Below are positions 1-64,000 of a stretch of 64,000 nucleotides of DNA, piece after piece (the first letter of the stretch is position 1; each line of letters opens with the position of its first letter). The DNA lies in contig NZ_AP022565.1 of assembly GCF_010727325.1 (NCBI RefSeq), positions 4,464,001 to 4,528,000 on the forward strand. Direction: 5' to 3'. The stretch is from Mycolicibacterium alvei. Its GTDB lineage: Bacteria > Actinomycetota > Actinomycetes > Mycobacteriales > Mycobacteriaceae. The position numbers were made by a program, and so were the translations under genes. The notes under the pieces were generated by a model. It saw nothing but the letters and a program-made list of their open reading frames with translations, did no database searches and was not told the DNA's origin.

Positions 1-2322
1 GAAGGGGATCTCCGGCGGCATCGGTTTCAGGTCGGCCAGGGCCGCGGTCAGGTCGCTGACGATCGGCTCAACCTGCGGTGAGTGGAAGGCGACATCGACC
101 GGGATCTCACGGGCCATCACCCCGCGTTGTTCCCAGTCGGCGACGAGCTCGCGAACCGTCTGTGTGGCACCGGCCACGACGGTGGATTCCGGCGAGGCCA
201 CGACCGCCACCACGACATCGGTGATTCCGCGTCCGGTCAGCTCTGAAAGTACCTGCTTGGCAGGAAGTTCCACCGCGGCGGTGGCACCTGTCCCGGCGAT
301 CCGGGACATGAGTTGCGACCGCCGGCAGATCAGGCGTAGTCCGTCTTCCAGCGAAAGCGCGCCCGCGACAACGGCTGCCGCGCCCTCACCCAGGGAGTGG
401 CCGATGACCGCAGCGGGGTGCACCCCGTATGCCCGCATGGTGGCGGCCAAGGCGATCTGCATGGTGAACAGCGTCGGCTGCAGCCGGTCCTGACCGCTGA
501 CGGTCTGTGCCGCCGACATCGCCTCGGTCACCGAGAATCCCGACTCGGCGGCGATGATCGGCTCGGCCCGGGCCACGGTAGCGGCGAACACCGGTTCGTT
601 GGCCAGCAGCTCGGCACCCATTGCCGCCCACTGCGAACCCTGGCCGGAGAACACCCAGACCGGACCTCGGTCGTTGCGCCCGACAGCGGCTTGATGGGGG
701 TCATCGCCGTCAGCGATCTCACGTAACGCCGCAGTGAGCTCCGCGCGGTTGCGCGCGTCGACGGCGGTGCGTACCGACCGGTGCACGCGTCGGCGCGCCA
801 GGGTGTATGCCAGATCAGGCAGGGTGACATCACCGTGTGTCTGTACCCACTCGGCCAGCCGGGCGGCCGTGTGACGCAGCTCTTCTGGTGACGTGGATGA
901 CAGCGGGAACAACAGTGGTGCCGCGTCCGACTCGGGTGGTACGGCTGCCGTGGTGGGTTCCGGCGCCGGCACGGGCGCCTGCTCCACGATGGCGTGGACG
1001 TTGGTCCCCGACAACCCGTATGACGAGACCGCCGCCCGTCGGGGATGGTTCCCGTTGGTGCACCACGCGGTGGTCTCCTGGGGCACAAACAGATTGGTCG
1101 CGATCTGAGCGAGCTGATCGGGTAGGCGGGTGAAGTGGAGATTTTGTGGAACCACGCCGTGGTGCACTGCGAGAACGGCCTTCATCAGGCCGAGCGCGCC
1201 AGAGGCAGCCTGGGCATGCCCCATGTTGGTCTTGACCGACGTGAGGGCGCAGCGTCCGTCGACGCCGTACACCTTCGCCAGGCTGGAGTACTCGATCGGG
1301 TCCCCGACCGGGGTGCCCGTCCCGTGCGCCTCCACCATGCCGACCGTGTCGGCATCGATACCGGCTGCGGCCAACGCCATTCGATACACCGCGGTCTGTG
1401 CGGCATCCGACGGCGTGGCGATGTTCACGGTGTGACCGTCCTGATTGGCGGCCGTGCCGCGGATCACGGCCAGGATCCGATCACCGTCGCGCACTGCGTC
1501 GGTCAGCCGCTTGAGCAGCACCACAGCGCAACCCTCGCCCGAAACGAATCCGTCGGCCGCGGTATCGAACGCGTGGCAGCGCCCGGTGGGGGACAGCATT
1601 CCCTCGGCTGATCCGGAGGCGAACTTCCGCGGGTCCAACACCAGGGTGACGCCGCCGGCGAAGGCCAGGTCACTCTCGCCCTCGTGCAGGCTGCGGCAGG
1701 CCAGGTGCACCGCGGTCAGGCCCGAGGAACAGGCTGTGTCCACCGTGAGTGCGGGGCCGTGTACCCCCAGCGCGTAGGCGACCCGTCCGGATGCCAGGCT
1801 GAAGCTGGTGCCGCTGAACCCGTACGCGGCCTCCAGGGCTTCGGCATCAGCAGCCAACATCACGTAGTCGCCGTGCGTCAGCCCGATGAAGACGCCGGTG
1901 CTGGTGTCCGTCAGGTCGTCGCGGGAGACGCCGGCATGTTCCATGGCCTCCCACGACGTCTCGAGCAGGATCCGATGCTGAGGGTCGATCGCGGTGGCTT
2001 CGCGCTCGTTGATCTCGAAGAACTCCGAGTCGAAGCCGGCAACATCATCGATGAACGCACCCCACTTCGACACCGATCGTCCGGGAACCCCGGGTTCCGG
2101 GTCGTAGTATTCGTCCGCATCCCAGCGGTCGGGCGGCACCTCGGTGACCAGGTCATCGCCGCGGATCAACGCCTCCCACAGTTGTTCTGGGGAGTCGATG
2201 CCGCCGGGAAGCCGGCAGGACATCCCGATGACGGCGACCGGGGTGACCGGTCTGCCGGGCCGCGGGTTCGGAGACAAGCCGGGATCGGAATCCGGCAACC
2301 TGTCGTTTGCATTCTCGGACAT
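1..2322 (-). CDS. Type I polyketide synthase, N-terminal part (KS-AT), truncated by window edge
   Basis: Translation from the ATG at 2322 (upstream GGAGGAGGG) stays open to base 1, giving the first 774 residues of a larger enzyme. A ketosynthase starts near residue 28 and carries DTACSSGL (active-site Cys about 198), EAHGTGT and [12 protein letters not shown]. An acyltransferase follows, with GQGSQW and GHSLGE (active Ser about 643). Near the edge it reads VAFHS, where F before the His is the malonyl-type signature; methylmalonyl-type Mas/Pks2 enzymes have S there. The enzyme would extend a starter acyl chain, probably supplied as acyl-AMP by the divergent FAAL next door. DH, ER, KR and ACP domains, if present, lie outside the window. 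Family is certain; product unknown. Confidence 0.93.
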
Positions 2323-2652
2323 AGCCAAGTGCCCTCCTCCCGAGGCCGATTGGCAGGTCTGGCCGCCACCGGTTCGGATGCCCGGCGCCGGTGCGGTGGG
2401 CCGACGCAGCTACGCCGGTGTTCTCCCACCGCCCTTGCCGGCGCAGGGTCCTCAGCGGGCGGTCACAATCACCAACGCTAGATTCGCTGGGGTGAGTTGT
2501 CCGACGATCTGAGCAATCGATCGGATGAATACGAACGATTGCAAATAGTTTGTGTGACCGCACGACTAAATGACATAACTGTGACGCACACGCGGCGCGG
2601 TTGAAGTTTGCCGGGCTTTCTCGATATGCGGCCGCAGTCGCGGCGTTACCCT
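2323..2652. promoter_or_regulatory. Divergent PKS / FAAL intergenic region with an inverted repeat
   Basis: About 330 bases separate the divergent PKS and FAAL starts, with no convincing gene. A relatively AT-rich patch (about 2510-2590) holds an inverted repeat: GCAATCG at 2513-2519 and CGATTGC at 2536-2542, with a 16-base spacer. The arm centres are about two helical turns apart, which suits a dimeric regulator. Promoters for both genes probably lie here, but none can be placed exactly. No KstR-type box was seen. Confidence 0.45.
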
Positions 2653-4401
2653 ATGCCCGTGGGTGATACGTCCATTCTGACGTTGCTGAACGAGCGTGCC
2701 GGACTTCAAGGTGATGACACTGCGGTCACTTTTATTGATTATGAAAATAGTTGGGACGGTGTTCCGGAGAGCCTGACGTTCGCGCAGTTGTATCGGCGGA
2801 CGCGGAATCTGGCGCGATATCTCGAACAATTCGGGGCACCGGGTGACCGCGCGCTGATCCTGGCTCCGCAGGGGATCGCGTACATCGTGGCTTTTCTCGG
2901 CGCGATGCAGGCGGGGCGCATCGCGGTGCCGTTGTCGGTGCCGTTGGGGGGTGCCAGCGATGACCGCGTCGGATCGGTGTTGCAGAATGCGCTGCCGACC
3001 GTCATCCTCACCACCTCTGCGGTCTCGGGAGTGGTGGCCGAGTACGTCTCGTCTCAGCCCGGCGGATCGACTCCGTCGATCGTCGAGGTCGACCTGCTGG
3101 ATCTCGACGCCTCGCCGGGGCGCTACGGCACCGGGATCCACACCCCGCCCGACACCGCATATTTGCAGTACACGTCGGGATCCACCCGGAACCCGGCCGG
3201 GGTGATGATGTCGCACGAGAACCTGATGGCCAATTTCCGGCAACTGTTGCCCGGCTATTTCTCCGCCTCCGGAAACGTCATCCCGCCCGGCGCAACCATT
3301 GTGTCGTGGCTGCCGTTCTATCACGACATGGGTTTGTACCTCGGAGTTTGCGCACCGGTGCTGGCCGGGGTTCCCGCTGTGCTCACCAGTCCGATGGCGT
3401 TCCTGCAACGACCGGCCCGGTGGATCCAATTGTTGGCAAACAATTCTCGTGCCTATACCGCCGCGCCGAACTTCGCCTTCGAATTGGCTGTGCGAAAAAC
3501 ATCGGACGATGACCTGGCCGGCCGTGACCTCTCCGATGTGCTGGTCATCATCACCGGCGCCGAACGGGTGCATCCGGCAACGCTCGAGCGCTTCACCGAT
3601 CGCTTTGCGAAGTTCAAGCTGAACCCGGCGGCGATCCGCCCGTCGTACGGGCTCGCGGAGGCGACCGTCTACGTGGCGACCAACCCACCCGATCGGCCAC
3701 CGACGGTAGTGCGTTTCGAATCCGACAAGCTGACCGCCGGTGTGGCGCAGCGTAGCGAGAACAGTAGCGGCACACCCCTGGTCAGCTACCAGATGTCGCA
3801 GTCGCCGATGATCCGCATCGTTGACTCGGAGACCCGCACGGAGTGTCCGCCCGGTTCCGTCGGCGAGATCTGGGTGTACGGCGACAACGTCGCGACCGGC
3901 TATTGGGGCAGACCCGCAGAGAGCGCGGCGACGTTCGGCGGTCAACTCGTATCGCCCTCGGACGGCACTCCCGAGGGGCCCTGGCTGCGCACCGGGGACC
4001 TCGGCTTCGACTCTGACGGTGAGCTGTATGTGGTCGGCCGCATCAAAGATCTGCTGATCGTGTACGGGCGCAACCATTCTCCCGACGACATCGAGGCGAC
4101 GATCCAGGAGATCACCCGGGGTCGCTGCGCGGCCATCGCGGTTCCGGACGGCCGCACCGAGAAGCTCGTCGTCATCATCGAAGTTAGAAAGCAGGGCGAC
4201 TCTCACGAGGAGACGATGGACAAACTCTCGGCCGTCAAGCGAGAAGTGACCTCGGCGATATCCCACTCGCACAGCCTCGGTGTCGCCGATCTCGTTCCGG
4301 TGTCCCCGGGTTCGATCCCGATCACCACGAGCGGCAAAGTCCGGCGATCGGCCTGTGTCGAGCATTATCGGCAGGGCCAGTTCGCCCGGTTGGACGCGTA
4401 G
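2653..4401 (+). CDS. Fatty acyl-AMP ligase (FAAL), FadD23-like
   Basis: A 582-residue adenylate-forming enzyme whose sequence follows M. tuberculosis FadD23 closely from memory ([20 protein letters not shown] loop, [11 protein letters not shown] near the C-terminus). [13 protein letters not shown] near residue 174 is the ATP-binding P-loop. The [19 protein letters not shown] segment is typical of mycobacterial FAALs, which pass acyl-AMP to a PKS acyl carrier instead of making acyl-CoA. The start was set at the ATG giving MPVGDTSIL, where FadD23-type proteins begin; an in-frame ATG upstream at 2608 is less likely. It is divergent from the PKS, so it probably primes that enzyme. Confidence 0.9.
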
Positions 4402-4424
4402 CCGACAAAGCGGGGCGGGGGAGA

Positions 4425-5204
4425 ATGAATCTGGCCTACGAAGACCATGGCCACGGTGAGGCGGTGCTGTTCATTGCCGGCCAAGGCGGTCTCGGACGCA
4501 CCTGGGATCTTCACCAGGTGCCTGCATTCCGTGCGGCCGGGTACCGCGTCATCACGTTCGACAACCGGGGAGTCGGTGCCACAGCGGATACCGATACGTT
4601 CACCACTGCGACGATGGTGGCCGACACCGCCGAGTTGATCGAGCGGCTGGGCGTTGCACCCGTGCGGCTCGTCGGTGTCTCGATGGGCGCCTACATCGCC
4701 CAGGAGCTGATGCTGTCCCGGCCGGACCTGGTGAGCCAGGCGGCGTTGATGGCCACGCGGGGCCGCAACGACCGGGCGCGCGAGTTCTTTCGGCAGGCGG
4801 AATTGGAACTTGCCGGGTCAGATGTGCGGGTCCCGCCTGCCTACGAGGCGAAACTGCGTTTGCTGGAAAACTTTTCGCCAAGGACTCTGAATGACGACGG
4901 CTCGGTTCGGGACTGGATCGATACCTTCACGATGTGGCCGACCAAGCCGACCAGGGGGATTCGCGCTCAGTATGACGTCGCTCCGGAGCGGGATCGGCGG
5001 CCCGCGTACCGGTCGATCTCCACACCGGTGCTGGTGATCGGTTTCGCCGATGACCTCGTGATGCCTCCGCACCTCGGCGCAGAGGTGGCAGCGGCCCTTC
5101 CGAACGGCCGCTACCTCGAAATCGCCGACACGGGTCACCTGGGATTCCTCGAACGGCCGAATTCGGTGAATTCGGCAATCCTGGAGTTCTTCGCCGATGC
5201 CTGA
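4425..5204 (+). CDS. Alpha/beta hydrolase
   Basis: A 259-residue alpha/beta-hydrolase fold protein with nucleophile elbow GVSMGA (Ser86), an acidic residue in FADD (Asp209 or 210) and catalytic His238 in TGHLG. The oxyanion region GQGGLGRTW sits near residue 19. It has no signal peptide, so it is probably cytosolic. It starts 23 bases after the FAAL stop behind a G-rich Shine-Dalgarno, so it is very likely co-transcribed. Placed between a FAAL and lipid exporters, it could release or trans-esterify the PKS product, as a type II thioesterase or esterase. That role is inference; the fold does not fix the substrate. Confidence 0.85.
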   Translation: MNLAYEDHGHGEAVLFIAGQGGLGRTWDLHQVPAFRAAGYRVITFDNRGVGATADTDTFTTATMVADTAELIERLGVAPVRLVGVSMGAYIAQELMLSRPDLVSQAALMATRGRNDRAREFFRQAELELAGSDVRVPPAYEAKLRLLENFSPRTLNDDGSVRDWIDTFTMWPTKPTRGIRAQYDVAPERDRRPAYRSISTPVLVIGFADDLVMPPHLGAEVAAALPNGRYLEIADTGHLGFLERPNSVNSAILEFFADA

Positions 5205-5560
5205 GATCCAGTGTATGTCCCACGGCCACAACGACGTTGGCGGTCAGGCCGGACCGTCGGTACCGGAAACGCCGGACCGGGCCCGACGAACAGCCGATTC
5301 CCAGCGGAAGTCCAGTCGGCGCCGACCGGTGGCGACGGTAGCTTCCGTTCCGCATCGTGCACCCGCAGTTTGCATTACGATCCCGTATCACGTTGGCAAT
5401 AGACCGATGTGGAGGTCGCCTGAATGCTGTACTTGTCGGGTTCGGATTCTGCCCGAATCACAGCGTGTTCGCCGTGACCCCTCCGCACGGCTGGTTCGGG
5501 GCGCCACCGGCAACCGAATCGGCGGGTTAGACACGGATGGGGGTTCGTGATTTGGGGGTT
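5205..5560. other. Intergenic region upstream of mmpS
   Basis: About 355 bases without a supported gene. Short open frames here lack codon bias and a recognisable product. A self-complementary GTCGGCGCCGAC lies near 5310. An A/T-richer patch around 5370-5405 contains TTGCAT and could hold an mmpS promoter, but this is not firm. No operator of a known class was seen. Confidence 0.35.
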
Positions 5561-5980
5561 ATGAAGCGGCTGTGGATTCCGCTGCTCATTCTTGTCGTCC
5601 TCGGCGCCGGCGGATTCACGGTGCTGCGGCTGCACGGTGTCTTCGGTTCCGAGATCCGCCCCGCGTATTCCGACACCGAAACCCAGGAACGCAAGCCCTA
5701 CAACCCGAAGCAGCTGGTGTACGAGGTGTTCGGTTCACCGGGCACGACGGCGAGCATCAGCTATTTCGATGTTGACGCCGAGCCGCAGTTCATTGAAAGC
5801 GCAAGCTTGCCATGGACGTTGAAGTTCCCGATGTCGGAGACGACGGCGATGGTCAACATCATCGCGCAGGGCACTGGTAGCAACATCGGCTGCCGTATCA
5901 CCGTCGATGGCAAGGTCAAGTCGGAGCGGACCGGGCAAGGGACGAGCGCGTTCACCTTCTGCTCGCTGAAGGCCGCATGA
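5561..5980 (+). CDS. mmpS: MmpS family membrane protein (MmpS4-like)
   Basis: A 139-residue protein starting MKRLWIP behind TGGGGG. One N-terminal membrane helix (residues about 4-22) is followed by a periplasmic domain with [18 protein letters not shown] and [15 protein letters not shown], both matching MmpS4 from memory. An in-frame ATG at 5537 would add eight residues but breaks alignment with the family start. MmpS proteins are small periplasmic partners of MmpL lipid or siderophore transporters. The 3' end overlaps the following mmpL by four bases (ATGA), so translation is coupled. Confidence 0.93.
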
Positions 5981-8865
5981 GCAGCCAACCCACCGCCGAC
6001 GAGCCGCCGTTCATCCCCCGGATGATCCGCAAACTGGCGATACCGATCATCCTGCTGTGGTTGGTGATCACCTACATCCTCGGTGCGGCCGTCCCTCCGT
6101 TGGAGCAGGTGGAAAAAGAGCGCTCGGTATCGATGATCCCCAACGATGCGCCGTCATTCGAGGCGATGCAGCGCATGGGCCAGAGCTTTCGAGAATCCAA
6201 CTCGAACAGTGTGGCGATGATCGTCCTGGAGGGGCAGCAACCGCTCGGCGACGATGCTCACCGCTATTACGACGACTTGATCCGTCAGTTGAAAGCCGAC
6301 ACGGCGCACGTGCAGCACATCCAGGATTTCTGGGGCGACCCGCTGACCGCGGGTGCGGCGCAAAGCGCCGACAACAAGGCCGTCTACGTGCAGATGAGCC
6401 TCACCGGTGACCTCGGACAGGCCGCCGCGACCGAGTCCTTGGAATCCGTCCGCAACATCGTGAAGAACACCCCGCCACCGCCGGGGGTGGAAGCCTACGT
6501 CACCGGGCCGGTCGCCCTTGTTTCCGATCTGAGCCAGAGCGGCAACAAGACCGTGCTCCTGGTCACCGGCCTGAGTCTCACGGTCATCCTCGTGATGCTG
6601 CTCTTCTTCTTCCGTTCGATCGTCACTGCACTTCTGCTGCTGCTACTGGTCGGGGTTCAGCTCCAGGTGGCCAGAGGAGTGGTCGCATTCCTGGGTGATC
6701 AAGGGGTGATCGGGCTTTCCACCTACGCCGTGAACCTGTTGGTCACGCTCGGAATCGCCGCGGGGACCGACTACGGCATTTTCTTCGTCGGCCGGTATCA
6801 GGAGGCACGTCAGGCCGGCGAGGAGCGGGAGCAGGCCTTCTATACGACCTATCGCAGCGTCGCCAAGGTGGTCCTGGCCTCGGGTCTGACCATTGCCGGA
6901 GCGGTGTTCTGCCTGAGTTTCACCCGGCTGCCGTATTTCCAGACCCTGGGCATCCCGTGTGCGTTGGGCATGGTCGTGGCCGTTGCGGTCGCCCTGACGC
7001 TGATTCCGGCGGTCCTTGCACTCGGCGGACGCTTCGGATTGTTCGAACCCAAACGCAAGATCATCGTGCGGCGTTGGCGGCGCATCGGTACCGCGATCGT
7101 CCGTTGGCCCGCACCGATTCTGGTCACGGCATTGGCCGCCTCGCTCATCGGGTTGCTGGCGCTGCCGAGGTACCAGCCCGGTTACAACGACCAGAATTAT
7201 CTGCCGAAAGACATTCCGGCCAATGAAGGGTATGCGGCGGCCGACCGGCACTTTCCGCAGTCGCTGATGACGGCTCCCGACATCCTGTATATCGAGGCCG
7301 ACCACGACCTGCGCAACCCGGCCGATTTCCTTGTGCTGAACAAACTGGCCAAGGGGGTTCTCGCGGTCCCGGGCATCGCGAGGGTACAGGGGGCCACCCG
7401 TCCTGAGGGAACCCCGCTGAAACACACGACGATCCCGTTCATCATGAGTTCTGGCAATGCAAGTCAGTTGCAGCTCTTGCCGTTTCAGAAGGCTCGGATG
7501 AACGATCTGGTCACCCAGGCTGAGGAGCTGCAGAAGACCATCACCACGATGCAGCGGATGTTCGGCTTGATGCAGCAGCTCGCCACGACGACGAATGCGA
7601 TGGTCACGAAAACCCATGAGCTGGAGGATGTCACCAACGAATTGCGTGACCACATGGCAGACTTCGACGATTTCTTCAGGCCTGTTCGAAATTATCTGTA
7701 CTGGGAACCGCACTGTTTCGACATCCCGGTCTGTTGGGCGCTGAAATCGCTGTTCGAAGCGCTTGACGGCGTTGATCGGTTGACATCGACGATGCACCAG
7801 CTCGTGGGAAACCTCGATCAGCTGAATCTGCTCATGCCGCAGATGATCGCCCAGTTCCCGTCCATGATCGCGACGATGCAGAGCACCCGGACCATGATGC
7901 TGACGATGCACAGCACCATGTCGGGAATCTTCGGTCAGATGGAGGAAAACGGCGACAACGCCACAGCCATGGGCAAAGCGTTCGACAACGCCCAGAACGA
8001 CGACTCCTTCTATCTTCCTCCCGAAGTTTTCGACAACGAGGACTTCAAAAAGGTCCTGGATGTATTCGTCTCGCCAGACGGCAGGGCGGCGCGGATGCTC
8101 ATCACGCAGCGGGGCGATCCGGCGACACCCGAGGGCATCGCGCGGGTCGAACCGTTACGAACAGCGGCCGAGGAAGCGCTCAAGGGAACACCGCTGGAAA
8201 GCGCCAAGATCTATCTCACCGGCAGCTCGGCGATGGCAAAGGACCAGGTGGATGGTTCCACCTACGATCTCCTGATCGCGGGAGTCGCGGCGCTCTGCCT
8301 CATTTTCATCATCATGTTGATCATGATCCGGAGCCTGGTGGCCGCTCTTGTCATCGTGGGTACGGTTGCGCTTTCGCTGGGTGCGGCATTCGGGCTGTCG
8401 GTGCTCATCTGGCAGCACATTCTCGGAATCCAATTGAACTGGCTCGTGCTCGCGATTTCGCTGATCATTCTTTTGGCAGTCGGTTCCGATTACAACCTGC
8501 TCCTCGTATCGCGCATGAAAGAAGAGATAAAAGCAGGAATCAACACCGGCATCATCCGCGCGATGGCCGGCAGCGGCAAGGTGGTCACGGCCGCCGGGCT
8601 GGTGTTCGCGTCCACCATGATGTCGATGCTTGCCAGCGACGTGCGCACGATCGGTCAGGTGGGGTCGACCATCGGTATCGGTCTGCTGTTCGACACCCTG
8701 ATCGTGCGCGCGTTCATGACGCCGTCGATCGCTGCGCTGTTGGGCCGCTGGTTCTGGTGGCCGCTGAGGGTCCGGCAGCGGCCCGCCAGTGCCCTGCTAC
8801 GGCCAACCGGCCCGCGCCCGCTGGTCCGGTCGCTCCTGCTTTTGCCGGATGAACGCGGCTCGTGA
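5977..8865 (+). CDS. mmpL: MmpL family RND lipid transporter, first of a tandem pair
   Basis: A 962-residue transporter of the RND superfamily with about twelve membrane helices. The N-terminal helix is followed by a large periplasmic loop; a helix bundle carries GTDYGIFF (Asp265-Tyr266); a second periplasmic loop contains the conserved [22 protein letters not shown] segment; a second bundle carries GSDYNLLL (Asp838-Tyr839). The two Asp-Tyr pairs are the proton-relay residues known in MmpL3. The sequence resembles MmpL4, which exports lipids or siderophores with MmpS4. It overlaps mmpS by four bases and precedes a close paralogue, the arrangement seen in mmpS4-mmpL4a-mmpL4b loci. Cargo is probably the product of the adjacent PKS (inference). 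Confidence 0.95.
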
Positions 8866-8896
8866 TGATGGTGTCCTTCCGCGTGAGGACAGCCGC

Positions 8897-11779
8897 ATGA
8901 GCGAGCAGTCGATGCACAGCGATCCGCCGTTCGTCGCGCGGATGATCTATCGGCTTGCGGCGCTGATCATTCTCGTCTGGCTGGTGGTCGTTGCGGTCCT
9001 GACCTTCGCTGTCCCTTCACTGGAGCAGGTCGGAAGGGACTACTCCGTATCACTGGTCCCCAGAGACGCCCCGTCGTTCCAGGCGATGCAGCGCATGGGC
9101 CGAAGCTTCCGGGAATCTGATTCCGACAGTGTGGCAATGGTCGTCCTGGAGGGGCAGCAGCCTCTCGGCGACGATGTGCACCGGTATTACGACGACCTGG
9201 TGCGGCAGCTGAAAGCCGATACGCAGCATGTACAGCATGTGCAGGATTACTGGGGGGACAAGCTCACCGCCTCCGGGGTGCAGAGTCAGGACAACAAGGC
9301 GGTCTACGTCCAACTGAATCTCGCGGGCAACCAGGGTGAGTCCCTGTCCACGGAATCGGTTGAGGCCGTCCGGGACATCGTTCAACGGTCGCAACTACCG
9401 GCCGGGGTCAAGGCTTACGTCACCGGCCCCGCCCCGCTCGCATCGGACATGAACCATGCCGGTGACAAATCCATCATCAAGATCACCGTAGTCACCCTCG
9501 TGGTGATCCTCACGATGCTGCTCTTCGTCTACCGTTCGGTGGTCACGGCAGTTCTTCTGCTGGTCATGGTGGGGATGCAGGTCCAGGTAGCGCGAGGTGT
9601 CGTCGCACTGCTCGGTGATCACCAGGTCATCGGGCTCTCGACGTTCGCCGTGAATCTGCTCGTATCGCTGGGGATCGCCGTCGGTACCGACTACGGCATC
9701 TTCTTCATCGGCCGGTATCAGGAGGCGCGGCAAGCCGGTGAGGAACGCGAGCAGGCGTTCTACACGACGTATCACAGCGTCGCGAAGGTGGTGCTGGCCT
9801 CGGGTCTGACGATTGCCGGCGCGATCTTCTGTCTGAGTTTCGCCCGGCTGCCGTACTTCCAGACCATGGGTGTTCCCACCGCGGTGGCCATGGTCGTCGC
9901 GGTGGCGGTGGCGCTGACGCTGATTCCAGCCGTGCTTGCCCTGGGCGGGCGCTTCGGTTTGTTCGAACCCAAACGCAAGATCATCGTCCGGCGCTGGCGG
10001 CGCCTCGGTACTGCGATCGTCCGCTGGCCGGCGCCCATCCTCGCCGCGGCAATGGTGGTGGCACTGATCGGCTTGTTGGCGCTCCCGGCGTACAAGACCA
10101 GTTACAACGACCGGTTGTATGTGCCCAGCAGCATTCCGGCAAATGTCGGATACGCCGCCGCCGAGCGGCACTTTCCCCAGTCGCGGATGACACCGGACAT
10201 TCTGTTGGTCGAGGCCGACCACGATATGCGTAACCCGTCGGATTTCCTGGTGCTGAACAAGCTGGCAAAAAGCGTATTTGCGGTGCCCGGGATTTCGAGG
10301 GTGCAGGGAATAACGCGTCCCGAGGGCACCCCGATCGACCGCACGTCAATTCCGTTCCTGCTCAGCATCCAGAGTGCAACTCAGGTGGAGCTGCTGCCGT
10401 TTCAGAAGAATCGGATGAATGACCTGGTCAAGCAGGCCGACGACATGTCGAAGATGATCGCGAACATGCAGCATCTCTACGCGGTGACACAGAAGCTCGT
10501 CACCACGACCCACAGCATGGTGAAGAACACCCACCAGATGGAGGATGTGCTGAAGGAGGTTCGGGACCACATTGCGGATTTCGATGACTTCTTCCGGCCG
10601 ATCCGTAATTACCTGTACTGGGAGCCGCATTGCTTTGACATCCCGTACTGCTGGGCCATGAGGTCTTTTTTCGACGCGATGGATGGCGTCGACGCGGTTG
10701 CGGACAAGACTCAAGACCTTGTTCGGAACCTCGACCAACTGGATGCGCTCATGCCGAAGATGGTTGCTCAGTTCCCCTCGATGATCGCCAGCATGCAGAT
10801 CATGCGGACCATGATGCTGACGATGCACAGCACCATGGCCGGAACGTTCGCCCTGATGGATGAGAACAGCAAGAACGCCGCCGTCATGGGACGGGCTTTC
10901 GACGCCGCGCAGAACGACGACTCGTTCTATCTGCCCCCAGAGGTTTTCGACAACGAGGACTTCAAACGCGCGATGAACCTGTTCTTCTCGCCCGACGGAA
11001 AGTCGGTGCGGTTGATCATCTCTCACCGCGGTGACCCCGCCACGCCGGAGGGCATCGCGCGAGTCGACAAGGTGGTCCGAGCCGCCGAGGAGGCCCTGAA
11101 GCTGACCCCGTTGGAGAGTGCCAAGATCTATATGGCGGGCACCGCGGCGACGTACCGGGACATGCGCGACGGGGCCACCTACGATCTGCTGCTCGCGGGA
11201 GTCGCCGCGCTCTGTCTGATCTTCATCATCATGTTGATCGTGACGCGCAGTCTGGTGGCCGCATTGGTCATCGTTGGCACCGTTGCGCTTTCGCTGGGTG
11301 CGGCCTTCGGGTTGTCGGTGCTCATCTGGCAACACATCCTGGGCATATATCTGCACTGGCTCGTGCTCGCGATGTCCGTGATCATCCTGTTGGCGGTCGG
11401 CTCCGACTACAACCTGCTGCTGGTGTCCCGGATGAAAGAGGAACTCGGCGCCGGGATCAACACCGGCATCATCCGGGCCATGGGCGGTAGCGGCAAGGTG
11501 GTGACGGCCGCGGGTCTGGTGTTCGCGTTCACCATGATGTCGATGGTGGTCAGCGACCTCCGAATCATCGGTCAGGTGGGCTCCACCATCGGTATCGGCC
11601 TGCTGTTGGACACCCTGGTCGTGCGTGCCCTCATGACGCCGTCCATCGCCGCGCTGCTGGGCCGCTGGTTCTGGTGGCCGCAACGTGTCCGTCCCCGCCC
11701 TGCCAGCGTGCTCCTGCGTGAGACAGGACCCCGGCCACTGGTTCGCACATATTTGCTGAAGCAAGAAAATCCCGAGTAA
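8897..11779 (+). CDS. mmpL: MmpL family RND lipid transporter, second of a tandem pair
   Basis: A 960-residue paralogue of the preceding MmpL with the same topology, GTDYGIFF and GSDYNLLL proton-relay motifs, and long identical stretches such as [20 protein letters not shown]. The pair clearly arose by tandem duplication. The start was chosen at [12 protein letters not shown], which aligns with [12 protein letters not shown] of the first copy; an earlier in-frame start at 8789 would overlap that gene and is unlikely. The gap to the first copy is 31 bases, so this is one transcription unit. In characterised tandem MmpL4a/4b systems both copies are needed for export of one lipid; the same may hold here. 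Confidence 0.94.
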
Positions 11780-11863
11780 ACAACTATGTGGAGATTAGCG
11801 AAACGCGGTCCGGGCAAAAGCTGACCGAGTAGAGTTCGGGCCTCGGGAGGAGGAGGTTGTGAC

Positions 11864-12187
11864 ATGAAGCAGCTAACACTGGTTGTCGCGGGGGGCGCTC
11901 TGGCGTTGGCGCTGAGCGCTGGGGCCGGAATCGCGTCGGCAGACCCGAATATGGATTCGATCGTCAACACCACCTGTAGCTACCCGCAGGTGATGGCGGC
12001 GGCAAATGCCCAGGATCCGGCGGCCACCGCTCAATTCAACGCGTCGCCGCAATCGCAGTCCTACCTGCGTCAGTTCCTGGCCGCGCCAAGGGATGAACGG
12101 CAGCAGATGGCCCAGATCATCCTGAGCTCGAACGGGCAGTACCTCGGATTGATGCAGCAGATCTTCAACACCTGCAACAACTTCTGA
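11864..12187 (+). CDS. Small secreted TB8.4-like / haemophore-related protein
   Basis: A 107-residue exported protein behind a strong GGAGGAGGAGG ribosome-binding site. The signal peptide (residues 1 to about 26) ends in GIASA, followed by DPN. The mature chain has NTTC near the start and FNTCNNF at the end, suggesting one disulfide. INTTC-type, QFNASP and QSYLR-FLAAP segments match M. tuberculosis Rv1174c (TB8.4) from memory, a family also labelled haemophore-related. It follows mmpL on the same strand after 84 bases, and could be separately expressed. Whether it binds haem cannot be read from sequence. Confidence 0.85.
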   Translation: MKQLTLVVAGGALALALSAGAGIASADPNMDSIVNTTCSYPQVMAAANAQDPAATAQFNASPQSQSYLRQFLAAPRDERQQMAQIILSSNGQYLGLMQQIFNTCNNF

Positions 12188-12193
12188 AGCTCG

Positions 12194-13099
12194 TCAGTAC
12201 GTCGGCTTGACCCCGCCCAGTTGGCTGGTCACCGCGTCGGCCGTCGCCACCAACGCTCGGGCCCGATCGGCGATCTCCTTGTCCGTCAAGGCCGTTCCGA
12301 TGTGCAGTGACGCGGCCATGACCTGACGCTGATAGTGGTCGAACACCGGCGCGGAGATGACGCTGATGTCATGCGGCGCTCGGCCGCCGGGTCCCTCGTC
12401 GCGCAGATACACCCGCTCGCCGATATCGGATACCAACTCGCTCAGGAGCGCGCGCAGTTCGTCGGGCAGATTGGTCGACATCCCCGCCATCAGCGCATAG
12501 AGCCTGCGGCCGCCCGGTGTCAGTCGTTCCACCAGATATCCGTCGGCGCGGCAGCTTTCGATCACCCGGTGCAGTCGGGCGGATTCGGTACGCAGCGGAA
12601 TCGTCGGCACCTTGGCCAGCCATGCCCGCAGGGCGTCGTCATCCCACAGCACGAACATCAGACCGACGGGAGGTGCGAACGGATAGCTCTGCCCGGCCCG
12701 CACACCGGCGTCACGGCCGGGTGGGCCGACAACCTCCAGCACGGTGATCCGATCGTCGACCACGGCGGTCAGGCCCGCCGAGGTGTCGAAAGCGGCTGAC
12801 AGCGCGTGTAACTCGGCTCGGGCCGCCGGGTTGACGCGCATCGACTCCTGAGCCGCGTGGCCGAGCGAGATCAGGCTCGGTCCGAGTCGGTACGTCTTGT
12901 CGGTGCTGTCGCGGATCAGGTAGCCCGAATCGGTGAGTGTGCTGAGGATTCCCAGGCACGTCGGCTTGCTCAGCCCGACCCGCCGGGTGAGCTCGGACAG
13001 TCCGAACCGCTGCTGTGGATGGCGGGACAGGAAATCCAGGATGGCCACCACCCGGGCGGTGGGCGGTGAGGCGCGGCCGGCCGGCTCGTCGTCTGGCAT
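12194..13099 (-). CDS. IclR family transcriptional regulator
   Basis: A 301-residue regulator. The N-terminal winged helix (residues about 15-75) has LSELTRRVGLSKPTCLGILSTL, as in IclR proteins. The C-terminal effector domain follows (about 85-270), including VGLMFVLW. The ATG at 13099 has GGAGGT directly upstream, so longer in-frame starts were set aside. The gene diverges from the DUF1214-SDR-sulfotransferase operon, and a perfect KstR box lies between them, so it may itself be sterol-inducible and act on that operon or its substrate pathway. It is convergent with the TB8.4-like gene. The ligand is unknown. Confidence 0.9.
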   Translation of the reverse strand: MPDDEPAGRASPPTARVVAILDFLSRHPQQRFGLSELTRRVGLSKPTCLGILSTLTDSGYLIRDSTDKTYRLGPSLISLGHAAQESMRVNPAARAELHALSAAFDTSAGLTAVVDDRITVLEVVGPPGRDAGVRAGQSYPFAPPVGLMFVLWDDDALRAWLAKVPTIPLRTESARLHRVIESCRADGYLVERLTPGGRRLYALMAGMSTNLPDELRALLSELVSDIGERVYLRDEGPGGRAPHDISVISAPVFDHYQRQVMAASLHIGTALTDKEIADRARALVATADAVTSQLGGVKPTY

Positions 13100-13135
13100 T
13101 GGACCTCCTGGACTAAAGCCGCCGTTGACTCGATT

Positions 13136-13149
13136 TAGAACGCGTTCTA
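13136..13149. promoter_or_regulatory. KstR operator (perfect palindrome)
   Basis: TAGAACGCGTTCTA matches the KstR consensus TnnAACnnGTTnnA at every fixed base and is fully palindromic. It lies 36 bases upstream of the iclR start and 60 bases upstream of the DUF1214 gene, so it could control both directions. Confidence 0.88.
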
Positions 13150-13209
13150 GTGTCAGGTAGGAAACTCTACCACTGCGGTTCAATATTGGACCGAGAGAGC
13201 AGATGCCGG

Positions 13210-14337
13210 ATGTACTCACAGCCGTTGACAGACGCCATCGCCGAGGCCGAACACCTGGTGGCCACGGCCCCCTTCATCGAATCCGAGGCGGACCTGCTCG
13301 AAGGTCTGCAATACCTGGCCGGGTGTATCGCGGCGTGCACGCATGTCGCGTTCGACTACGACCGCGACCACCCGTTCCTGCACAGCGGGACCGGACCGTT
13401 CACCAAGATGGGCCTGGACAACCCCGACACCATGTATTTCGGGACCCGGGTCCAACCCGGCCACGAGTACGTCGTGACCGGACGCCGCGGCACCACCACC
13501 GACGTCAGCTTCCAACTGCTCGGCGGGGAGTACACCGACGAGAACGTTCCCGACAGTGACACCGCATTCGACGATCGCAAGCTCGACATCGCCGCCGACG
13601 GCACCTTCGAGTGGCGGTTCACCCCGGCTGCGCCGTCGCAGCTGGTGATCCGCGAGGTCTACAACGACTGGTCGGCGCAGCGCGGTACCTTCGCGATCTC
13701 GCGTACCGACACCGTCGGCACGGCGCCGGCGCCGCTGACCCGCGAACTCATCGAGAAGCGTTACGCCACTGCGGGTAAGCAACTCGTGCAGCGGGTCAAG
13801 ACCTGGTTGCAGTTCCCGAAGTGGTTCTACGACAACCTGCCGGTCAACACCTTGACCGCACCGCGCCTGACCCCCGGCGGGCTGGCCACCCAGTACTCGT
13901 CGGTCGGGCATTACGACATGACACCGGACCAGGCGATGATAATCACCCTGCCGGTGTCGGATGCGCCCTACCTGGGCTTCCAGCTGGGCAGCCTCTGGTA
14001 CATCTCGCTGGATTACATCAACCATCAGACCTCACTGAACGGTGCACAGGCACAGGCGGATCCGGACGGCAAGATCCGGATCGTGGTGTCGGAGAACAGT
14101 CCCGGTGTCACCAACTGGTGCGAGACGTTGGGCCACGCCAAGGGGTACCTGCAGTTCCGCTGGCAGCGGGTCTCGCGTGAGTTGAGCGCCGAGGACGGTC
14201 CGACCCTGGAGTTGGTGGACCTCGGTTCGGTGGCCGAGAAGCTGCCGTACTACGAGAGCAACAAGATTTCCGACGATGATTGGCGGGCGCGGATTGCGCT
14301 GCGTCAGAAACTTATTGGCGAAAGGATGGTGGGCTGA
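13210..14337 (+). CDS. DUF1214-domain protein, Rv3531c homologue, unknown function
   Basis: A 375-residue protein that corresponds to M. tuberculosis Rv3531c by order and length. The N-terminal half is not recognised. The C-terminal third (about 245-365) looks like DUF1214: GHYDMTPDQAMIITLPV, SLDYINHQTSLNGAQA, then VTNWCETLGHAKG. The start at MYSQPLTDAI was preferred over an upstream in-frame start at 13150 because that would run into the KstR box. It has no signal peptide or membrane helix. It heads an operon with an SDR (3-base gap), a sulfotransferase and an LLM oxidoreductase, behind a KstR box, so a sterol-related role is likely but undefined. Confidence 0.85.
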   Translation: MYSQPLTDAIAEAEHLVATAPFIESEADLLEGLQYLAGCIAACTHVAFDYDRDHPFLHSGTGPFTKMGLDNPDTMYFGTRVQPGHEYVVTGRRGTTTDVSFQLLGGEYTDENVPDSDTAFDDRKLDIAADGTFEWRFTPAAPSQLVIREVYNDWSAQRGTFAISRTDTVGTAPAPLTRELIEKRYATAGKQLVQRVKTWLQFPKWFYDNLPVNTLTAPRLTPGGLATQYSSVGHYDMTPDQAMIITLPVSDAPYLGFQLGSLWYISLDYINHQTSLNGAQAQADPDGKIRIVVSENSPGVTNWCETLGHAKGYLQFRWQRVSRELSAEDGPTLELVDLGSVAEKLPYYESNKISDDDWRARIALRQKLIGERMVG

Positions 14338-14340
14338 CCG

Positions 14341-15123
14341 ATGGCCGGACTGCTCGATGGCAAGGTAGTGGTGATCAGCGGGGTCGGGCCCGGGCTCGGG
14401 ACGACGCTGGCCCGCCGTTGTGCGGAGAACGGTGCCGACCTCGTGTTGGCCGCCCGCACGGTGGAGCGGCTCGAGGATGTGGCGAAAGAGGTGAGGGGAC
14501 TGGGCCGCCGCGCGCTCGCGGTGGGCACCGACATCACCGACGAGGAACAGGTCGCCAACGTGGTGGCCCGCACGATGGAGGAGTACGGCAAGGCTGACGT
14601 GTTGATCAACAACGCGTTCCGGGTGCCGTCCATGAAGCCGTTCGCGAACACCACCTTCGAGCACATGCGCGATGCGATCGAGCTGACCGTGTTCGGCGCA
14701 CTGCGGATGACCCAGGGCTTCGCGCCGGCCCTGGAGGCTGCCAAAGGCTCAGTGGTGAACGTCAATTCGATGGTCGTGCGGCACTCGCAGGCCAAGTACG
14801 GCGCCTACAAGATGGCCAAGTCGGCGCTGCTGGCCATGTCGCAGACCCTGGCCACCGAGCTGGGGGAGAAGGGCATTCGGGTCAACTCGGTCATGCCCGG
14901 CTACATCTGGGGTGAAACTCTGGAGGGGTACTTCAACCATCAGGCGCAGAAGTACGGCACCACCGTGGACCAGATCTACAACGCGTCGGCGGCCGGGTCC
15001 GATCTCAAGCGGCTGCCGACCGAGGATGAGGTGGCCTCGGCGATCCTGTTCATGGCCAGCGATCTGTCCAGCGGCATCACCGGCCAATCCCTCGATGTGA
15101 ACTGCGGGGAGTACAAGGCATGA
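14341..15123 (+). CDS. Short-chain dehydrogenase/reductase, Rv3530c homologue
   Basis: A 260-residue classical SDR. The Rossmann glycine motif is GVGPGLG (residues 14-20), NNA at about 90-92 stands where NNAG is usual, and Ser143 with Tyr153-xxx-Lys157 forms the catalytic set. It should use NAD(P)H to reduce or oxidise a hydroxyl or keto group. It sits between the DUF1214 gene and the sulfotransferase (ATGA overlap with the latter) in a KstR-linked operon. A steroid or side-chain acyl intermediate is therefore a reasonable substrate guess; nothing in the sequence fixes it. Confidence 0.9.
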   Translation: MAGLLDGKVVVISGVGPGLGTTLARRCAENGADLVLAARTVERLEDVAKEVRGLGRRALAVGTDITDEEQVANVVARTMEEYGKADVLINNAFRVPSMKPFANTTFEHMRDAIELTVFGALRMTQGFAPALEAAKGSVVNVNSMVVRHSQAKYGAYKMAKSALLAMSQTLATELGEKGIRVNSVMPGYIWGETLEGYFNHQAQKYGTTVDQIYNASAAGSDLKRLPTEDEVASAILFMASDLSSGITGQSLDVNCGEYKA

Positions 15124-16268
15124 GTGCCCCACGCACAGATGTCGGCACCGTCGAGGATCTGCACGCGTCGGCGGTGAAGGCCTGTGGTCTGGATGACTTC
15201 GGTACCGACGATGACAATTACCTCGAAGCGCTCGGGGTGCTGCTGGATTCCTTTCAGCGCGACGCCGACCTGACTGAGCTCGGCAGCAAGATGCAGCGCT
15301 TCTTCACCCGAAATGCGTTGGTGGCCCGTCTCGTGTCGGAAGCTGCGTTCAAGCAGTATCCGCAGCACGTCGATGTGCCGATCGAGCGGCCGATCTTCGT
15401 CACCGGCCTGCCGCGCACCGGGACCACGGTGATCCACCGGTTGCTGGCGGCGGACCCGATGCATCAGGGTTTGGAGATGTGGCTGGCGGAGTTCCCGCAA
15501 CCGCGGCCGCCACGGGAAACCTGGTCGGACAACCCGGTTTTCAGCGCGCTCGACGCCCGGTTCAAGCAGGCGCACGAGGAGAACCCGGATTACACCGGGT
15601 TGCATTTCATGACCGCCGACGAGGTCGAGGAATGCTGGCAGTTGCTGCGCCAGTCGTTGCACTCGGTGTCCTACGAGACGCTGGCCCATGTGCCGACCTA
15701 CTCGCAGTGGCTGGCCCGTCAGGACTGGACCAAGTCCTACCGGCGGCACCGCAAGAACCTGCAGCTGATCGGCCTGAACGAGCCTGAAAAGCGTTGGGTG
15801 CTCAAGAACCCGAGTCACCTGTTCGCGCTCGATGCGCTGTTCGCCACGTATCCGGACGCGCTGGTCGTCCAGTGCCACCGCCCGGCGGAGACCATCATGG
15901 CCTCGATGTGCTCGCTGTCGCAGCAGACGACCGCCGGCTGGTCCAACACGTTCACCGGGAACGTGATCGGCGAAGACGCCATGGAAACCTGGTCGCGCGG
16001 CCTGGAACTGTTCGACACCGAGCGGGCCAAGCATGATCCGGCCCAGTTCTGCGACGTCGACTATTTCGAGTTCGTCAAGGATCCGGTCGGTGCGGTCGAA
16101 GGTATCTACCGCACGTTCGGGCTGGACTTCACCGACGCCGCGCGGCAGGCGATGGTCCAGAGTCATACCGCCAGCCAGCAGGGGCCCCGGGCACCGAAAC
16201 ACACCTATGCTCTGGCCGACTACGGGTTGACCCCCGAGGCAGTCAAGGAGCGGTTCAAAGGGCTGTAG
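15120..16268 (+). CDS. Sulfotransferase family protein, Rv3529c homologue
   Basis: A 382-residue sulfotransferase-fold protein. VTGLPRTGTT (about 94-103) is the 5'-phosphosulfate (PAPS) loop. A second motif, LKNPSHLFALDALF, and the 3'-phosphate-binding CHRPAETIMASMCSL region follow. It would transfer sulfate from PAPS to a hydroxyl. No signal peptide was seen. It overlaps the SDR by four bases and shares its KstR-linked promoter. A steroid, sterol-derived or lipid hydroxyl is a plausible acceptor; this is inference. Confidence 0.88.
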   Translation: MSAPRTDVGTVEDLHASAVKACGLDDFGTDDDNYLEALGVLLDSFQRDADLTELGSKMQRFFTRNALVARLVSEAAFKQYPQHVDVPIERPIFVTGLPRTGTTVIHRLLAADPMHQGLEMWLAEFPQPRPPRETWSDNPVFSALDARFKQAHEENPDYTGLHFMTADEVEECWQLLRQSLHSVSYETLAHVPTYSQWLARQDWTKSYRRHRKNLQLIGLNEPEKRWVLKNPSHLFALDALFATYPDALVVQCHRPAETIMASMCSLSQQTTAGWSNTFTGNVIGEDAMETWSRGLELFDTERAKHDPAQFCDVDYFEFVKDPVGAVEGIYRTFGLDFTDAARQAMVQSHTASQQGPRAPKHTYALADYGLTPEAVKERFKGL

Positions 16269-16275
16269 GGGGAAC

Positions 16276-17298
16276 ATGAAGGTCTATGTGGCGTTGGACC
16301 CGGGTAGGCCGCTGACCGCTACCGCTGATTACGCGCGGCGGGTCGAACGGTTGGGCTGTGACGGCCTGCACGTAGCCGAGACCGTGCACGACTCTCTGGC
16401 AGTCTCCCTGCTGGCTCTTGAGCACACGTCGCGAATCACCGTCCGCACCGCCATCACTCTGGCGTTCGTACGCAGCCCCACACTGACGGCGTACACGGCG
16501 TGGGATCTGTCGCTGTTCTCCGGCGGGCGGTTCGAACTGGGCCTGGGCACGCAGATCAAGCAGAACATCGAGGACCGCTACGGCATGCCGTGGAGCGATC
16601 CGATTACCCGGCTCCGGGACTATGTGGGTGCGCTCGACGCCCTGTTCGACGCGTTCCGCAATGGGGGCGCAGTGCATTACGAGAGCGAGAACTACCGGCT
16701 GACCAGGATGCAGCCCTACTTCAACCCCGGGCCGAGTGACGCCGTCCGGCCATCGATCTGGCTGGGTGCGGTCAACGCCGGAATGTGCGAACTCGCCGGG
16801 GAACTAGCTCGGGGAATCGTGACGCACTCGACCAACTCCGATCCGGACTACCTACGTGACGTGGTACGCCCGGCATTGGACCGGGGCGCCGGCACATCCG
16901 GAAGGGCAGACACGCCGCTCGTCATCGCATCGACGGCGATCGCGACCGGCAGGACCGATGAGGCCGTGGGCCGGGAGCGGGAACGGCAGCGCCGGATGTT
17001 GGCATTTCTGTATTCGACGCCCGCGTACGCCACCGGTCTGACCCGCCGCGGCCTTGCCGACCTCCCCGAGCGGCTCCGGTCGCTGGTCCGTACCGAGTTG
17101 TGGGACGAATTGCCTTCGGTGCTGACCGATTCGATTCTGGATGAGCTGTTGGTGTGTGGGCGCCATGACGAGCTACCCGAGATGCTGCGGGCCAGGTTCG
17201 ACGATATCGCCGACGGCATCGTGCTGCCGCCCCTGGGCGATGAGCGCGACGACGAGTCGCTGGGTGCGTGCGTGGCAGAACTGCAGCGGGCGAACTAG
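16276..17298 (+). CDS. LLM-class (F420-dependent type) oxidoreductase
   Basis: A 340-residue luciferase-like TIM-barrel protein (YARRVERLGCDGLHVAE near the start, LSLFSGGRFELGLGTQIKQN at about 80-99). Mycobacterial members commonly use coenzyme F420, but flavin use cannot be ruled out from sequence. It follows the sulfotransferase after seven bases and should be its last operon partner. Its stop overlaps the stop of the convergent Rv3527-like gene: both TAG codons share one CTAG at 17295-17298. Substrate unknown. Confidence 0.85.
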   Translation: MKVYVALDPGRPLTATADYARRVERLGCDGLHVAETVHDSLAVSLLALEHTSRITVRTAITLAFVRSPTLTAYTAWDLSLFSGGRFELGLGTQIKQNIEDRYGMPWSDPITRLRDYVGALDALFDAFRNGGAVHYESENYRLTRMQPYFNPGPSDAVRPSIWLGAVNAGMCELAGELARGIVTHSTNSDPDYLRDVVRPALDRGAGTSGRADTPLVIASTAIATGRTDEAVGRERERQRRMLAFLYSTPAYATGLTRRGLADLPERLRSLVRTELWDELPSVLTDSILDELLVCGRHDELPEMLRARFDDIADGIVLPPLGDERDDESLGACVAELQRAN

Positions 17299-17771
17299 CC
17301 GTCACCGGGGGAGGGCGCCGTGGACACTTCCTCCAGGCATCCCTCGGCGACCGCATGCCTGATGCTGTCGGTCAGCCGCGGGCAGGACCGGGCACGGGCC
17401 GGATCCCCACCGGTGGAACGGATCTCGTCAAATGTGGCACAGCGCTGCACCGCGTCGGTCGTCCACTGCACGGAGGTGTGTTCGGCGCTGAGCTTCTTCA
17501 CCTGCACCGACACATGGCAGAACCGGCAGTCCACGGACACCAGTCCCGAAGTCAGGTAACGCTCGCGGTCGCGCGCGCTGGCCTCTCGGACCGCGGCGGC
17601 CCGTTGTGGATCGGACGCGAAATCCGGTGCTTTGGCCCATGACCCGCTGGCCGCACCTGGGCTGCTGCCGGCGTGATGATCGTCGTCATCGTGCGCACCG
17701 TGCAGTAGCAGCATCGAGCGGGCCAGGTCGTCAACACTGGGCGCCTGGCTCCGCTCGTTGCGTTTGCTCAT
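17295..17771 (-). CDS. Rv3527-like protein of unknown function
   Basis: A 158-residue soluble protein starting MSKRNERSQ, five bases after the kshA stop and so co-transcribed with it; the same pairing occurs in M. tuberculosis (Rv3526-Rv3527). A low-complexity His/Asp run (HDDDDHHA near residue 26) precedes a domain with a DCRFC pair and two later cysteines (QRC, SCPRL). That could be a small metal or iron-sulfur site. It may support the Rieske oxygenase, but no function is established from sequence. Confidence 0.75.
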   Translation of the reverse strand: MSKRNERSQAPSVDDLARSMLLLHGAHDDDDHHAGSSPGAASGSWAKAPDFASDPQRAAAVREASARDRERYLTSGLVSVDCRFCHVSVQVKKLSAEHTSVQWTTDAVQRCATFDEIRSTGGDPARARSCPRLTDSIRHAVAEGCLEEVSTAPSPGDG

Positions 17772-17776
17772 CGGTC

Positions 17777-18922
17777 TTACTGCGCTGCTTCTTTTTCGGC
17801 GGCCTGGGTCTTCAGATTCTGCTCGACCTCCACATGCCACTTCTCGTTGGCGGCGGTGGTGTCGATCTCCATCTCGAAACGGTCGGTCATATCGGGCGTG
17901 ATGTCCGCGACGTCGACGTAGAACTGCTGGTACCAGCGGCGCATCTGGTAGACGGCGCCATCTTCCTCGACCAGCAACGGGTTGTCGATGCGGGTCTTGT
18001 GCCGCCAGATCTCCACGTCCTGCAGGAAGCCCTTGCTGACGCCGTCGGTCATCGCGTCGGCCAGCTTCTGGGTGGTCTTCTCGTCCATGCCCTTCGGCTT
18101 TTCGACGATGACGCCCCACTGCAGCATGAACGCGTCCTGGCTGACCGGGTAGTGGCAGTTGATCAGGATCGACTCGGCCTTGTAGCCGCTGTAGTTGTTG
18201 TGCAGCCAGTTGATCATGAACGACGGGCCAAAGTAGGAGGCTTCGGAATCCAGGTGCGCCTCGCCGTACTGGGTGCCCATGCCGCCGATGTCCGGCCGGC
18301 CCACGTTGTGCAGGTACTGCGAGGCGATGTGACCCTCGAAGACGTTCTTGAAGTACGTCGGCAGTCCGTAGTGGATGTAGAAGAAGTGCGCCATGTCAGT
18401 GACGTTGTCGATGATCTCGCGGCAGTTGCTGCCCTCGATCAACAGCGAGTTCCACTGCCACTCGGTCCAGTCGTCGCTGGCGGCCTCGGGGATTTCCGGG
18501 ATTTGAACCTCGGGCTGCGGGTCGTTGCCCTCGTGGTCGTGCCAGACGAACAGCAGGCCGCCGCGCACGTCGGTGTGCCAGGAGCGGGTGCGGGCTAGGC
18601 GCGGGGTGCGCTTGGCGTAGGGGACGAGCTTGCACTTGCCGTCGCCGCCCCAGCGCCAGTCGTGGAACGGACAGGCGACCGTGTCACCCTTGATGGTTCC
18701 CTGCGACAGGTCACCGCCCATGTGCCGGCAGTAGCCGTCAAGCACCTTGAGGGACCCTTCTGAGTCCGCGAACACCACCAGTTTGGTGCCGAAGATCTCG
18801 ACAGAGTGTGGCTGACCGTCGCGGAAATCCTTGACCGGTCCCAGGCAGTGCCAACCCCGCGCGTAGCGGTCTGGCAGGGCGCCGGTGTCGATCTCTCTGA
18901 TGCCGGCATGTTCGGTAGTCAC
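17777..18922 (-). CDS. kshA: 3-ketosteroid 9alpha-hydroxylase oxygenase subunit
   Basis: A 381-residue Rieske non-haem iron oxygenase starting at GTG. The Rieske 2Fe-2S ligands are Cys65, His67, Cys84 and His87 (YCRHMGG, CPFHDW). The mononuclear-iron histidines are His179 and His184 in NVTDMAHFFYIHYG, and the helix-grip domain fills the rest. KshA hydroxylates C9 of 3-ketosteroids such as androstadienedione, which with Delta1-dehydrogenation opens ring B; its reductase KshB is not in the window. A perfect KstR box lies 30 bases upstream. The match to M. tuberculosis Rv3526 is strong throughout. Confidence 0.97.
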   Translation of the reverse strand: MTTEHAGIREIDTGALPDRYARGWHCLGPVKDFRDGQPHSVEIFGTKLVVFADSEGSLKVLDGYCRHMGGDLSQGTIKGDTVACPFHDWRWGGDGKCKLVPYAKRTPRLARTRSWHTDVRGGLLFVWHDHEGNDPQPEVQIPEIPEAASDDWTEWQWNSLLIEGSNCREIIDNVTDMAHFFYIHYGLPTYFKNVFEGHIASQYLHNVGRPDIGGMGTQYGEAHLDSEASYFGPSFMINWLHNNYSGYKAESILINCHYPVSQDAFMLQWGVIVEKPKGMDEKTTQKLADAMTDGVSKGFLQDVEIWRHKTRIDNPLLVEEDGAVYQMRRWYQQFYVDVADITPDMTDRFEMEIDTTAANEKWHVEVEQNLKTQAAEKEAAQ

Positions 18923-18951
18923 GGTGGGCCTCCCGTATCTGTGCTCCTAAC

Positions 18952-18965
18952 TAGAACACGTTACA
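18952..18965. promoter_or_regulatory. KstR operator upstream of kshA
   Basis: TAGAACACGTTACA matches TnnAACnnGTTnnA at all fixed bases, 30 bases upstream of the kshA GTG start. It should repress the kshA/Rv3527-like unit in the absence of sterol-derived inducer. Confidence 0.87.
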
Positions 18966-19029
18966 GTTTTGTACGGCCTTCTGGCAAGAATTGAGGCGTG
19001 ACCTGGGGAATACCCTGCTTGGACGGCTG

Positions 19030-19662
19030 TTACTCACGCTCCGGAAGGCCGATTCGCAGAGCGATCTGCTGCATTCGTCCCACGCTGGCCACCGTCTGCG
19101 GCGGCACCGGGTCGTCCGGGTTGCTGTTGAACTCCAGGCGCACCACCGCGCGTCCCTGGGTGAACATGAGCAGCGTCACTGCCTTGGAGCCGTTGGGCGC
19201 GATCCCCGAGATGACGGTGCCGTTCGAGCCCACGGGCACCGGTTGTGGTTGCCCGCCGCTCACTATCGTGCTGACGGCCGCCGACGCCTGCTTGAGCGTC
19301 GCCGACGCGGTTGCGGCATTCGGGTATACCAGGATCGTGTCGGCGATCGCCCTGGTGTCATCGGCGTTGACGAACAATGCGCTGGCCCCCGGCTGACCGT
19401 CGTGATTCATGTTGCGCGACCGAGAGGTGAATGTGTCCGGCGGAATGCTGACGTCTTCGGCCTGCACCAGCAGATGGCTGTAGTCGGATGCCTCCGATGT
19501 CGGCGACTTCGGCGCGGCCGCCGACGACGAGGACGGCGCGGCAACCCACGGCGTACCCGATGAATCGTCGGCCGGGGAGCACGCTGCGGCCGTGCCGATG
19601 ACGGCCGTGGCAAGACCGATGGTGAGCAAGGACTTCGGGAGATTGGTTGTCGTGAGCGACAT
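19030..19662 (-). CDS. Putative lipoprotein of unknown function
   Basis: A 210-residue exported protein with a hydrophobic signal (about residues 11-27) ending in a weak lipobox (TAAAC, Cys28). A Ser/Ala/Pro-rich linker follows, then a folded domain of about 150 residues with DYSHLLVQAEDVSIPP near its start. The mature protein has no cysteine besides the lipidated one. It lies between kshA and the ltp operon on the same strand, with no KstR box of its own. A substrate-binding or signal-sensing role is possible, but the domain was not recognised. Confidence 0.8.
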   Translation of the reverse strand: MSLTTTNLPKSLLTIGLATAVIGTAAACSPADDSSGTPWVAAPSSSSAAAPKSPTSEASDYSHLLVQAEDVSIPPDTFTSRSRNMNHDGQPGASALFVNADDTRAIADTILVYPNAATASATLKQASAAVSTIVSGGQPQPVPVGSNGTVISGIAPNGSKAVTLLMFTQGRAVVRLEFNSNPDDPVPPQTVASVGRMQQIALRIGLPERE

Positions 19663-19724
19663 AGTTACTGTTCAGGGTACGCGTCGTCGCGCCGACGCCC
19701 ATTTCCGTCGGGGCTTGCCGAGCT

Positions 19725-20144
19725 CTAGCCCTCGATCTTCTCGGCGCTCGCGCGGTCCACTTCCCAGAAGGCTCGCAGCGCGACCATCTGGCCTTCGTCG
19801 TTCACGCGGTAGGTGAACACCCCGGGGGTGGTGATCCGGTGCCCGCCCATGGTGGTGACGATGCTGCCGACGTTGGCTTCCTCGTTGCCGCACTGGAAGG
19901 TGTCGAGGAAGTTGAACTCCAGGTTGTCGGTCGGGGCGATGGCCTTGTCCCAGAACGCCGCGATCGCTTCCTTGCCCTGGTGGCCCTTACCTTCGGGATC
20001 GAAGAACGACGGCCCGATGGGATCCTGCACGATCGCGTCGTCGGCGAAATTGTCCAGCCAGGTCTGCTTGTCCCGGGCGGCGACCGCGTCCCGGGAGCGT
20101 TTGCCCGCCAGGTGGGCGGGGTGTTCGGGGTTGGTGACGGCCAT
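19725..20144 (-). CDS. NTF2-like / ketosteroid isomerase-fold protein
   Basis: A 139-residue SnoaL/NTF2-like protein with the alpha+beta cone pattern: an N-terminal helix with WLDNFADDAIVQDPIG, GHQGKEAIAAFWDKAI in the middle, and a C-terminal strand HRITTPGVFTYRVNDEGQMVALRAFWEVD. Members include Delta5-3-ketosteroid isomerases and polyketide cyclases. The gene starts one base after the upstream LLM stop, as the last gene of the DUF35-ltp4-ltp3-LLM operon, so a steroid-type isomerase or hydratase step is plausible. Activity cannot be claimed from fold alone. Confidence 0.8.
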   Translation of the reverse strand: MAVTNPEHPAHLAGKRSRDAVAARDKQTWLDNFADDAIVQDPIGPSFFDPEGKGHQGKEAIAAFWDKAIAPTDNLEFNFLDTFQCGNEEANVGSIVTTMGGHRITTPGVFTYRVNDEGQMVALRAFWEVDRASAEKIEG

Positions 20145-20145
20145 G

Positions 20146-21024
20146 TCAGTCCTGCCAGCCGGAGTGGATGTAGGTGTCGGCGAACCGCTTGAGTGAATCC
20201 TGTTTCTTGTCCAGCGGGGCGTCGAACCCCAGGCCCTCCAGCATCCAGGGAATGACGATGTTGTCGGTGATGCCTGCCGCGGCGAGCTCACGGTGCCCGT
20301 CGAGATCGAACTTGTCGATGCACACCGCCTGGAACTCGAATGGCTCTTCGGTCCGGCCATATTCGGCCCGCAGCTTGTTGATCGCCGCCACTGTCTGGCC
20401 CAGCTGTGCGCACGTCATCATCGCGCTGGTCCAGCCGTCACCGACCCGGGCCGCCCGCTTCAGCGCCACCGAGGTGTGCCCGCCGACGTAGAACGGCACC
20501 GGCTCCGAGGGCGCCGGGCTCATCTGCAGCCGCTCGAAATCGTAGAACTGGCCGTGGAACTCGACCATACCGCCGCCGAGAACCAGTTTGAGCACCTCGA
20601 TCATCTCGTCGACGCGCGCGCCTCGCTTGGCGAACGGCACCCCGCACCATTCGAATTCCTCTGGTGCCCAGCCGATTCCGACGCCGAAACCGAACCGGTT
20701 GTTGGTCAGGTTGGCCACTGAGCCGACCTGGCGCGCCAGCAGCAATGGGTTACGTGAGCCGAGCTTCATCACGTTGGTGTAGAAGCGCAGCGTCGAGGTC
20801 GCCGCCCCCATCGAGGCTGCGGCGATCAGCGGGTCGACCCACGGGGTCTCGGCATTCCACATCCGCGACCCGTCGGGGGTGTACGGATAATCTGCGGCCT
20901 GGGACTCCATGTAGAACAGCGAGTCGGGCAATGCGATCGAATCGAACCCGACTTCTTCTGCGGTGCGGGCCAATCCGATCAGATGCTCGAGCGGCCCCAT
21001 GGCCACGCTCAGGGTGTATTTCAT
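20146..21024 (-). CDS. LLM-class (F420-type) oxidoreductase in the ltp operon
   Basis: A 292-residue luciferase-like monooxygenase-superfamily protein, TIM-barrel type. Features are LIGLARTAEEVGFDSIALPDS, the TLRFYTNVMKLGSRNPLLLARQ strand region and FGFGVGIGWAPEEFEWCGV. The start MKYTLSVAMGPLE was chosen because a longer start would overlap ltp3 needlessly. It begins two bases after the ltp3 stop, so it is co-translated with the ltp genes. It may reduce or oxidise an intermediate of C24-branched side-chain removal; this is inference from context. Confidence 0.85.
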   Translation of the reverse strand: MKYTLSVAMGPLEHLIGLARTAEEVGFDSIALPDSLFYMESQAADYPYTPDGSRMWNAETPWVDPLIAAASMGAATSTLRFYTNVMKLGSRNPLLLARQVGSVANLTNNRFGFGVGIGWAPEEFEWCGVPFAKRGARVDEMIEVLKLVLGGGMVEFHGQFYDFERLQMSPAPSEPVPFYVGGHTSVALKRAARVGDGWTSAMMTCAQLGQTVAAINKLRAEYGRTEEPFEFQAVCIDKFDLDGHRELAAAGITDNIVIPWMLEGLGFDAPLDKKQDSLKRFADTYIHSGWQD

Positions 21025-21026
21025 GG

Positions 21027-22208
21027 CTATTTCGTGGCCGCGGGCTTGTCGCTGGAAACCACCCACATCGAGTAGTACTGCGCCCCACCGCCGTAGGCGT
21101 GGCCCAGCGCCTTACGGGCGCCTTCGATCTGATGGTCGCCGCCCTTGCCCATCACCTGGATCGCCGATTCGGCGAATCGGATCATGCCGGAGGCGCCGAT
21201 GGGGTTCGAGCTCAGCACACCGCCGGAGGCGTTGAACGGGATCTTGCCGCCGATGGCCGTCTCTCCGGCCTCGGTCAGCTTCCAGCCCTCACCCTCGGGT
21301 GCGAAGCCCAGATTTTCCAGCCACATGGGCTCGTACCAGGAGAACGGCACGTATACCTCGGCCGCATCGATCTCGTCGATCGGGCTGGTGATACCGGCAT
21401 CTCGCCACAGTGCGGCGGCCGCATCGCGGCCGGCCTGTGGGTTGACCTGATCGCGGCCAGAGTAGGCCAGCGGTTCGGTGCGCAGCGCGGTGGCGTGAAT
21501 CCAGGCCACCGGGTGTCCGTCGGCAAGCCGGGCCTCGGCGGCTGTCTCATCGCCGATCACCATGGCCGCCGCACCGTCGGACGACGGGCAGGTCTCGTCG
21601 AAGCGGATCGGGTCCCACAACATCTGCGAGGCCATCACCTTCTCCAGCGTGATGTCGGGCTGGTGCAGATGGGCCAGCGGGTTCTTGGCACCGTTGAGCC
21701 GGTCTTTGACGGCCACCATCGCACCGATGTGGTTCGGTGCGCCCGAGCGGCGGATGTAGGCGCGCACGTGCGGGGCGAAGTAGCCGCCCGCACCTGCGCC
21801 GACCGGCTTGGTGAACGGAACCGGAATGCTCAACGCCCACATGGCATTCGATTCCGACTGCTTCTCCCAGGCCATGGTCAAGACCCGGCGGTACTTGCCG
21901 GACTTAACCAGGCTGGCCGCGACGATCGCGGTGGACCCACCGACCGAACCCGCGGTGTGCACGCGGATCAGCGGCTTGTTGGTGGCGCCGGTGGCGTCGG
22001 CCATGAACAACTCGGGCATCATCACGCCCTCGAAGAAGTCCGGAGCCTTGCCGACCACCACGGCGTCGATGTCGTCCATCGTGGAGCCGGAGTCGGCCAA
22101 CGCTCTATCTATGGCTTCGCGCACCAGCCCGTTCATCGACACGTCGAGCCGCTTGGCCACGTACTTGGTCTGCCCGGTGCCCAGGACCGCGGCGAGATTC
22201 TTAGCCAT
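21027..22208 (-). CDS. ltp3: Thiolase-fold lipid-transfer-type protein Ltp3 (retro-aldolase family)
   Basis: A 393-residue thiolase-superfamily (SCP-x type) protein matching M. tuberculosis Rv3523. It has the N-terminal VLGTGQTKYV, VHTAGSVGGSTAIVAAS in the region where thiolases carry their nucleophile, and C-terminal GGVLSSNPIGASG and HAYGGGAQ. In Rhodococcus rhodochrous, ltp3 and ltp4 are reported as essential for degrading C24-branched sterol side chains (campesterol, beta-sitosterol), as aldol-lyases. The start codon overlaps the ltp4 stop by one base. The DUF35 protein upstream is the likely obligate partner. Confidence 0.92.
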   Translation of the reverse strand: MAKNLAAVLGTGQTKYVAKRLDVSMNGLVREAIDRALADSGSTMDDIDAVVVGKAPDFFEGVMMPELFMADATGATNKPLIRVHTAGSVGGSTAIVAASLVKSGKYRRVLTMAWEKQSESNAMWALSIPVPFTKPVGAGAGGYFAPHVRAYIRRSGAPNHIGAMVAVKDRLNGAKNPLAHLHQPDITLEKVMASQMLWDPIRFDETCPSSDGAAAMVIGDETAAEARLADGHPVAWIHATALRTEPLAYSGRDQVNPQAGRDAAAALWRDAGITSPIDEIDAAEVYVPFSWYEPMWLENLGFAPEGEGWKLTEAGETAIGGKIPFNASGGVLSSNPIGASGMIRFAESAIQVMGKGGDHQIEGARKALGHAYGGGAQYYSMWVVSSDKPAATK

Positions 22209-23269
22209 TATTTGCCCTCCAGGACAGCAACGAGATTCTGTTGCAGCGCAGCGCCGCTGGTGGCGTGCGCGAGCACCCGTCCAGCGGATCCGTCGAAGAT
22301 GTGCTGCGCGGCGAAGCCGATGCGTTCCAGGCCGGCCGAGAACATCGGGTTGGCGGCCAGCGCGCCGCCGGACGGGTTGACCTTGGTGCCTGCGCCCAGC
22401 CCGATCGCCTCGGAGAGGATCAGCTGCTGGTGGGTGAACGGGGCGTAGACCTCGGCCACCTCGATCGAGCTGACATCGCCACCGGTGGCGGCCTGAGCCG
22501 ATGCGGTGGTGGATGTCGAGACGGTCAGATCGCGGGCGCCCAGAACGGGGGTCTCGATCCGATGCTCGAATCCGGTGATCCAGGCCGGGTTTTCACGCAG
22601 TTCGCGGGCGCGGTCGCCGGCCGCCAAGATGATCACCGAGGCGCCGTCGGTGATGGGTGCGATGTCGTGACGGCGCAACGGATCGGCGAAGAACGGGCGG
22701 TCCAGCAGCTCGGCGACGGTGGAGGCAGATTCCACCGAGTCGACCCGGTCGGCCGCGGCGAACGAATCCAGGGCCACCTGGGCCATCTGCTCGGCGGTCC
22801 ACTTACCCGAATCCAGGCCGAACCGGGCCTGAAGCCCGGCCAGCGACACGGCATCCGGCCACAGCGGAGCCACCGAATACGGATCGGTCTGCAGGGACAG
22901 CACCCGGCGGAGGTTGCCGGCGCTGGACTTGCCGAAGCCGTACGCCAGCGCGGTGTCCACCTCACCGGTGAGCACCTTGATGTAGGCCTCGTAAAGTGCC
23001 CACGCCGCGTCCATCTCGACGTGCGATTCGTTGATCGGCGGTACCGCGCCGATCGAGTCGATCGCCGAGATGAACGAGAATGCCCGGCCGGCAAGATAAT
23101 CCGACGAGCCCGAGCACCAGAAGCCGATATCGGTCTGTTGCAGTCCGAGTTCTTCGAAGAGGCCGGCAAAACATGGCATCAACATTTCGACACCATTGGT
23201 GGTGCCATCGGTGCGGCGCACATGCGGGGCATGCGCGAAACCGACGACAGCGACATCGCGAACAGTCAT
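22208..23269 (-). CDS. ltp4: Thiolase-fold lipid-transfer-type protein Ltp4 (retro-aldolase family)
   Basis: A 353-residue thiolase-superfamily protein matching M. tuberculosis Rv3522. It starts MTVRDVAVVGFAHAP behind the DUF35 gene (13-base gap). It carries IGFWCSGSSDYLAGRAFSF, YGFGKSSAGNLRRVL, an SSIEVAEVYAPFTHQQLI segment and NPSGGALAANPMFSAGLERIG near the C-terminus. It is shorter than Ltp3 and divergent from it, so the two are more likely two halves of a heteromeric aldolase than duplicates. Known role of the pair: cleavage of C24-branched side-chain aldol thioesters. Confidence 0.91.
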   Translation of the reverse strand: MTVRDVAVVGFAHAPHVRRTDGTTNGVEMLMPCFAGLFEELGLQQTDIGFWCSGSSDYLAGRAFSFISAIDSIGAVPPINESHVEMDAAWALYEAYIKVLTGEVDTALAYGFGKSSAGNLRRVLSLQTDPYSVAPLWPDAVSLAGLQARFGLDSGKWTAEQMAQVALDSFAAADRVDSVESASTVAELLDRPFFADPLRRHDIAPITDGASVIILAAGDRARELRENPAWITGFEHRIETPVLGARDLTVSTSTTASAQAATGGDVSSIEVAEVYAPFTHQQLILSEAIGLGAGTKVNPSGGALAANPMFSAGLERIGFAAQHIFDGSAGRVLAHATSGAALQQNLVAVLEGK

Positions 23270-23282
23270 GTGGGATTTCCCT

Positions 23283-24275
23283 TTACAGGTGGTGCTTGTA
23301 GCTGTCGTATTCGGCATCGGGCTCACCCGTCGGCCGGAAATGCGAGATGTTGTCGATGCCGAGGCCCCATTCCTCCCGGGGCTTCCACACTGCTTCGACC
23401 CGCATCCCCATCCGCACCTCGGACGCATCGATGTCGGTGACCAGGTGCAGGAACGGGATGTCAGCACCGTCGAGCAGTACATAGGCCGCGACATAGGGCG
23501 GCTTGATCCGCTGGCCGGTGAACGGGATGTTGATGATGGCGAAGGTGGTGACGGTGCCCCTGTCGACCAGTTCCACGAACTGGTCGAGTTCCTGGCCGGT
23601 GGCCGGATCGGCTTCCTTTGGCGGGAAGTACACCTTTCCGGTGTCTCCGCTGCGGGCACCCAGCAGCTTGCCTTCGCGCAACCCGCGCAGGTAGATGCTC
23701 TCGGGCCGGGATGCCGTGTGCTGGATCTCGATGGACGAAGGGACCACCAACATGGTCACCGGGTCACGGTCATCGGTCGCCACCGCCGGGATGTCCTCGG
23801 CGGTCTCGCCGGGGACGAAGTAGGCGATGTCGGTGATCGCACCCACCGGCTCGTCGACCCAGTGCGCATGCACGCGGGCGCCGGTGCTGAGCTCGCCTTC
23901 CTGGACATCCACGGCGTGCAGCAACGGAGTGTCGGCACCGTCGAGCTTGATCAACGCCCAGGCGAACGGCCTGTCGAGCGGCTGTCCCTCAAGGGGCTGC
24001 GGCTGCCAGGTCCAGGACACCACGGTCCCGACGCTGGACACTGGGACGACCTCGGTCAGAGCCTCGTAGGTGACCGGGTCATACTCGGCAGGTGGCACGT
24101 GCACGCGTCCGTCAGAACCGCGCACGCCGACGATCCGGCGCTCACGTAAGGCAGTAAAGAACTGGCTGAGCAGTGGGCCCACTGAACGGGTGTAGTCAAA
24201 AGACAGTTTCAGTGGCGCGGAAAGTGGCGGCTCGCGGTGATCTGTCGAGGCCGGGCGGCTTTGGCTGGCTGTCAC
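23283..24275 (-). CDS. Double-DUF35 (OB-fold) protein, Rv3521 homologue
   Basis: A 330-residue protein with two tandem DUF35-type units (about 40-155 and 190-305). Each has a short ribbon-like segment (GSDGRVHVPP, TGKVYFPPKE) followed by an OB-fold strand set (TVVSWTWQPQ, TTFAIINIPF, YVAAYVLLDGAD). DUF35 domains partner thiolase-like retro-aldolases, as in ChsH2-Ltp2. Unusually, the protein contains no cysteine at all, so both zinc ribbons have lost their ligands. It starts at GTG nine bases from a perfect KstR box and heads the ltp operon. Confidence 0.87.
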   Translation of the reverse strand: MTASQSRPASTDHREPPLSAPLKLSFDYTRSVGPLLSQFFTALRERRIVGVRGSDGRVHVPPAEYDPVTYEALTEVVPVSSVGTVVSWTWQPQPLEGQPLDRPFAWALIKLDGADTPLLHAVDVQEGELSTGARVHAHWVDEPVGAITDIAYFVPGETAEDIPAVATDDRDPVTMLVVPSSIEIQHTASRPESIYLRGLREGKLLGARSGDTGKVYFPPKEADPATGQELDQFVELVDRGTVTTFAIINIPFTGQRIKPPYVAAYVLLDGADIPFLHLVTDIDASEVRMGMRVEAVWKPREEWGLGIDNISHFRPTGEPDAEYDSYKHHL

Positions 24276-24283
24276 CCATCGAG

Positions 24284-24297
24284 TAGAACAGGTTCTA
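24284..24297. promoter_or_regulatory. KstR operator between DUF35-ltp and LLM-cyp142 operons
   Basis: TAGAACAGGTTCTA fits TnnAACnnGTTnnA exactly. It sits nine bases from the DUF35 start and 36 bases upstream of the divergent LLM gene, so one site probably governs both operons. Confidence 0.89.
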
Positions 24298-24333
24298 ACA
24301 ATCGTGGCAAGGACACGTGGGAAGGCAATCTAA

Positions 24334-25365
24334 ATGAAGCTGGGTCTGCAACTCGGATACTGGGGCGCACAGCCGCCGACCAATCATGCCGAACTCGTCG
24401 CCGCCGCCGAAGCGGAAGGCTTCGACACCGTCTTCACCGCCGAGGCATGGGGGTCGGATGCGTACACGCCGCTGGCCTGGTGGGGTCGGGAAACCACCCG
24501 TATGCGGCTGGGGACCTCGGTCGTCCAGATGTCGGCCCGTACCCCGACCGCGTGCGCGATGGCCGCGCTGACCCTGGATCACCTCTCCGGCGGCCGCCAC
24601 GTCCTCGGCCTCGGCGTGTCCGGGCCCCAGGTGGTCGAGGGCTGGTACGGCGCGAAGTTCCCGAAGCCCCTGGCCCGCACCCGCGAGTACATCGACATCC
24701 TGCGCCAGGTCTGGGCGCGGCAGGCCCCGGTACGCAGCGACGGCCCCCACTACCCGCTGCCGCTGACCGGGGAGGGCACGACCGGCCTGGGCAAGAACCT
24801 CAAGCCGATCACCCATCCGCTGCGCGCCGACATCCCGGTGATGTTGGGCGCCGAGGGGCCCAAGAACATTGCGATGACCGCCGAGATCGCCGACGGCTGG
24901 CTGCCGATCTTCTACTCGCCGCGCATCGCCGGCATGTACAACGAGTGGCTCGATGAGGGATTCGCCCGACCCGGCGCCCGGCACACCCGCGAGACGTTCG
25001 AGATCTGTGCGACCGCGCAGGTCGTGGTCACCGACGACCGGCCGGCGATCATGGAGCTGATGAAGCCGCATCTGGCGCTGTACATGGGTGGGATGGGCTC
25101 CGAGGACACCAACTTCCACGCCGAGGTCTACCGCCGGATGGGGTACGGGGAGGTCGTCGACGACGTTACTCGGCTGTTCCGCAGCGACCGCAAGGACGAA
25201 GCGGCCAAGGTCATTCCCGACGAACTGGTCGACGACTCGGCAATCGTCGGCGATCTGGATTACGTCAAGGAACAGATCAAGGCATGGGAGGCTTCCGGGG
25301 TGACCATGATGGTGGTCGGAGCGCGTTCGGTGGAACAGATCAAGGATCTCGCCGCGCTGGTCTGA
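24334..25365 (+). CDS. LLM-class F420-type oxidoreductase, Rv3520c homologue
   Basis: A 343-residue luciferase-like TIM-barrel enzyme: MKLGLQLGYWGAQ at the start, FTAEAWGSDAYTPLAWW, RLGTSVVQMSARTPTACAMAA and HVLGLGVSGPQVVEGWYG. It matches Rv3520c, annotated as an F420-dependent oxidoreductase in the KstR regulon. It heads the operon with the ADC-like gene and cyp142 and is driven from the KstR box upstream. The exact step is not known. Confidence 0.9.
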   Translation: MKLGLQLGYWGAQPPTNHAELVAAAEAEGFDTVFTAEAWGSDAYTPLAWWGRETTRMRLGTSVVQMSARTPTACAMAALTLDHLSGGRHVLGLGVSGPQVVEGWYGAKFPKPLARTREYIDILRQVWARQAPVRSDGPHYPLPLTGEGTTGLGKNLKPITHPLRADIPVMLGAEGPKNIAMTAEIADGWLPIFYSPRIAGMYNEWLDEGFARPGARHTRETFEICATAQVVVTDDRPAIMELMKPHLALYMGGMGSEDTNFHAEVYRRMGYGEVVDDVTRLFRSDRKDEAAKVIPDELVDDSAIVGDLDYVKEQIKAWEASGVTMMVVGARSVEQIKDLAALV

Positions 25366-25444
25366 TCCTGAGTCGGCACTTCGGTTTGCGTCTCGCGTAG
25401 ACACTTCTTGAAATCTGTCTACAAGTGGGTCTAGATTCAATGGT

Positions 25445-26179
25445 GTGAGTGACGCCACATCCGCCTCGCGGCACAATGTGCTCGGCACCGTCGTGACAAT
25501 GCCGGTGCAGGTCCGTACCGCTGAACAGCATATGGCGGTGTTCTCCGTGGACGCAGATGCCGCGCAACGCATGATCGACTACAGCGGCCTGCGTGTGTAC
25601 CGATACCGGCCGCGCCGTGCGCTCGTCGTGGTGATGTTGATGCACTACATCGACGGTGATCTGGGCCGGTACTTGGAGTACGGCACCAACGTCATGGTGA
25701 ACCGGCCCGGATCGGAGGCCTCGGGTCTGCGCGGCCTGGCCTCGGCGGGCGCCTTCATCCATCACCTCCCGGTCGACGGCGAGTTCACGCTGCAAGCCGG
25801 CCGGCAGATCTGGGGCTATCCGAAAGTCCTGGCGGACTTCACCTTCCGCGACGGTAGTCCGTTCGGGTTCGATGTCAGCATCGACGGCCGACTGGCGGTG
25901 CAGATGGATTTCCAACCGGGGATCCCGGTTCCGTCGGCATTCACCGCCAAGCCTCGGGTGCAGTTCACCTACTCTCACCTCGACGGCGTGCTACGCGAAA
26001 CCGAAGGCCAGATCGGCCTTTCCGGTGCGCGCTACCGCCCGGGCGGGGTCCGGATCCGGCTCGGTGACCACCCGTACGCCGAAGAACTCGCGGCCCTGGG
26101 CCTGCCCAAACGGGCGTTGTTGTCCAGTTCGGCCCGAAATGTGCAGATGACGTTCGCTGACGCCAAGGAGATTTCGTGA
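25445..26179 (+). CDS. Acetoacetate decarboxylase-superfamily protein, Rv3519 homologue
   Basis: A 244-residue protein starting at GTG. The fold is that of acetoacetate decarboxylase, with WGYPKV holding the Schiff-base lysine position (Lys127). MHYIDGDLGRYLEYG precedes it and PRVQFTYSHLDG follows. The family includes decarboxylases and aldolase-type enzymes, so the reaction cannot be fixed. It overlaps cyp142 by four bases (GTGA). A degenerate KstR-like palindrome at 25420-25433 precedes it but departs from the consensus in both half-sites. Confidence 0.85.
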   Translation: MSDATSASRHNVLGTVVTMPVQVRTAEQHMAVFSVDADAAQRMIDYSGLRVYRYRPRRALVVVMLMHYIDGDLGRYLEYGTNVMVNRPGSEASGLRGLASAGAFIHHLPVDGEFTLQAGRQIWGYPKVLADFTFRDGSPFGFDVSIDGRLAVQMDFQPGIPVPSAFTAKPRVQFTYSHLDGVLRETEGQIGLSGARYRPGGVRIRLGDHPYAEELAALGLPKRALLSSSARNVQMTFADAKEIS

Positions 26180-27381
26180 CCAATATCCTGACCAAACCCG
26201 ATGTCGACCTCACCGACGGCAATTTCTATGCCGACGGCGGAGCCCGTGAGGCCTACCGCTGGATGCGGGCCAACGAGCCGGTGTTCCGCGACCGCAACGG
26301 GTTGGCCGCCGCGACCACCTACGCGGCTGTGCTCGACGCCGAACGTAACCCCGAGCTGTTCTCGAACACCGGCGGCATCCGTCCCGACCAACCGGGCATG
26401 CCCTACATGATCGACATGGACGATCCGGCACATGTGTTGCGCCGCAAGCTGGTCAACGCCGGATTCACGCGCAAGCGCGTCATGGACAAGGTGCCCTCGA
26501 TCGTGAACCTGTGCGACACCCTGATCGACGCGGTGTGCGAACGCGGGGAATGCGACTTCGTCCGGGACATCGCCGCGCCGCTGCCGATGGCGGTGATCGG
26601 CGACATGCTCGGAGTGCTGCCCACCGAACGCGACATGCTGCTGAAGTGGTCGGACGATCTGGTCTGCGGATTGAGCTCGCATCTGGACGAGACGGCCATC
26701 GCCAATCTGATGGAGACGTTCGCCTCCTACACCGCCTTCACCATGGAGGTGATCGCCAAGCGGCGCGCGGAGCCGACCGACGATCTGTTCTCGATCCTGG
26801 TCAACGCCGAGGTCGATGGCCAGCGTATGAGTGACGACGAGATCGTCATGGAGACGCTGTTGATCCTGATCGGTGGCGACGAGACCACCCGGCACACGCT
26901 GTCGGGTGGGACCGAGCAACTGCTGCGCCACCGGGACCAGTGGGAATCGCTGGTGGCGGATCAGTCCCTGTTGCCCGGCGCCATCGAGGAGATGCTGCGC
27001 TGGACCTCGCCGGTGAAGAACATGTGCCGCACCTTGACCGCCGACACCACCTTCCACGGAACCGACCTGAAGGCCGGCGAGAAGATGATGCTGATGTTCG
27101 AGTCGGCCAACTTCGACGAAGCCGTTTTCGAGAATCCCGATGAATTCCGGATCGACCGAAACCCCAACAGCCACTTGGCCTTCGGTTTCGGTACGCACTT
27201 CTGCCTGGGCAATCAGCTGGCCCGGTTGGAGCTGCGGCTGATGCTCGAACGGTTGCTCACCCGACTGCCCGACCTGCGTCTGGCCGACAACAGCCCGCTG
27301 CCGTTGCGTCCGGCCAACTTCGTCAGCGGGCCCGAGACCATGCCGGTCGTCTTCACCCCCACTGCGCCGCTGGGAGCCTGA
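26176..27381 (+). CDS. cyp142: Cytochrome P450 CYP142, sterol 26-hydroxylase/carboxylase
   Basis: A 401-residue P450 with I-helix GGDETTR, an E-x-x-R-type K-helix (EEMLRWTSPV) and haem loop FGFGTHFCLGNQLARLE (Cys343). The N-terminus (TDGNFYADGGAREAYRWMRA) matches CYP142 rather than CYP125. The family oxidises the terminal side-chain carbon of cholesterol or cholestenone to the acid, the entry to side-chain beta-oxidation. Electrons could come through a 3Fe-4S ferredoxin such as FdxD encoded at 40.9 kb. It is the last gene of its operon, followed at once by a strong terminator hairpin. Confidence 0.95.
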   Translation: MTNILTKPDVDLTDGNFYADGGAREAYRWMRANEPVFRDRNGLAAATTYAAVLDAERNPELFSNTGGIRPDQPGMPYMIDMDDPAHVLRRKLVNAGFTRKRVMDKVPSIVNLCDTLIDAVCERGECDFVRDIAAPLPMAVIGDMLGVLPTERDMLLKWSDDLVCGLSSHLDETAIANLMETFASYTAFTMEVIAKRRAEPTDDLFSILVNAEVDGQRMSDDEIVMETLLILIGGDETTRHTLSGGTEQLLRHRDQWESLVADQSLLPGAIEEMLRWTSPVKNMCRTLTADTTFHGTDLKAGEKMMLMFESANFDEAVFENPDEFRIDRNPNSHLAFGFGTHFCLGNQLARLELRLMLERLLTRLPDLRLADNSPLPLRPANFVSGPETMPVVFTPTAPLGA

Positions 27382-27386
27382 AAGAC

Positions 27387-27427
27387 ACTGAGGCCCTGCT
27401 CGAATCGTCGAGCAGGGCCTCAGTTTT
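27387..27427. terminator. Bidirectional terminator between cyp142 and echA19
   Basis: A perfect 17-bp stem (27387-27403 with 27408-27424) closes a four-base loop ATCG and is followed by TTTT on the plus strand. It lies between convergent genes, five bases after the cyp142 stop and nine bases from the echA19 stop, and should serve both. Confidence 0.93.
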
Positions 27428-27436
27428 GCCTCGGGG

Positions 27437-28237
27437 CTACTTCATCTGGAACACCGGCGCGCGCTTCTCCTTGAAGGCCAGCGGGCCTTCCTTGGCGTCG
27501 GCGGACAGGAACACCGGGATGCCGTTGGCGGTGTCGGGTTTGAACGCCTCGTTCTCGTGCATGCCTTCGGTCTCGCGGATGGTCTTGAGGATCGCCTGCA
27601 CGGCCAGCGGCCCGTTGTTGTTGATCACCTCGGCGATCTCCAGGGCCTTCTCCAGCGCGGTGCCGTCGGGTACCACGTGACCGATCAGGCCGTACTCCAG
27701 GGCCTGGGCGGCGGTGATGTGCCGTCCGGTCAGCAGCATGTCGCAGGCGATGGTGTAGGGAATCTGACGCACCAGGCGCACCGCCGAGCCGCCCATCGGG
27801 TACAGGCTCCACTTGGCCTCGGAGATGCCGAACTTGGCGCTCTCGCCGGCGACGCGGATATCGGTGCCCTGCAGGATCTCGGTGCCGCCGGCGATGGCCG
27901 GGCCCTCGACTGCGGCGATCAGTGGCTTGGTGAGCCGGCGGCCCTTGAGCAGACCGTCGATCCGTGACGGGTCGTAGCTGCCGTCCTTGAACGAATCGCC
28001 CGGCGGCTTCTTGGTGGCGCCCTTGAGGTCCATACCCGCGCAGAAGTACCCGCCGGCGCCGGTGAGGATGCAGGTGCGGATCTCCGGATCGTTGTCGACG
28101 CGGTCCCAGGCTTCGACCATGATCGAGAGCATCTCGGTGGAAAGCGCGTTGCGCGCCTCGGGCCGGTTCAGCGTCAGGATCAGCGTGTGTCCGCGCTGCT
28201 CAATGAGGGCGTCGGGCCCTTTTTCGGTCTCGCTCAC
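27437..28237 (-). CDS. echA19: Enoyl-CoA hydratase EchA19
   Basis: A 266-residue crotonase-fold enzyme closely matching Rv3516: [28 protein letters not shown] (oxyanion region), [13 protein letters not shown] and [20 protein letters not shown]. It hydrates enoyl-CoA esters during sterol side-chain beta-oxidation. The GTG at 28237 was chosen because AGGAG lies nine bases upstream; a longer ATG start at 28264 adds nine residues and lies closer to the KstR box. It is divergent from fadD19 with a shared KstR operator. Confidence 0.93.
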
Positions 28238-28281
28238 GAGTGCCAGCTCCTCTGCATTTTCCACCCAGACTTGTCTCGAAA

Positions 28282-28295
28282 TGTAACACGTTCTA
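28282..28295. promoter_or_regulatory. KstR operator between echA19 and fadD19
   Basis: TGTAACACGTTCTA matches TnnAACnnGTTnnA exactly. It ends 11 bases before the fadD19 GTG start, so binding would cover the fadD19 core promoter, and it is 45 bases from the echA19 start. Confidence 0.88.
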
Positions 28296-28306
28296 GTTTA
28301 GGTTCT

Positions 28307-29959
28307 GTGGCTCTGAATATTGCGGATCTTGCCGAGCACGCCATCGATGCTGTGCCTGACCGTGTCGCCCTGATTTGTGGCGACGAACAGCTGACCTATG
28401 CGCAGTTGGAGGAGAAGGCCAACCGCCTGGCCCATTACCTGATCGCCCAGGGCGTCAAGAAGGACGACAAGGTCGGCCTCTACTGCCGCAACCGCATCGA
28501 GATCGTCATCGGGATGCTGGGCATCGTGAAGGCCGGCGCGATCCTGGTCAACGTCAACTTCCGCTACGTCGAGGGCGAGTTGAAGTACCTGTTCGAGAAT
28601 TCGGACATGGTCGCGCTGATCCATGAGCGCCGTTACGCCGACCGGGTGGACAACGTCCTGCCGGAGACCCCGAACGTCAAGACCGTCCTCGTCGTGGAAG
28701 ACGGGTCGGACGACGACTACCAGCGGTACGGCGGCGTCGAGTTCTACTCCGCGATCGCCGATCACTCACCCGAGCGTGACTTCGGCCCGCGCAGCGAGGA
28801 CGACATCTACCTGCTCTACACCGGCGGCACCACCGGATTCCCCAAGGGCGTCATGTGGCGTCACGAGGACATCTACCGGGTGTTGTTCGGCGGCACCGAC
28901 TTCGCCACCGGCGAGCCCGTCGCCGACGAATACGACCTGTCCAAGCAGGCCGTCGCCAACCCGCCGATGATCCGGCTGCCCATCCCACCGATGATCCACG
29001 GCGCGACCCAGTCGGCCACCTGGATGGCGTTGTTCACCGGCCACACCGTGGTGCTGATGCCGGAATTCGACGCCGACGCCGTATGGCGGATGATCCACGA
29101 GCACAAGGTCAACCTGCTGTTCTTCACCGGCGACGCGATGGCCCGGCCGCTGCTCGATGCGCTGCTGGCAGCACAGGACTCGGGGAACGAATACGACCTG
29201 TCGAGCCTGTTCCTGCTGGCCAGCACGGCAGCCCTGTTCTCCACCAGCCTCAAGGAGAAGTTTCTCGAGCTGCTGCCCAACCGGATCATCACGGACTCGA
29301 TCGGCTCCTCGGAGACCGGTTTCGGCGGTACCTCCGTGGTGGCCAAGGGACAGAGCCACACCGGCGGTCCGCGGGTGACCATCGACAGGAACACCAAGGT
29401 GCTCGACGAGGACGGCAACGAGGTGGTTCCGGGCTCGGGCGTGCGCGGCATCATCGCCAAGTGCGGTCACATCCCGGTCGGCTACTTCAAGGACGAGAAG
29501 AAGACCGCAGAGACCTTCCGGACCTTCCACGGGGTCCGCTACGCCATTCCGGGTGACTACGCCGAGGTCGAGGCCGACGGCAGCGTGACCATGCTGGGCC
29601 GCGGCTCGGTGTCGATCAACTCCGGTGGCGAGAAGATCTATCCCGAAGAGGTCGAGGCCGCGCTGAAGGGGCACCCGGACGTGTTCGACGCGCTCGTGGT
29701 CGGGGTGCCCGACGAGCGTTTCGGTCAGCACGTCGCCGCCGTCGTGCAGCCGCGTGCAGGCGCGCGTCCGACGCTGGCCGATCTCGATGCGTTCGTGCGC
29801 AACGAGATCGCCGGCTACAAGGTGCCCCGCAGCCTGTGGCTGGTCGACGAGGTCAAGCGCTCACCCGCGGGTAAGCCCGATTACCGGTGGGCCAAGGACA
29901 CCACCGAGGAGCGGGCCGCCGACGAGGTGCACGCAAATCACGCGGGAGCCAAGTCGTGA
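28307..29959 (+). CDS. fadD19: Steroid-side-chain acyl-CoA synthetase FadD19
   Basis: A 550-residue ANL-family ligase. LLYTGGTTGFPKGVMWRHED (about 170-189) is the AMP-binding motif; DSIGSSETGFGG, YAIPGDYAEVEADG and a C-terminal GKPDYRWAKD with the catalytic Lys follow. The start VALNIADLAEHAID equals that of Rv3515c. FadD19 thioesterifies C5-side-chain sterol acids and is implicated in C24-branched sterol breakdown in Rhodococcus. The KstR box lies 11 bases before the GTG, so the transcript may be nearly leaderless. It overlaps the next gene by four bases. Confidence 0.95.
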   Translation: MALNIADLAEHAIDAVPDRVALICGDEQLTYAQLEEKANRLAHYLIAQGVKKDDKVGLYCRNRIEIVIGMLGIVKAGAILVNVNFRYVEGELKYLFENSDMVALIHERRYADRVDNVLPETPNVKTVLVVEDGSDDDYQRYGGVEFYSAIADHSPERDFGPRSEDDIYLLYTGGTTGFPKGVMWRHEDIYRVLFGGTDFATGEPVADEYDLSKQAVANPPMIRLPIPPMIHGATQSATWMALFTGHTVVLMPEFDADAVWRMIHEHKVNLLFFTGDAMARPLLDALLAAQDSGNEYDLSSLFLLASTAALFSTSLKEKFLELLPNRIITDSIGSSETGFGGTSVVAKGQSHTGGPRVTIDRNTKVLDEDGNEVVPGSGVRGIIAKCGHIPVGYFKDEKKTAETFRTFHGVRYAIPGDYAEVEADGSVTMLGRGSVSINSGGEKIYPEEVEAALKGHPDVFDALVVGVPDERFGQHVAAVVQPRAGARPTLADLDAFVRNEIAGYKVPRSLWLVDEVKRSPAGKPDYRWAKDTTEERAADEVHANHAGAKS

Positions 29960-31077
29960 AGACAGACCTGAGCGAACGGTTCGGGGTCGAATACCCGATC
30001 TTCGTCTTCACCCCGTCGGAGAAGGTGGCTGCGGCGGTCACCCGGGCCGGCGGTCTGGGTGTGCTGGGTTGCGTGCGGTTCAACGATCCCGACGAGTTGG
30101 ACAGCGTGCTGTCCTGGATGGACGCCAACACCGACGGTAAGCCGTACGGCGTCGACGTGGTGATGCCCAACAAGATCCCCACCGAGGGCAGCGCCGTCGA
30201 CATCGACAAGCTGATCCCGCAGGCTCACCGGGACTTCGTCGCGAAAACCCTTGCTGATCTTGGTGTTCCGCCGCTCCCCGAGGAGGGTGAGCACAACACC
30301 GGTGTGCTGGGCTGGCTGCATTCGGTGGCGCGAAGCCACGTCGAGGTGGCGTTGCGCCATCCGATCAAACTGATCGCCAACGCGCTGGGGTCTCCGCCCA
30401 ATGACGTCATCGAGCAGGTTCACGAGGCCGGTGTCCCGGTGGCCGCGCTGGCCGGTAGCGCCAAGCATGCGCTCAGCCATGTCGCCAACGGAGTGGACAT
30501 CGTGATCGCCCAGGGGCACGAAGCCGGCGGGCACACCGGTGAGATCGGCTCGGTGGTGCTGTGGCCCGAAATCGTCGACGCCGTCGACGGGAAGGCCGCG
30601 GTGCTCGCTGCCGGCGGGATCGGCAGCGGCCGCCAGCTGGCCGCCGCCCTGGCGCTCGGTGCTCAGGGTGTGTGGATGGGTTCGGCGTTCCTCACGGCGG
30701 CCGAATACGACTTGGGCGTGCGTCGTGAGTCGGGTGCCTCGGTGATCCAGGAAGCCCTGCTGAACGCCACCTCCGCCGATACGGTGCGCCGAAAGATCTA
30801 CTCCGGCAAGCCCGCCCGGATCCTGAAGAGCCGCTGGACCGACGCCTGGGACGCACCGGGCGCACCCGAAGCGTTGCCGATGCCGCTGCAGAACATCCTG
30901 GTCGGCGAGGCGCACCAGCGGATGAGCCTGTCCGACGACCCGACCGCGGTCGCCATGCCGGTGGGCCAGATCGTGGGCCGGATGAACGAGATCCGGCCGG
31001 CCGCCGACATCATCGCGGAGCTGGTGAGCGGTTTCGAGGCGGCCACCAAGCGCCTGAACGGCATCGCCGGAAGCTGA
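29956..31077 (+). CDS. Nitronate monooxygenase / 2-nitropropane dioxygenase-family flavoenzyme
   Basis: A 373-residue FMN-dependent TIM-barrel protein with AAAVTRAGGLGVLG at the N-terminus, VIAQGHEAGGHTGEIG (substrate and flavin region) and AAGGIGSGRQLAAALALGAQGVWMGSAF (phosphate-binding). It starts at a GTG overlapping the fadD19 stop, so it is co-translated. A family member, IpdC (Rv3553), acts late in steroid ring degradation, so a steroid-CoA oxidoreductase role is more likely than nitronate oxidation. That is inference. Confidence 0.87.
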   Translation: MKTDLSERFGVEYPIFVFTPSEKVAAAVTRAGGLGVLGCVRFNDPDELDSVLSWMDANTDGKPYGVDVVMPNKIPTEGSAVDIDKLIPQAHRDFVAKTLADLGVPPLPEEGEHNTGVLGWLHSVARSHVEVALRHPIKLIANALGSPPNDVIEQVHEAGVPVAALAGSAKHALSHVANGVDIVIAQGHEAGGHTGEIGSVVLWPEIVDAVDGKAAVLAAGGIGSGRQLAAALALGAQGVWMGSAFLTAAEYDLGVRRESGASVIQEALLNATSADTVRRKIYSGKPARILKSRWTDAWDAPGAPEALPMPLQNILVGEAHQRMSLSDDPTAVAMPVGQIVGRMNEIRPAADIIAELVSGFEAATKRLNGIAGS

Positions 31078-31125
31078 GTCTGCGCGTAGCGCGTCGCTCG
31101 ATGTCGTTCTGGTCGCGGCAGCGCC

Positions 31126-32679
31126 CTAGCGACCGGGCAGCTTCTGCAGCGCCCGGATCATCGGGGTGAGCGCCTTCTGCCAGAACGTCTGCGAAATCCC
31201 CAGCGGCGGGTCGAGATTGATCACCCGCGCGGTGGAGACGGTCTGTGACTCGGTGTACTTGAGGATTCCGTCGGCGCCGTGGCGGCGCCCGACACCGGAG
31301 GCCTTCATCCCGCCCATCGGTGCCGCGGTACTGCCGAACGCCAGGGCATAACCTTCGTCGACATTGACCGTGCCGGAGCTGATCTGGGCGGCGATCTTCT
31401 CACCTTCGGACTTCGATCCGGCCCACACGCTGGCGTTCAGGCCGTACTCGGTGTCGTTGGCCTTCTCGATGGCCTCGGCGACGGAATCGACCGGGTAGAT
31501 CGACACCAGCGGGCCGAAGGTCTCGTTGCGGGCGCATTCCATCTCGTCGGTGACGCCGGTCAGCACGGTCGGCTCGTAGAACAGCGGGCCGAGGTCAGGG
31601 CGTGCATTACCCCCGGCAATCACCTTGGCGCCCTTGGCTTTCGCATCGTCGACGTGACCGGACACGGTCTTGATCTGATCTTCGGAGATCAGGCTGCCCA
31701 TATCGGCGGTGAAGTCGTAGGCCGCGGACAGGTTCATGTTGCGCACCTGCTCGGCGAACTTGGCGGTGAACTCGTCGGCGACATCCCGCTCGACATAGAT
31801 CCGCTCGATCGAGATGCACAGCTGACCGGCGTTGGAGAAGCAGGCGCGGGTGGCGGCCTTGGCGGCCACCTTCAGGTTGGCGCCCTTGGTGACGATCATC
31901 GGGTTCTTGCCGCCGAGTTCGGCGGAGAAGCCGATCAACCGCCGGCCGCACTGCTCGGCCAGGGCCCGCCCGGTGGCCGTCGAACCGGTGAACATCATGT
32001 AGTCGCAGTTCTCGACGATCGCGGTGCCGACCACCGAACCCGGTCCGGTTACCACCGCGAACAGATCGCGTGGCAGACCGGCCTGATACAGCAGCTCGGC
32101 GTTGGCCAACGTGCAGTACGGGGTCTGGCTGTCCGGCTTGACCACCACGGCATTACCGGCCAGCAGGGCCGGGATGGAATCCGAGATCGACAGGGTCATG
32201 GGGTAATTCCACGGCGAGATGACGCCGATGACGCCCTTGGGATGGTGGTTGACCACGGTCTTGACGAATCCGGGCAGCAGGCCCTGCACCCGCTTCGTCG
32301 AGAGCAGCCGGGCTGCCTCGCGCGCGTAGTAGTTCGAGTTCAAGATCATGTCGACGATCTCTTCTTGCGCGGCTGAGCGGGCTTTGCCCGTCTCGGCCTG
32401 GGCCACATCCATCAGGAAGTCGCGATTGCGGGCCAGCAGGGCGCCGAAGCGCTTGATGACGGCGGCGCGCTCCCTGACCGGGCGCTTGGCCCACTGCACC
32501 TGGGCGGCGCGCGCCTTGGCGAAGGCCGCAGTCACATCCTCGGCGGTGCCGACCGGGATGGTGGTCAGCTCTTTGCCGGTGAACACCTCGTCGATGGGCT
32601 TGGACTGCCGGGCATCGACGTCATCGATGGCGACGAGCGCGCGCAGGCGGGCGAAGTCGGCGGCGGACGGTGCGGGCAT
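31126..32679 (-). CDS. gabD2: Succinic semialdehyde dehydrogenase GabD2-type
   Basis: A 517-residue aldehyde dehydrogenase matching M. tuberculosis Rv1731 almost end to end: ISPWNYPMTLSISDSIPALLAGN, FTGSTATGRALAE (NAD loop), ELGGKNPMIV with the general-base Glu, and FSNAGQLCISIERIYVE with the nucleophilic Cys. It should oxidise succinic semialdehyde or another short aldehyde with NAD(P)+. GGGAG lies seven bases before the ATG. In M. tuberculosis this gene is remote from the sterol cluster, so its position here is a local rearrangement. It is divergent from a TetR gene. Confidence 0.92.
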   Translation of the reverse strand: MPAPSAADFARLRALVAIDDVDARQSKPIDEVFTGKELTTIPVGTAEDVTAAFAKARAAQVQWAKRPVRERAAVIKRFGALLARNRDFLMDVAQAETGKARSAAQEEIVDMILNSNYYAREAARLLSTKRVQGLLPGFVKTVVNHHPKGVIGVISPWNYPMTLSISDSIPALLAGNAVVVKPDSQTPYCTLANAELLYQAGLPRDLFAVVTGPGSVVGTAIVENCDYMMFTGSTATGRALAEQCGRRLIGFSAELGGKNPMIVTKGANLKVAAKAATRACFSNAGQLCISIERIYVERDVADEFTAKFAEQVRNMNLSAAYDFTADMGSLISEDQIKTVSGHVDDAKAKGAKVIAGGNARPDLGPLFYEPTVLTGVTDEMECARNETFGPLVSIYPVDSVAEAIEKANDTEYGLNASVWAGSKSEGEKIAAQISSGTVNVDEGYALAFGSTAAPMGGMKASGVGRRHGADGILKYTESQTVSTARVINLDPPLGISQTFWQKALTPMIRALQKLPGR

Positions 32680-32761
32680 CGGGGACTCCCTACTGGCAAG
32701 TAACTAACAGTCAGGCCCAACCTACTCGGTACCGGCAGTCCGACCAAGGCGCAGCCTGTCC

Positions 32762-33334
32762 ATGGGGTTGAATCGGGGAATGGCCGGGCGACCACGCGAC
32801 ACGTCGATCGACGAGCGGGTGCTCGCGGCGACGCGTGAGCTGCTGGTCGAGGTCGGTTGGGACGACCTGAGCGTTCGGCTGGTCGCAGCACGCTGCGGGG
32901 TGGGCAGGTCCAGCCTCAACCGGCGCTGGTCGTCGAAGGCCGAACTGGTGCTGCACGCGATCCTCGGCGAATCACCCGATATGTCACCGTTTTCCGGTAC
33001 CGACCTGGCCGGCTGGATCGACTGGGTGGTGCGTGGGAGCCATCAGCTGTTCAGTCGTTCCGACGTGAGTGAAGCGGTGCCCGGGCTGCTGCTGGCGCTG
33101 CGCGAAAACACCGCGCTGCGCAAGGCGCTGTGGGACGGGTTCAGCGGGCCCGCGATCGAGATGTTTGCGGCCAGGGGATACGGGACGGCATCGGACGCGA
33201 AGGCTGTCCTGTCGATGGCAGCCGGGGCGGCGTTGTTCATGACTACGGTGGCGACCGACGACGACTCGCCCGAACTCCAACAGCAGTTGGTGCGGCTGCT
33301 CAGCCGCGCACTGGGGGTGTCACCGGCCGAATGA
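32762..33334 (+). CDS. TetR family transcriptional regulator
   Basis: A 190-residue regulator with an N-terminal helix-turn-helix (about 15-60; LVEVGWDDLSVRLVAARCGVGRSS, then RRWSSKAEL). The C-terminal ligand domain resembles TetR_C. The ATG at 32780 (MAGRPRD) is an alternative start; neither has an ideal ribosome-binding site. It diverges from gabD2 across 82 bases containing CGGTACCG at 32727-32734, and its 3' end overlaps the convergent epimerase gene by 15 bases. Likely targets are itself and gabD2. Confidence 0.87.
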   Translation: MGLNRGMAGRPRDTSIDERVLAATRELLVEVGWDDLSVRLVAARCGVGRSSLNRRWSSKAELVLHAILGESPDMSPFSGTDLAGWIDWVVRGSHQLFSRSDVSEAVPGLLLALRENTALRKALWDGFSGPAIEMFAARGYGTASDAKAVLSMAAGAALFMTTVATDDDSPELQQQLVRLLSRALGVSPAE

Positions 33335-34294
33335 CGCCAGCATGGCGGCCTGAGGCGAACGCCAGGCCTCGATGGCCAGATCGGCGAGCGTGCTCCTGTC
33401 GTCGGTGGGGGTGGCAGCGGTGAGCAGCAGCGCGGCCTCGTAGCTGATCCCGTCGCCGAGCGGCAGTACCCCGCCGACCAGGTCGGACAACCAGCCGATG
33501 CCGCGGAACGCGCCGCCCGGCAGCGGAATCCGGCGGATCTTGCTTCCCCGGCCCTGCTCCAGCACATCGATCATCTCGTTGAACGACACCATCACGCCGC
33601 CGCAGACATAACGCTTGGGTCCGCGCCCGGGCGCCATCAGCCGCTCGTGCACCAGCGCGACGTCGCGCACGTCGATCATCTGCATGCCGCCGGTCATCCG
33701 GGGCGCCAGACCGGCCTTGGCGATCGGTGCCCAGCCGCGTTCGGTGACCCCGGCCGCGGTGAAGTAGGCCGGACCCACGACGCTCGATGGGTAGGTGACC
33801 ACGACGGGGGCCCCGGCGTCCTGCAGCCGTCGGGCTACCCGGTCGGCGTAGGCCTTGGTCTGTGCGTACGGGCTGCGGCCCGGCGCCGGTGGGGTGTCGG
33901 CGGAGATCACCCCGTCGGGAGGCGGGAACAGGGAGCTGTAGCTGCTGACCGAGACGATGGGATCGAGCCCGGCTTCGACGGCACGGTTCAGCACGGCCTC
34001 TGCTGCGTGCGCGTTGATCTCCCACATCAGCTGCTCGCGGCGGCGATCGGTGCCGACGATGCCGGCGGCGTGGATCAGGGCGTCGCAGCCCGCGAGCAGG
34101 CGTCCGACGGTGTCGCCGTCGCGGATGTCGCCCTCCACCACGGACATCTCGCCGAGCGTGGCGAGGTGGCCGATCACCTCGTCGCCTGTGCAACCCGGTG
34201 CGACCAGCAGGCGGATGCGATGACCCGCCTCCAGCAGGCCTCGAACGGTGTGAGCTCCGAGATAGCCGGTCCCCCCGGTTACTGCGATATGCAT
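33320..34294 (-). CDS. NAD(P)-dependent epimerase / 3beta-HSD-like reductase
   Basis: A 324-residue extended SDR with VTGGTGYLG (residues 5-13) for NAD(P), an AGI-type strand end (HAAGIVGTD), SVSSYSSLF and YAQTKAYAD supplying Tyr-xxx-Lys. The start MHIAVTGG was chosen because the Rossmann strand must begin there. The family includes 3beta-hydroxysteroid dehydrogenases, dihydroflavonol reductases and nucleoside-sugar epimerases, and the neighbourhood favours a steroid or small ketone. It diverges from the Old Yellow Enzyme gene across only 33 bases. Confidence 0.87.
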   Translation of the reverse strand: MHIAVTGGTGYLGAHTVRGLLEAGHRIRLLVAPGCTGDEVIGHLATLGEMSVVEGDIRDGDTVGRLLAGCDALIHAAGIVGTDRRREQLMWEINAHAAEAVLNRAVEAGLDPIVSVSSYSSLFPPPDGVISADTPPAPGRSPYAQTKAYADRVARRLQDAGAPVVVTYPSSVVGPAYFTAAGVTERGWAPIAKAGLAPRMTGGMQMIDVRDVALVHERLMAPGRGPKRYVCGGVMVSFNEMIDVLEQGRGSKIRRIPLPGGAFRGIGWLSDLVGGVLPLGDGISYEAALLLTAATPTDDRSTLADLAIEAWRSPQAAMLASFGR

Positions 34295-34327
34295 GATCCG
34301 TCTCCACCTGCCTGTTAGCATATTTCG

Positions 34328-35500
34328 ATGCCAATGGTATCGAAAGCGTTCACGCCGATGCGCCTGGGGCCGTTGACCCTCAAGAACAGGTTCATCAAGG
34401 CCGCGACGTTCGAGGGTGTCATGCCCCGCGGCCAGGTCACCGATGACGTGGTCGACTTCCACACCGAGGTGGCCCGCGGCGGCGCGGCGATGACCACCGT
34501 CGCCTACTGTGCGATCTCGCCCGGCGGCCGGGTGCATCGCGACACCGTCGTTCTCGACGCCGAGGCGGTGCCTGCGCTGGGGCGGCTCACCGACGCGGTG
34601 CATCGGGAAGGGGCACTGGTCTGCGCCCAGATCGGGCACGCGGGTCTGGTCGCCAACACGCTGTCCAACCGCGCGCCCTCGCTCGCCCCGAGCACCCGGA
34701 TCAGTGCTCCGGCAATGGGGTTGGTGAAGGCGGCCACACCGGAACAGCTCGACACCGTGGTCGACCAATTCGGCGTGGCCGCCCGCAACGCGGTCGAGGC
34801 GGGGTTCGACGCCGTCGAGATCCACATGGGCCACGGCTACCTGCTGAGCTCGTTCTTCAGCCCCGGCCTGAACAGACGCCACGACAAATACGGCGGCAGC
34901 ACCGCCGGACGCGCAGAACTGGCCCGCCGCGTCGCCGAGCGGGTCCGCGGCGAGGTCGGCCGGTCCATCGCGGTGACCGCGAAATTCAACATGGACGACG
35001 GTGTGCGCCGCGGCTTCTGGCTGACCGACAGCCTGCCCACCGCGAAACTGCTGCAGGCCGACGGCCATCTGGACGCCCTGCAACTGACCGGCGGCAGCTC
35101 GCTGCAGAACCCGATGTACTACTTCCGCGGCGAGGTCCCGCTCGACGAGTTCATCGCCTCCCAGCCGAAGGCGGTGGGGCTGGGTCTACGAGTACTCGGC
35201 TCGCGGCTGTTCAAGACCTATCCCTTCGAAGAGGCGTTCTTCCTGCCGCTGGCTCGTCAGTTCCGTGCGGCGCTGACCATGCCGCTGATCCTGCTGGGCG
35301 GCGTCAACGAGCTGGCCACCGTGGAGGCGGCCGTGGACGAGGGATTCGAGTTCGTCGCGATGGGTCGGGCACTGCTGCGAGATCCCGCTCTGGTCAACCG
35401 GTTTGCCGATGGCTCGGCGACGGCGGGATTGTGTGTGCACTGCCAGAAATGCATGCCGACGGTGTACAGCGGCGGCACCCGCTGCGTGGTGCGGGGTTAG
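34328..35500 (+). CDS. Old Yellow Enzyme-family NADH:flavin oxidoreductase
   Basis: A 390-residue TIM-barrel flavoenzyme: FTPMRLGPLTLKNRFIKAA at the start, QIGHAG, EIHMGHGYLLSSFFSPGLNRRHDKYGG (substrate and FMN motif) and FVAMGRALLRDPALVNRF. The C-terminus has CVHCQKC and a later Cys, resembling the cysteine cluster of 2,4-dienoyl-CoA reductase relatives, but the second domain is missing. It would reduce an activated C=C bond. Its TAG stop lies within the target duplication of the following insertion sequence, which leaves the gene intact. Confidence 0.9.
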   Translation: MPMVSKAFTPMRLGPLTLKNRFIKAATFEGVMPRGQVTDDVVDFHTEVARGGAAMTTVAYCAISPGGRVHRDTVVLDAEAVPALGRLTDAVHREGALVCAQIGHAGLVANTLSNRAPSLAPSTRISAPAMGLVKAATPEQLDTVVDQFGVAARNAVEAGFDAVEIHMGHGYLLSSFFSPGLNRRHDKYGGSTAGRAELARRVAERVRGEVGRSIAVTAKFNMDDGVRRGFWLTDSLPTAKLLQADGHLDALQLTGGSSLQNPMYYFRGEVPLDEFIASQPKAVGLGLRVLGSRLFKTYPFEEAFFLPLARQFRAALTMPLILLGGVNELATVEAAVDEGFEFVAMGRALLRDPALVNRFADGSATAGLCVHCQKCMPTVYSGGTRCVVRG

Positions 35501-35503
35501 CGG
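35494..35503. repeat. Left target-site duplication of the IS
   Basis: GGGTTAGCGG, repeated directly at 36960-36969 on the far side of the element. It includes the stop codon of the Old Yellow Enzyme gene. One further G matches on each side, so the duplication is 10 or 11 bases, within the range reported for IS4-family elements. Confidence 0.9.
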
Positions 35504-35521
35504 CAATACCGTTCAGTTAAG
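35504..35521 (+). repeat. IS left terminal inverted repeat (IRL)
   Basis: CAATACCGTTCAGTTAAG, the exact reverse complement of the right end. Eighteen of eighteen bases match and the match stops on both sides. Confidence 0.95.
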
Positions 35522-35545
35522 ACTACAAGGGTGTAGTTTGTAGTC

Positions 35546-36751
35546 ATGCCTCGTGCGGGTTGGCGTAAGCCTGAGTCGGATCGGCGGTTGTCGGATCTGG
35601 TGTCGGTGGGTGTGTTGACGCGGGTGTTTCCGCCGGCGTTGGTCGATGAGGTGATTGAGGCGTCGGGTCGTATGCAGGTGCGTCATCGTGCGTTGCCGGC
35701 GCGGGTGATGGCCTATTTCGCGATCGGGATGGGCCTGTATTCCGAGGGTTCGTATGAGGATGTGTTGGCCCAGCTCACTGATGGTTTGGCCTGGGCATCG
35801 GGGTGGCGCGAACAGTATCGGTTGCCTGGTAAGTCGGCGATCTTTCAGGCTCGGGAGCGGTTGGGATCGGCACCGCTGGCGGCGTTGTTCGAGCGGGTGG
35901 CTCAGCCGTTGGGTGGGCCTGATACGCCAGGGACGTGGGTGGCCCGGCGGCGAGTGGTCGCCATCGACGGAACGTGCGTTGATGTGGCGGATACCCCGGT
36001 CAATGACGAGTTCTTCGGTCGGCCCGCAGTGAGCAAGGGCGAGAAGTCGGCGTTCCCGCAGGCGAGGTTGTTGGCTGTCGCCGAGTGCGGTACGCACGCT
36101 ATCTTTGCGGCCACGATCGGCGCCTATCGGGACTCTGAAGCCTCGATGGTTGAGCGTGTACGGGGTGCGCTGAGTCCGGGGATGCTGCTGTTGGCCGACC
36201 GCGGTTTCTTTTCATACGCTCTGTGGCGCAATACTTCTGACACCGGATGCGACCTGCTGTGGCGGGTGAGCACGGGACGCAACGGGCCGACGCCGATACA
36301 CGTCGAAGACCTGCCCGACGGTTCATGGTTGGCGCATCTGCGTGCGTCCAAGGATCGTCATAGCGAGCCGATGCTGGCGCGGGTCATCGATTACACCCTT
36401 GATGATGGCCGCGACAATCCCACCGTCTATCGACTCATGACGACCTTGCTCGATCCCGCCGAAGCTCCTGCTGATGTGCTGGCGACCGCGTATGCCCAAC
36501 GGTGGGAGATCGAAAGCGTCTTCGACGAACTCAAGACCCACCAACGTGGATCCAAGGTGGTGTTGCGCTCGAAATCCCCAGATCTCGTCCTGCAGGAGAT
36601 CTGGGGATATCTGTGCTGCCACTATGCAATTCGATCACTGATGGGCGAGGCCGCCGCGCACGCCGGCCGTGACCCCGATCTGGTCAGTTTCACCGCGGCA
36701 CTGCGTATCGCCCGTCAATCCGTCGCCCAGCAGGGCGCTTTTTCCCCCTAA
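35546..36751 (+). CDS. IS4-family DDE transposase
   Basis: A 401-residue transposase. An N-terminal IS4-type region (about 10-95; SVGVLTRVFPPALVDEVIEASG, RVMAYFAIGMGLY) precedes the DDE RNase H-like core. The first Asp is in VVAIDGTCVDV, the second in LLLADRGFFSY, and the Glu lies in the YAQRWEIESVFDELK helix (Y-x2-RW-x-IE-x2-FDELK signature). It is full length without frameshift. The ATG follows the end of a short inverted repeat directly, and no clear Shine-Dalgarno is seen. Codon use is a little less GC-biased than in its neighbours. Confidence 0.95.
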   Translation: MPRAGWRKPESDRRLSDLVSVGVLTRVFPPALVDEVIEASGRMQVRHRALPARVMAYFAIGMGLYSEGSYEDVLAQLTDGLAWASGWREQYRLPGKSAIFQARERLGSAPLAALFERVAQPLGGPDTPGTWVARRRVVAIDGTCVDVADTPVNDEFFGRPAVSKGEKSAFPQARLLAVAECGTHAIFAATIGAYRDSEASMVERVRGALSPGMLLLADRGFFSYALWRNTSDTGCDLLWRVSTGRNGPTPIHVEDLPDGSWLAHLRASKDRHSEPMLARVIDYTLDDGRDNPTVYRLMTTLLDPAEAPADVLATAYAQRWEIESVFDELKTHQRGSKVVLRSKSPDLVLQEIWGYLCCHYAIRSLMGEAAAHAGRDPDLVSFTAALRIARQSVAQQGAFSP

Positions 36752-36941
36752 CCAGCGACGATCAGCCGACCGGCACTGGCGCGCGTTCGTGCACCGACTC
36801 CTTGGTCGACTCAACCCAGCACGGCGCTCCCGCTCAGCACCCCGCGTGATCAAACGCAAAATGCCCAGGTGGCACGTCAAAAGGACTGCGCACCAACACT
36901 GGCCTCAACCCGAGCATCCGCCGCATATCAGAATCACCGCC

Positions 36942-36959
36942 CTTAACTGAACGGTATTG
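36942..36959 (-). repeat. IS right terminal inverted repeat (IRR)
   Basis: CTTAACTGAACGGTATTG, the perfect inverse of the left end, followed directly by the second copy of the target duplication. Confidence 0.95.
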
Positions 36960-36969
36960 GGGTTAGCGG
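36960..36969. repeat. Right target-site duplication of the IS
   Basis: GGGTTAGCGG, identical to 35494-35503. It contains the fadD17 stop codon (TTA on this strand, 36963-36965), so that gene also keeps its natural end. Confidence 0.9.
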
Positions 36970-38474
36970 GAGATCGGCCAGACCGGGTCGGCGCACTCGG
37001 TGCCCTCGGCCGATAACTGCCGCTTGATCACCTTGAACGTCTCGGTGCGCGGCAATCCGGGGCCGACCCGCACATACGACGGCCACTGCTTGGGGCCGAG
37101 GTCGGATTGCTCGGCCAGGAATGTGCGGAAACTGTCGGCGTCGAACGGGGTGCCCGCCCTCAGCACCAGCGCGGCCATCACCTGATCGCCCACATCGGGG
37201 TCCGGGATCGGATACACCGCCACCTCGGCAACGTCGGGGTAGCGCGACAGGATGCGCTCGATCGGTGCGGTACCGAGGTTCTCGCCGTCCACCCGCATCC
37301 AGTCGCCGAGCCGCCCGGCGAAGTGCGCGTAGCCGTCCTCGTCGAGGTAGGCCAGATCGCCGGTGTGGTACATGCCGCCGGCCATCCGCTCCGCCTCGGC
37401 GTCGGGATCGTTGTAGTAGCCGCGGAACCACCCGGCGCCGGTCGGGTTCACCAACTCACCGACCACCCCGGGCGGGCACGGTTCACCGGTATCCACATCC
37501 ACGATCGCCACCTGGTCGGTGAGCGGGCCCAGCGCTCCTTCGGGGGTGTCGGGGGTGCGGGCGATCGCCACACCGCCCTCGCTGGAACCGAATCCGTCGA
37601 CCACGGTCACACCGAACCGCTCGGCGAACCGGCCCAGATCGCGCGGTGAGCCCTCGTTGCCATACAGGATCCGCAACGGGTTGTCGGCGTCATCGGGCGC
37701 AGGCTCGGTGGCCAGGATGTAGGACAACGGCTTGCCGACGTAGTTGGCATAGGTGGCACCGAAGCGCCGGATGTCCGGCATGAAGCCGGATGCGGAGAAT
37801 TTGCGCCGCAATGCAATCGAAGCACCGGCCGCCGCCGCGACGGCCCACCCGGCCATGATGGCGTTGGAATGGAACAGCGGCATCGACAGGTACACGGTGT
37901 CCTCCGGTCCGAGCCCGAAGCGGTCGGCCAGCATCCGGCCGGGGAACGCCACCTTGTCATGGGTGACCCGCACCGCCTTGGGATCGCCACTGGTTCCCGA
38001 GGTGAAGATGAGCATGAACAGGTCGTCGGCCGACAACTCGGCGAACGTCACCGGAGTATTGCGGTACGACGTGAGTTCGGTTGTCCACTCGGCGGATTCG
38101 ACATCGATGAAATCCACCCCGGGTGGGACGGCGTCGGGATTGTCGGTCAGAACCAGCTGACAGTCGGCCTGCCCGATATCGCGGGCCAGCGCCTCGCCGC
38201 GGCGGGTCTGGTTGAGCCCGACGGGCACCAACCCGCTCAGGCCCGCAGCCACCAGGAGGCTGGAGAAGAATGTGGTGTTGCCCAGCAGCGCCCCGACATG
38301 CGGGGGTCTGGCGGGGTCCAACCGTGCCCACAGCGCCGCGGCGAGTTGCGCGCCGGCGGCGATGTGGTCAGCCCAGCTGACAAACGAATCCTCTTGGTAG
38401 ACACCACGATCAGTGACGTCAACCAGCGGGACCAGCAGCTCGGAGACCGTCGGCGTCTCGGTTGGACCCCCCAT
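36963..38474 (-). CDS. fadD17: Acyl-CoA synthetase FadD17
   Basis: A 503-residue ANL ligase matching Rv3506. LIFTSGTSGDPKAVRVTH (about 154-171) is the P-loop; YGNEGSPRDLGRF, DGFGSSEGG and GDWMRVDGENLGTAPIE follow, and the C-terminal hinge ends with ETFKVIKRQL carrying the catalytic Lys. FadD17 is assigned to sterol side-chain activation, making CoA thioesters of C5 or C3 side-chain acids. It follows fadE27 by two bases, so it is the third gene of the fadE26-fadE27-fadD17 operon. Its terminal codon lies in the IS target site but is intact. Confidence 0.94.
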   Translation of the reverse strand: MGGPTETPTVSELLVPLVDVTDRGVYQEDSFVSWADHIAAGAQLAAALWARLDPARPPHVGALLGNTTFFSSLLVAAGLSGLVPVGLNQTRRGEALARDIGQADCQLVLTDNPDAVPPGVDFIDVESAEWTTELTSYRNTPVTFAELSADDLFMLIFTSGTSGDPKAVRVTHDKVAFPGRMLADRFGLGPEDTVYLSMPLFHSNAIMAGWAVAAAAGASIALRRKFSASGFMPDIRRFGATYANYVGKPLSYILATEPAPDDADNPLRILYGNEGSPRDLGRFAERFGVTVVDGFGSSEGGVAIARTPDTPEGALGPLTDQVAIVDVDTGEPCPPGVVGELVNPTGAGWFRGYYNDPDAEAERMAGGMYHTGDLAYLDEDGYAHFAGRLGDWMRVDGENLGTAPIERILSRYPDVAEVAVYPIPDPDVGDQVMAALVLRAGTPFDADSFRTFLAEQSDLGPKQWPSYVRVGPGLPRTETFKVIKRQLSAEGTECADPVWPISR

Positions 38475-38476
38475 CC

Positions 38477-39574
38477 CTAGACCGGGGTGTCGGCGAGTTC
38501 GCGGCCGATGCGCAGCAGCTGCCCGGTGGCCCCGCCGACCCCGAACTCGGTCTGCTTGGCGGCCAGGAAGTACCGGTGCACCGGGTGGTCCATGTCGATG
38601 CCGACGCCACCGTGCACGTGCACCGCAGTGTGCGCGACGCGGTGTCCGGCCTCGGCGGCCCAGAACGCCGCACTGGCGACATCGATGCCGGCGGGCAGGT
38701 CCTCGGACAGCCGCCAGGCCGCCTGGGTCAGCGTCAGGCGCAGGCCCTTGACGTCGATGTAGCCGTCGGCGAGCCGCGACGACACGGCCTGGAAGCTGCC
38801 GATCGGCCGGTCGAACTGCTCACGTTCCCGGGCGTACTCCGACGTCAACTCCAGCGCGCGTTCCAGCACGCCGAGCTGGAAGGCGGTGCGGCCCAAGGCT
38901 GCATGCGTGGTCAACCACTCCAGGACCTCGGCATCGCCGACGACGCGCGCGGCGTCGACCGTGGTGCCCTCGAGCTGAAGCAGGGCCATGCTGCCCTTGC
39001 CGGTGGTGCTCAGCACGCTGACCGTCACGCCGGGGTCATCGCCGGACACGAGGAAAACGACCGTGCCCGAATCGGTTTCGGCCGGCACCAGGAATGCGTC
39101 GGCCACCGGCCCGTAGCTCACCTGGGTGCGGGTGCCGGTGAGCTTGTAGCCGGAGCCGTCAGTTTGGGCCTGTACCGGGCCCTGGCCCATCTCCCCGTCG
39201 AGGGCGATCGCCAGGATCTTGTCGCCGGCCACGGCGGGCGCAGCCCACTGGGTGCGCAGGTCCTCGGAGCCGAACGCGGCCAGTGCGCCCGCGCCCAGAA
39301 CCACCGAATCCAGGTAGGGCACCGCGGCCAGCTGGCGGCCCAGCGCGGTCAGCACGGCGGTCTGCTCGAGCACGCCCAACCCGCCGCCTCCGACTGACTC
39401 CGGTGCCGCGGCCGACAGCACGTCGGCCTCGACCAGCTTGGCCCAGAGGTTGGCGTCGAACCGCTGCTCGAGCCCGTCGAGCTCACGCTGGCGTTCGGGA
39501 GTGCACACCGATTCGGTGATCGTGCGTACCAGGCCGCCGAGATCGGCGGCCTCTTCAGTCGTCTTGAAATCCAT
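38477..39574 (-). CDS. fadE27: Acyl-CoA dehydrogenase subunit FadE27 (ChsE5)
   Basis: A 365-residue acyl-CoA dehydrogenase-fold subunit matching Rv3505: APESVGGGGLGVLEQTAVL, QFDRPIGSFQAVSSRLADGYID and HTAVHVHGGVGIDMDHPVHRYFL. In M. tuberculosis, FadE26 and FadE27 form an alpha2beta2 enzyme (ChsE4-ChsE5) that dehydrogenates sterol side-chain acyl-CoAs, so each gene alone is incomplete. The ATG giving MDFKTTEEAADLG was chosen 13 bases after the fadE26 stop; the upstream in-frame extension has no similarity. Confidence 0.94.
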   Translation of the reverse strand: MDFKTTEEAADLGGLVRTITESVCTPERQRELDGLEQRFDANLWAKLVEADVLSAAAPESVGGGGLGVLEQTAVLTALGRQLAAVPYLDSVVLGAGALAAFGSEDLRTQWAAPAVAGDKILAIALDGEMGQGPVQAQTDGSGYKLTGTRTQVSYGPVADAFLVPAETDSGTVVFLVSGDDPGVTVSVLSTTGKGSMALLQLEGTTVDAARVVGDAEVLEWLTTHAALGRTAFQLGVLERALELTSEYAREREQFDRPIGSFQAVSSRLADGYIDVKGLRLTLTQAAWRLSEDLPAGIDVASAAFWAAEAGHRVAHTAVHVHGGVGIDMDHPVHRYFLAAKQTEFGVGGATGQLLRIGRELADTPV

Positions 39575-39587
39575 TGGTGTGCCGTCC

Positions 39588-40766
39588 TTACCGGTTGACC
39601 CTGGGCAGGCCCAAAGCGACCATGCCGATGATGTCACGCTGAATCTCGTTGGTGCCGCCGCCGAAGGTCAGGATCAGCGCCGAGCGGTGGAACCGCTCGA
39701 TGCGGCCACGCAGCAGCGCGCCCAAGCTGTCCGGACGCAGCGTCGCCGAGGTGCCCAGCACCTCCATCAGCAGGCGGTAGGCCTCGGTGGCCAGCTCGGT
39801 GCCGTATACCTTGGCCGCCGACGCATCCGCGGGGGAAGGTGCGCCGTCCGAAGAGGCCAGTTCCCAGTTGATCAGCTTGAGGACCTCGGCCTTGGCGTGC
39901 ACCCGGGCCAGGTTGAGCTGCACCCACTCCGAGTCGATGACCCGGTTGCCGTGCACGTCCTTGGTGTTCTGGGCCCACTCGCGAACCCCGTCCAGCGCGA
40001 CGTAGATCGGCTGTGAGGAAACCAGAGCCACCCGCTCGTGGTTCAACTGGTTGGTGACGAGCTTCCAGCCGGCGTTCTCCTCGCCGACGAGGTTGGTGGC
40101 CGGGATGCGCACGTCCTGGTAATAGGTCGCGCTGGTGTCCACACCCGACATGGTGTGCACCGGCGTCCAGGAGAAACCTTCGGCGGTCGTCGGCATGATC
40201 AGCATCGAGATGCCGCGGTGCTTCTTGGCTTCGGGGTTGGTGCGCACGGCCAGCCAGACGTAGTCGGCGTAGGCGATCAGTGAGGTCCACATCTTCTGGC
40301 CGTTGACCACGTAGTCGTCACCGTCACGGACGGCCGTGGTGCGCAGCGCCGCCAGGTCGGTGCCCGCGCCGGGCTCGGAGTAGCCGATGGAGAAGTGCAG
40401 CTCACCCGCGGCGATCTTGGGCAGGAAGAACTTCTTCTGCTCCTCGGTGCCGAAGTGCATGATCGTCGGCGCGACGCTGTTGATCGTCAGGAACGGAACC
40501 GGCGCGCCCGCGATCGCGGCCTCGTCGGTGAAGATCAGCGACTCCATGGGGGTACGCGCCTGGCCGCCGTACTCCTCGGGCCAGTTCAGCGTCAGCCAGC
40601 CGTCCTTGCCCATCTGTGCGACGGTCTCGCGGTAGATGTTGCCGCGTCCCATCTCGCCCTCGGACGAGCTGAGTGCCTCGACCCGTTCGGGCGTCATCAA
40701 CTTGGAGAAGTACGCGCGCAACTCGCGGCGTAGCTCCTCCTGCTCGGGGGTGTAACCGATCCGCAT
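39588..40766 (-). CDS. fadE26: Acyl-CoA dehydrogenase subunit FadE26 (ChsE4)
   Basis: A 392-residue acyl-CoA dehydrogenase matching Rv3504. The N-terminal helical domain is followed by HFSIGYSEPGAGTDLAALRT, YVVNGQKMWTSLIAYADYVWLAVRT and a C-terminal FGGGTNEIQRDIIG FAD-binding segment. Partner of FadE27 in a heterotetrameric side-chain dehydrogenase. It is the first gene of its operon and diverges from fdxD, with a perfect KstR box 47 bases upstream of its start. Confidence 0.95.
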   Translation of the reverse strand: MRIGYTPEQEELRRELRAYFSKLMTPERVEALSSSEGEMGRGNIYRETVAQMGKDGWLTLNWPEEYGGQARTPMESLIFTDEAAIAGAPVPFLTINSVAPTIMHFGTEEQKKFFLPKIAAGELHFSIGYSEPGAGTDLAALRTTAVRDGDDYVVNGQKMWTSLIAYADYVWLAVRTNPEAKKHRGISMLIMPTTAEGFSWTPVHTMSGVDTSATYYQDVRIPATNLVGEENAGWKLVTNQLNHERVALVSSQPIYVALDGVREWAQNTKDVHGNRVIDSEWVQLNLARVHAKAEVLKLINWELASSDGAPSPADASAAKVYGTELATEAYRLLMEVLGTSATLRPDSLGALLRGRIERFHRSALILTFGGGTNEIQRDIIGMVALGLPRVNR

Positions 40767-40812
40767 GGCGCTGCTTCCTCACTGCTTGGTAGACCTGAGT
40801 TCTCACCTGGTT

Positions 40813-40826
40813 GTAACACGTTCTAG
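40813..40826. promoter_or_regulatory. KstR operator between fadE26 and fdxD
   Basis: TGTAACACGTTCTA, identical to the box between echA19 and fadD19. It is 47 bases from the fadE26 start and 106 bases from the fdxD start; control in both directions is likely. Confidence 0.88.
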
Positions 40827-40931
40827 TCTTATGATCCATACGGGTGCCGGACGGGTTGCCGTCGGGTGTGGTCGTATTCTGTGGCTGCGCGTACCCAGCC
40901 CCGTGCGTGCACACGTCGTGAGGAGGTCGCC

Positions 40932-41123
40932 ATGCGAGTACAAGTTGACCGTGATCGCTGCGAAGGTAATGCGGTCTGCGTGGGTATTGCCCCCGATTTA
41001 TTCGATCTTGACGACGACGACTATGCGGTGGTCAAGTCCGATCCGGTGCCGGCCGATCAGGAAGCCCTGGCCGAGCAGTCCATCGCCGAATGCCCCCGCG
41101 CAGCCCTGATCAGAAAAGACTAG
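40932..41123 (+). CDS. fdxD: 3Fe-4S ferredoxin FdxD
   Basis: A 63-residue ferredoxin behind AGGAGG. Ligand cysteines are Cys10, Cys16 and Cys54 (RCEGNAVCVG, AECPRAAL). The central CxxC position lacks the fourth cysteine, which gives a 3Fe-4S cluster as in P450-partner ferredoxins. The Asp-rich loop (FDLDDDDYAVV) is typical. It equals Rv3503c in position. It could feed electrons to CYP142 or to other sterol P450s elsewhere in the genome. It is co-transcribed with hsd4A, 13 bases downstream. Confidence 0.95.
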   Translation: MRVQVDRDRCEGNAVCVGIAPDLFDLDDDDYAVVKSDPVPADQEALAEQSIAECPRAALIRKD

Positions 41124-41136
41124 AGGTATTCATAAA

Positions 41137-42054
41137 ATGACCGACGACGCTCAGATCGACTTGTCCGGAAAGGTGGCCGTGGTCACCGGCGCGGCCGCAG
41201 GCTTGGGCCGTGCCGAGGCGATCGGACTGGCCAAGGCCGGCGCCACCGTGGTGGTCAACGACATGGCGGGTGCTCTGGACGCCTCGGACGTCCTCGACGA
41301 GATCGCGGCCGCAGGCTCCAAGGGTGTTGCCGTGGCCGGGGACATCAGCGCGCGCTCGACCGCCGATGAACTGGTCGCGACCGCCGACGGTCTGGGTGGA
41401 CTGGGCATCGTCGTCAACAACGCGGGTATCACCCGCGACCGCATCTTGTTCAACATGAGCGACGAGGAGTGGGACGCGGTCATCGCGGTGCATTTGCGCG
41501 GCCACTTCCTGCTGACCCGCAATGCCGCGGCCTACTGGCGCAGCAAGGCCAAGGCGGGGGACGGCACGGTGTACGGCCGGATCATCAACACCTCCTCAGA
41601 GGCCGGGCTGTCGGGTCCGGTCGGTCAGCCGAACTACGGGGCCGCCAAGGCGGGCATCACCGCGCTCACCGTGTCGGCGGCCCGGGCGCTGGAGCGCTTC
41701 GGGGTACGGGCCAACGCGATCGCGCCGCGGGCCCGCACGGCCATGACCGCGGGGGTCTTCGGCGATGCGCCCGAGGCAGCCGAGGGGCAGGTCGACCCGC
41801 TGTCGACGGACCATGTCGTCACTCTTGTGCGATTCCTGGCCGCGCCGGCGTCCGAAGCGGTCAACGGTCAGCTGTTCATCGTCTATGGTCCAACTGTCAC
41901 GTTGGTTGCGCCGCCCACGGCTGAGAAGCAGTTCACTGCAGACTCCGCTGCGTGGAACCCGGCAGAACTCAGCGAGACACTGCACGAGTACTTTGCTGGG
42001 CGTGACCCCGAGCGTGGATTCTCAGCCACTGAGCTGATGGCGTCACGAGACTGA
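41137..42054 (+). CDS. hsd4A: 17beta-hydroxysteroid / 3-hydroxyacyl-CoA dehydrogenase (Rv3502c homologue)
   Basis: A 305-residue SDR of the MFE-2 dehydrogenase type: TGAAAGLG (residues 17-24), NNAGITRDR, Ser153/154 and Tyr167-xxx-Lys171 (NYGAAKAG). A C-terminal extension of about 80 residues follows the core. Hsd4A of Mycobacterium neoaurum is reported to act both as 17beta-HSD and as side-chain beta-hydroxyacyl-CoA dehydrogenase, and this protein fits it from memory. Its partner step is EchA19-type hydration. It ends before the mce4 promoter region. Confidence 0.9.
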   Translation: MTDDAQIDLSGKVAVVTGAAAGLGRAEAIGLAKAGATVVVNDMAGALDASDVLDEIAAAGSKGVAVAGDISARSTADELVATADGLGGLGIVVNNAGITRDRILFNMSDEEWDAVIAVHLRGHFLLTRNAAAYWRSKAKAGDGTVYGRIINTSSEAGLSGPVGQPNYGAAKAGITALTVSAARALERFGVRANAIAPRARTAMTAGVFGDAPEAAEGQVDPLSTDHVVTLVRFLAAPASEAVNGQLFIVYGPTVTLVAPPTAEKQFTADSAAWNPAELSETLHEYFAGRDPERGFSATELMASRD

Positions 42055-42083
42055 CGGTCTCGTTGGCTGCCGTTCAACGGCAG

Positions 42084-42097
42084 TAGAACGTGTTGCA
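42084..42097. promoter_or_regulatory. KstR operator, distal copy upstream of mce4
   Basis: TAGAACGTGTTGCA matches TnnAACnnGTTnnA exactly. It is about 240 bases upstream of yrbE4A and 30 bases after the hsd4A stop. Confidence 0.82.
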
Positions 42098-42171
42098 ATG
42101 TGGGCGGGTCGTTGTGGTCTCTAAGCTGGGAAAATAGCTGTTGAAACCAACATCTTGAATTCTTTGACAGT

Positions 42172-42185
42172 GCGAACATGTTCTA
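42172..42185. promoter_or_regulatory. KstR-like operator, proximal copy upstream of mce4
   Basis: GCGAACATGTTCTA has one mismatch (the first T is G) to TnnAACnnGTTnnA. It lies 88 bases downstream of the first box, about eight helical turns, so two dimers could occupy one face of the DNA. The rest of the gap up to yrbE4A shows no other recognised signal. Confidence 0.75.
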
Positions 42186-42325
42186 GTTAACATGATCCGG
42201 CTCACTAAGAGCGCAATAAGACCAAGGGGTGGGAGGGCAGCCACAACATGTGGCCGTCAGTATTTCGCTAACGCGAGTCTCAGTGAAATTCCCCCACCCA
42301 TCGCGTACCGAGAATGGAGCCCAGG

Positions 42326-43090
42326 TTGATCGAACAGCTTGCGGTTCCGGCCCGGGCCGTGGGCGGTTTCGTCGAGATGTCCTTGGACACGTTCGCCAAG
42401 ATGTTCCGCCGACCATTCCAGCTCAAGGAATTCCTTGATCAAACCTGGATGATCGCCCGCGTCTCGCTGGTTCCGACCCTGCTCGTCGCCATCCCGTTCA
42501 CGGTGCTGGTGGCATTCACCCTCAACATCCTGCTCCGCGAGATCGGCGCCGCGGACCTGTCCGGTGCCGGCACCGCCTTCGGCACCATCACCCAGCTCGG
42601 CCCGGTCGTGACCGTGCTGGTCGTGGCCGGAGCGGGCGCGACCGCGATCTGTGCCGATCTGGGCGCCCGCACCATCCGCGAAGAGATCGACGCGATGCGG
42701 GTGCTCGGTATCGACCCCATCCAGCGTCTGGTCGTACCGCGGGTGTTGGCGTCGATGTTCGTCGCGTTGCTGCTCAACGGTCTGGTGTGTGCGATCGGCA
42801 TCGCCGGTGGCTACGTCTTCTCGGTGTTTCTGCAGGGCGTGAACCCCGGCGCCTTCATCAACGGCCTGACCGTGCTGACCGGCCTCGGCGAATTGGTGCT
42901 GGCAGAGATCAAGGCCTTGCTGTTCGGCGTGGTAGCCGGACTGGTCGGGTGCTATCGCGGGTTGACCGTCAAAGGAGGCCCGAAGGGTGTCGGTAACGCA
43001 GTGAATGAAACGGTCGTCTACGCCTTCATCTGCCTGTTCGTCATCAACGTCATCATGACGGCTATCGGGGTCCGGGTGCTTGTCCGATGA
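42326..43090 (+). CDS. yrbE4A: Mce4 permease subunit YrbE4A
   Basis: A 254-residue integral membrane protein of the MlaE family, nearly identical in pattern to Rv3501c: TWMIARVSLVPTLLVAIPF, ADLSGAGTAFGTITQLGPVV, EEIDAMRVLGIDPIQRLVVPR (the coupling-helix motif that contacts the ATPase) and GLVGCYRGLTVKGGPKGVG. The TTG at 42326 was chosen because GGAG lies six bases upstream and the length equals the M. tuberculosis protein; an ATG at 42314 would add four residues without a ribosome-binding site. With YrbE4B it forms the inner-membrane pore for sterol import. The ATPase MceG is encoded elsewhere. Confidence 0.95.
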   Translation: MIEQLAVPARAVGGFVEMSLDTFAKMFRRPFQLKEFLDQTWMIARVSLVPTLLVAIPFTVLVAFTLNILLREIGAADLSGAGTAFGTITQLGPVVTVLVVAGAGATAICADLGARTIREEIDAMRVLGIDPIQRLVVPRVLASMFVALLLNGLVCAIGIAGGYVFSVFLQGVNPGAFINGLTVLTGLGELVLAEIKALLFGVVAGLVGCYRGLTVKGGPKGVGNAVNETVVYAFICLFVINVIMTAIGVRVLVR

Positions 43091-43929
43091 GCTATGACGC
43101 CACCCTCCGCTTCCGGCGGCTGTTCCGCAGCGTGCCCAAGTCGATCGACAATGTCGGCGAGCAGGCACTGTTCTACGGCGAGACGATGCGTTACATCCCC
43201 AACGCCGTCACCCGCTACCGCAAGGAGACCATCCGCCTGGTCGCGGAGATGACCCTGGGTACGGGTGCGCTGGTGATGATCGGTGGAACCGTCGGTGTCG
43301 CGGCATTTCTGACGCTGGCCTCGGGTGGCGTCATTGCGGTTCAGGGCTATTCGTCGCTTGGCAACATCGGCATTGAGGCGCTGACCGGCTTCCTGTCGGC
43401 TTTCCTCAACGTGCGCATCATCGCACCGGTGATCGCGGGTATTGCCCTGGCCGCCACGATCGGCGCGGGAGCCACCGCGCAGCTCGGCGCGATGCGGGTG
43501 GCCGAGGAGATCGACGCCGTCGAGGCGATGGCCGTGCACGCGGTGTCCTATCTGGTGTCCACCCGGCTGATCGCCGGAATGATCACAATCGTGCCGCTGT
43601 ACTCGCTGTCGGTGCTCGCCGCGTTCTTCGCCGCCCGGTTCACCACGGTGTTCATCAACGGTCAGTCGGCGGGTCTGTACGACCACTACTTCAATACCTT
43701 CCTGATACCGAGTGACCTGTTGTGGTCCTTCCTTCAGGCGATCGTGATGGCGATCGCGGTGATGCTCGTCCATACCTATTACGGCTACAACGCATCCGGT
43801 GGGCCGGTCGGCGTGGGAATCGCAGTCGGCCAGGCCGTGCGCACCTCGCTGATCGTCGTCGTCACCATCACCCTGTTCATCTCCCTGGCCGTCTACGGCG
43901 CGTCCGGCAACTTCAACCTCTCCGGGTAG
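43087..43929 (+). CDS. yrbE4B: Mce4 permease subunit YrbE4B
   Basis: A 280-residue MlaE-family membrane protein overlapping yrbE4A by ATGA. After an amphipathic N-terminus, helices include LVAEMTLGTGALVMIGGTVGV and the conserved GAGATAQLGAMRVAEEIDAVEAMAV coupling motif. It pairs with YrbE4A. It is the second gene of the mce4 operon, with six bases to mce4A. Confidence 0.95.
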   Translation: MSYDATLRFRRLFRSVPKSIDNVGEQALFYGETMRYIPNAVTRYRKETIRLVAEMTLGTGALVMIGGTVGVAAFLTLASGGVIAVQGYSSLGNIGIEALTGFLSAFLNVRIIAPVIAGIALAATIGAGATAQLGAMRVAEEIDAVEAMAVHAVSYLVSTRLIAGMITIVPLYSLSVLAAFFAARFTTVFINGQSAGLYDHYFNTFLIPSDLLWSFLQAIVMAIAVMLVHTYYGYNASGGPVGVGIAVGQAVRTSLIVVVTITLFISLAVYGASGNFNLSG

Positions 43930-43935
43930 GCGGCG

Positions 43936-45141
43936 ATGTCAGACGCAATCCCCAAGCACCGGCGGCATGTGAGGATCGCTGCGGCGATCCTGGCAGCGAT
44001 CGTGGCCGCCGCGGTGATCTTCACTTACCTGTCCTACACCGCCGCGTTCACGCCGACCGACACCGTCAGCCTGACCGCGCCGCGTGCCGGCCTGGTGATG
44101 GAGCGCGACGCCAAGGTGAAGTATCGCGGCATCCAGATCGGCAAGGTCACCGATATCGAGTACGCCGGCAGCGAGGCGAAGTTGACGCTGTCGATCAAGC
44201 ACGGCGAGATTCGCTACATACCCTCCAATGCCACCGTCCGGATCGCAGGCAACACGATCTTCGGCGCCAAGTCGGTCGAGTTCCAGCCGCCCGATCAGCC
44301 CGAGCCCACGTCGTTGAAGCCGGGCAGCACCGTCGCTGCCAAGGATGTGCAGCTCGAGGTCAACACCCTGTTCCAGACGTTGTCGGACGTGCTCAACAAG
44401 ATCGACCCGGTCAGCCTCAACGCCACGTTGAGCGCCCTCGGTGAGGGCTTGCGTGGCCATGGCGACGATGCAGGTGCGGCCTTGTCGGGCTTGAATTCCT
44501 ATCTGCAGCAACTGAACCCGAAGCTGCCGACGCTGCAGGAGGACTTCGCCAAAGCCGCCGTGGTCACCAACATCTACGGCGACGCCGGGCCCGACCTGGC
44601 CCGGATCATCGACAACGTGCCGGCGCTGAACAAGACGATCGTCGACGAGAAGGCCAACCTCAATGCCACGCTGCTGGCGGCGACCGGGCTGGCCAACAAC
44701 GGCACCGCCACGCTGGAGCCTGCGGCTGACGACTACATCGCGGCGATCCAGCGGTTGCGTGCCCCGCTGAAGGTGGCCGGCGACTACTCGCCCGAGTTCG
44801 GCTGTCTGCTGAAAGGCGTCTCCGTCGCAACGGAGCGATTCGCCCCGATCATCGGCGGCATCCGGCCCGGCCTCTTCGTCAACTCCAACTTCCTGCCAGG
44901 GTCCCCGGCGTACACCTATCCGGAGAGCCTGCCGATGGTGAACGCCTCCGGCGGGCCGAACTGCCGCGGCCTTCCCGACATACCCACCAAGCAGTACGGC
45001 GGTACCTGGTACCGCTCCCCGTTCGTGGTCACCGACAACGCCTACGTCCCGTACCAGCCGAACACCGAGGTGCAGTTCGACGCACCCGCGACGCTGCAGT
45101 TCTTGTTCAACGGCGCATTTGCGGAAAGGGACCGATTCTGA
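43936..45141 (+). CDS. mce4A: Mce-family sterol transport protein Mce4A
   Basis: A 401-residue Mce protein with an N-terminal helix (about 12-33) anchoring it to the inner membrane, an MlaD domain (about 38-115; KVKYRGIQIGKVTDIEY, IPSNATVRIAGNTIFGAKSVEF) and a long helical region, then a C-terminal segment with several cysteines and PYQPNTEVQF. Mce4A-F assemble as a heterohexameric tube carrying sterols across the periplasm. Its stop and the mce4B ATG share one base. Confidence 0.95.
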   Translation: MSDAIPKHRRHVRIAAAILAAIVAAAVIFTYLSYTAAFTPTDTVSLTAPRAGLVMERDAKVKYRGIQIGKVTDIEYAGSEAKLTLSIKHGEIRYIPSNATVRIAGNTIFGAKSVEFQPPDQPEPTSLKPGSTVAAKDVQLEVNTLFQTLSDVLNKIDPVSLNATLSALGEGLRGHGDDAGAALSGLNSYLQQLNPKLPTLQEDFAKAAVVTNIYGDAGPDLARIIDNVPALNKTIVDEKANLNATLLAATGLANNGTATLEPAADDYIAAIQRLRAPLKVAGDYSPEFGCLLKGVSVATERFAPIIGGIRPGLFVNSNFLPGSPAYTYPESLPMVNASGGPNCRGLPDIPTKQYGGTWYRSPFVVTDNAYVPYQPNTEVQFDAPATLQFLFNGAFAERDRF

Positions 45142-46190
45142 TGACGTCCGGTGCGGGTACTGATCGGACCATGCTCAAGGTCGGCATCTTTACCGTTGCG
45201 ATGGTGTTGGTGGCGGCGATGCTGGTGGTGGTCTTCGGCGAGTTCCGCTTCGCCTCGGCCAACACCTTCCACGCCACGTTCAGCGACGCGTCGCGGCTGA
45301 AGTCCGGCCAGGACGTCCGCATCGCCGGGGTTCCGGTGGGCAAGGTCAACGCCGTGAAGCTCAACCCCGACAACACCGTCGATGTCGCTTTCGACGTCAA
45401 CAAGCGGTATCAGCTCTACAGCTCGAGCCAGGCCAAGGTGCGCTACCTGAACCTCGTCGGCGATCGCTACCTGGAGATCGCCTCGGGCCCGGGGGAACTG
45501 CGCAAGCTGGCGCCCGGCGGGACGATCCCGGCGCAGAACACCCAGCCGGCCCTGGACCTCGATGCGCTACTGGGCGGACTGCGGCCGGTACTCAAGGGCC
45601 TGGACGGCTCGAAGGTCAACGAGATCTCCAACGCGGTGATCGAGATGCTGCAGGGCCAAGGCGGCGCGTTGGCGAACATGTTGACCAGCACCAGCGCCTT
45701 CACCCAGAACCTGGCCGCCCGCGATCAGCTGATCGGCGACGTGATCACCAACCTCAACACCGTGCTGAGCACGGTGGACGAGAAGGGCACTCAGTTCGAC
45801 ACCAGCGTCGATGAGCTGCAGAAGCTGATCACCGGTCTGTCCGAGGCCCGTGACCCGATCGCCGGTGCGATCGCACCGCTGGCCTCGGCCGAGAACGATC
45901 TGACCGCCATGCTGGAGAAGTCCCGCCGCCCGCTGCAGGGGGTCATCGAGAATGCCCGGCCGCTGGCGCAGCGCATGGACGAGCGGAAGGGCGATGTCAA
46001 CAAGGTCATCGAGCCGCTGGCCGAGAACTACCTGCGGCTCAATGCGCTCGGCGCCTATGGCTCCTTCTTCAACATCTTCTACTGCTCGGTGCGGTTGAAG
46101 GTCAATGGACCGGCCGGCAGCGACATCCTGATTCCGTTCGGCGGCCCGCCGGACCCGTCCAAGGGGAGGTGTGCGCCGACCAATGACTAG
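45141..46190 (+). CDS. mce4B: Mce-family protein Mce4B
   Basis: A 349-residue Mce protein: N-terminal membrane helix (about 10-32), MlaD domain (FSDASRLKSGQDVRIAGVPVGKVN, KVRYLNLVGDRYLEI) and a helical stalk rich in Leu and Thr heptads to about residue 290. One subunit of the Mce4 hexamer. It overlaps mce4C by eight bases, so reinitiation is coupled. Confidence 0.95.
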   Translation: MTSGAGTDRTMLKVGIFTVAMVLVAAMLVVVFGEFRFASANTFHATFSDASRLKSGQDVRIAGVPVGKVNAVKLNPDNTVDVAFDVNKRYQLYSSSQAKVRYLNLVGDRYLEIASGPGELRKLAPGGTIPAQNTQPALDLDALLGGLRPVLKGLDGSKVNEISNAVIEMLQGQGGALANMLTSTSAFTQNLAARDQLIGDVITNLNTVLSTVDEKGTQFDTSVDELQKLITGLSEARDPIAGAIAPLASAENDLTAMLEKSRRPLQGVIENARPLAQRMDERKGDVNKVIEPLAENYLRLNALGAYGSFFNIFYCSVRLKVNGPAGSDILIPFGGPPDPSKGRCAPTND

Positions 46191-47241
46191 TTCGCATGAG
46201 TCAAATCCCGTGCGCACCGGGATTCTCGGCATCTTCGTGGTGGCGTGCCTGGTCCTGGTGTCGTTCGGTTATACCGGCCTGCCGTTCTTCCCGCAGGGCA
46301 AGCAGTTCGAGGCCTACTTCAGCGATGCCGGTGGCATCTCGCCGGGCAACGACGTCAACATCTCGGGCATCACGGTCGGGAAGGTCACCGGGATCGCCCT
46401 GGCCGGCGACACCGCCAAGGTCAACTTCACCGTCAACCGCAACATCGATGTCGGCGACCAATCGCTGGTGGCGATCAAGACCGATACGGTGCTCGGCCAG
46501 AAGTCGCTTGCGGTGACCCCGAAGGGCTTCGGTACGTCGACTGTTATCCCATTGGGACGCACCACGACTCCGTACACGCTGAACACTGCGCTGCAGGACC
46601 TCGGGCAGAACGCCAGCGAGTTGGACAAGCCGAAGTTCGAGCAGGCGCTGCAGACGCTGACCGACACGTTGCGTGACGCCACCCCGCAGCTGCGTGGTGC
46701 ACTGGACGGCGTCACGAACCTGTCCCGCACCATCAACAAGCGGGATGAGGCACTCGAGGGGCTGTTGACCCATGCCAAGCGGGTGTCGGATCTCCTGGCC
46801 AATCGGGCCGGGCAGGTCAACCAGCTGCTGACCGACGGCAATCAGCTGTTCGCCGCGCTCGATGAGCGCCGGCAGGCGCTGAGCAACTTGATCGCCGGTA
46901 TCGACGATGTGTCGCATCAGCTTTCGGGATTCGTCGCGGACAACCGCAAGGAGTTCAAGCCCGCGCTGGAGAAGCTCAATCTGGTGATGGACAACCTGCT
47001 GGAACGGCGCGAGCACATCGGCGAGGCGCTCAAACGGTTGCCAGGGTATGCCACCGCGCTCGGCGAGGTGGTGGGCTCGGGTCCGGGCTTCCAGATCAAC
47101 CTGTACGGTCTGCCGCCCGCCGGGATGGCCGAGGTGCTGCTGGACACCTACTTCCAGCCGGGCAAACTGCCTGACAGCCTGTCCGACATGTTGCGCGGTT
47201 ATATTTCCGAACGGGTTATCGTGAGGCCGAAATCGCCATGA
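46183..47241 (+). CDS. mce4C: Mce-family protein Mce4C
   Basis: A 352-residue Mce protein with the N-terminal helix GILGIFVVACLVLVSFG, MlaD domain (FSDAGGISPGNDVNISGITVGKV, DTVLGQKSLAVTP) and coiled stalk (HAKRVSDLLANRAGQVNQLL). The ATG at 46183 is preferred over a GTG at 46171, which sits too close to GGGGAGG. It overlaps mce4D by ATGA. Confidence 0.94.
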   Translation: MTSSHESNPVRTGILGIFVVACLVLVSFGYTGLPFFPQGKQFEAYFSDAGGISPGNDVNISGITVGKVTGIALAGDTAKVNFTVNRNIDVGDQSLVAIKTDTVLGQKSLAVTPKGFGTSTVIPLGRTTTPYTLNTALQDLGQNASELDKPKFEQALQTLTDTLRDATPQLRGALDGVTNLSRTINKRDEALEGLLTHAKRVSDLLANRAGQVNQLLTDGNQLFAALDERRQALSNLIAGIDDVSHQLSGFVADNRKEFKPALEKLNLVMDNLLERREHIGEALKRLPGYATALGEVVGSGPGFQINLYGLPPAGMAEVLLDTYFQPGKLPDSLSDMLRGYISERVIVRPKSP

Positions 47242-48638
47242 CACAAGACAATTCGGTATCCCGCCGGAGCCGCTGGGTCCGTATCGCCCTGGCCGCGCTC
47301 CTGCTCGTGACGCTGGCGGTAGGCGTCTACCAGGTGTGGCCGTCGCGTACCGGCCCTAAGCTCACGGCCTACTTCAGCAATGCCGTCGGGATCTACCCAG
47401 GCGATGAGGTGCGGATCGTCGGCGTGCCGGTGGGCCGGATCGACTCGATCGAGCCGCGCCCGTCTGACGTCAAGATCGAGATGACCCTCGACCGCGGTAT
47501 CAAGGTGCCCGCGGACGCCAAGGCGTTGATCATTTCGCCGAACCTGGTGGCGGCGCGGTTCATTCAGCTGACGCCGGCCTACACCGAGGGCGACGAGATG
47601 GCTGCGGGCGCGTCCATCGGCCTGGACCGCACCGGTGTTCCGGTCGAATGGGACGAGGTCAAGGAGCAACTCACCCAGCTCAGTTCGCAACTCGGACCGC
47701 AGGCGAACTCGGTGCAGGGCCCGATCGCGGCGTTCGTCAACCAGGCTGCGACCACGTTCGACGGAAACGGCGACTCTTTCCGCAATGCGTTGCGTGAGCT
47801 GTCGCAAACGGCTGGACGGCTGGGCGATTCGCGTACCGACCTGTTCGGCACGGTGAAGAACCTGCAGATTCTCGTCGACGCGCTGTCCAACAGCAACGAA
47901 CAGATCGTGCAGTTCACCAATCACGTGGCGTCGGTGTCGCAGGTGCTGGCGGACAGCGCCAGTGGGCTCGACCAGACACTGGGAACGCTGAATCAAGCCC
48001 TCGGTGACGTCCGCGGTTTCCTGAACGAGAACAACGATGCGCTGATCGCCCAGGTGAGCAAGCTGGGAGAGTTCACCCAGATTCTCACCGACCACAGTGA
48101 CGACATCGAACAGATCCTGCACGTCACGCCCAACGGCCTGGCGAACTTCTACAACATCTACAACCCGGCGCAGGGCACCGTTGGCGGGCTCCTGACCCTG
48201 CCGAACTTCGCCAACCCGGTGCAGTTCCTGTGCGGTGGCAACTTCGACACCGGTACCAGCCCGGACAACTACAAGCGCGCCGAGATCTGCCGGCAGCGGA
48301 TGGCGCCGGTGCTGCGTCGCATCACGATGAACTATCCGCCGATGATGTTCCATCCCGTCAACAGCATCACCGCCTACAAGGGGCAGATCATCTACGACAC
48401 CCCCGGAACTGAAGCAAAGGCGCAGACGCCGGTGCCGTACCTGCAGTGGCAGAACGCTCCCGGCGTGACCCCGCCGCAGATCCCGGCGGACGCAACATTG
48501 AGCTCGTTGGTTCTGCCGCCTGACGCGCCCGCGTCAGCACCCGGAGCGGGCGTGGGTCCCGCACCCGGACCTGCGGGTGCTCCGGAGCCCGTGGCCGCAC
48601 CTGCGCCGATGCCAGCCGAGGCTGGTGCCGGCGGATGA
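47238..48638 (+). CDS. mce4D: Mce-family protein Mce4D
   Basis: A 466-residue Mce protein with membrane helix (about 14-34), MlaD domain (FSNAVGIYPGDEVRIVGVPVGRID), long helical stalk and a C-terminal Ala/Pro-rich tail (about 425-466) that probably crosses the cell-wall layer. It overlaps mce4E by ATGA. Length and tail agree with Rv3496c. Confidence 0.95.
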   Translation: MTQDNSVSRRSRWVRIALAALLLVTLAVGVYQVWPSRTGPKLTAYFSNAVGIYPGDEVRIVGVPVGRIDSIEPRPSDVKIEMTLDRGIKVPADAKALIISPNLVAARFIQLTPAYTEGDEMAAGASIGLDRTGVPVEWDEVKEQLTQLSSQLGPQANSVQGPIAAFVNQAATTFDGNGDSFRNALRELSQTAGRLGDSRTDLFGTVKNLQILVDALSNSNEQIVQFTNHVASVSQVLADSASGLDQTLGTLNQALGDVRGFLNENNDALIAQVSKLGEFTQILTDHSDDIEQILHVTPNGLANFYNIYNPAQGTVGGLLTLPNFANPVQFLCGGNFDTGTSPDNYKRAEICRQRMAPVLRRITMNYPPMMFHPVNSITAYKGQIIYDTPGTEAKAQTPVPYLQWQNAPGVTPPQIPADATLSSLVLPPDAPASAPGAGVGPAPGPAGAPEPVAAPAPMPAEAGAGG

Positions 48639-49831
48639 TGAGGGGTAAAGCATTGAGGGGTAAGGCATCCCGGATCGGCGGTCGCACCCTGGCGATCGGC
48701 AGTGGCGCCATGCTGTTGGCCGGCTGCCAGTTCGGCGGTCTCAACTCGCTGAACATGCCCGGTACCGCCGGGCACGGGTCCGGCTCCTACACCGTCACGG
48801 TGCAGTTGCCCGACGTGGCGACCCTGCCGCAGAACTCGCCGGTGATGGTCCACGACGTCACCGTCGGCAGCGTGTCGGGTGTGGATGCGGCCCAGCGCCC
48901 GGACGGCACCTTCTATGCGGCGGTGCAACTGTCGCTGAATGGTGACGTGAAGCTCCCGGAGAATGCCGTTGCGCGGGTGGCCCAGACGTCACTGCTCGGG
49001 TCCCAGCACATTGCGCTGTCCGACCCGGTCGATGAGCCTCCGCAGGGGCAGCTGCGCCAGGGGTCCAACATCTCGCTGGATCAGACTGGTCGGTACCCCA
49101 CCACCGAAGAGGTGTTGTCCTCGCTGGGCATGGTGGTCAACAAGGGCAATCTCGGTGCGCTGCAGGACATCACCGATGAGGCCTACGCGGCCGTCGCCGG
49201 GCGGGCCGGCACCTTCACCGACCTGATCCCGCGGCTGGCCGAGCTGACCGCGTCACTGGACCAGCAGACCGGTGACATCATCGCGGCTGCCGACGGGCTG
49301 AACCGGTTCGCGTCGATCCTGGCCCGCAGCCAGGACAACCTGGGCCGCACGCTCGACACGCTGCCCGGCGCGCTCAAGGTGCTCAACGACAACCGGTCCA
49401 ACATCGTCGACGCGTTCACCGCCCTGCGTGGCTTCGCCGAGGTCGGTTCGCGGATCCTGTCGCAGACCAAGGACGATTTCGCGGCCGATCTCAAGGATCT
49501 CTATCCGGTGATCAAGGCGCTCAACGACAACGCCGACGACTTCATCAAGGACCTGGAGTTCCTTCCGACGTTCCCGTTCCACTACAAGTACCTGCGTCAG
49601 GCGGTGCGGGGTGACTACCTGAACGTGTACGTCACCTTCGACCTGACGCTGCGCCGGTTCGGTGAGTCGATCTTCACCACTGGGGCCTTCGACCCGAACA
49701 TGCAGCACCTCAGCGAGGTGATCACTCCGCCAGACTTCCTGACCGGGGCGATGGCCAACCTGTCCGGCCAGGCCGCCGATCCGTTCAAGGTCCCGGCCGG
49801 AACCGCCACCCAGCACGAGGAGAAGCCGTAG
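48635..49831 (+). CDS. mce4E: Mce-family lipoprotein Mce4E (LprN)
   Basis: A 398-residue Mce protein. Instead of a plain membrane anchor it has a lipoprotein signal with lipobox LLAGC (Cys31), as E-type Mce subunits do. The MlaD domain (LPQNSPVMVHDVTVGSVSGV, ARVAQTSLLGSQHIALSDP) and a helical stalk follow. Its lipid anchor sets it apart from the other five subunits of the hexamer. Confidence 0.95.
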   Translation: MMRGKALRGKASRIGGRTLAIGSGAMLLAGCQFGGLNSLNMPGTAGHGSGSYTVTVQLPDVATLPQNSPVMVHDVTVGSVSGVDAAQRPDGTFYAAVQLSLNGDVKLPENAVARVAQTSLLGSQHIALSDPVDEPPQGQLRQGSNISLDQTGRYPTTEEVLSSLGMVVNKGNLGALQDITDEAYAAVAGRAGTFTDLIPRLAELTASLDQQTGDIIAAADGLNRFASILARSQDNLGRTLDTLPGALKVLNDNRSNIVDAFTALRGFAEVGSRILSQTKDDFAADLKDLYPVIKALNDNADDFIKDLEFLPTFPFHYKYLRQAVRGDYLNVYVTFDLTLRRFGESIFTTGAFDPNMQHLSEVITPPDFLTGAMANLSGQAADPFKVPAGTATQHEEKP

Positions 49832-51520
49832 ATGATCGACCGGCTCACCCGTATGCAGCTGATGATCTTCGCGGTCGTCACGGTGCTCACCGTGGGTGCC
49901 ATCTCGCTGTTCTATCTGCACCTGCCCGCTGCAGTGGGTATCGGCACCTATCACGTCAACGCCAACTTCCTGGCCGGTGGCGGGATCTACCAGAACGCCA
50001 ACGTCACCTACCGTGGCGTCACGGTGGGACGGGTGGATTCGGTGGGCCTGGCCCCCGATGGTGTGGTCGCCAAGATGGCGCTCAACAGCAGTACGGCGAT
50101 ACCTGACAACGTCGTCGCCACGGTCAAGAGCGTTTCGGCGGTCGGTGAGCAGTACATCGATCTGGTTCCGCCGGAGTCACCGTCGACCAACAAGCTGCGC
50201 AATGGCGCCAGCATCGAACAGCGGAACACCCGGGTCGGCCAGGATATCGCCGGGATGCTGCACGAAGCCGACACCCTGGTCACCAGCATCGGCAACAGCC
50301 GGCTGCAGGATCTGCTGCGTGAGACGTTCAAGGCGTTCAACGGGTCGGGTCCCGAGCTCGCCCGGCTGATCGAATCCTCACGCCTGCTGATCGACGAGGC
50401 CAATGCCAACTACGGCCAGACCACTCAGCTGATCGACCAGGCCGGGCCGTTCCTGGAGGCCCAGATACGCAGCGGTGACAACATCCGGTCGCTCGCCGAC
50501 GGGCTGGCCCGGTTCACCGGCGAGGTGAACAAGGCCGACCCGCAGCTGCGCGCCACCCTCAAGACCGTTCCGGGCGCCACCGAGGCGGCCAACACCGCGT
50601 TCACCGGTATCCGGCCGACATTCCCGATTCTGGCAGCCAACCTGGCCAACTTCGGCCGCATCGGGGTGATCTACAGCAAGTCGATCGAGCAGGCGCTGGT
50701 GATCTTCCCGGCGCTGATCTCTGCGCTGAACACCGTTGCCGGCGGGGCACCTGCCGACGAGGGCGCCAAGCTGGACTTCAAGATCCACCTGCAGGACCCA
50801 CCGCCGTGCAATACCGGCTTCATTCCGGCGACCCAGATCCGGTCACCGGCCGATGAGACACTGCGCGAGCTTCCGCCCGATCTGTACTGCAAGACCGCGC
50901 AGAATGACCCTGCGGTGGTGCGCGGTGCACGCAACTACCCGTGCATGGAGTTCCCCGGAAAGCGGGCACCCACGATTCAGCTGTGCCGCGATCCCAAGGG
51001 CTATGTGCCATTGGGCAGCAACCCGTGGCGCGGCCCGCCGGTTCCGTACGGCACGCCGATCGAGGACGGGCGGAACATCCTGCCGCCCAACAAGTTCCCG
51101 AACATCCCGCCGCAGGTCGACCCGGATCCGGGCCCACCGGCCGTGCATCTACCGCCCGGGGTCGAACCCGGACCCGGCCCGGCGCCGCATGCGCCGTTCC
51201 CGCTGCCGGTGCCGCCGAACGAGCCGGGAACGCCCCCGGCGCCGTGGCCGTACTTCGCGCCGCCGGACCAGGTCGTGCCGCCGTATGGTCGGACACCTCC
51301 GCCCGCGGCAGAAGCACCTGCCCCCGCGCCGGGATCGGATGCGCCACTACCGGCCGAGGCACCACCTCTGGCCAGCCCGGCTGGGATCGGCACCTACGAT
51401 CAACACAGTGGGGTCTTCGCTGGAGCTGATGGAGGCACGGGTGTGTATGCAGCCGGCGCCGACGATCTGGCTCCCGCGGAGACCTGGGTAGACCTGATGT
51501 TGGATCCAAGGCAGGCTTGA
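49832..51520 (+). CDS. mce4F: Mce-family protein Mce4F
   Basis: A 562-residue Mce protein that starts directly after the mce4E stop. N-terminal helix (about 8-30), MlaD domain (FLAGGGIYQNANVTYRGVTVGRVD, VKSVSAVGEQYIDLVPP), stalk to about 320, then a cysteine-containing region and a long Pro-rich C-terminal tail (about 395-515, many PG and PP pairs). The tail is probably cell-wall spanning. Last Mce subunit; its stop overlaps the mas4A start by one base. Confidence 0.95.
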   Translation: MIDRLTRMQLMIFAVVTVLTVGAISLFYLHLPAAVGIGTYHVNANFLAGGGIYQNANVTYRGVTVGRVDSVGLAPDGVVAKMALNSSTAIPDNVVATVKSVSAVGEQYIDLVPPESPSTNKLRNGASIEQRNTRVGQDIAGMLHEADTLVTSIGNSRLQDLLRETFKAFNGSGPELARLIESSRLLIDEANANYGQTTQLIDQAGPFLEAQIRSGDNIRSLADGLARFTGEVNKADPQLRATLKTVPGATEAANTAFTGIRPTFPILAANLANFGRIGVIYSKSIEQALVIFPALISALNTVAGGAPADEGAKLDFKIHLQDPPPCNTGFIPATQIRSPADETLRELPPDLYCKTAQNDPAVVRGARNYPCMEFPGKRAPTIQLCRDPKGYVPLGSNPWRGPPVPYGTPIEDGRNILPPNKFPNIPPQVDPDPGPPAVHLPPGVEPGPGPAPHAPFPLPVPPNEPGTPPAPWPYFAPPDQVVPPYGRTPPPAAEAPAPAPGSDAPLPAEAPPLASPAGIGTYDQHSGVFAGADGGTGVYAAGADDLAPAETWVDLMLDPRQA

Positions 51521-52215
51521 TGACTGAAGAAACGGCCTCGAACCCGAGGCCGGTGCGTAGGCGCGCGTCCAGGGCGGCCGGCCCGACCGGGGCCGCTGCC
51601 GACGAGGTGACCACAACCACGGTGCTGGGCGGATCCTCGCTCGGCACGGTGTCCAGGGCATCGAAACCCACGCCGCTCAAGGCGCCGGCCCGGCGGCGGT
51701 CTCACCGCACACTGGTGGCGCTGGTCGCGGCGGCGGTGCTGGGTGTGGCGACCGTGACGGTGGGTGCGCTGTCCTACGTGATGTTCGGTCAGCAGCGGAC
51801 CGTGGACGCGGTGCAGGCCCGCGACGAGAGCTTCGTCGACACCGGCAAGCAGACCGTGATCAACATGTTCAGCTATACGCAGGACACGATCGACGAGAGC
51901 GTGAACCGCTTCATCGACGGCACCAGCGGCCCACTGCGCGACATGATGAGTCAGGGGAGCAACGCCGACAATCTCAAGGCGTTGTTCCGCGACACCAATG
52001 CCAGCTCTGAGGCTGTGATCAACGGCGCGGCGCTGGAGAAGGTCGACGAGATCGCCGGGAATGCCTCGGTACTGGTGGCGGTGCGCGTCACCGTCACCGA
52101 CGTGGATGGCGTCAATTCACCGACCCGCCCGTACCGGCTGCGGGTGATCGTGCACGAGGACGACAACGGGCACATGACCGGATACGACCTCAAGTACCCC
52201 GACGGTGGAAACTAA
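51520..52215 (+). CDS. mas4A: Mce-associated membrane protein Mas4A
   Basis: A 231-residue protein with a basic, disordered N-terminus (about 1-60), one membrane helix (VALVAAAVLGVATVTVGALSYV, about 66-88) and an NTF2-like extracytoplasmic domain. It corresponds to Rv3493c. Mas proteins stabilise or assist Mce complexes. The ATG overlapping the mce4F stop was chosen; a TTG three bases earlier is possible. Confidence 0.9.
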   Translation: MTEETASNPRPVRRRASRAAGPTGAAADEVTTTTVLGGSSLGTVSRASKPTPLKAPARRRSHRTLVALVAAAVLGVATVTVGALSYVMFGQQRTVDAVQARDESFVDTGKQTVINMFSYTQDTIDESVNRFIDGTSGPLRDMMSQGSNADNLKALFRDTNASSEAVINGAALEKVDEIAGNASVLVAVRVTVTDVDGVNSPTRPYRLRVIVHEDDNGHMTGYDLKYPDGGN

Positions 52216-52218
52216 CTG

Positions 52219-52704
52219 ATGCGCTCTAAACTCTCTGCCCTGCTGATCTGCCTGCTGGCGGTGGCTTTCGTCGCGTTCGCCGGAATCGGTGGCTCGCTGT
52301 TCTGGAATGGTGTGGTGCAACGCGGGCAGGAAGCCACCAGGAGTGCGTTGCCTGGAATGGCAGCCGAGCAGATCCCGAAGGTCTTCGGCTACGACTTTCA
52401 GACTGTCGAACGCAGCCTGATGGAGACCTACCCGCTGCTCGCCCCGGACTTCCGGAGTCAGTTCCAGCAGGATGCGGCCGCCAAGGTGATTCCCGAAGCA
52501 CGCAAGCGTCAACTGGTGGTCCAGATCAGCGTCGTCGGTGTCGGCGTGATGACCGCGCAGCGCGACTCCGGATCAGTGCTGGTGTACATGAACCGCACGG
52601 TCACCGACAAATCCCGCCAGCCGCTGTATGACGGCAGCCGGCTGCGCGTCGACTACCGCAAGATCGACGGGAACTGGCTGATCAACGGGATCAACCCGAT
52701 CTAG
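52219..52704 (+). CDS. mas4B: Mce-associated membrane protein Mas4B
   Basis: A 161-residue protein with an N-terminal helix (about 7-28) and a small NTF2-like domain ending RLRVDYRKIDGNWLINGINPI, equal to Rv3492c. It is the last gene of the mce4 operon and lies convergent to otsA. Only a short 5-bp hairpin (around 52726-52739) is seen between them. Confidence 0.9.
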   Translation: MRSKLSALLICLLAVAFVAFAGIGGSLFWNGVVQRGQEATRSALPGMAAEQIPKVFGYDFQTVERSLMETYPLLAPDFRSQFQQDAAAKVIPEARKRQLVVQISVVGVGVMTAQRDSGSVLVYMNRTVTDKSRQPLYDGSRLRVDYRKIDGNWLINGINPI

Positions 52705-52742
52705 GTGTAACTCCTCGGCAGGCCGTCGGCGTCAGCGCCGCA

Positions 52743-54224
52743 TCACGAGTTGTTCGTGAGGGTGCCGTCGTTGGGCTGTGCCGTCGCCAGCGCGTCGAGG
52801 AATGCACGCGCCCAGCGGTCGACATCGTGGGCGAGCACCTGGCGACGCAACGCGCGCATCCGCCGTCGTCCCTCCTCGGGGCTCTGGTTGAGCGCTGCCT
52901 CGATCGCGTCCTTGACGCCCTCGAGATGATGCGGGTTGGTCAGGTAGGCCGAGCGCAGCTCGGCGGCCGCCCCGGTGAACTCGGACAGCACCAGCGCGCC
53001 ACCGAGGTCGTTGCGGCAGGCCACGTACTCCTTGGCGACCAGGTTCATCCCGTCGCGCAGCGGGGTGACCAGCATGACGTCGGCTGCGACGAAGAACGCG
53101 ATCAGCTCGTCGCGTGGCACCGGACGGTGCAGATAGTGCACCAACGGGTGGCCGACCTCGCCGTACTCGCCGTTGATGTGCCCCACCTGGCGCTCGATGT
53201 CCTCACGCATCACCTTGTAGCTCTCGACGCGCTCGCGGCTGGGTGTGGCCAGCTGTACCAGGACGGTGTCGTCGCGTTTGACCCGTCCTTCTGCGAGCAG
53301 CTCAGAGAATGCGCGCAGGCGGACGTCGATGCCCTTGGTGTAGTCCAGTCGGTCGACGCCGAGCAGGATCTTGCGAGGGTTGCCGAGCTCGGCGCGGATC
53401 TGCCGGGCCCGTTGCCGGACCGCCCGCTTGCGGGCCTTGGTGTCCAGATCGGCCGAGTCGATCGAGATGGGGAACGCGCCAACCTTGACGGTGCGGAAGC
53501 CGTAGGAGATCTCGCCGAAGCGTGACCGGACACCGATCGAGGCGCGTGAGGTGTTCGCCCCGACCAGGCGTCGGGCCAGGACCAGGAAGTTCTGAGCGCC
53601 GCCGGGCAGGTGGAACCCGACCAGGTCGGCTCCGAGGAGGCCCTCGACGATCTCCGTGCGCCACGGCATCTGCATGAACAGCTCGACCGGAGGAAAAGGG
53701 ATGTGCAGAAAGAAACCGATCGTGACATCGGGACGCAGCATGCGCAGCATCTTGGGGACGAGCTGCAGCTGATAGTCCTGGATCCAGACCGTGGCACCGG
53801 GCGCGGCCGCCCGGGCGGTGGCCTCGGCGAACCGCCGGTTCACCTCGACGTAGCTGTCCCACCATTCGCGGTGGTATTCGGGCTTGACGATGAGGTCGTG
53901 ATAGAGCGGCCACAGGGTGGCGTTCGAGAACCCCTCGTAGTAGTCCGCGACATCCTGGGCGGACAGCTGCACCGGGAAAAGCTGGACGTCCTCCTCGACG
54001 ATGGGCTCCTCGCCGCTGTCGGGGATTCCGGCCCAGCCGATCCAGGCGCCGCGTCGTTTGCGTAGCAGCGGCTCCAATGCGGTGACCAGGCCGCCGGGGC
54101 TGCGTTTGAAGGTCGTGCTGCCATCCGGCAACCGCTCCATGTCGATGGGCAGCCGGTTGGCGACCACGACGAAGTCGGAGTTACCGGAGGCGGAGGCGGC
54201 CCTGGGGCCGCTCTCCGGGGTCAT
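52743..54224 (-). CDS. otsA: Trehalose-6-phosphate synthase OtsA
   Basis: A 493-residue GT20 glycosyltransferase: [12 protein letters not shown] at the start, [46 protein letters not shown] (nucleotide-sugar region), [16 protein letters not shown] and [13 protein letters not shown]. It joins a nucleoside-diphosphate glucose to glucose-6-phosphate, giving trehalose-6-phosphate in the cytosol. Its ATG directly follows the TAG of the small gene upstream, so the two are translationally coupled. The same otsA/mce4 neighbourhood occurs in M. tuberculosis (Rv3490). Confidence 0.96.
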
Positions 54225-54389
54225 CTAGGCCTCGTTCTTCGAGGGTCCAATGCCGAGCATCGACAGGAACATCCGGCATTCGTCGGCGTCGGTGGCGTAG
54301 GTGGCCACCACGCGACGGGCCTGGCGGGCGGTGGTGTCGGCGAGTGGCTCGACGTCGTCCATGTCGGTGGTGTCAGTTTTTGCAGGCAT
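54225..54389 (-). CDS. 54-residue conserved small protein upstream of otsA (Rv3489-like)
   Basis: A 54-residue acidic protein beginning MPAKTDTTDMDDVEPL and ending GIGPSKNEA. It has an internal segment ARQARRVVATYATDADE and one cysteine in DECRMFLSMLGIG. Its TAG abuts the otsA ATG (TAGATG), so it is co-translated. Length and place equal Rv3489 of M. tuberculosis, a conserved hypothetical protein. No domain is recognised; a regulatory or accessory role to OtsA is possible. Confidence 0.8.
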   Translation of the reverse strand: MPAKTDTTDMDDVEPLADTTARQARRVVATYATDADECRMFLSMLGIGPSKNEA

Positions 54390-54434
54390 GACACAACTGT
54401 AGGCGACCGGGCGCAGCCCGGTCGCCGCACGCTG

Positions 54435-54827
54435 TCAGCCGATGGAACCGTGCACCGTCGGGCTACTGCCGAAAGTCGACTCAGCGGTCACCGCCGGACC
54501 GCGGGATTGAGCTTCCTCAGCCAGGCCGATGCACTCACCGGAGTTGGCGCCGGTGCAGGGGATGGCTCCGCCTCCGCCGGGCAGATTCACCGCGGGCAGG
54601 TTGGGGTTACCCGGGATGGCACTGAACGCGCCGGGGGAGTTCGGCACGGTGTGCGGCACGCATTGCCCTGAGTAGAGATCTTCTTCTTCGCCTGAGGGGC
54701 AGGCGAACGCCGGACCGGCAGCGGGTGCAGAGACCGCGGCGATCGCCGGGGCGGCGGCCGCGGCGATCACGAAACCGCCGGCAAGGATCAGTCGTCGCAT
54801 CGAGATCGGGAAGGTCGCCATCGTCAC
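54435..54827 (-). CDS. Secreted Ibp1-like four-cysteine protein, copy 1
   Basis: A 130-residue exported protein of the mycobacterial family often labelled intersectin-EH binding protein Ibp1 (label from memory; the name implies no proven function). A signal peptide (about 1-40) is followed by CPSGEEEDLYSGQCVP, VPNSPGAFSAIPGNP and GGGAIPCTGANSGECIGLAEE. Four cysteines suggest two disulfides. The GTG start was chosen because AGAGAAAGC precedes it, as in copy 3. The C-terminus GSSPTVHGSIG is shared with copy 3. Confidence 0.8.
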   Translation of the reverse strand: MTMATFPISMRRLILAGGFVIAAAAAPAIAAVSAPAAGPAFACPSGEEEDLYSGQCVPHTVPNSPGAFSAIPGNPNLPAVNLPGGGGAIPCTGANSGECIGLAEEAQSRGPAVTAESTFGSSPTVHGSIG

Positions 54828-54927
54828 GCTTTCTCTAGTCATGCGGTTGTTGCGTTGTAGCGATCCTATGGAAGCTGGGAGAGTTCTGCATGGCTTCTAT
54901 GAGGTAGCTGGTGGGGACCTGAAGATG

Positions 54928-55260
54928 TTACGGGCTGGCGCTGAAAGTTGAGCGCGGAATGGGTCGCGGCCCCTCGGACTGGTCTTCCTCGGCCAGGCCG
55001 ATGCATTCCCCGGCGTTGTGGCCGGTGCACGGGATGGCTCCGCCTCCGCCGGGCAGGTCGACCGCCGGCATGTCCGGATTGCCGGGGATAGCGCTGAACG
55101 GGGACGGCGAATTCGGCACCAGGAACGGGGTGCACGTGGTCGTGTACACGTCCTCTTCCTCGCCGGAGGTGCAGGTTGCCTGGGCGACCGGCGCGCCGAG
55201 CAGGAGGAACAGTGCGCAGCCGACGCCGAAAAGTGCGGAGGGCGCCATGACCGATTTCAC
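54928..55260 (-). CDS. Secreted Ibp1-like four-cysteine protein, copy 2
   Basis: A 110-residue paralogue starting at GTG, with signal peptide MKSVMAPSALFGVGCALFLL (about 1-28, cut near AQA). The mature part CTSGEEEDVYTTTCTP, FSAIPGNPDMPAVDLPGGGG and CTGHNAGECIGLAEEDQ is alignable to copies 1 and 3. It lacks their shared C-terminal tail. An internal ATG at residue 5 is an alternative start. Own promoter not identified. Confidence 0.78.
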   Translation of the reverse strand: MKSVMAPSALFGVGCALFLLLGAPVAQATCTSGEEEDVYTTTCTPFLVPNSPSPFSAIPGNPDMPAVDLPGGGGAIPCTGHNAGECIGLAEEDQSEGPRPIPRSTFSASP

Positions 55261-55316
55261 GTCAGCAGTCTAGGGCTGCTGACGGTTGACTGTGCGGTGT
55301 CTGCGGTCGCGCTGTG

Positions 55317-55706
55317 TCAGCCGATGGAGCCGTGCACGGTCGGGCTGCTACCGACCGTCGACTGCGGAACCGGTTCCGGGCCCTGAGACTGCTGTTCTTC
55401 GGCCAGGCCGATGCACTGGCCGGAGTTGGCGCCGGTGCAGGGGATGGCGCCGCCGCCGTCGGGCTCGTTCACCGCGGGCACGTTGGGATTGCCTGCGATG
55501 CTGCTGAAATTGCCGGGCGAGTTCGGCACGATGTCGGGGACGCACACGTTCGTGAAGGTGTCCTCGGTTTCCCCGTTGGGGCACGAGGCCAGTGACTGCG
55601 ACGGCGTCGACAGCACCGTCAGGGCGGGGGCCGCGGCGATGGCGGCCGCGACGCCTGCCGCGACGATGAAGCGGCGGATGTGGGACAGGGAGGCAGCCAT
55701 GGTCAT
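55317..55706 (-). CDS. Secreted Ibp1-like four-cysteine protein, copy 3
   Basis: A 129-residue paralogue with signal peptide (about 1-40, ending near SLAS), then CPNGETEDTFTNVCVP, FSSIAGNPNVPAVNEPDGGG, CTGANSGQCIGLAEEQQ and C-terminal GSSPTVHGSIG identical to copy 1. The upstream AGAGAAAGC block is also shared with copy 1, so copies 1 and 3 appear to be the more recent pair, duplicated with their leaders. Confidence 0.8.
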   Translation of the reverse strand: MTMAASLSHIRRFIVAAGVAAAIAAAPALTVLSTPSQSLASCPNGETEDTFTNVCVPDIVPNSPGNFSSIAGNPNVPAVNEPDGGGAIPCTGANSGQCIGLAEEQQSQGPEPVPQSTVGSSPTVHGSIG

Positions 55707-55966
55707 GCTTTCTCTTCTGGGCCTAACGGTGTTTGCTGGTATCCGGCCGCGGTGATCCGATCAGGGTGGTTCTTGATGTCGTCGTTCCTCCGGCATTCTA
55801 CGCCTCACAAGGCTAAATCGCTGTGAAGAACATTTGGGTACGAATCGTCGGGCAGTGGGCTGTGAGGCTTCTGCGCGGTAGCTGTGATCCCGGTGTGAGC
55901 CGGGTCGCGTGATACACGTAATGTGCAGTCTGTAACTTACTTACCTTGACTAAGAGGTGGTCCGAT

Positions 55967-56875
55967 ATGGCCGGTCCCGATGACTCAGCCCGTCAGGTCG
56001 AATACGAGACGCTCGATGACGGCCGCATCGCCAGGATTTGGCTGAACCGGCCGAATGCGCAGAACGCCCAGTCGCGGACCCTGCTGGTGCAACTCGACGA
56101 GGCGTTCGGCCGTGCCGAGGCCGATGACGCGGTCCGGGTGGTGATCCTGGCTGCGAGGGGCAAGAACTTCTCGGCCGGCCATGACCTCGGTTCCGAAGAA
56201 GCGTTGGCCGAGCGTACCCCGGGCCCCGACCAGCACCCGACATTCCGCTCCCACGGTGCCACCGCCGCCGGTGTCACCGAACGGACCTATTTGCAGGAGT
56301 GGCACTTCTACTTCGAGAACACCCGGCGCTGGCGGGATCTGCGCAAGATCACCATCGCTCAGGTGCAGGGCAACGCGATCTCCGCGGCGCTGATGCTGAT
56401 CTGGGCCTGCGACCTGATCGTGGCCGCCGATGACGCGAAGTTCAGCGATGTCGTCGGGGTGCGCATGGGGATGCCGGGCGTCGAGTATTACGCCCACCCG
56501 TGGGAATTCGGTGCCCGTAAGGCCAAAGAACTACTGCTGACCGGTGATTCGATCGACGCCGACGAGGCCTATCGATTGGGCATGGTGTCCAAGATCTTCG
56601 CGCGCGACGAACTCGAAGACAAGACACTGGAATTCGCCCGGCGCATCGCCGAGCGGCCGACGATGGCGGCCCTGCTGGTCAAGGATTCCGTCAACGCTGC
56701 GAGCGACGCGATGGGCTTCACCGAGGCACTGCGCCACGCGTTCCACATTCACGAGCTCGGTCACGCACACTGGGCTGCGACCAACGAGAACCGCTGGCCG
56801 GTGGGTATGCCGCCCGATGTTCCCGACTGGCGGACGTTGGGGGCCCCGAAACCGGCCCAACGCGATACACCATAA
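55967..56875 (+). CDS. Crotonase / enoyl-CoA hydratase family protein
   Basis: A 302-residue crotonase-fold protein: LNRPNAQNAQSRTLL, LAARGKNFSAGHDLGSEE (first oxyanion region), ITIAQVQGNAISAALML (second). A longer insert (about 80-125) precedes the second half. The ATG at 55967 follows AGAGGTGG; an earlier in-frame TTG is unlikely. It heads a pair with an SDR. Hydratase, isomerase or hydrolase activity cannot be told apart here. Confidence 0.87.
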   Translation: MAGPDDSARQVEYETLDDGRIARIWLNRPNAQNAQSRTLLVQLDEAFGRAEADDAVRVVILAARGKNFSAGHDLGSEEALAERTPGPDQHPTFRSHGATAAGVTERTYLQEWHFYFENTRRWRDLRKITIAQVQGNAISAALMLIWACDLIVAADDAKFSDVVGVRMGMPGVEYYAHPWEFGARKAKELLLTGDSIDADEAYRLGMVSKIFARDELEDKTLEFARRIAERPTMAALLVKDSVNAASDAMGFTEALRHAFHIHELGHAHWAATNENRWPVGMPPDVPDWRTLGAPKPAQRDTP

Positions 56876-56877
56876 GG

Positions 56878-57723
56878 ATGAGTGAAATGGAACTGTCGTT
56901 GAAGGATCGCACCTACCTGGTCACAGGTGGCGGCAGCGGCATCGGTAGGGGCGCTGCGGCGGCCATCGTCGCCTCCGGAGGCAACGCCCTGCTCGTCGGC
57001 CGCAACGCCGACAAGCTCAGTGCCGCGGCCGACGAACTGAACGCCCAGGGGCCCGGATCGGTGCGCTACGAGCCCGCCGACGTCACCAGCGAAGACGAGG
57101 TACGCCACGCGGTCGACGTCGCCACCGGGTGGAACGGCCAACTGCACGGTGTGGTGCACAGTGCCGGTGGGTCGCTGACCATCGGTCCGATCACGCAGAT
57201 CGACTCCGAACTGTGGCGGCAGACCGTCGACCTGAACGTCAACGGCACCATGTACCTGATCAAGCACGCGGGCCGCGAAATGGTCCGTGGTGGTGGCGGT
57301 TCGTTCGTCGGCATCTCCTCGATCGCCTCGACCAATACCCACCGCTGGTTCGGTGCGTACGGCGTGAGCAAGGCGGCATTCGATCACCTGCTGAAACTCG
57401 CCGCCGACGAGCTCGGGCCGTCCTCGGTGCGGTTCAACAGCATCCGGCCCGGATTGACCCGCACCGAGATGGTCGGCCCGGTCTTCGAACTCCCGGCCGC
57501 CCGCGACGACTACGAAGCCTGCACGCCGATGCCGCGGTTCGGAGAGGTCGAGGACATCGCCAACCTGGCGGTGTTCCTGCTCAGCGACGCCGCGGGCTGG
57601 ATCACCGGTCAGTCCATCGGCGTCGACGGTGGACACAGCCTGCGCCGCGGTCCCGACATCTCGGGAATGCTGGAACCGCTGTACGGCGCCGACGGTCTGC
57701 GCGGCGTCGTCCCGAGCGAGTAG
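56878..57723 (+). CDS. Short-chain dehydrogenase/reductase
   Basis: A 281-residue SDR with TGGGSGIGRG (about 16-25), HSAGGSL in place of NNAG, and YGVSKAA supplying Tyr-xxx-Lys, plus C-terminal GQSIGVDGGHSLRRG. It begins two bases after the crotonase stop (TAAGGATG), so both are co-translated, suggesting successive hydration and dehydrogenation of one acyl-CoA. Substrate unknown. Confidence 0.88.
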   Translation: MSEMELSLKDRTYLVTGGGSGIGRGAAAAIVASGGNALLVGRNADKLSAAADELNAQGPGSVRYEPADVTSEDEVRHAVDVATGWNGQLHGVVHSAGGSLTIGPITQIDSELWRQTVDLNVNGTMYLIKHAGREMVRGGGGSFVGISSIASTNTHRWFGAYGVSKAAFDHLLKLAADELGPSSVRFNSIRPGLTRTEMVGPVFELPAARDDYEACTPMPRFGEVEDIANLAVFLLSDAAGWITGQSIGVDGGHSLRRGPDISGMLEPLYGADGLRGVVPSE

Positions 57724-57734
57724 ATAGAACATTG

Positions 57735-57775
57735 CGCTGACGATTGCGGTTACCACGTGACCGCAATCTTCAGCG
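57735..57775. terminator. Terminator-like hairpin between convergent SDR and coxS
   Basis: CGCTGA-C-GATTGCGGT (57735-57750) pairs with ACCGCAATC-T-TCAGCG (57760-57775), one mismatch in a 16-bp stem, with a 9-base loop. It lies between convergent genes. There is no long T run, as is usual for mycobacteria. Confidence 0.8.
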
Positions 57776-57857
57776 TTGTCATTTCTGGGCCGGGTGCTCC
57801 CCTCCGGCCTCCCACGAGCTCAGCGCACCGGCCGCCGACCAATCCAGATGGCCGAAC

Positions 57858-58346
57858 CTACTGCTGGCCCTGTGGGCTGACGTTCTCGCAGACCCGGTGC
57901 ACGGCGTTGACGATGCCCTGGTAACCGGTGCACCGGCAGAAGTTGCCCGAGAGTCCCTCGCGGATCTCGTCATCGGTGGGGTTCGGATTGTCGCGCAGCA
58001 GTGCGGTGATCGAGGTGACGAATCCCGGGGTGCAGAAGCCGCACTGCAGGCCGTGGCATTCCTTGAGCGCGGCCTGCACCGCGGACAGTTCACCGTCCGG
58101 GCCGGCGATGCCCTCGACCGTGGTCACTTCCTGACCGTCGGTCTGAACCGCGAACACCAGGCAGGACCGGACCGCCTGCCCGTCCAGCAGCACCGTGCAG
58201 GCACCGCAGGCGCCGTGCTCGCAGCCGAGGTGGGTACCGGTCAGTCCGCAATTCTCCCGAAGGAAATCGGCCAGGGTCACCCGCGGCTCGACCACGTCCT
58301 GGTAATCACGGCCGTTGACCGAAAGCGCTACCGGCAGTTCATGCAT
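57858..58346 (-). CDS. Molybdenum hydroxylase small subunit (2Fe-2S, CoxS-like)
   Basis: A 162-residue subunit with two 2Fe-2S clusters. The plant-type cluster is in CEHGACGACTVLLDGQAVRSC (about 43-63) and the second is in CGFCTPG and CRCTGYQ (about 102-141). It passes electrons between the Mo cofactor of the large subunit and the FAD of the medium subunit. Its start overlaps the coxM-like gene by eight bases, last in the operon L-G-M-S. Confidence 0.93.
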   Translation of the reverse strand: MHELPVALSVNGRDYQDVVEPRVTLADFLRENCGLTGTHLGCEHGACGACTVLLDGQAVRSCLVFAVQTDGQEVTTVEGIAGPDGELSAVQAALKECHGLQCGFCTPGFVTSITALLRDNPNPTDDEIREGLSGNFCRCTGYQGIVNAVHRVCENVSPQGQQ

Positions 58347-59223
58347 TGAGGGTCTCCTCGACGTTCGTGGTGGCCTGGGTCCAGGCTCTGGACACCATGG
58401 CAGCGCCCACCCGTGCCCGGTAGGACGCTGAACCCTGCAGGTCGGAAGGAATGTCGGTGAGCTCGGACATCGCCAGCCGACCGATCTCGTCGGCGGACAG
58501 GCCGCCGATCGGCGTCCCGAGCACCGCGGTCTCGGCAGCGGTGGCCCGCAGCGGTGTGGAGCCGAGCCCGAGCAGGCCGATGCCGCAGTGGGTGATCCGG
58601 TCGTCCTCGTCGAGCTCGAATCCGACCACCGCGCCCGCAATCGCGAAATCGCCGTGGCGCCGGGCGAATTCGGCGATGCCGAAGCCGCTGCGACCTGCCG
58701 CCACCGGGAAGCGCACCGCGGTCAGGATCTCGTCAGACGCCAGCGAGGTCGCCCACAGGCCGGTGAAGAACTCGGCCGCCGGGATGTGGCGGACGCCGCG
58801 CGACGAGGTGGCCTCGATGGTCGCGTCGAGCGCCAGCGCAACCGCCGCGTATTCGGCGGCCGGATCGGCGTGCGCGATCGCACCGCCCAGCGTGCCGCGG
58901 CTGCGGATCTGAAAGTGGCCGATGTGCGGTGTGGCCATGGTCAACAGCGGGACCGAATCGGCCACCTCGTCATCCAGGCCGACCATGGCGTGCGGGGTGG
59001 CCGCACCGATACGGATCTCACTGCCCTGCAGGGTGATGTCGTTGAGTTCGGGCAGCCGTGAGATGTCGATCAGGTTCTCGAAATGCGTCAGACGCATCGC
59101 CAGCATCGGCACCAGGCTCTGACCGCCGGCCAGGACCTTGGCGTCCTCGCCGAACTCACCGAGCATGGCCACCGCCTCGGTGACCGTGGTGGGCCGGTGA
59201 TAAGCGAACGGGGCGGGCTTCAC
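58339..59223 (-). CDS. Molybdenum hydroxylase medium subunit (FAD, CoxM-like)
   Basis: A 294-residue FAD-binding subunit of the CO-dehydrogenase/xanthine-dehydrogenase family: LAGGQSLVPMLAMRL (about 32-46) and RSRGTLGGAIAHADPAAEY (about 107-125) bind FAD. The C-terminal CODH-type domain fills the rest. It overlaps the coxG-like gene by four bases. Confidence 0.92.
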   Translation of the reverse strand: MKPAPFAYHRPTTVTEAVAMLGEFGEDAKVLAGGQSLVPMLAMRLTHFENLIDISRLPELNDITLQGSEIRIGAATPHAMVGLDDEVADSVPLLTMATPHIGHFQIRSRGTLGGAIAHADPAAEYAAVALALDATIEATSSRGVRHIPAAEFFTGLWATSLASDEILTAVRFPVAAGRSGFGIAEFARRHGDFAIAGAVVGFELDEDDRITHCGIGLLGLGSTPLRATAAETAVLGTPIGGLSADEIGRLAMSELTDIPSDLQGSASYRARVGAAMVSRAWTQATTNVEETLNA

Positions 59224-59915
59224 GACACCAACCGGAGCAGCGCGGCGTGCAGGTCCTCGGTGGTCAGCCCGCTGTTCCTACGCTTGCTGCGGCCGGCTCG
59301 GCCGATCAGGAAGCCGAGCACGCCTGCGGCGGCGACGGCTCCGATGGCCGGGCCGAAACGCTTGGCCATCGGTACCGCCATCACCTTGGCCAGGGCCATC
59401 GCGTTGATCGGCGCGGCCTCCTGTGGTGCCTGTTCGGTTGGAGCGGAGCCGGTTTCGGTATCCGACGCCGTCACGCCGAGGAGTTCGGCCTCCAGGCTCT
59501 TGGCGAACTGATCGATCAGGCTGCCGGAGACATCGGCCAACACGCCGCGGCCGAACTGCGCGGCCTTGCCCGAGATGGCCAGGTCGGTGGTGACGACAAC
59601 CAGCGTGGCATCACCTTCGTCCTTCAGTTGGGCCGTCACGACGGCCGAGGCCGTGCCGTTGCCACGGGTCTCCTTGCCATTGGCCTTGAGCACCACCCGC
59701 TGCGCCGCCTCGTCCTTTTCCTGGAACGTCGCATCGCCCTTGTAGGACACCGTGATCGGGCCGACCTTCACCTTGACCGCCCCGGTGAAATCGTCGCCGT
59801 CCACGCTCAGCAGGGTGGCGCCGGGCAGGCAGGGTGCGACGCGCTCGACGTCGGTGAGCACCTCCCAGGTTTTCGCCGCAGGTACCGCGACCCGGAATTC
59901 GTTGTTGAGCTCCAC
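59220..59915 (-). CDS. CoxG-like SRPBCC protein with C-terminal membrane helix
   Basis: A 231-residue protein: an N-terminal SRPBCC (START-like) domain (about 1-150; VPAAKTWEVLTDVERVAPCLPGA, then VKVGPITVSYKGDATF), an acidic linker, and a C-terminal helix (about 190-210; IGAVAAAGVLGFLIGRAGRSKRR). CoxG anchors CO dehydrogenase to the membrane in Oligotropha; the helix here fits that. The GTG start was chosen behind GGAAGGGACC; longer reading would run into the coxL-like gene. Confidence 0.88.
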   Translation of the reverse strand: MELNNEFRVAVPAAKTWEVLTDVERVAPCLPGATLLSVDGDDFTGAVKVKVGPITVSYKGDATFQEKDEAAQRVVLKANGKETRGNGTASAVVTAQLKDEGDATLVVVTTDLAISGKAAQFGRGVLADVSGSLIDQFAKSLEAELLGVTASDTETGSAPTEQAPQEAAPINAMALAKVMAVPMAKRFGPAIGAVAAAGVLGFLIGRAGRSKRRNSGLTTEDLHAALLRLVS

Positions 59916-59917
59916 GA

Positions 59918-62287
59918 TCAGTGGTCCCTTCCGTTTTGTTTCTGTGAGCGGGGTTCCTGCGCCTGCTCGATGGCTTCGACGATGGCCGCCGGGGTGGCGG
60001 GCAATGTGGTCAGGGTGACCCCGAGTGGGGCCAGAGCGTCGTTGACGGCGTTGATCACCGCGGGCGTCGAGCCGATCGCGCCGCCCTCGCCGGCGCCCTT
60101 GTAGCCTCCGACGCCGGGTCCCGGAATCTCGACGTGGCCGTACTCGATGGTCGGAACCTCGGTGGCGGTGGGCAGCAGGTAGTCGACAAATGTTGAGGAC
60201 AACGGGTTTCCGGCGTCGTCGTAGGACAGCTTCTCCAGCAGCGCCCCGCCGATGCCCTGGACGGTGCCGCCGGCGATCTGGCCCTCCACCACGTTGGGGT
60301 TGATCATCGGGCCGACATCCTCGCTGACGATGTAGCGGGTGAGGGTGACGTGCCCGGTGACGACATCGACCTCGCACGTGCAGGCGTGGGTGGCGTTCGC
60401 CCAATGGATCGGTGCGGTCGGCGGTGCGGTGTAACGCGCGGTGGCCTCCAGGGTCGCCGACATGCCCGGCGGCAGCATCTGCGGCTCGTAGTGGGCGCGG
60501 AAGGCCAGATCGGCGAAGCTGACGCTCTTTTCGGGATCGTTGCGGGCGACCGCCTTCGACCCGCTGAGCTCGATCTCGGCTTCCTCGACTTCCAGCCGTG
60601 CGGCGGCCATCGCGACCAGTTGGTTGCGCAGGATGGTACCGGCCTCGTTGACCGCGCCTGCGGTCATCGGGGCGCTGCGGCTGCCCTGGGTGCCTGCACC
60701 GTAGGGGGTCACCGCGGTATCGCCCTGGATGGTGGCGACGTCGTCGATGTCGGCGCCCAGAGCGTCGGCGGTGAGCTGAATGACGGTGGTTTCCAAGCTG
60801 TTTCCGGTGGATCCGCCGTTGACGTAGACGTTGATCTTGCCGGTCGGCTCCATCCGGATCGTGCATCCCTCGCTGGCCAGGTGCCCCGTGGCCGCACCGG
60901 TCGGCTCGATGTAGGCCGAGAAGCCCAGCCCGAGGTAGCGGCCCTGGGCCAGCGCCTCGGCCTGCTCCTTTCGGAAGCCCTCGTGGTCGAGGATCTTGAC
61001 GGCCTGCTCGAAGGTCTCGATCGGGGCGACGTGGTCATAGGGCATGCCGTTGGGGTTGAAGTACGGCATCTCGTCGCGGCGCAGGAGATTCTTGCGCCGC
61101 AGGTCGACGGGATCCATACCCATCTTGCGGGCGGCGATGTCGAGAAGTATTTCGCGGGTGAGGGTTTCGTACTGCCACGGCCCGCGGTAGGCGTGCAGGC
61201 CCGCGGTGTTGGAGAACACCGTCTTGTAGTTGAAGCTGGCCTTGGGGACCCGGTACGGACCCGGGAAGAACATGCCGATGGCTGCGGTGGTCAGCACGGG
61301 ATACGGGGTCGGGTAGGAGCCGACGTCCTGGACGAAGTCGATGTCGGCAGCCAGGATGGTGCCGTTGTCGTCGAAAGCCATTCGCACGTCGCCGTCGACG
61401 TGGCGGGACTGACCGGCCGACATCAGGTTCTCGCGGCGGTCCTCGATCCACTTCAGCGCGGTCGGCACTTTTCGTGCGGCCAGCATGATGCACATGTCTT
61501 CGCGCATCGGGACGACCTTCTGGCCGAATCCGCCGCCGGTGTCGCGCATGATTACCCGGACGTGCTGGGCCGGGATGCCGAGCAGGCGGGCCGCGAAGGC
61601 CCGCAGTTCGTGCGGGGTCTGGGTGGAGGCCCAGATGGTCAGCTCGCCTGAGGTCGCCGACCACTCGGTGACCATGCCGCGGCACTCGATCGGCACCGGC
61701 ACGTGCATCTGCTGGTAGATGTGCTCCTTCACCACGTGCGCGGCGGCGCCGAAGACCTCCTCGTCCGGCGGCATGCCGGCCATACCACCGGCATTGTTGT
61801 CCGGGTAGGCCTCGTGGACCGCGACATCGGAGGTCAGGGCCCCACGGAAGTCGGCGATGGCGGGCAATGGCTGGTAATCGACGTCGACCAGATCCACGGC
61901 GTCCTCGGCGACATACCGGCTCTCGGCGATCACCAGGGCCACCGGGTCACCGACGAACTTCACCTCGCCCTCGGCCAGCGGTGGGCGAGGGGTGTCGGGC
62001 ATGTCCTTGCCTGCGACGGCGTGCCAGGCCTCCTTGACCTCGGGGTTGAGGTCGGCGGCGGTGAGTACGGCGTGTACCCCGGGCAGCGCCAGCGCCGCGG
62101 CGGCGTCGACGGCGCTGAACCTCGCGTGCGCGTACGGACTGCGGACGAAGCAGGCGTGCAGCATGCCGGGCCGCATGATGTCGTCGACGAACGTCCCGCG
62201 CCCGGTGAGCAGGCGGGTGTCCTCGACCCGTTCGACCCGTCGGCCGGCATAGCGGGTCGCGACGGTCTCCGGTACGGCTGACGCCAT
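59918..62287 (-). CDS. Molybdenum hydroxylase large subunit (xanthine-dehydrogenase family, not canonical CoxL)
   Basis: A 789-residue molybdopterin-cytosine-type hydroxylase subunit. RDTGGGFGQKVVPMRED is the Mo-cofactor loop. The active-site segment reads AYRGPW (366-371), neither the CO-dehydrogenase form I AYxCSFR nor the form II AYRGAGR. The catalytic base is Glu734 in GYKGAGEGG. The lack of the S-selanyl cysteine rules out CO oxidation as in Oligotropha. Such enzymes hydroxylate N-heterocycles, aldehydes or other substrates. First gene of the L-G-M-S operon; the reaction is unknown. Confidence 0.92.
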   Translation of the reverse strand: MASAVPETVATRYAGRRVERVEDTRLLTGRGTFVDDIMRPGMLHACFVRSPYAHARFSAVDAAAALALPGVHAVLTAADLNPEVKEAWHAVAGKDMPDTPRPPLAEGEVKFVGDPVALVIAESRYVAEDAVDLVDVDYQPLPAIADFRGALTSDVAVHEAYPDNNAGGMAGMPPDEEVFGAAAHVVKEHIYQQMHVPVPIECRGMVTEWSATSGELTIWASTQTPHELRAFAARLLGIPAQHVRVIMRDTGGGFGQKVVPMREDMCIMLAARKVPTALKWIEDRRENLMSAGQSRHVDGDVRMAFDDNGTILAADIDFVQDVGSYPTPYPVLTTAAIGMFFPGPYRVPKASFNYKTVFSNTAGLHAYRGPWQYETLTREILLDIAARKMGMDPVDLRRKNLLRRDEMPYFNPNGMPYDHVAPIETFEQAVKILDHEGFRKEQAEALAQGRYLGLGFSAYIEPTGAATGHLASEGCTIRMEPTGKINVYVNGGSTGNSLETTVIQLTADALGADIDDVATIQGDTAVTPYGAGTQGSRSAPMTAGAVNEAGTILRNQLVAMAAARLEVEEAEIELSGSKAVARNDPEKSVSFADLAFRAHYEPQMLPPGMSATLEATARYTAPPTAPIHWANATHACTCEVDVVTGHVTLTRYIVSEDVGPMINPNVVEGQIAGGTVQGIGGALLEKLSYDDAGNPLSSTFVDYLLPTATEVPTIEYGHVEIPGPGVGGYKGAGEGGAIGSTPAVINAVNDALAPLGVTLTTLPATPAAIVEAIEQAQEPRSQKQNGRDH

Positions 62288-62423
62288 AGGATTGCTCCAA
62301 TCCGTCGGTACTTCTGCGCGTAAGTAGATGGCCGCCGGGGTCCCGACGCCAGTTCAAGAGTGTGATTATCGTACATCGGAAAGCAACGTTCCTGAAGAGG
62401 AGAGTGGCATTTCCGCTACAGAG

Positions 62424-62606
62424 CTAGCGGATCTCGCCGTGCCCGTCGGAGGCGGCGAGCAGGTCTTCGGCGTCGGTGTTGCCGTGATCCACCGCCAGAA
62501 CCTGCCCGGCCAGGGAATTTGTCGCGACACGATCGCCGCGGTTGCAGGCACGCACGGCCCGGTCGAGCAGTTCATCGATCGATGTCTGGTTATCGTCGAG
62601 GCTCAT
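62424..62606 (-). CDS. 60-residue protein resembling the N-terminus of multidomain cyclases
   Basis: Starts MSLDDNQTSIDELLDRAV and ends ASDGHGEIR. From memory, this short helical (TPR-like) segment with the GEIRR boundary is found at the N-terminus of mycobacterial adenylate-cyclase/AAA proteins, where it is followed by the cyclase domain. Here a TAG stops it at GEIR and no cyclase coding follows. It is probably a remnant or a stand-alone module. It is upstream of and parallel to the molybdenum-hydroxylase operon. Confidence 0.6.
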   Translation of the reverse strand: MSLDDNQTSIDELLDRAVRACNRGDRVATNSLAGQVLAVDHGNTDAEDLLAASDGHGEIR

Positions 62607-62686
62607 CTTGTTCTCGTGCGCAGAACAGGATGAGCGTAACCCTGCGTAGGTGCCCGCCCGGTGAAATTGACGGCTAGGACGAAACG

Positions 62687-63364
62687 ATGCTTGAACAGGC
62701 AATTAAGGCTTCATGGTGCACGTCGGTTCGGCGAGGTGTCATCGCAGCCCTGGTTCTGGTGCCCATCGTGGTGAATTCCGCTGTGGTAAATCCCGCCCTG
62801 GCGTCCGCCCGGCCGGCGGCCGAGGCCGGGCTTGTCGACGTGCGCTCGGCGGTGCCCGACGCAGTGATCGACCTGCGGTACGCGACGACCGGCAACTTCG
62901 TCGGTCAGCAGCTCTATCCGGCCGGCGCGCCCTGCCTGGTGCACCAGTCGATGGCACCCGGGTTGGCGGCCGCCGCCGCCGCTCTGCGGCCCGACCGGCT
63001 GGTCTTCTGGGACTGCTACCGCCCACATGAGGTACAGGTCAGAATGTTCGAGGTGGTGCCGAATCCCAACTGGGTGGCCCGGCCGAGCGCCTACGCTCGC
63101 AGTCACGAGGCAGGCCGCTCGGTCGACGTGACGATCGCCGGCAGGGGATCGCTCGTCGACATGGGCACGGGGTTCGACGACTTCACACCGCGCAGCCTCG
63201 CGTACGCCACCGACGGGGTGAGCCCCGCGGCTCAGGCTAATCGGGCGAGGCTGCGCGAGGCCATGAAGGCCGGCGGGCTGACCGTGTACTCGGGGGAGTG
63301 GTGGCACTTCGACGGCCCGGGTGCGGCCGACCCGCGGCCCTACCTGGACGTACCGCTGGGGTAA
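62687..63364 (+). CDS. VanX-type D-alanyl-D-alanine dipeptidase (M15D), exported
   Basis: A 225-residue zinc peptidase. A membrane or signal segment (about 17-40, ending PALASA) targets it outside the cell membrane, unlike cytosolic VanX. Zinc ligands are His140 and Asp147 (RSHEAGRSVDV) and His207, with catalytic Glu204 (SGEWWHFDG) and a CYRP arginine at 112. VanX-type enzymes split D-Ala-D-Ala; an exported one would recycle or trim cell-wall dipeptide. Confidence 0.9.
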   Translation: MLEQAIKASWCTSVRRGVIAALVLVPIVVNSAVVNPALASARPAAEAGLVDVRSAVPDAVIDLRYATTGNFVGQQLYPAGAPCLVHQSMAPGLAAAAAALRPDRLVFWDCYRPHEVQVRMFEVVPNPNWVARPSAYARSHEAGRSVDVTIAGRGSLVDMGTGFDDFTPRSLAYATDGVSPAAQANRARLREAMKAGGLTVYSGEWWHFDGPGAADPRPYLDVPLG

Positions 63365-63450
63365 GTCCCTGGACGTGTTGTCCGGGTTTGGAATGTGCCG
63401 GCACGGGGAACCGTACGTTCGACACGATCCCCCGCAGGCGTGGAGCCGAA

Positions 63451-64000
63451 ATGAACGTCCTCAAAATGATCCAGGGTGCGACGCTGATCGCTGCTTGCGC
63501 CATACCCATCGCACCCATGCCCGCCGCGTCCGCGCAGCCGTGCCCGGATGTCGAGGTGGTGTTCGCCCGCGGCACCTACGAACCGCCGGGCGTCGGCGGT
63601 CCGGGACAGACATTCGTCGACGCGTTGCGTGCGCGTGCCGGGCAACGCTCGGTCGAGGTGTATCCCGTCAACTACCAGGCCAGCGGTAACTTCGGTGACC
63701 GCATCGAGTTCGCCAGGACGGTCGTCGACGGCATCCGGGATGCCTCCGGCCACATCGAGGCCACGGTCAGGGACTGTCCCGGCACCAAGGTGGTACTGGG
63801 CGGATACTCCCAGGGCGCGGTGGTAGCCGGCTACACCACTGCGGCCGCGATTCCTGACGGCATCCCGCCCGAGTACAAGCAGTTCATCCCGCAGCCCATG
63901 CCTCCCGCCGTGTCCGACCATGTGGCCTCGGTGGTGCTGCTGGGCACCCCGTCCGACGAGTTCATGCGTGATATCGGCGCGCCGGCGATGGTGATCGGCC
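63451..64000 (+). CDS. Cutinase-family exported serine esterase, cut by window end
   Basis: The first 183 residues of a cutinase-like protein, starting at the ATG behind GGAG. Signal peptide MNVLKMIQGATLIAACAIP to about PAASA, then CPDVEVVFARGTYEPPGVGG (oxyanion region) and GGYSQGA with the nucleophile Ser. The catalytic Asp and His lie further on or outside the window. Mycobacterial Culp proteins hydrolyse esters, lipids or polyesters on the cell surface. It follows the VanX-type gene after 86 bases. Confidence 0.92.
   Translation, partial: MNVLKMIQGATLIAACAIPIAPMPAASAQPCPDVEVVFARGTYEPPGVGGPGQTFVDALRARAGQRSVEVYPVNYQASGNFGDRIEFARTVVDGIRDASGHIEATVRDCPGTKVVLGGYSQGAVVAGYTTAAAIPDGIPPEYKQFIPQPMPPAVSDHVASVVLLGTPSDEFMRDIGAPAMVIG

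Follow-up and report, generated by a model that had tools for sequence, protein, structure and literature searches.

A putative fortuitine-type lipononapeptide locus in Mycolicibacterium alvei, a relative of M. peregrinum

Described systems and the genes of the window

Fortuitine is, as we understand it, an acyl-nonapeptide methyl ester of M. fortuitum with the residue order Val-MeLeu-Val-Val-MeLeu-Thr-Thr-x-x and a C-terminal Ala-Pro. The compound appears in a title by Barber et al. (1965) in the reference list of PMC3509699. Glycopeptidolipids (GPL) are tripeptide-aminoalcohols, and their loci, in the portion of PMC1885439 consulted, comprise MbtH, two NRPSs, Gap, MmpS4, MmpL4a, MmpL4b and a pks/fadD23 pair. 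The trehalose polyphleate (TPP) locus is given, in the part of PMC10465359 used here, as pks-papA3-mmpL10-fadD23-pE.

The stretch analysed (the window) spans 64,000 nt of M. alvei contig NZ_AP022565.1, positions 4,464,001 to 4,528,000 (host genome label G000:C1). The PKS, FAAL, hydrolase, MmpS and two MmpL genes named in a sequence-only reading of its bases 1..11779 all exist, each clearly matched by its protein family. A type I PKS of the iterative kind starts on the minus strand (1..2322) and runs past the left window edge, while a FadD23/FadD28-like FAAL lies on the plus strand at about 2626..4401 (PRK05850, 958.7 bits against a cut-off of 775; 765.6 bits for FadD23, its best match among solved relatives). 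The two ORFs start on opposite strands with 279 bases between them, in agreement with the arrangement having been called divergent. The plus strand continues with an alpha/beta hydrolase (4425..5204; Abhydrolase_1, 2.1e-24), which may act as a type II thioesterase or in acyl editing, and a 332-base gap (5205..5536), possibly the leader and promoter of mmpS-mmpL-mmpL. The MmpS accessory membrane protein (5537..5980; PF05423, 1.4e-55) is followed by a first MmpL (5977..8865; TIGR00833, 1100 bits) and a second (8897..11779; family match), for which the long ORF opens at 8789 and the ATG at 8897 is the likely start. The two copies are ∼72–73% identical (host copies against those of two relatives). 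An ORF of 117 aa across the gap (5197-5550) is probably spurious, since it has no family match and, compared with two relatives, differs at first, second and third codon positions alike (14/10/18 and 21/16/27). A 599-aa minus-strand ORF over the FAAL (2566-4365) was rejected, Pfam and NCBIfam giving no match.

The PKS, 2110 aa when read whole (G000:C1:4459996-4466328, minus strand), has the order KS-AT-DH-ER-KR-ACP and passes the NCBIfam Pks2 model NF041183 (3659 bits, cut-off 2400). Its AT motifs, GHSLGE and VAFH, compare with GHSMGE and VASH in the solved MAS and MAS-like Pks5, and these malonyl-type motifs would fit a straight acyl chain. The product named by the Pks2 model is presumably methyl-branched, which counts against this, and VAFH is frequent elsewhere too, in 15 of 17 compared PKSs of other loci without an assigned product. 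The DH histidine motif pattern found no match in the PKS, where HQIRSVAVLP is a near form.

A nine-module synthetase left of the window

The sequence-only reading had supposed that genes left of base 1 complete the locus, and the leftward extension that it proposed revealed NRPS genes; its remark that no NRPS is visible holds inside the window but not for the locus, in which two such genes lie directly left of base 1. Beyond the window edge the PKS is followed by Sap/SfLAP (4459120-4459938, minus strand; PF11139, a family that we take to cover Gap, so that the two proteins would be of the same kind), HtpG (4457218-4459110, minus), NRPS2 (4445803-4457217, plus; 3804 aa, three modules and a thioesterase, TE) and NRPS1 (4423019-4445806, plus; 7595 aa, six modules and a terminal condensation domain). 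MbtH (4422750-4422902, plus) was found by family search 116 bases upstream of NRPS1. The gaps between genes from NRPS2 through the PKS are 0, 9 and 57 bases, and both NRPS genes, with open frames, occupy about -41.0 kb to -6.8 kb relative to window base 1. An upstream minus-strand ORF of 724 aa was rejected as a conserved locus gene, being antisense to a RecQ-like helicase gene, and a PHROGs scan of an IclR-like gene was uninformative.

NRPS1 and NRPS2 together form nine modules in series ending in the thioesterase, with N-methyltransferase (MT) domains in modules 2, 5, 8 and 9 and with core motifs kept in all nine T, all nine C and all four MT domains. The thioesterase motif has Cys, where 21 other synthetases have Ser. 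NRPS1 opens with a condensation domain and no loading A-T precedes it; with the FAAL and PKS alongside, the features of an acyl-supplied NRPS lipopeptide locus are all present. Given nine modules and a thioesterase directly to the left, the genes at the start of the window read as the right half of a lipononapeptide locus of 53 kb, in which they probably provide the acyl supply and the export. The expectation of a plain FAAL-PKS lipid is thus not sustained, the locus holding NRPS lipopeptide machinery.

As in the GPL region of M. smegmatis, MbtH, two NRPS genes, MmpS, two MmpLs, PKS and FAAL lie close together, and a Gap-type membrane protein (PF11139 match) accompanies the MmpS and two MmpLs. 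These shared gene types (MbtH, two NRPSs, MmpS, two MmpLs and the pks/fadD23 pair, following the portion of PMC1885439 consulted) would also suit a variant GPL locus, making another peptide that is glycosylated by genes elsewhere. Against this quite unlikely alternative, nine modules ending in a thioesterase contrast with a tripeptide-aminoalcohol, and a synthetase of the latter type (mps1, mps2) is absent here. From MbtH to the second MmpL no glycosyltransferase, sugar or rhamnose methyltransferase or PapA was recognised (for 1..11779 the sequence-only reading had already noted no visible glycosyltransferase or PapA), nor was a glycosyltransferase or sugar methyltransferase recognised in the flank genes scanned (part of the flank ORFs). 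Among the matches listed, at least two condensation domains occur at only one other genome site, 76-95 kb, which adjoins a second MbtH. Assignment to GPL was rejected on the nine modules with TE and the lack of recognised glycosyltransferases. The TPP locus has a PKS and FAAL of similar type; here, however, no PapA or PE gene was recognised, no condensation/PapA match was found from Sap to the second MmpL, and MmpS-MmpL-MmpL and NRPS genes stand instead, so that assignment was rejected too, the pks-papA3-mmpL10-fadD23-pE set being absent. The earlier proposal of a distinct lipid family therefore stands, the gene set being neither that of GPL nor that of TPP.

Module codes and the comparison with fortuitine

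Our preferred reading, which we hold to be probable, is a fortuitine-type lipononapeptide locus in an M. peregrinum-related host, with its right half in the window. Adenylation-domain codes were taken from hmmalign and raw motifs, regular-expression letters at 299/301 being wrong in some modules. The left flank was read in 14 relatives (in G298 with 100 masked bases; exporter block unread in G348, G296, G299, G272, G123, G238 and G298). NRPS1 is complete in 11 of the 14, and in every one of these it comprises five modules, of which 2 and 5 carry MT. In seven of the 14, M. septicum included, the codes of NRPS1 and NRPS2a follow the fortuitine order; in the other seven they do not. The grouping 1=3=4, 2=5, 6=7 is exact in G348, while in G230, G296 and G123 codes of the same group deviate by one or two letters (codes 2 and 5 are two letters apart in G230), and M. 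septicum and G238 have a different code at position 4; NRPS1 is broken in G299, NRPS2a is broken in G238 and G296 is only partly covered. N-methylation at 2 and 5 only is found in NRPS1 plus NRPS2a of G230, G123, G348 and M. septicum.

Codes 6 and 7 read DYWS(V/I)GMVH, one to two letters from DFWSVGMVHK, which the part of PMC12283262 consulted lists with Thr-activating codes and also for chloro-Thr. At position 9 the fortuitine-like relatives have DVWNVAG plus WY or YT (hmmalign and raw motifs differ in these last two places) without Gln239; in PMC12283262 Gln239 and Val236 mark a large code group that we take to be proline's, and the lack of Gln239 counts against Pro at this position in these relatives. 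Their position 8 code had no match among the published codes compared, and a literature search with the code strings was uninformative.

The M. alvei synthetase agrees with fortuitine in the number of residues (nine), in N-methylating positions 2 and 5, in a Thr-like code at 6, and in having matching codes at 1 and 3 and again at 2 and 5. Its codes 1–6 are identical to those of G238; 1=3 and 2=5 hold, but 4 and 7 differ, so the full grouping fails. Its MT domains, at 2, 5, 8 and 9, are likewise not confined to 2 and 5. Since modules 8 and 9 carry MT, a C-terminal Ala-Pro is not expected and, as positions 4 and 7 are also coded differently and the thioesterase motif has Cys, the host should make a fortuitine congener rather than fortuitine itself. 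The residue names proposed rest on the fortuitine match, Thr being backed also by published codes. Within the locus we recognised no gene that would O-acetylate Thr or form the methyl ester. The description of the lipid as undescribed can be kept for the gene cluster; for the product class it goes too far, as the relatives' modules fit a published lipononapeptide. In the open-access literature searched, preprints apart, we found no paper describing the cluster or linking genes to fortuitine.

Next to the observed gene content, module order, core motifs, synteny and code patterns, we infer substrates, acyl chain, release and export as follows. The FAAL would activate a long fatty acid and load the iterative PKS, which would add a few reduced units, probably from malonyl-CoA, to give a straight long chain that the first condensation domain of NRPS1 passes to the first amino acid. 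NRPS1 (modules 1–6 and C) and then NRPS2 (modules 7–9 and TE), with MbtH and perhaps with HtpG aiding their folding, would build a nonapeptide N-methylated at 2, 5, 8 and 9, predicted as acyl-Val-MeLeu-Val-x-MeLeu-Thr-x-Mex-Mex. The thioesterase would free the lipopeptide, and Sap, MmpS and the two MmpLs, the latter already proposed as exporters and likely to be so, would move it to the cell surface.

Conservation, variation and the HtpG gene

Genus searches covered 396 genomes, a subset of a larger group, and their results hold among the matches listed. Conserved synteny, which the sequence-only reading had suggested as a check, was found in all nine related loci for which both flanks were available (M. 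peregrinum DSM 43271, Mycobacterium sp. DL99, G280, G140, G230, G279, G251, G192 and G261): Sap-PKS-FAAL-hydrolase-MmpS-MmpL-MmpL stands beside the NRPS in 9/9. M. peregrinum, M. porcinum and M. frederiksbergense are represented among the nine. The locus proteins of DSM 43271 and DL99, NRPS1 excepted, are about 90–97% identical to those of the host (FAAL 92% in both). In the other seven the FAAL is 74–76% and the hydrolase, in the same place, 76–81% identical.

Alternatively, the PKS-FAAL-MmpL genes and the NRPS could belong to two independent pathways that merely adjoin, as might be suggested by 14 of 20 fetched FAAL loci (66–72% identity) in which the PKS-FAAL pair lacks MmpS-MmpL-MmpL. We regard this as very improbable, because the NRPS, Sap, PKS, FAAL and MmpL block are found together in every two-sided locus, the gaps from NRPS2 to the PKS are those of 0, 9 and 57 bases given above, the opening condensation domain requires an acyl donor, and at least 8 of the 14 MmpL-less loci also hold NRPS sequence nearby. 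Of these 14, five have NRPS-PKS-FAAL on a single strand, three hold HtpG plus a condensation-type gene, two hold HtpG either by itself or accompanied by a second FAAL, two show NRPS-like fragments at their edge, one contains an NRPS end, Sap, HtpG and hydrolase, and in one neither HtpG nor NRPS sequence was seen.

The synthetase itself differs among relatives (nine versus seven modules, many code changes). N-methylated lipopeptides are often bioactive, and together with this variation that would favour a secreted antibiotic or surfactant over a wall lipid. Such a product appears unlikely to us, given that the export block consists of MmpS/MmpL and Sap and that in seven relatives, despite varying peptide codes, the two MmpLs remain 74–85% identical. 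In the GPL system it is a surface lipid that MmpL4a/b and Gap serve, according to the part of PMC1885439 consulted.

For the fortuitine-type surface lipopeptide that we prefer, the relatives suggest a further elaboration. In 8 of the 14, one NRPS1 with an orphan terminal condensation domain is followed by two different NRPS2 genes, both of which start with an A domain preceded by a similar leader (TADLSRRLSSMDFLDEDEH...), and NRPS2 genes with an intact frame end in a thioesterase (eight relatives). With a shared five-residue start and two NRPS2 genes, a forked locus could make two surface lipononapeptides. M. alvei differs from the forked relatives in having one branch, one extra NRPS1 module and Cys for Ser in the thioesterase. 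HtpG lies beside the PKS, FAAL and NRPS genes, and we suggest tentatively, as an idea somewhat short of an even chance, that the loci of this family encode a forked assembly line whose giant enzymes have HtpG as their own chaperone. Linkage of HtpG and FAAL was counted in 70 genomes besides the host with both positions among the matches listed, leaving out 28 of 98 other FAAL-matching genomes with HtpG absent among those matches (two of them, G245 and G251, do have HtpG beside the locus), and the count is not a probability because the genomes are related.

If correct, this assignment would provide genes for fortuitine, whose name has been in the mycobacterial literature since 1965, and would mean that a mycobacterium in which no GPL locus is recognisable can carry another, variable lipopeptide served by a separate MmpS-MmpL-MmpL set. 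As codes change through module loss and swapped ends but the exporter block remains similar, the series of loci would form a natural system for studying recognition by MmpL pairs, and the role of mycobacterial HtpG would become testable. Elsewhere in the host genome, a separate PapA-like gene lies beside an MmpL at about 3.34 Mb.

Gene content of the locus

The genes that the sequence-only reading had named in bases 1-11779 are confirmed by family matches, with the first part of the PKS on the minus strand and the FAAL, an alpha/beta hydrolase, MmpS and two MmpLs on the plus strand. For the second MmpL, 8897 is the probable start; a 117-aa ORF between the hydrolase and MmpS was rejected, as it carries no sign of coding constraint. 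The PKS (2110 aa) has the full reducing set KS-AT-DH-ER-KR-ACP, with KS, AT, KR and ACP motifs detected and the DH histidine pattern in near form only.

In the host genome (6.02 Mb, two contigs), where the window spans G000:C1:4464001-4528000, 100 kb leftward of base 1 was read. Leftward from the PKS lie a Sap/SfLAP protein and HtpG, both on the minus strand, followed by two plus-strand NRPS genes of 3804 aa (NRPS2) and 7595 aa (NRPS1) that overlap by four bases, with an MbtH match 116 bases upstream of NRPS1. Domains were called with profiles made from the NRPS itself, using Pfam matches as seeds, giving C-A-T, C-A-MT-T, C-A-T, C-A-T, C-A-MT-T, C-A-T, C for NRPS1 and A-T, C-A-MT-T, C-A-MT-T-TE for NRPS2. 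Core motifs are kept in all nine T, all nine C and all four methyltransferase domains, and the domain search found no additional C-type domain at an epimerase position. The thioesterase motif (host contig, G000:C1:4456468-4457217, left of the window) is GLCFGG, with Cys, in the host, Mycobacterium sp. DL99 and M. peregrinum DSM 43271; these are three of the 24 synthetases in which the motif was found, the other 21 having GWS(F/L)GG, with Ser.

Conservation of the locus in relatives

With the NRPS2 end as query, the genome scan returned 14 loci, the best matches being M. peregrinum DSM 43271 (92%), DL99 (91%) and M. sp. GA-0227b (67%). The block is syntenic in the first two, where proteins except NRPS1 are about 90-97% identical, and in GA-0227b the 40 kb read held only NRPS and a DUF2505 match. 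The genus search gave a FAAL match at E<=1e-250 in 99 of 396 genomes. Around these FAAL relatives, 20 loci of our choosing were examined for neighbours: the PKS adjoins the FAAL in every one, and hydrolase-MmpS-MmpL-MmpL follows in six, those at 74-76% FAAL identity, with G261 as a seventh case. FAAL identity is 66-72% in the remaining 14, the loci taken up under the alternative of two independent, merely adjoining pathways. A different arrangement, NRPS-PKS-FAAL on a single strand, was seen in G289, G282, G045, G130 and G246 (loci L044 and L048-L051), and the 20 kb read at each held no MmpS-MmpL-MmpL block. Among the genomes compared, G272 corresponds to M. septicum DSM 44393, G140 to M. porcinum IP141460001, G280 to M. 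frederiksbergense AC80, G020 to M. peregrinum 852002-51209 and G118 to strain CBMA 247.

Predicted peptide and acyl chain

The left flank was read in 14 relatives with FAAL at 73-76% (G280, G140, G230, G279, G251, G192, G261, G348, G296, G299, M. septicum DSM 44393, G123, G238 and G298), of which G140 ends at a contig end, G296 is incomplete as fetched and G298 has a masked gap; frames are broken in NRPS1 of G299 and in NRPS2a, the first NRPS2 gene, of G238. All 11 complete NRPS1 genes encode five modules and a terminal C domain, the methyltransferases lying in modules 2 and 5. In seven relatives (G230, G296, G299, G348, G123, G238 and M. septicum), NRPS2a encodes two modules with Thr-like codes, next one with DVWSVAAVY and last one of DVWNVAG type, and a TE closes the six that are whole. 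The G348 specificity codes run DFWSMAGVY, DAFLVGAIW+MT, DFWSMAGVY, DFWSMAGVY, DAFLVGAIW+MT, DYWSVGMVH, DYWSVGMVH, DVWSVAAVY, DVWNVAG(..)-TE. Fortuitine is acyl-Val-MeLeu-Val-Val-MeLeu-Thr(Ac)-Thr(Ac)-Ala-Pro-OMe, and the G348 codes share the grouping of this structure, {1,3,4}, {2,5}, {6,7}, {8}, {9}, one of 3780 that by our own arithmetic are possible with these block sizes. The other fortuitine-like relatives depart from it in places: the position 4 code deviates in M. septicum and G238, positions 2 and 5 are two letters apart in G230 and G296, and positions 6 and 7 one letter apart in G123. PMC12283262 has DFWSVGMVHK among Thr-activating codes; codes 8 and 9 of these relatives matched none of the published Ala or Pro codes examined. 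The other seven relatives depart from the fortuitine pattern, most with a methyltransferase in module 8.

The host codes are DYWSMAGVY, DAFLVGAIW+MT, DYWSMAGVY, DFWTLGAIY, DAFLVGAIW+MT, DYWSVGMVH, DVFSVALVH, DAYVIVGIW+MT, DAGVIVGVW+MT. Codes 1-6 equal those of G238 and codes 1-5 those of M. septicum; codes 7-9 differ. The host product should therefore be a congener of fortuitine rather than fortuitine itself. The DL99 synthetase is a seven-module form without one X-MeY pair.

Where the solved MAS-like Pks5 (5bp1) and MAS (9d2y) carry GHSMGE and VASH, the PKS shows GHSLGE and VAFH. By the general rule for acyltransferase motifs, these point to malonyl-CoA and a straight acyl chain, as in fortuitine. 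However, the PKS passes the NCBIfam Pks2 model, which counts against a straight chain, the Pks2 product being methyl-branched. VAFH occurs in 15 of 17 PKSs compared, including those of loci of other types (exceptions G251 and G101).

A second NRPS2 is present in eight of the 14 relatives (G230, G251, G348, G296, G299, M. septicum, G123 and G238). A scripted comparison of six genomes aligned the leader of the first NRPS2 with that of the second and found between 33 of 65 and 37 of 55 residues in common. Both genes may be in use, as a possible forked assembly line.

HtpG, precedents and genomic setting

HtpG (G000:C1:4457218-4459110, left of the window) lies within the locus and is the sole strong HSP90 match in the host genome, with one more, weak. 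It was found in 283 of 396 genomes. Of the 70 other genomes for which both genes are listed, 30 have it <=30 kb from the FAAL, at varying positions, as do 15 of the 19 with the closest FAALs; by our arithmetic, a random site would fall within that distance in about 1 genome in 100. Its presence in the locus is not obligatory, because the locus is also found in G280 and G298, whose HtpG lies elsewhere. HtpG is described as crucial for colibactin in PMC10924459, and works cited there state in their titles that it is required for yersiniabactin and albicidin.

Among the open-access papers searched for mycobacterial NRPS lipopeptide clusters with MmpL, preprints excluded, none described this locus by title or abstract start, and fortuitine was named in one paper, in its reference list. 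Comparison with the GPL and TPP loci drew on their descriptions in PMC1885439 and PMC10465359. The pairing of NRPS and MmpL as such is not new, since for Rhodococcus and another actinobacterium PMC13206832 predicts that NRPS clusters with an MMPL transporter yield exported lipopeptides.

The left border carries DUF2505, a RecQ-like helicase, an HMGL-type aldolase, acetaldehyde dehydrogenase, FAA hydrolase and 3-oxosteroid 1-dehydrogenase, and the right border an IclR-like regulator, SDR, sulfotransferase, luciferase-like and KshA-type genes. Genes of steroid-degradation type flank the locus (window 14341-18922 and G000:C1:4414874-4419396), resembling the kstD-hsa-kshA region of M. tuberculosis, and the locus therefore appears to sit within a steroid-degradation island. 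DL99 and 10 of the 14 relatives also have the steroid dehydrogenase left of NRPS1; for the remaining four, the sequence covered stops short of it or does not show it. The IclR-like gene (window 12194-13219), beside the second MmpL and 72-93% identical in several relatives, is possibly a regulator of the locus or merely a border gene. A second NRPS locus with its own MbtH, at G000:C1:76139-96538, is perhaps a siderophore locus. Several mycobacteria in the genus search also have open frames of NRPS type, 10,000 to 16,000 aa long, with related thioesterases, among them frames of 16070 aa (G006), 13398 aa (G341) and 10449 aa (G273).
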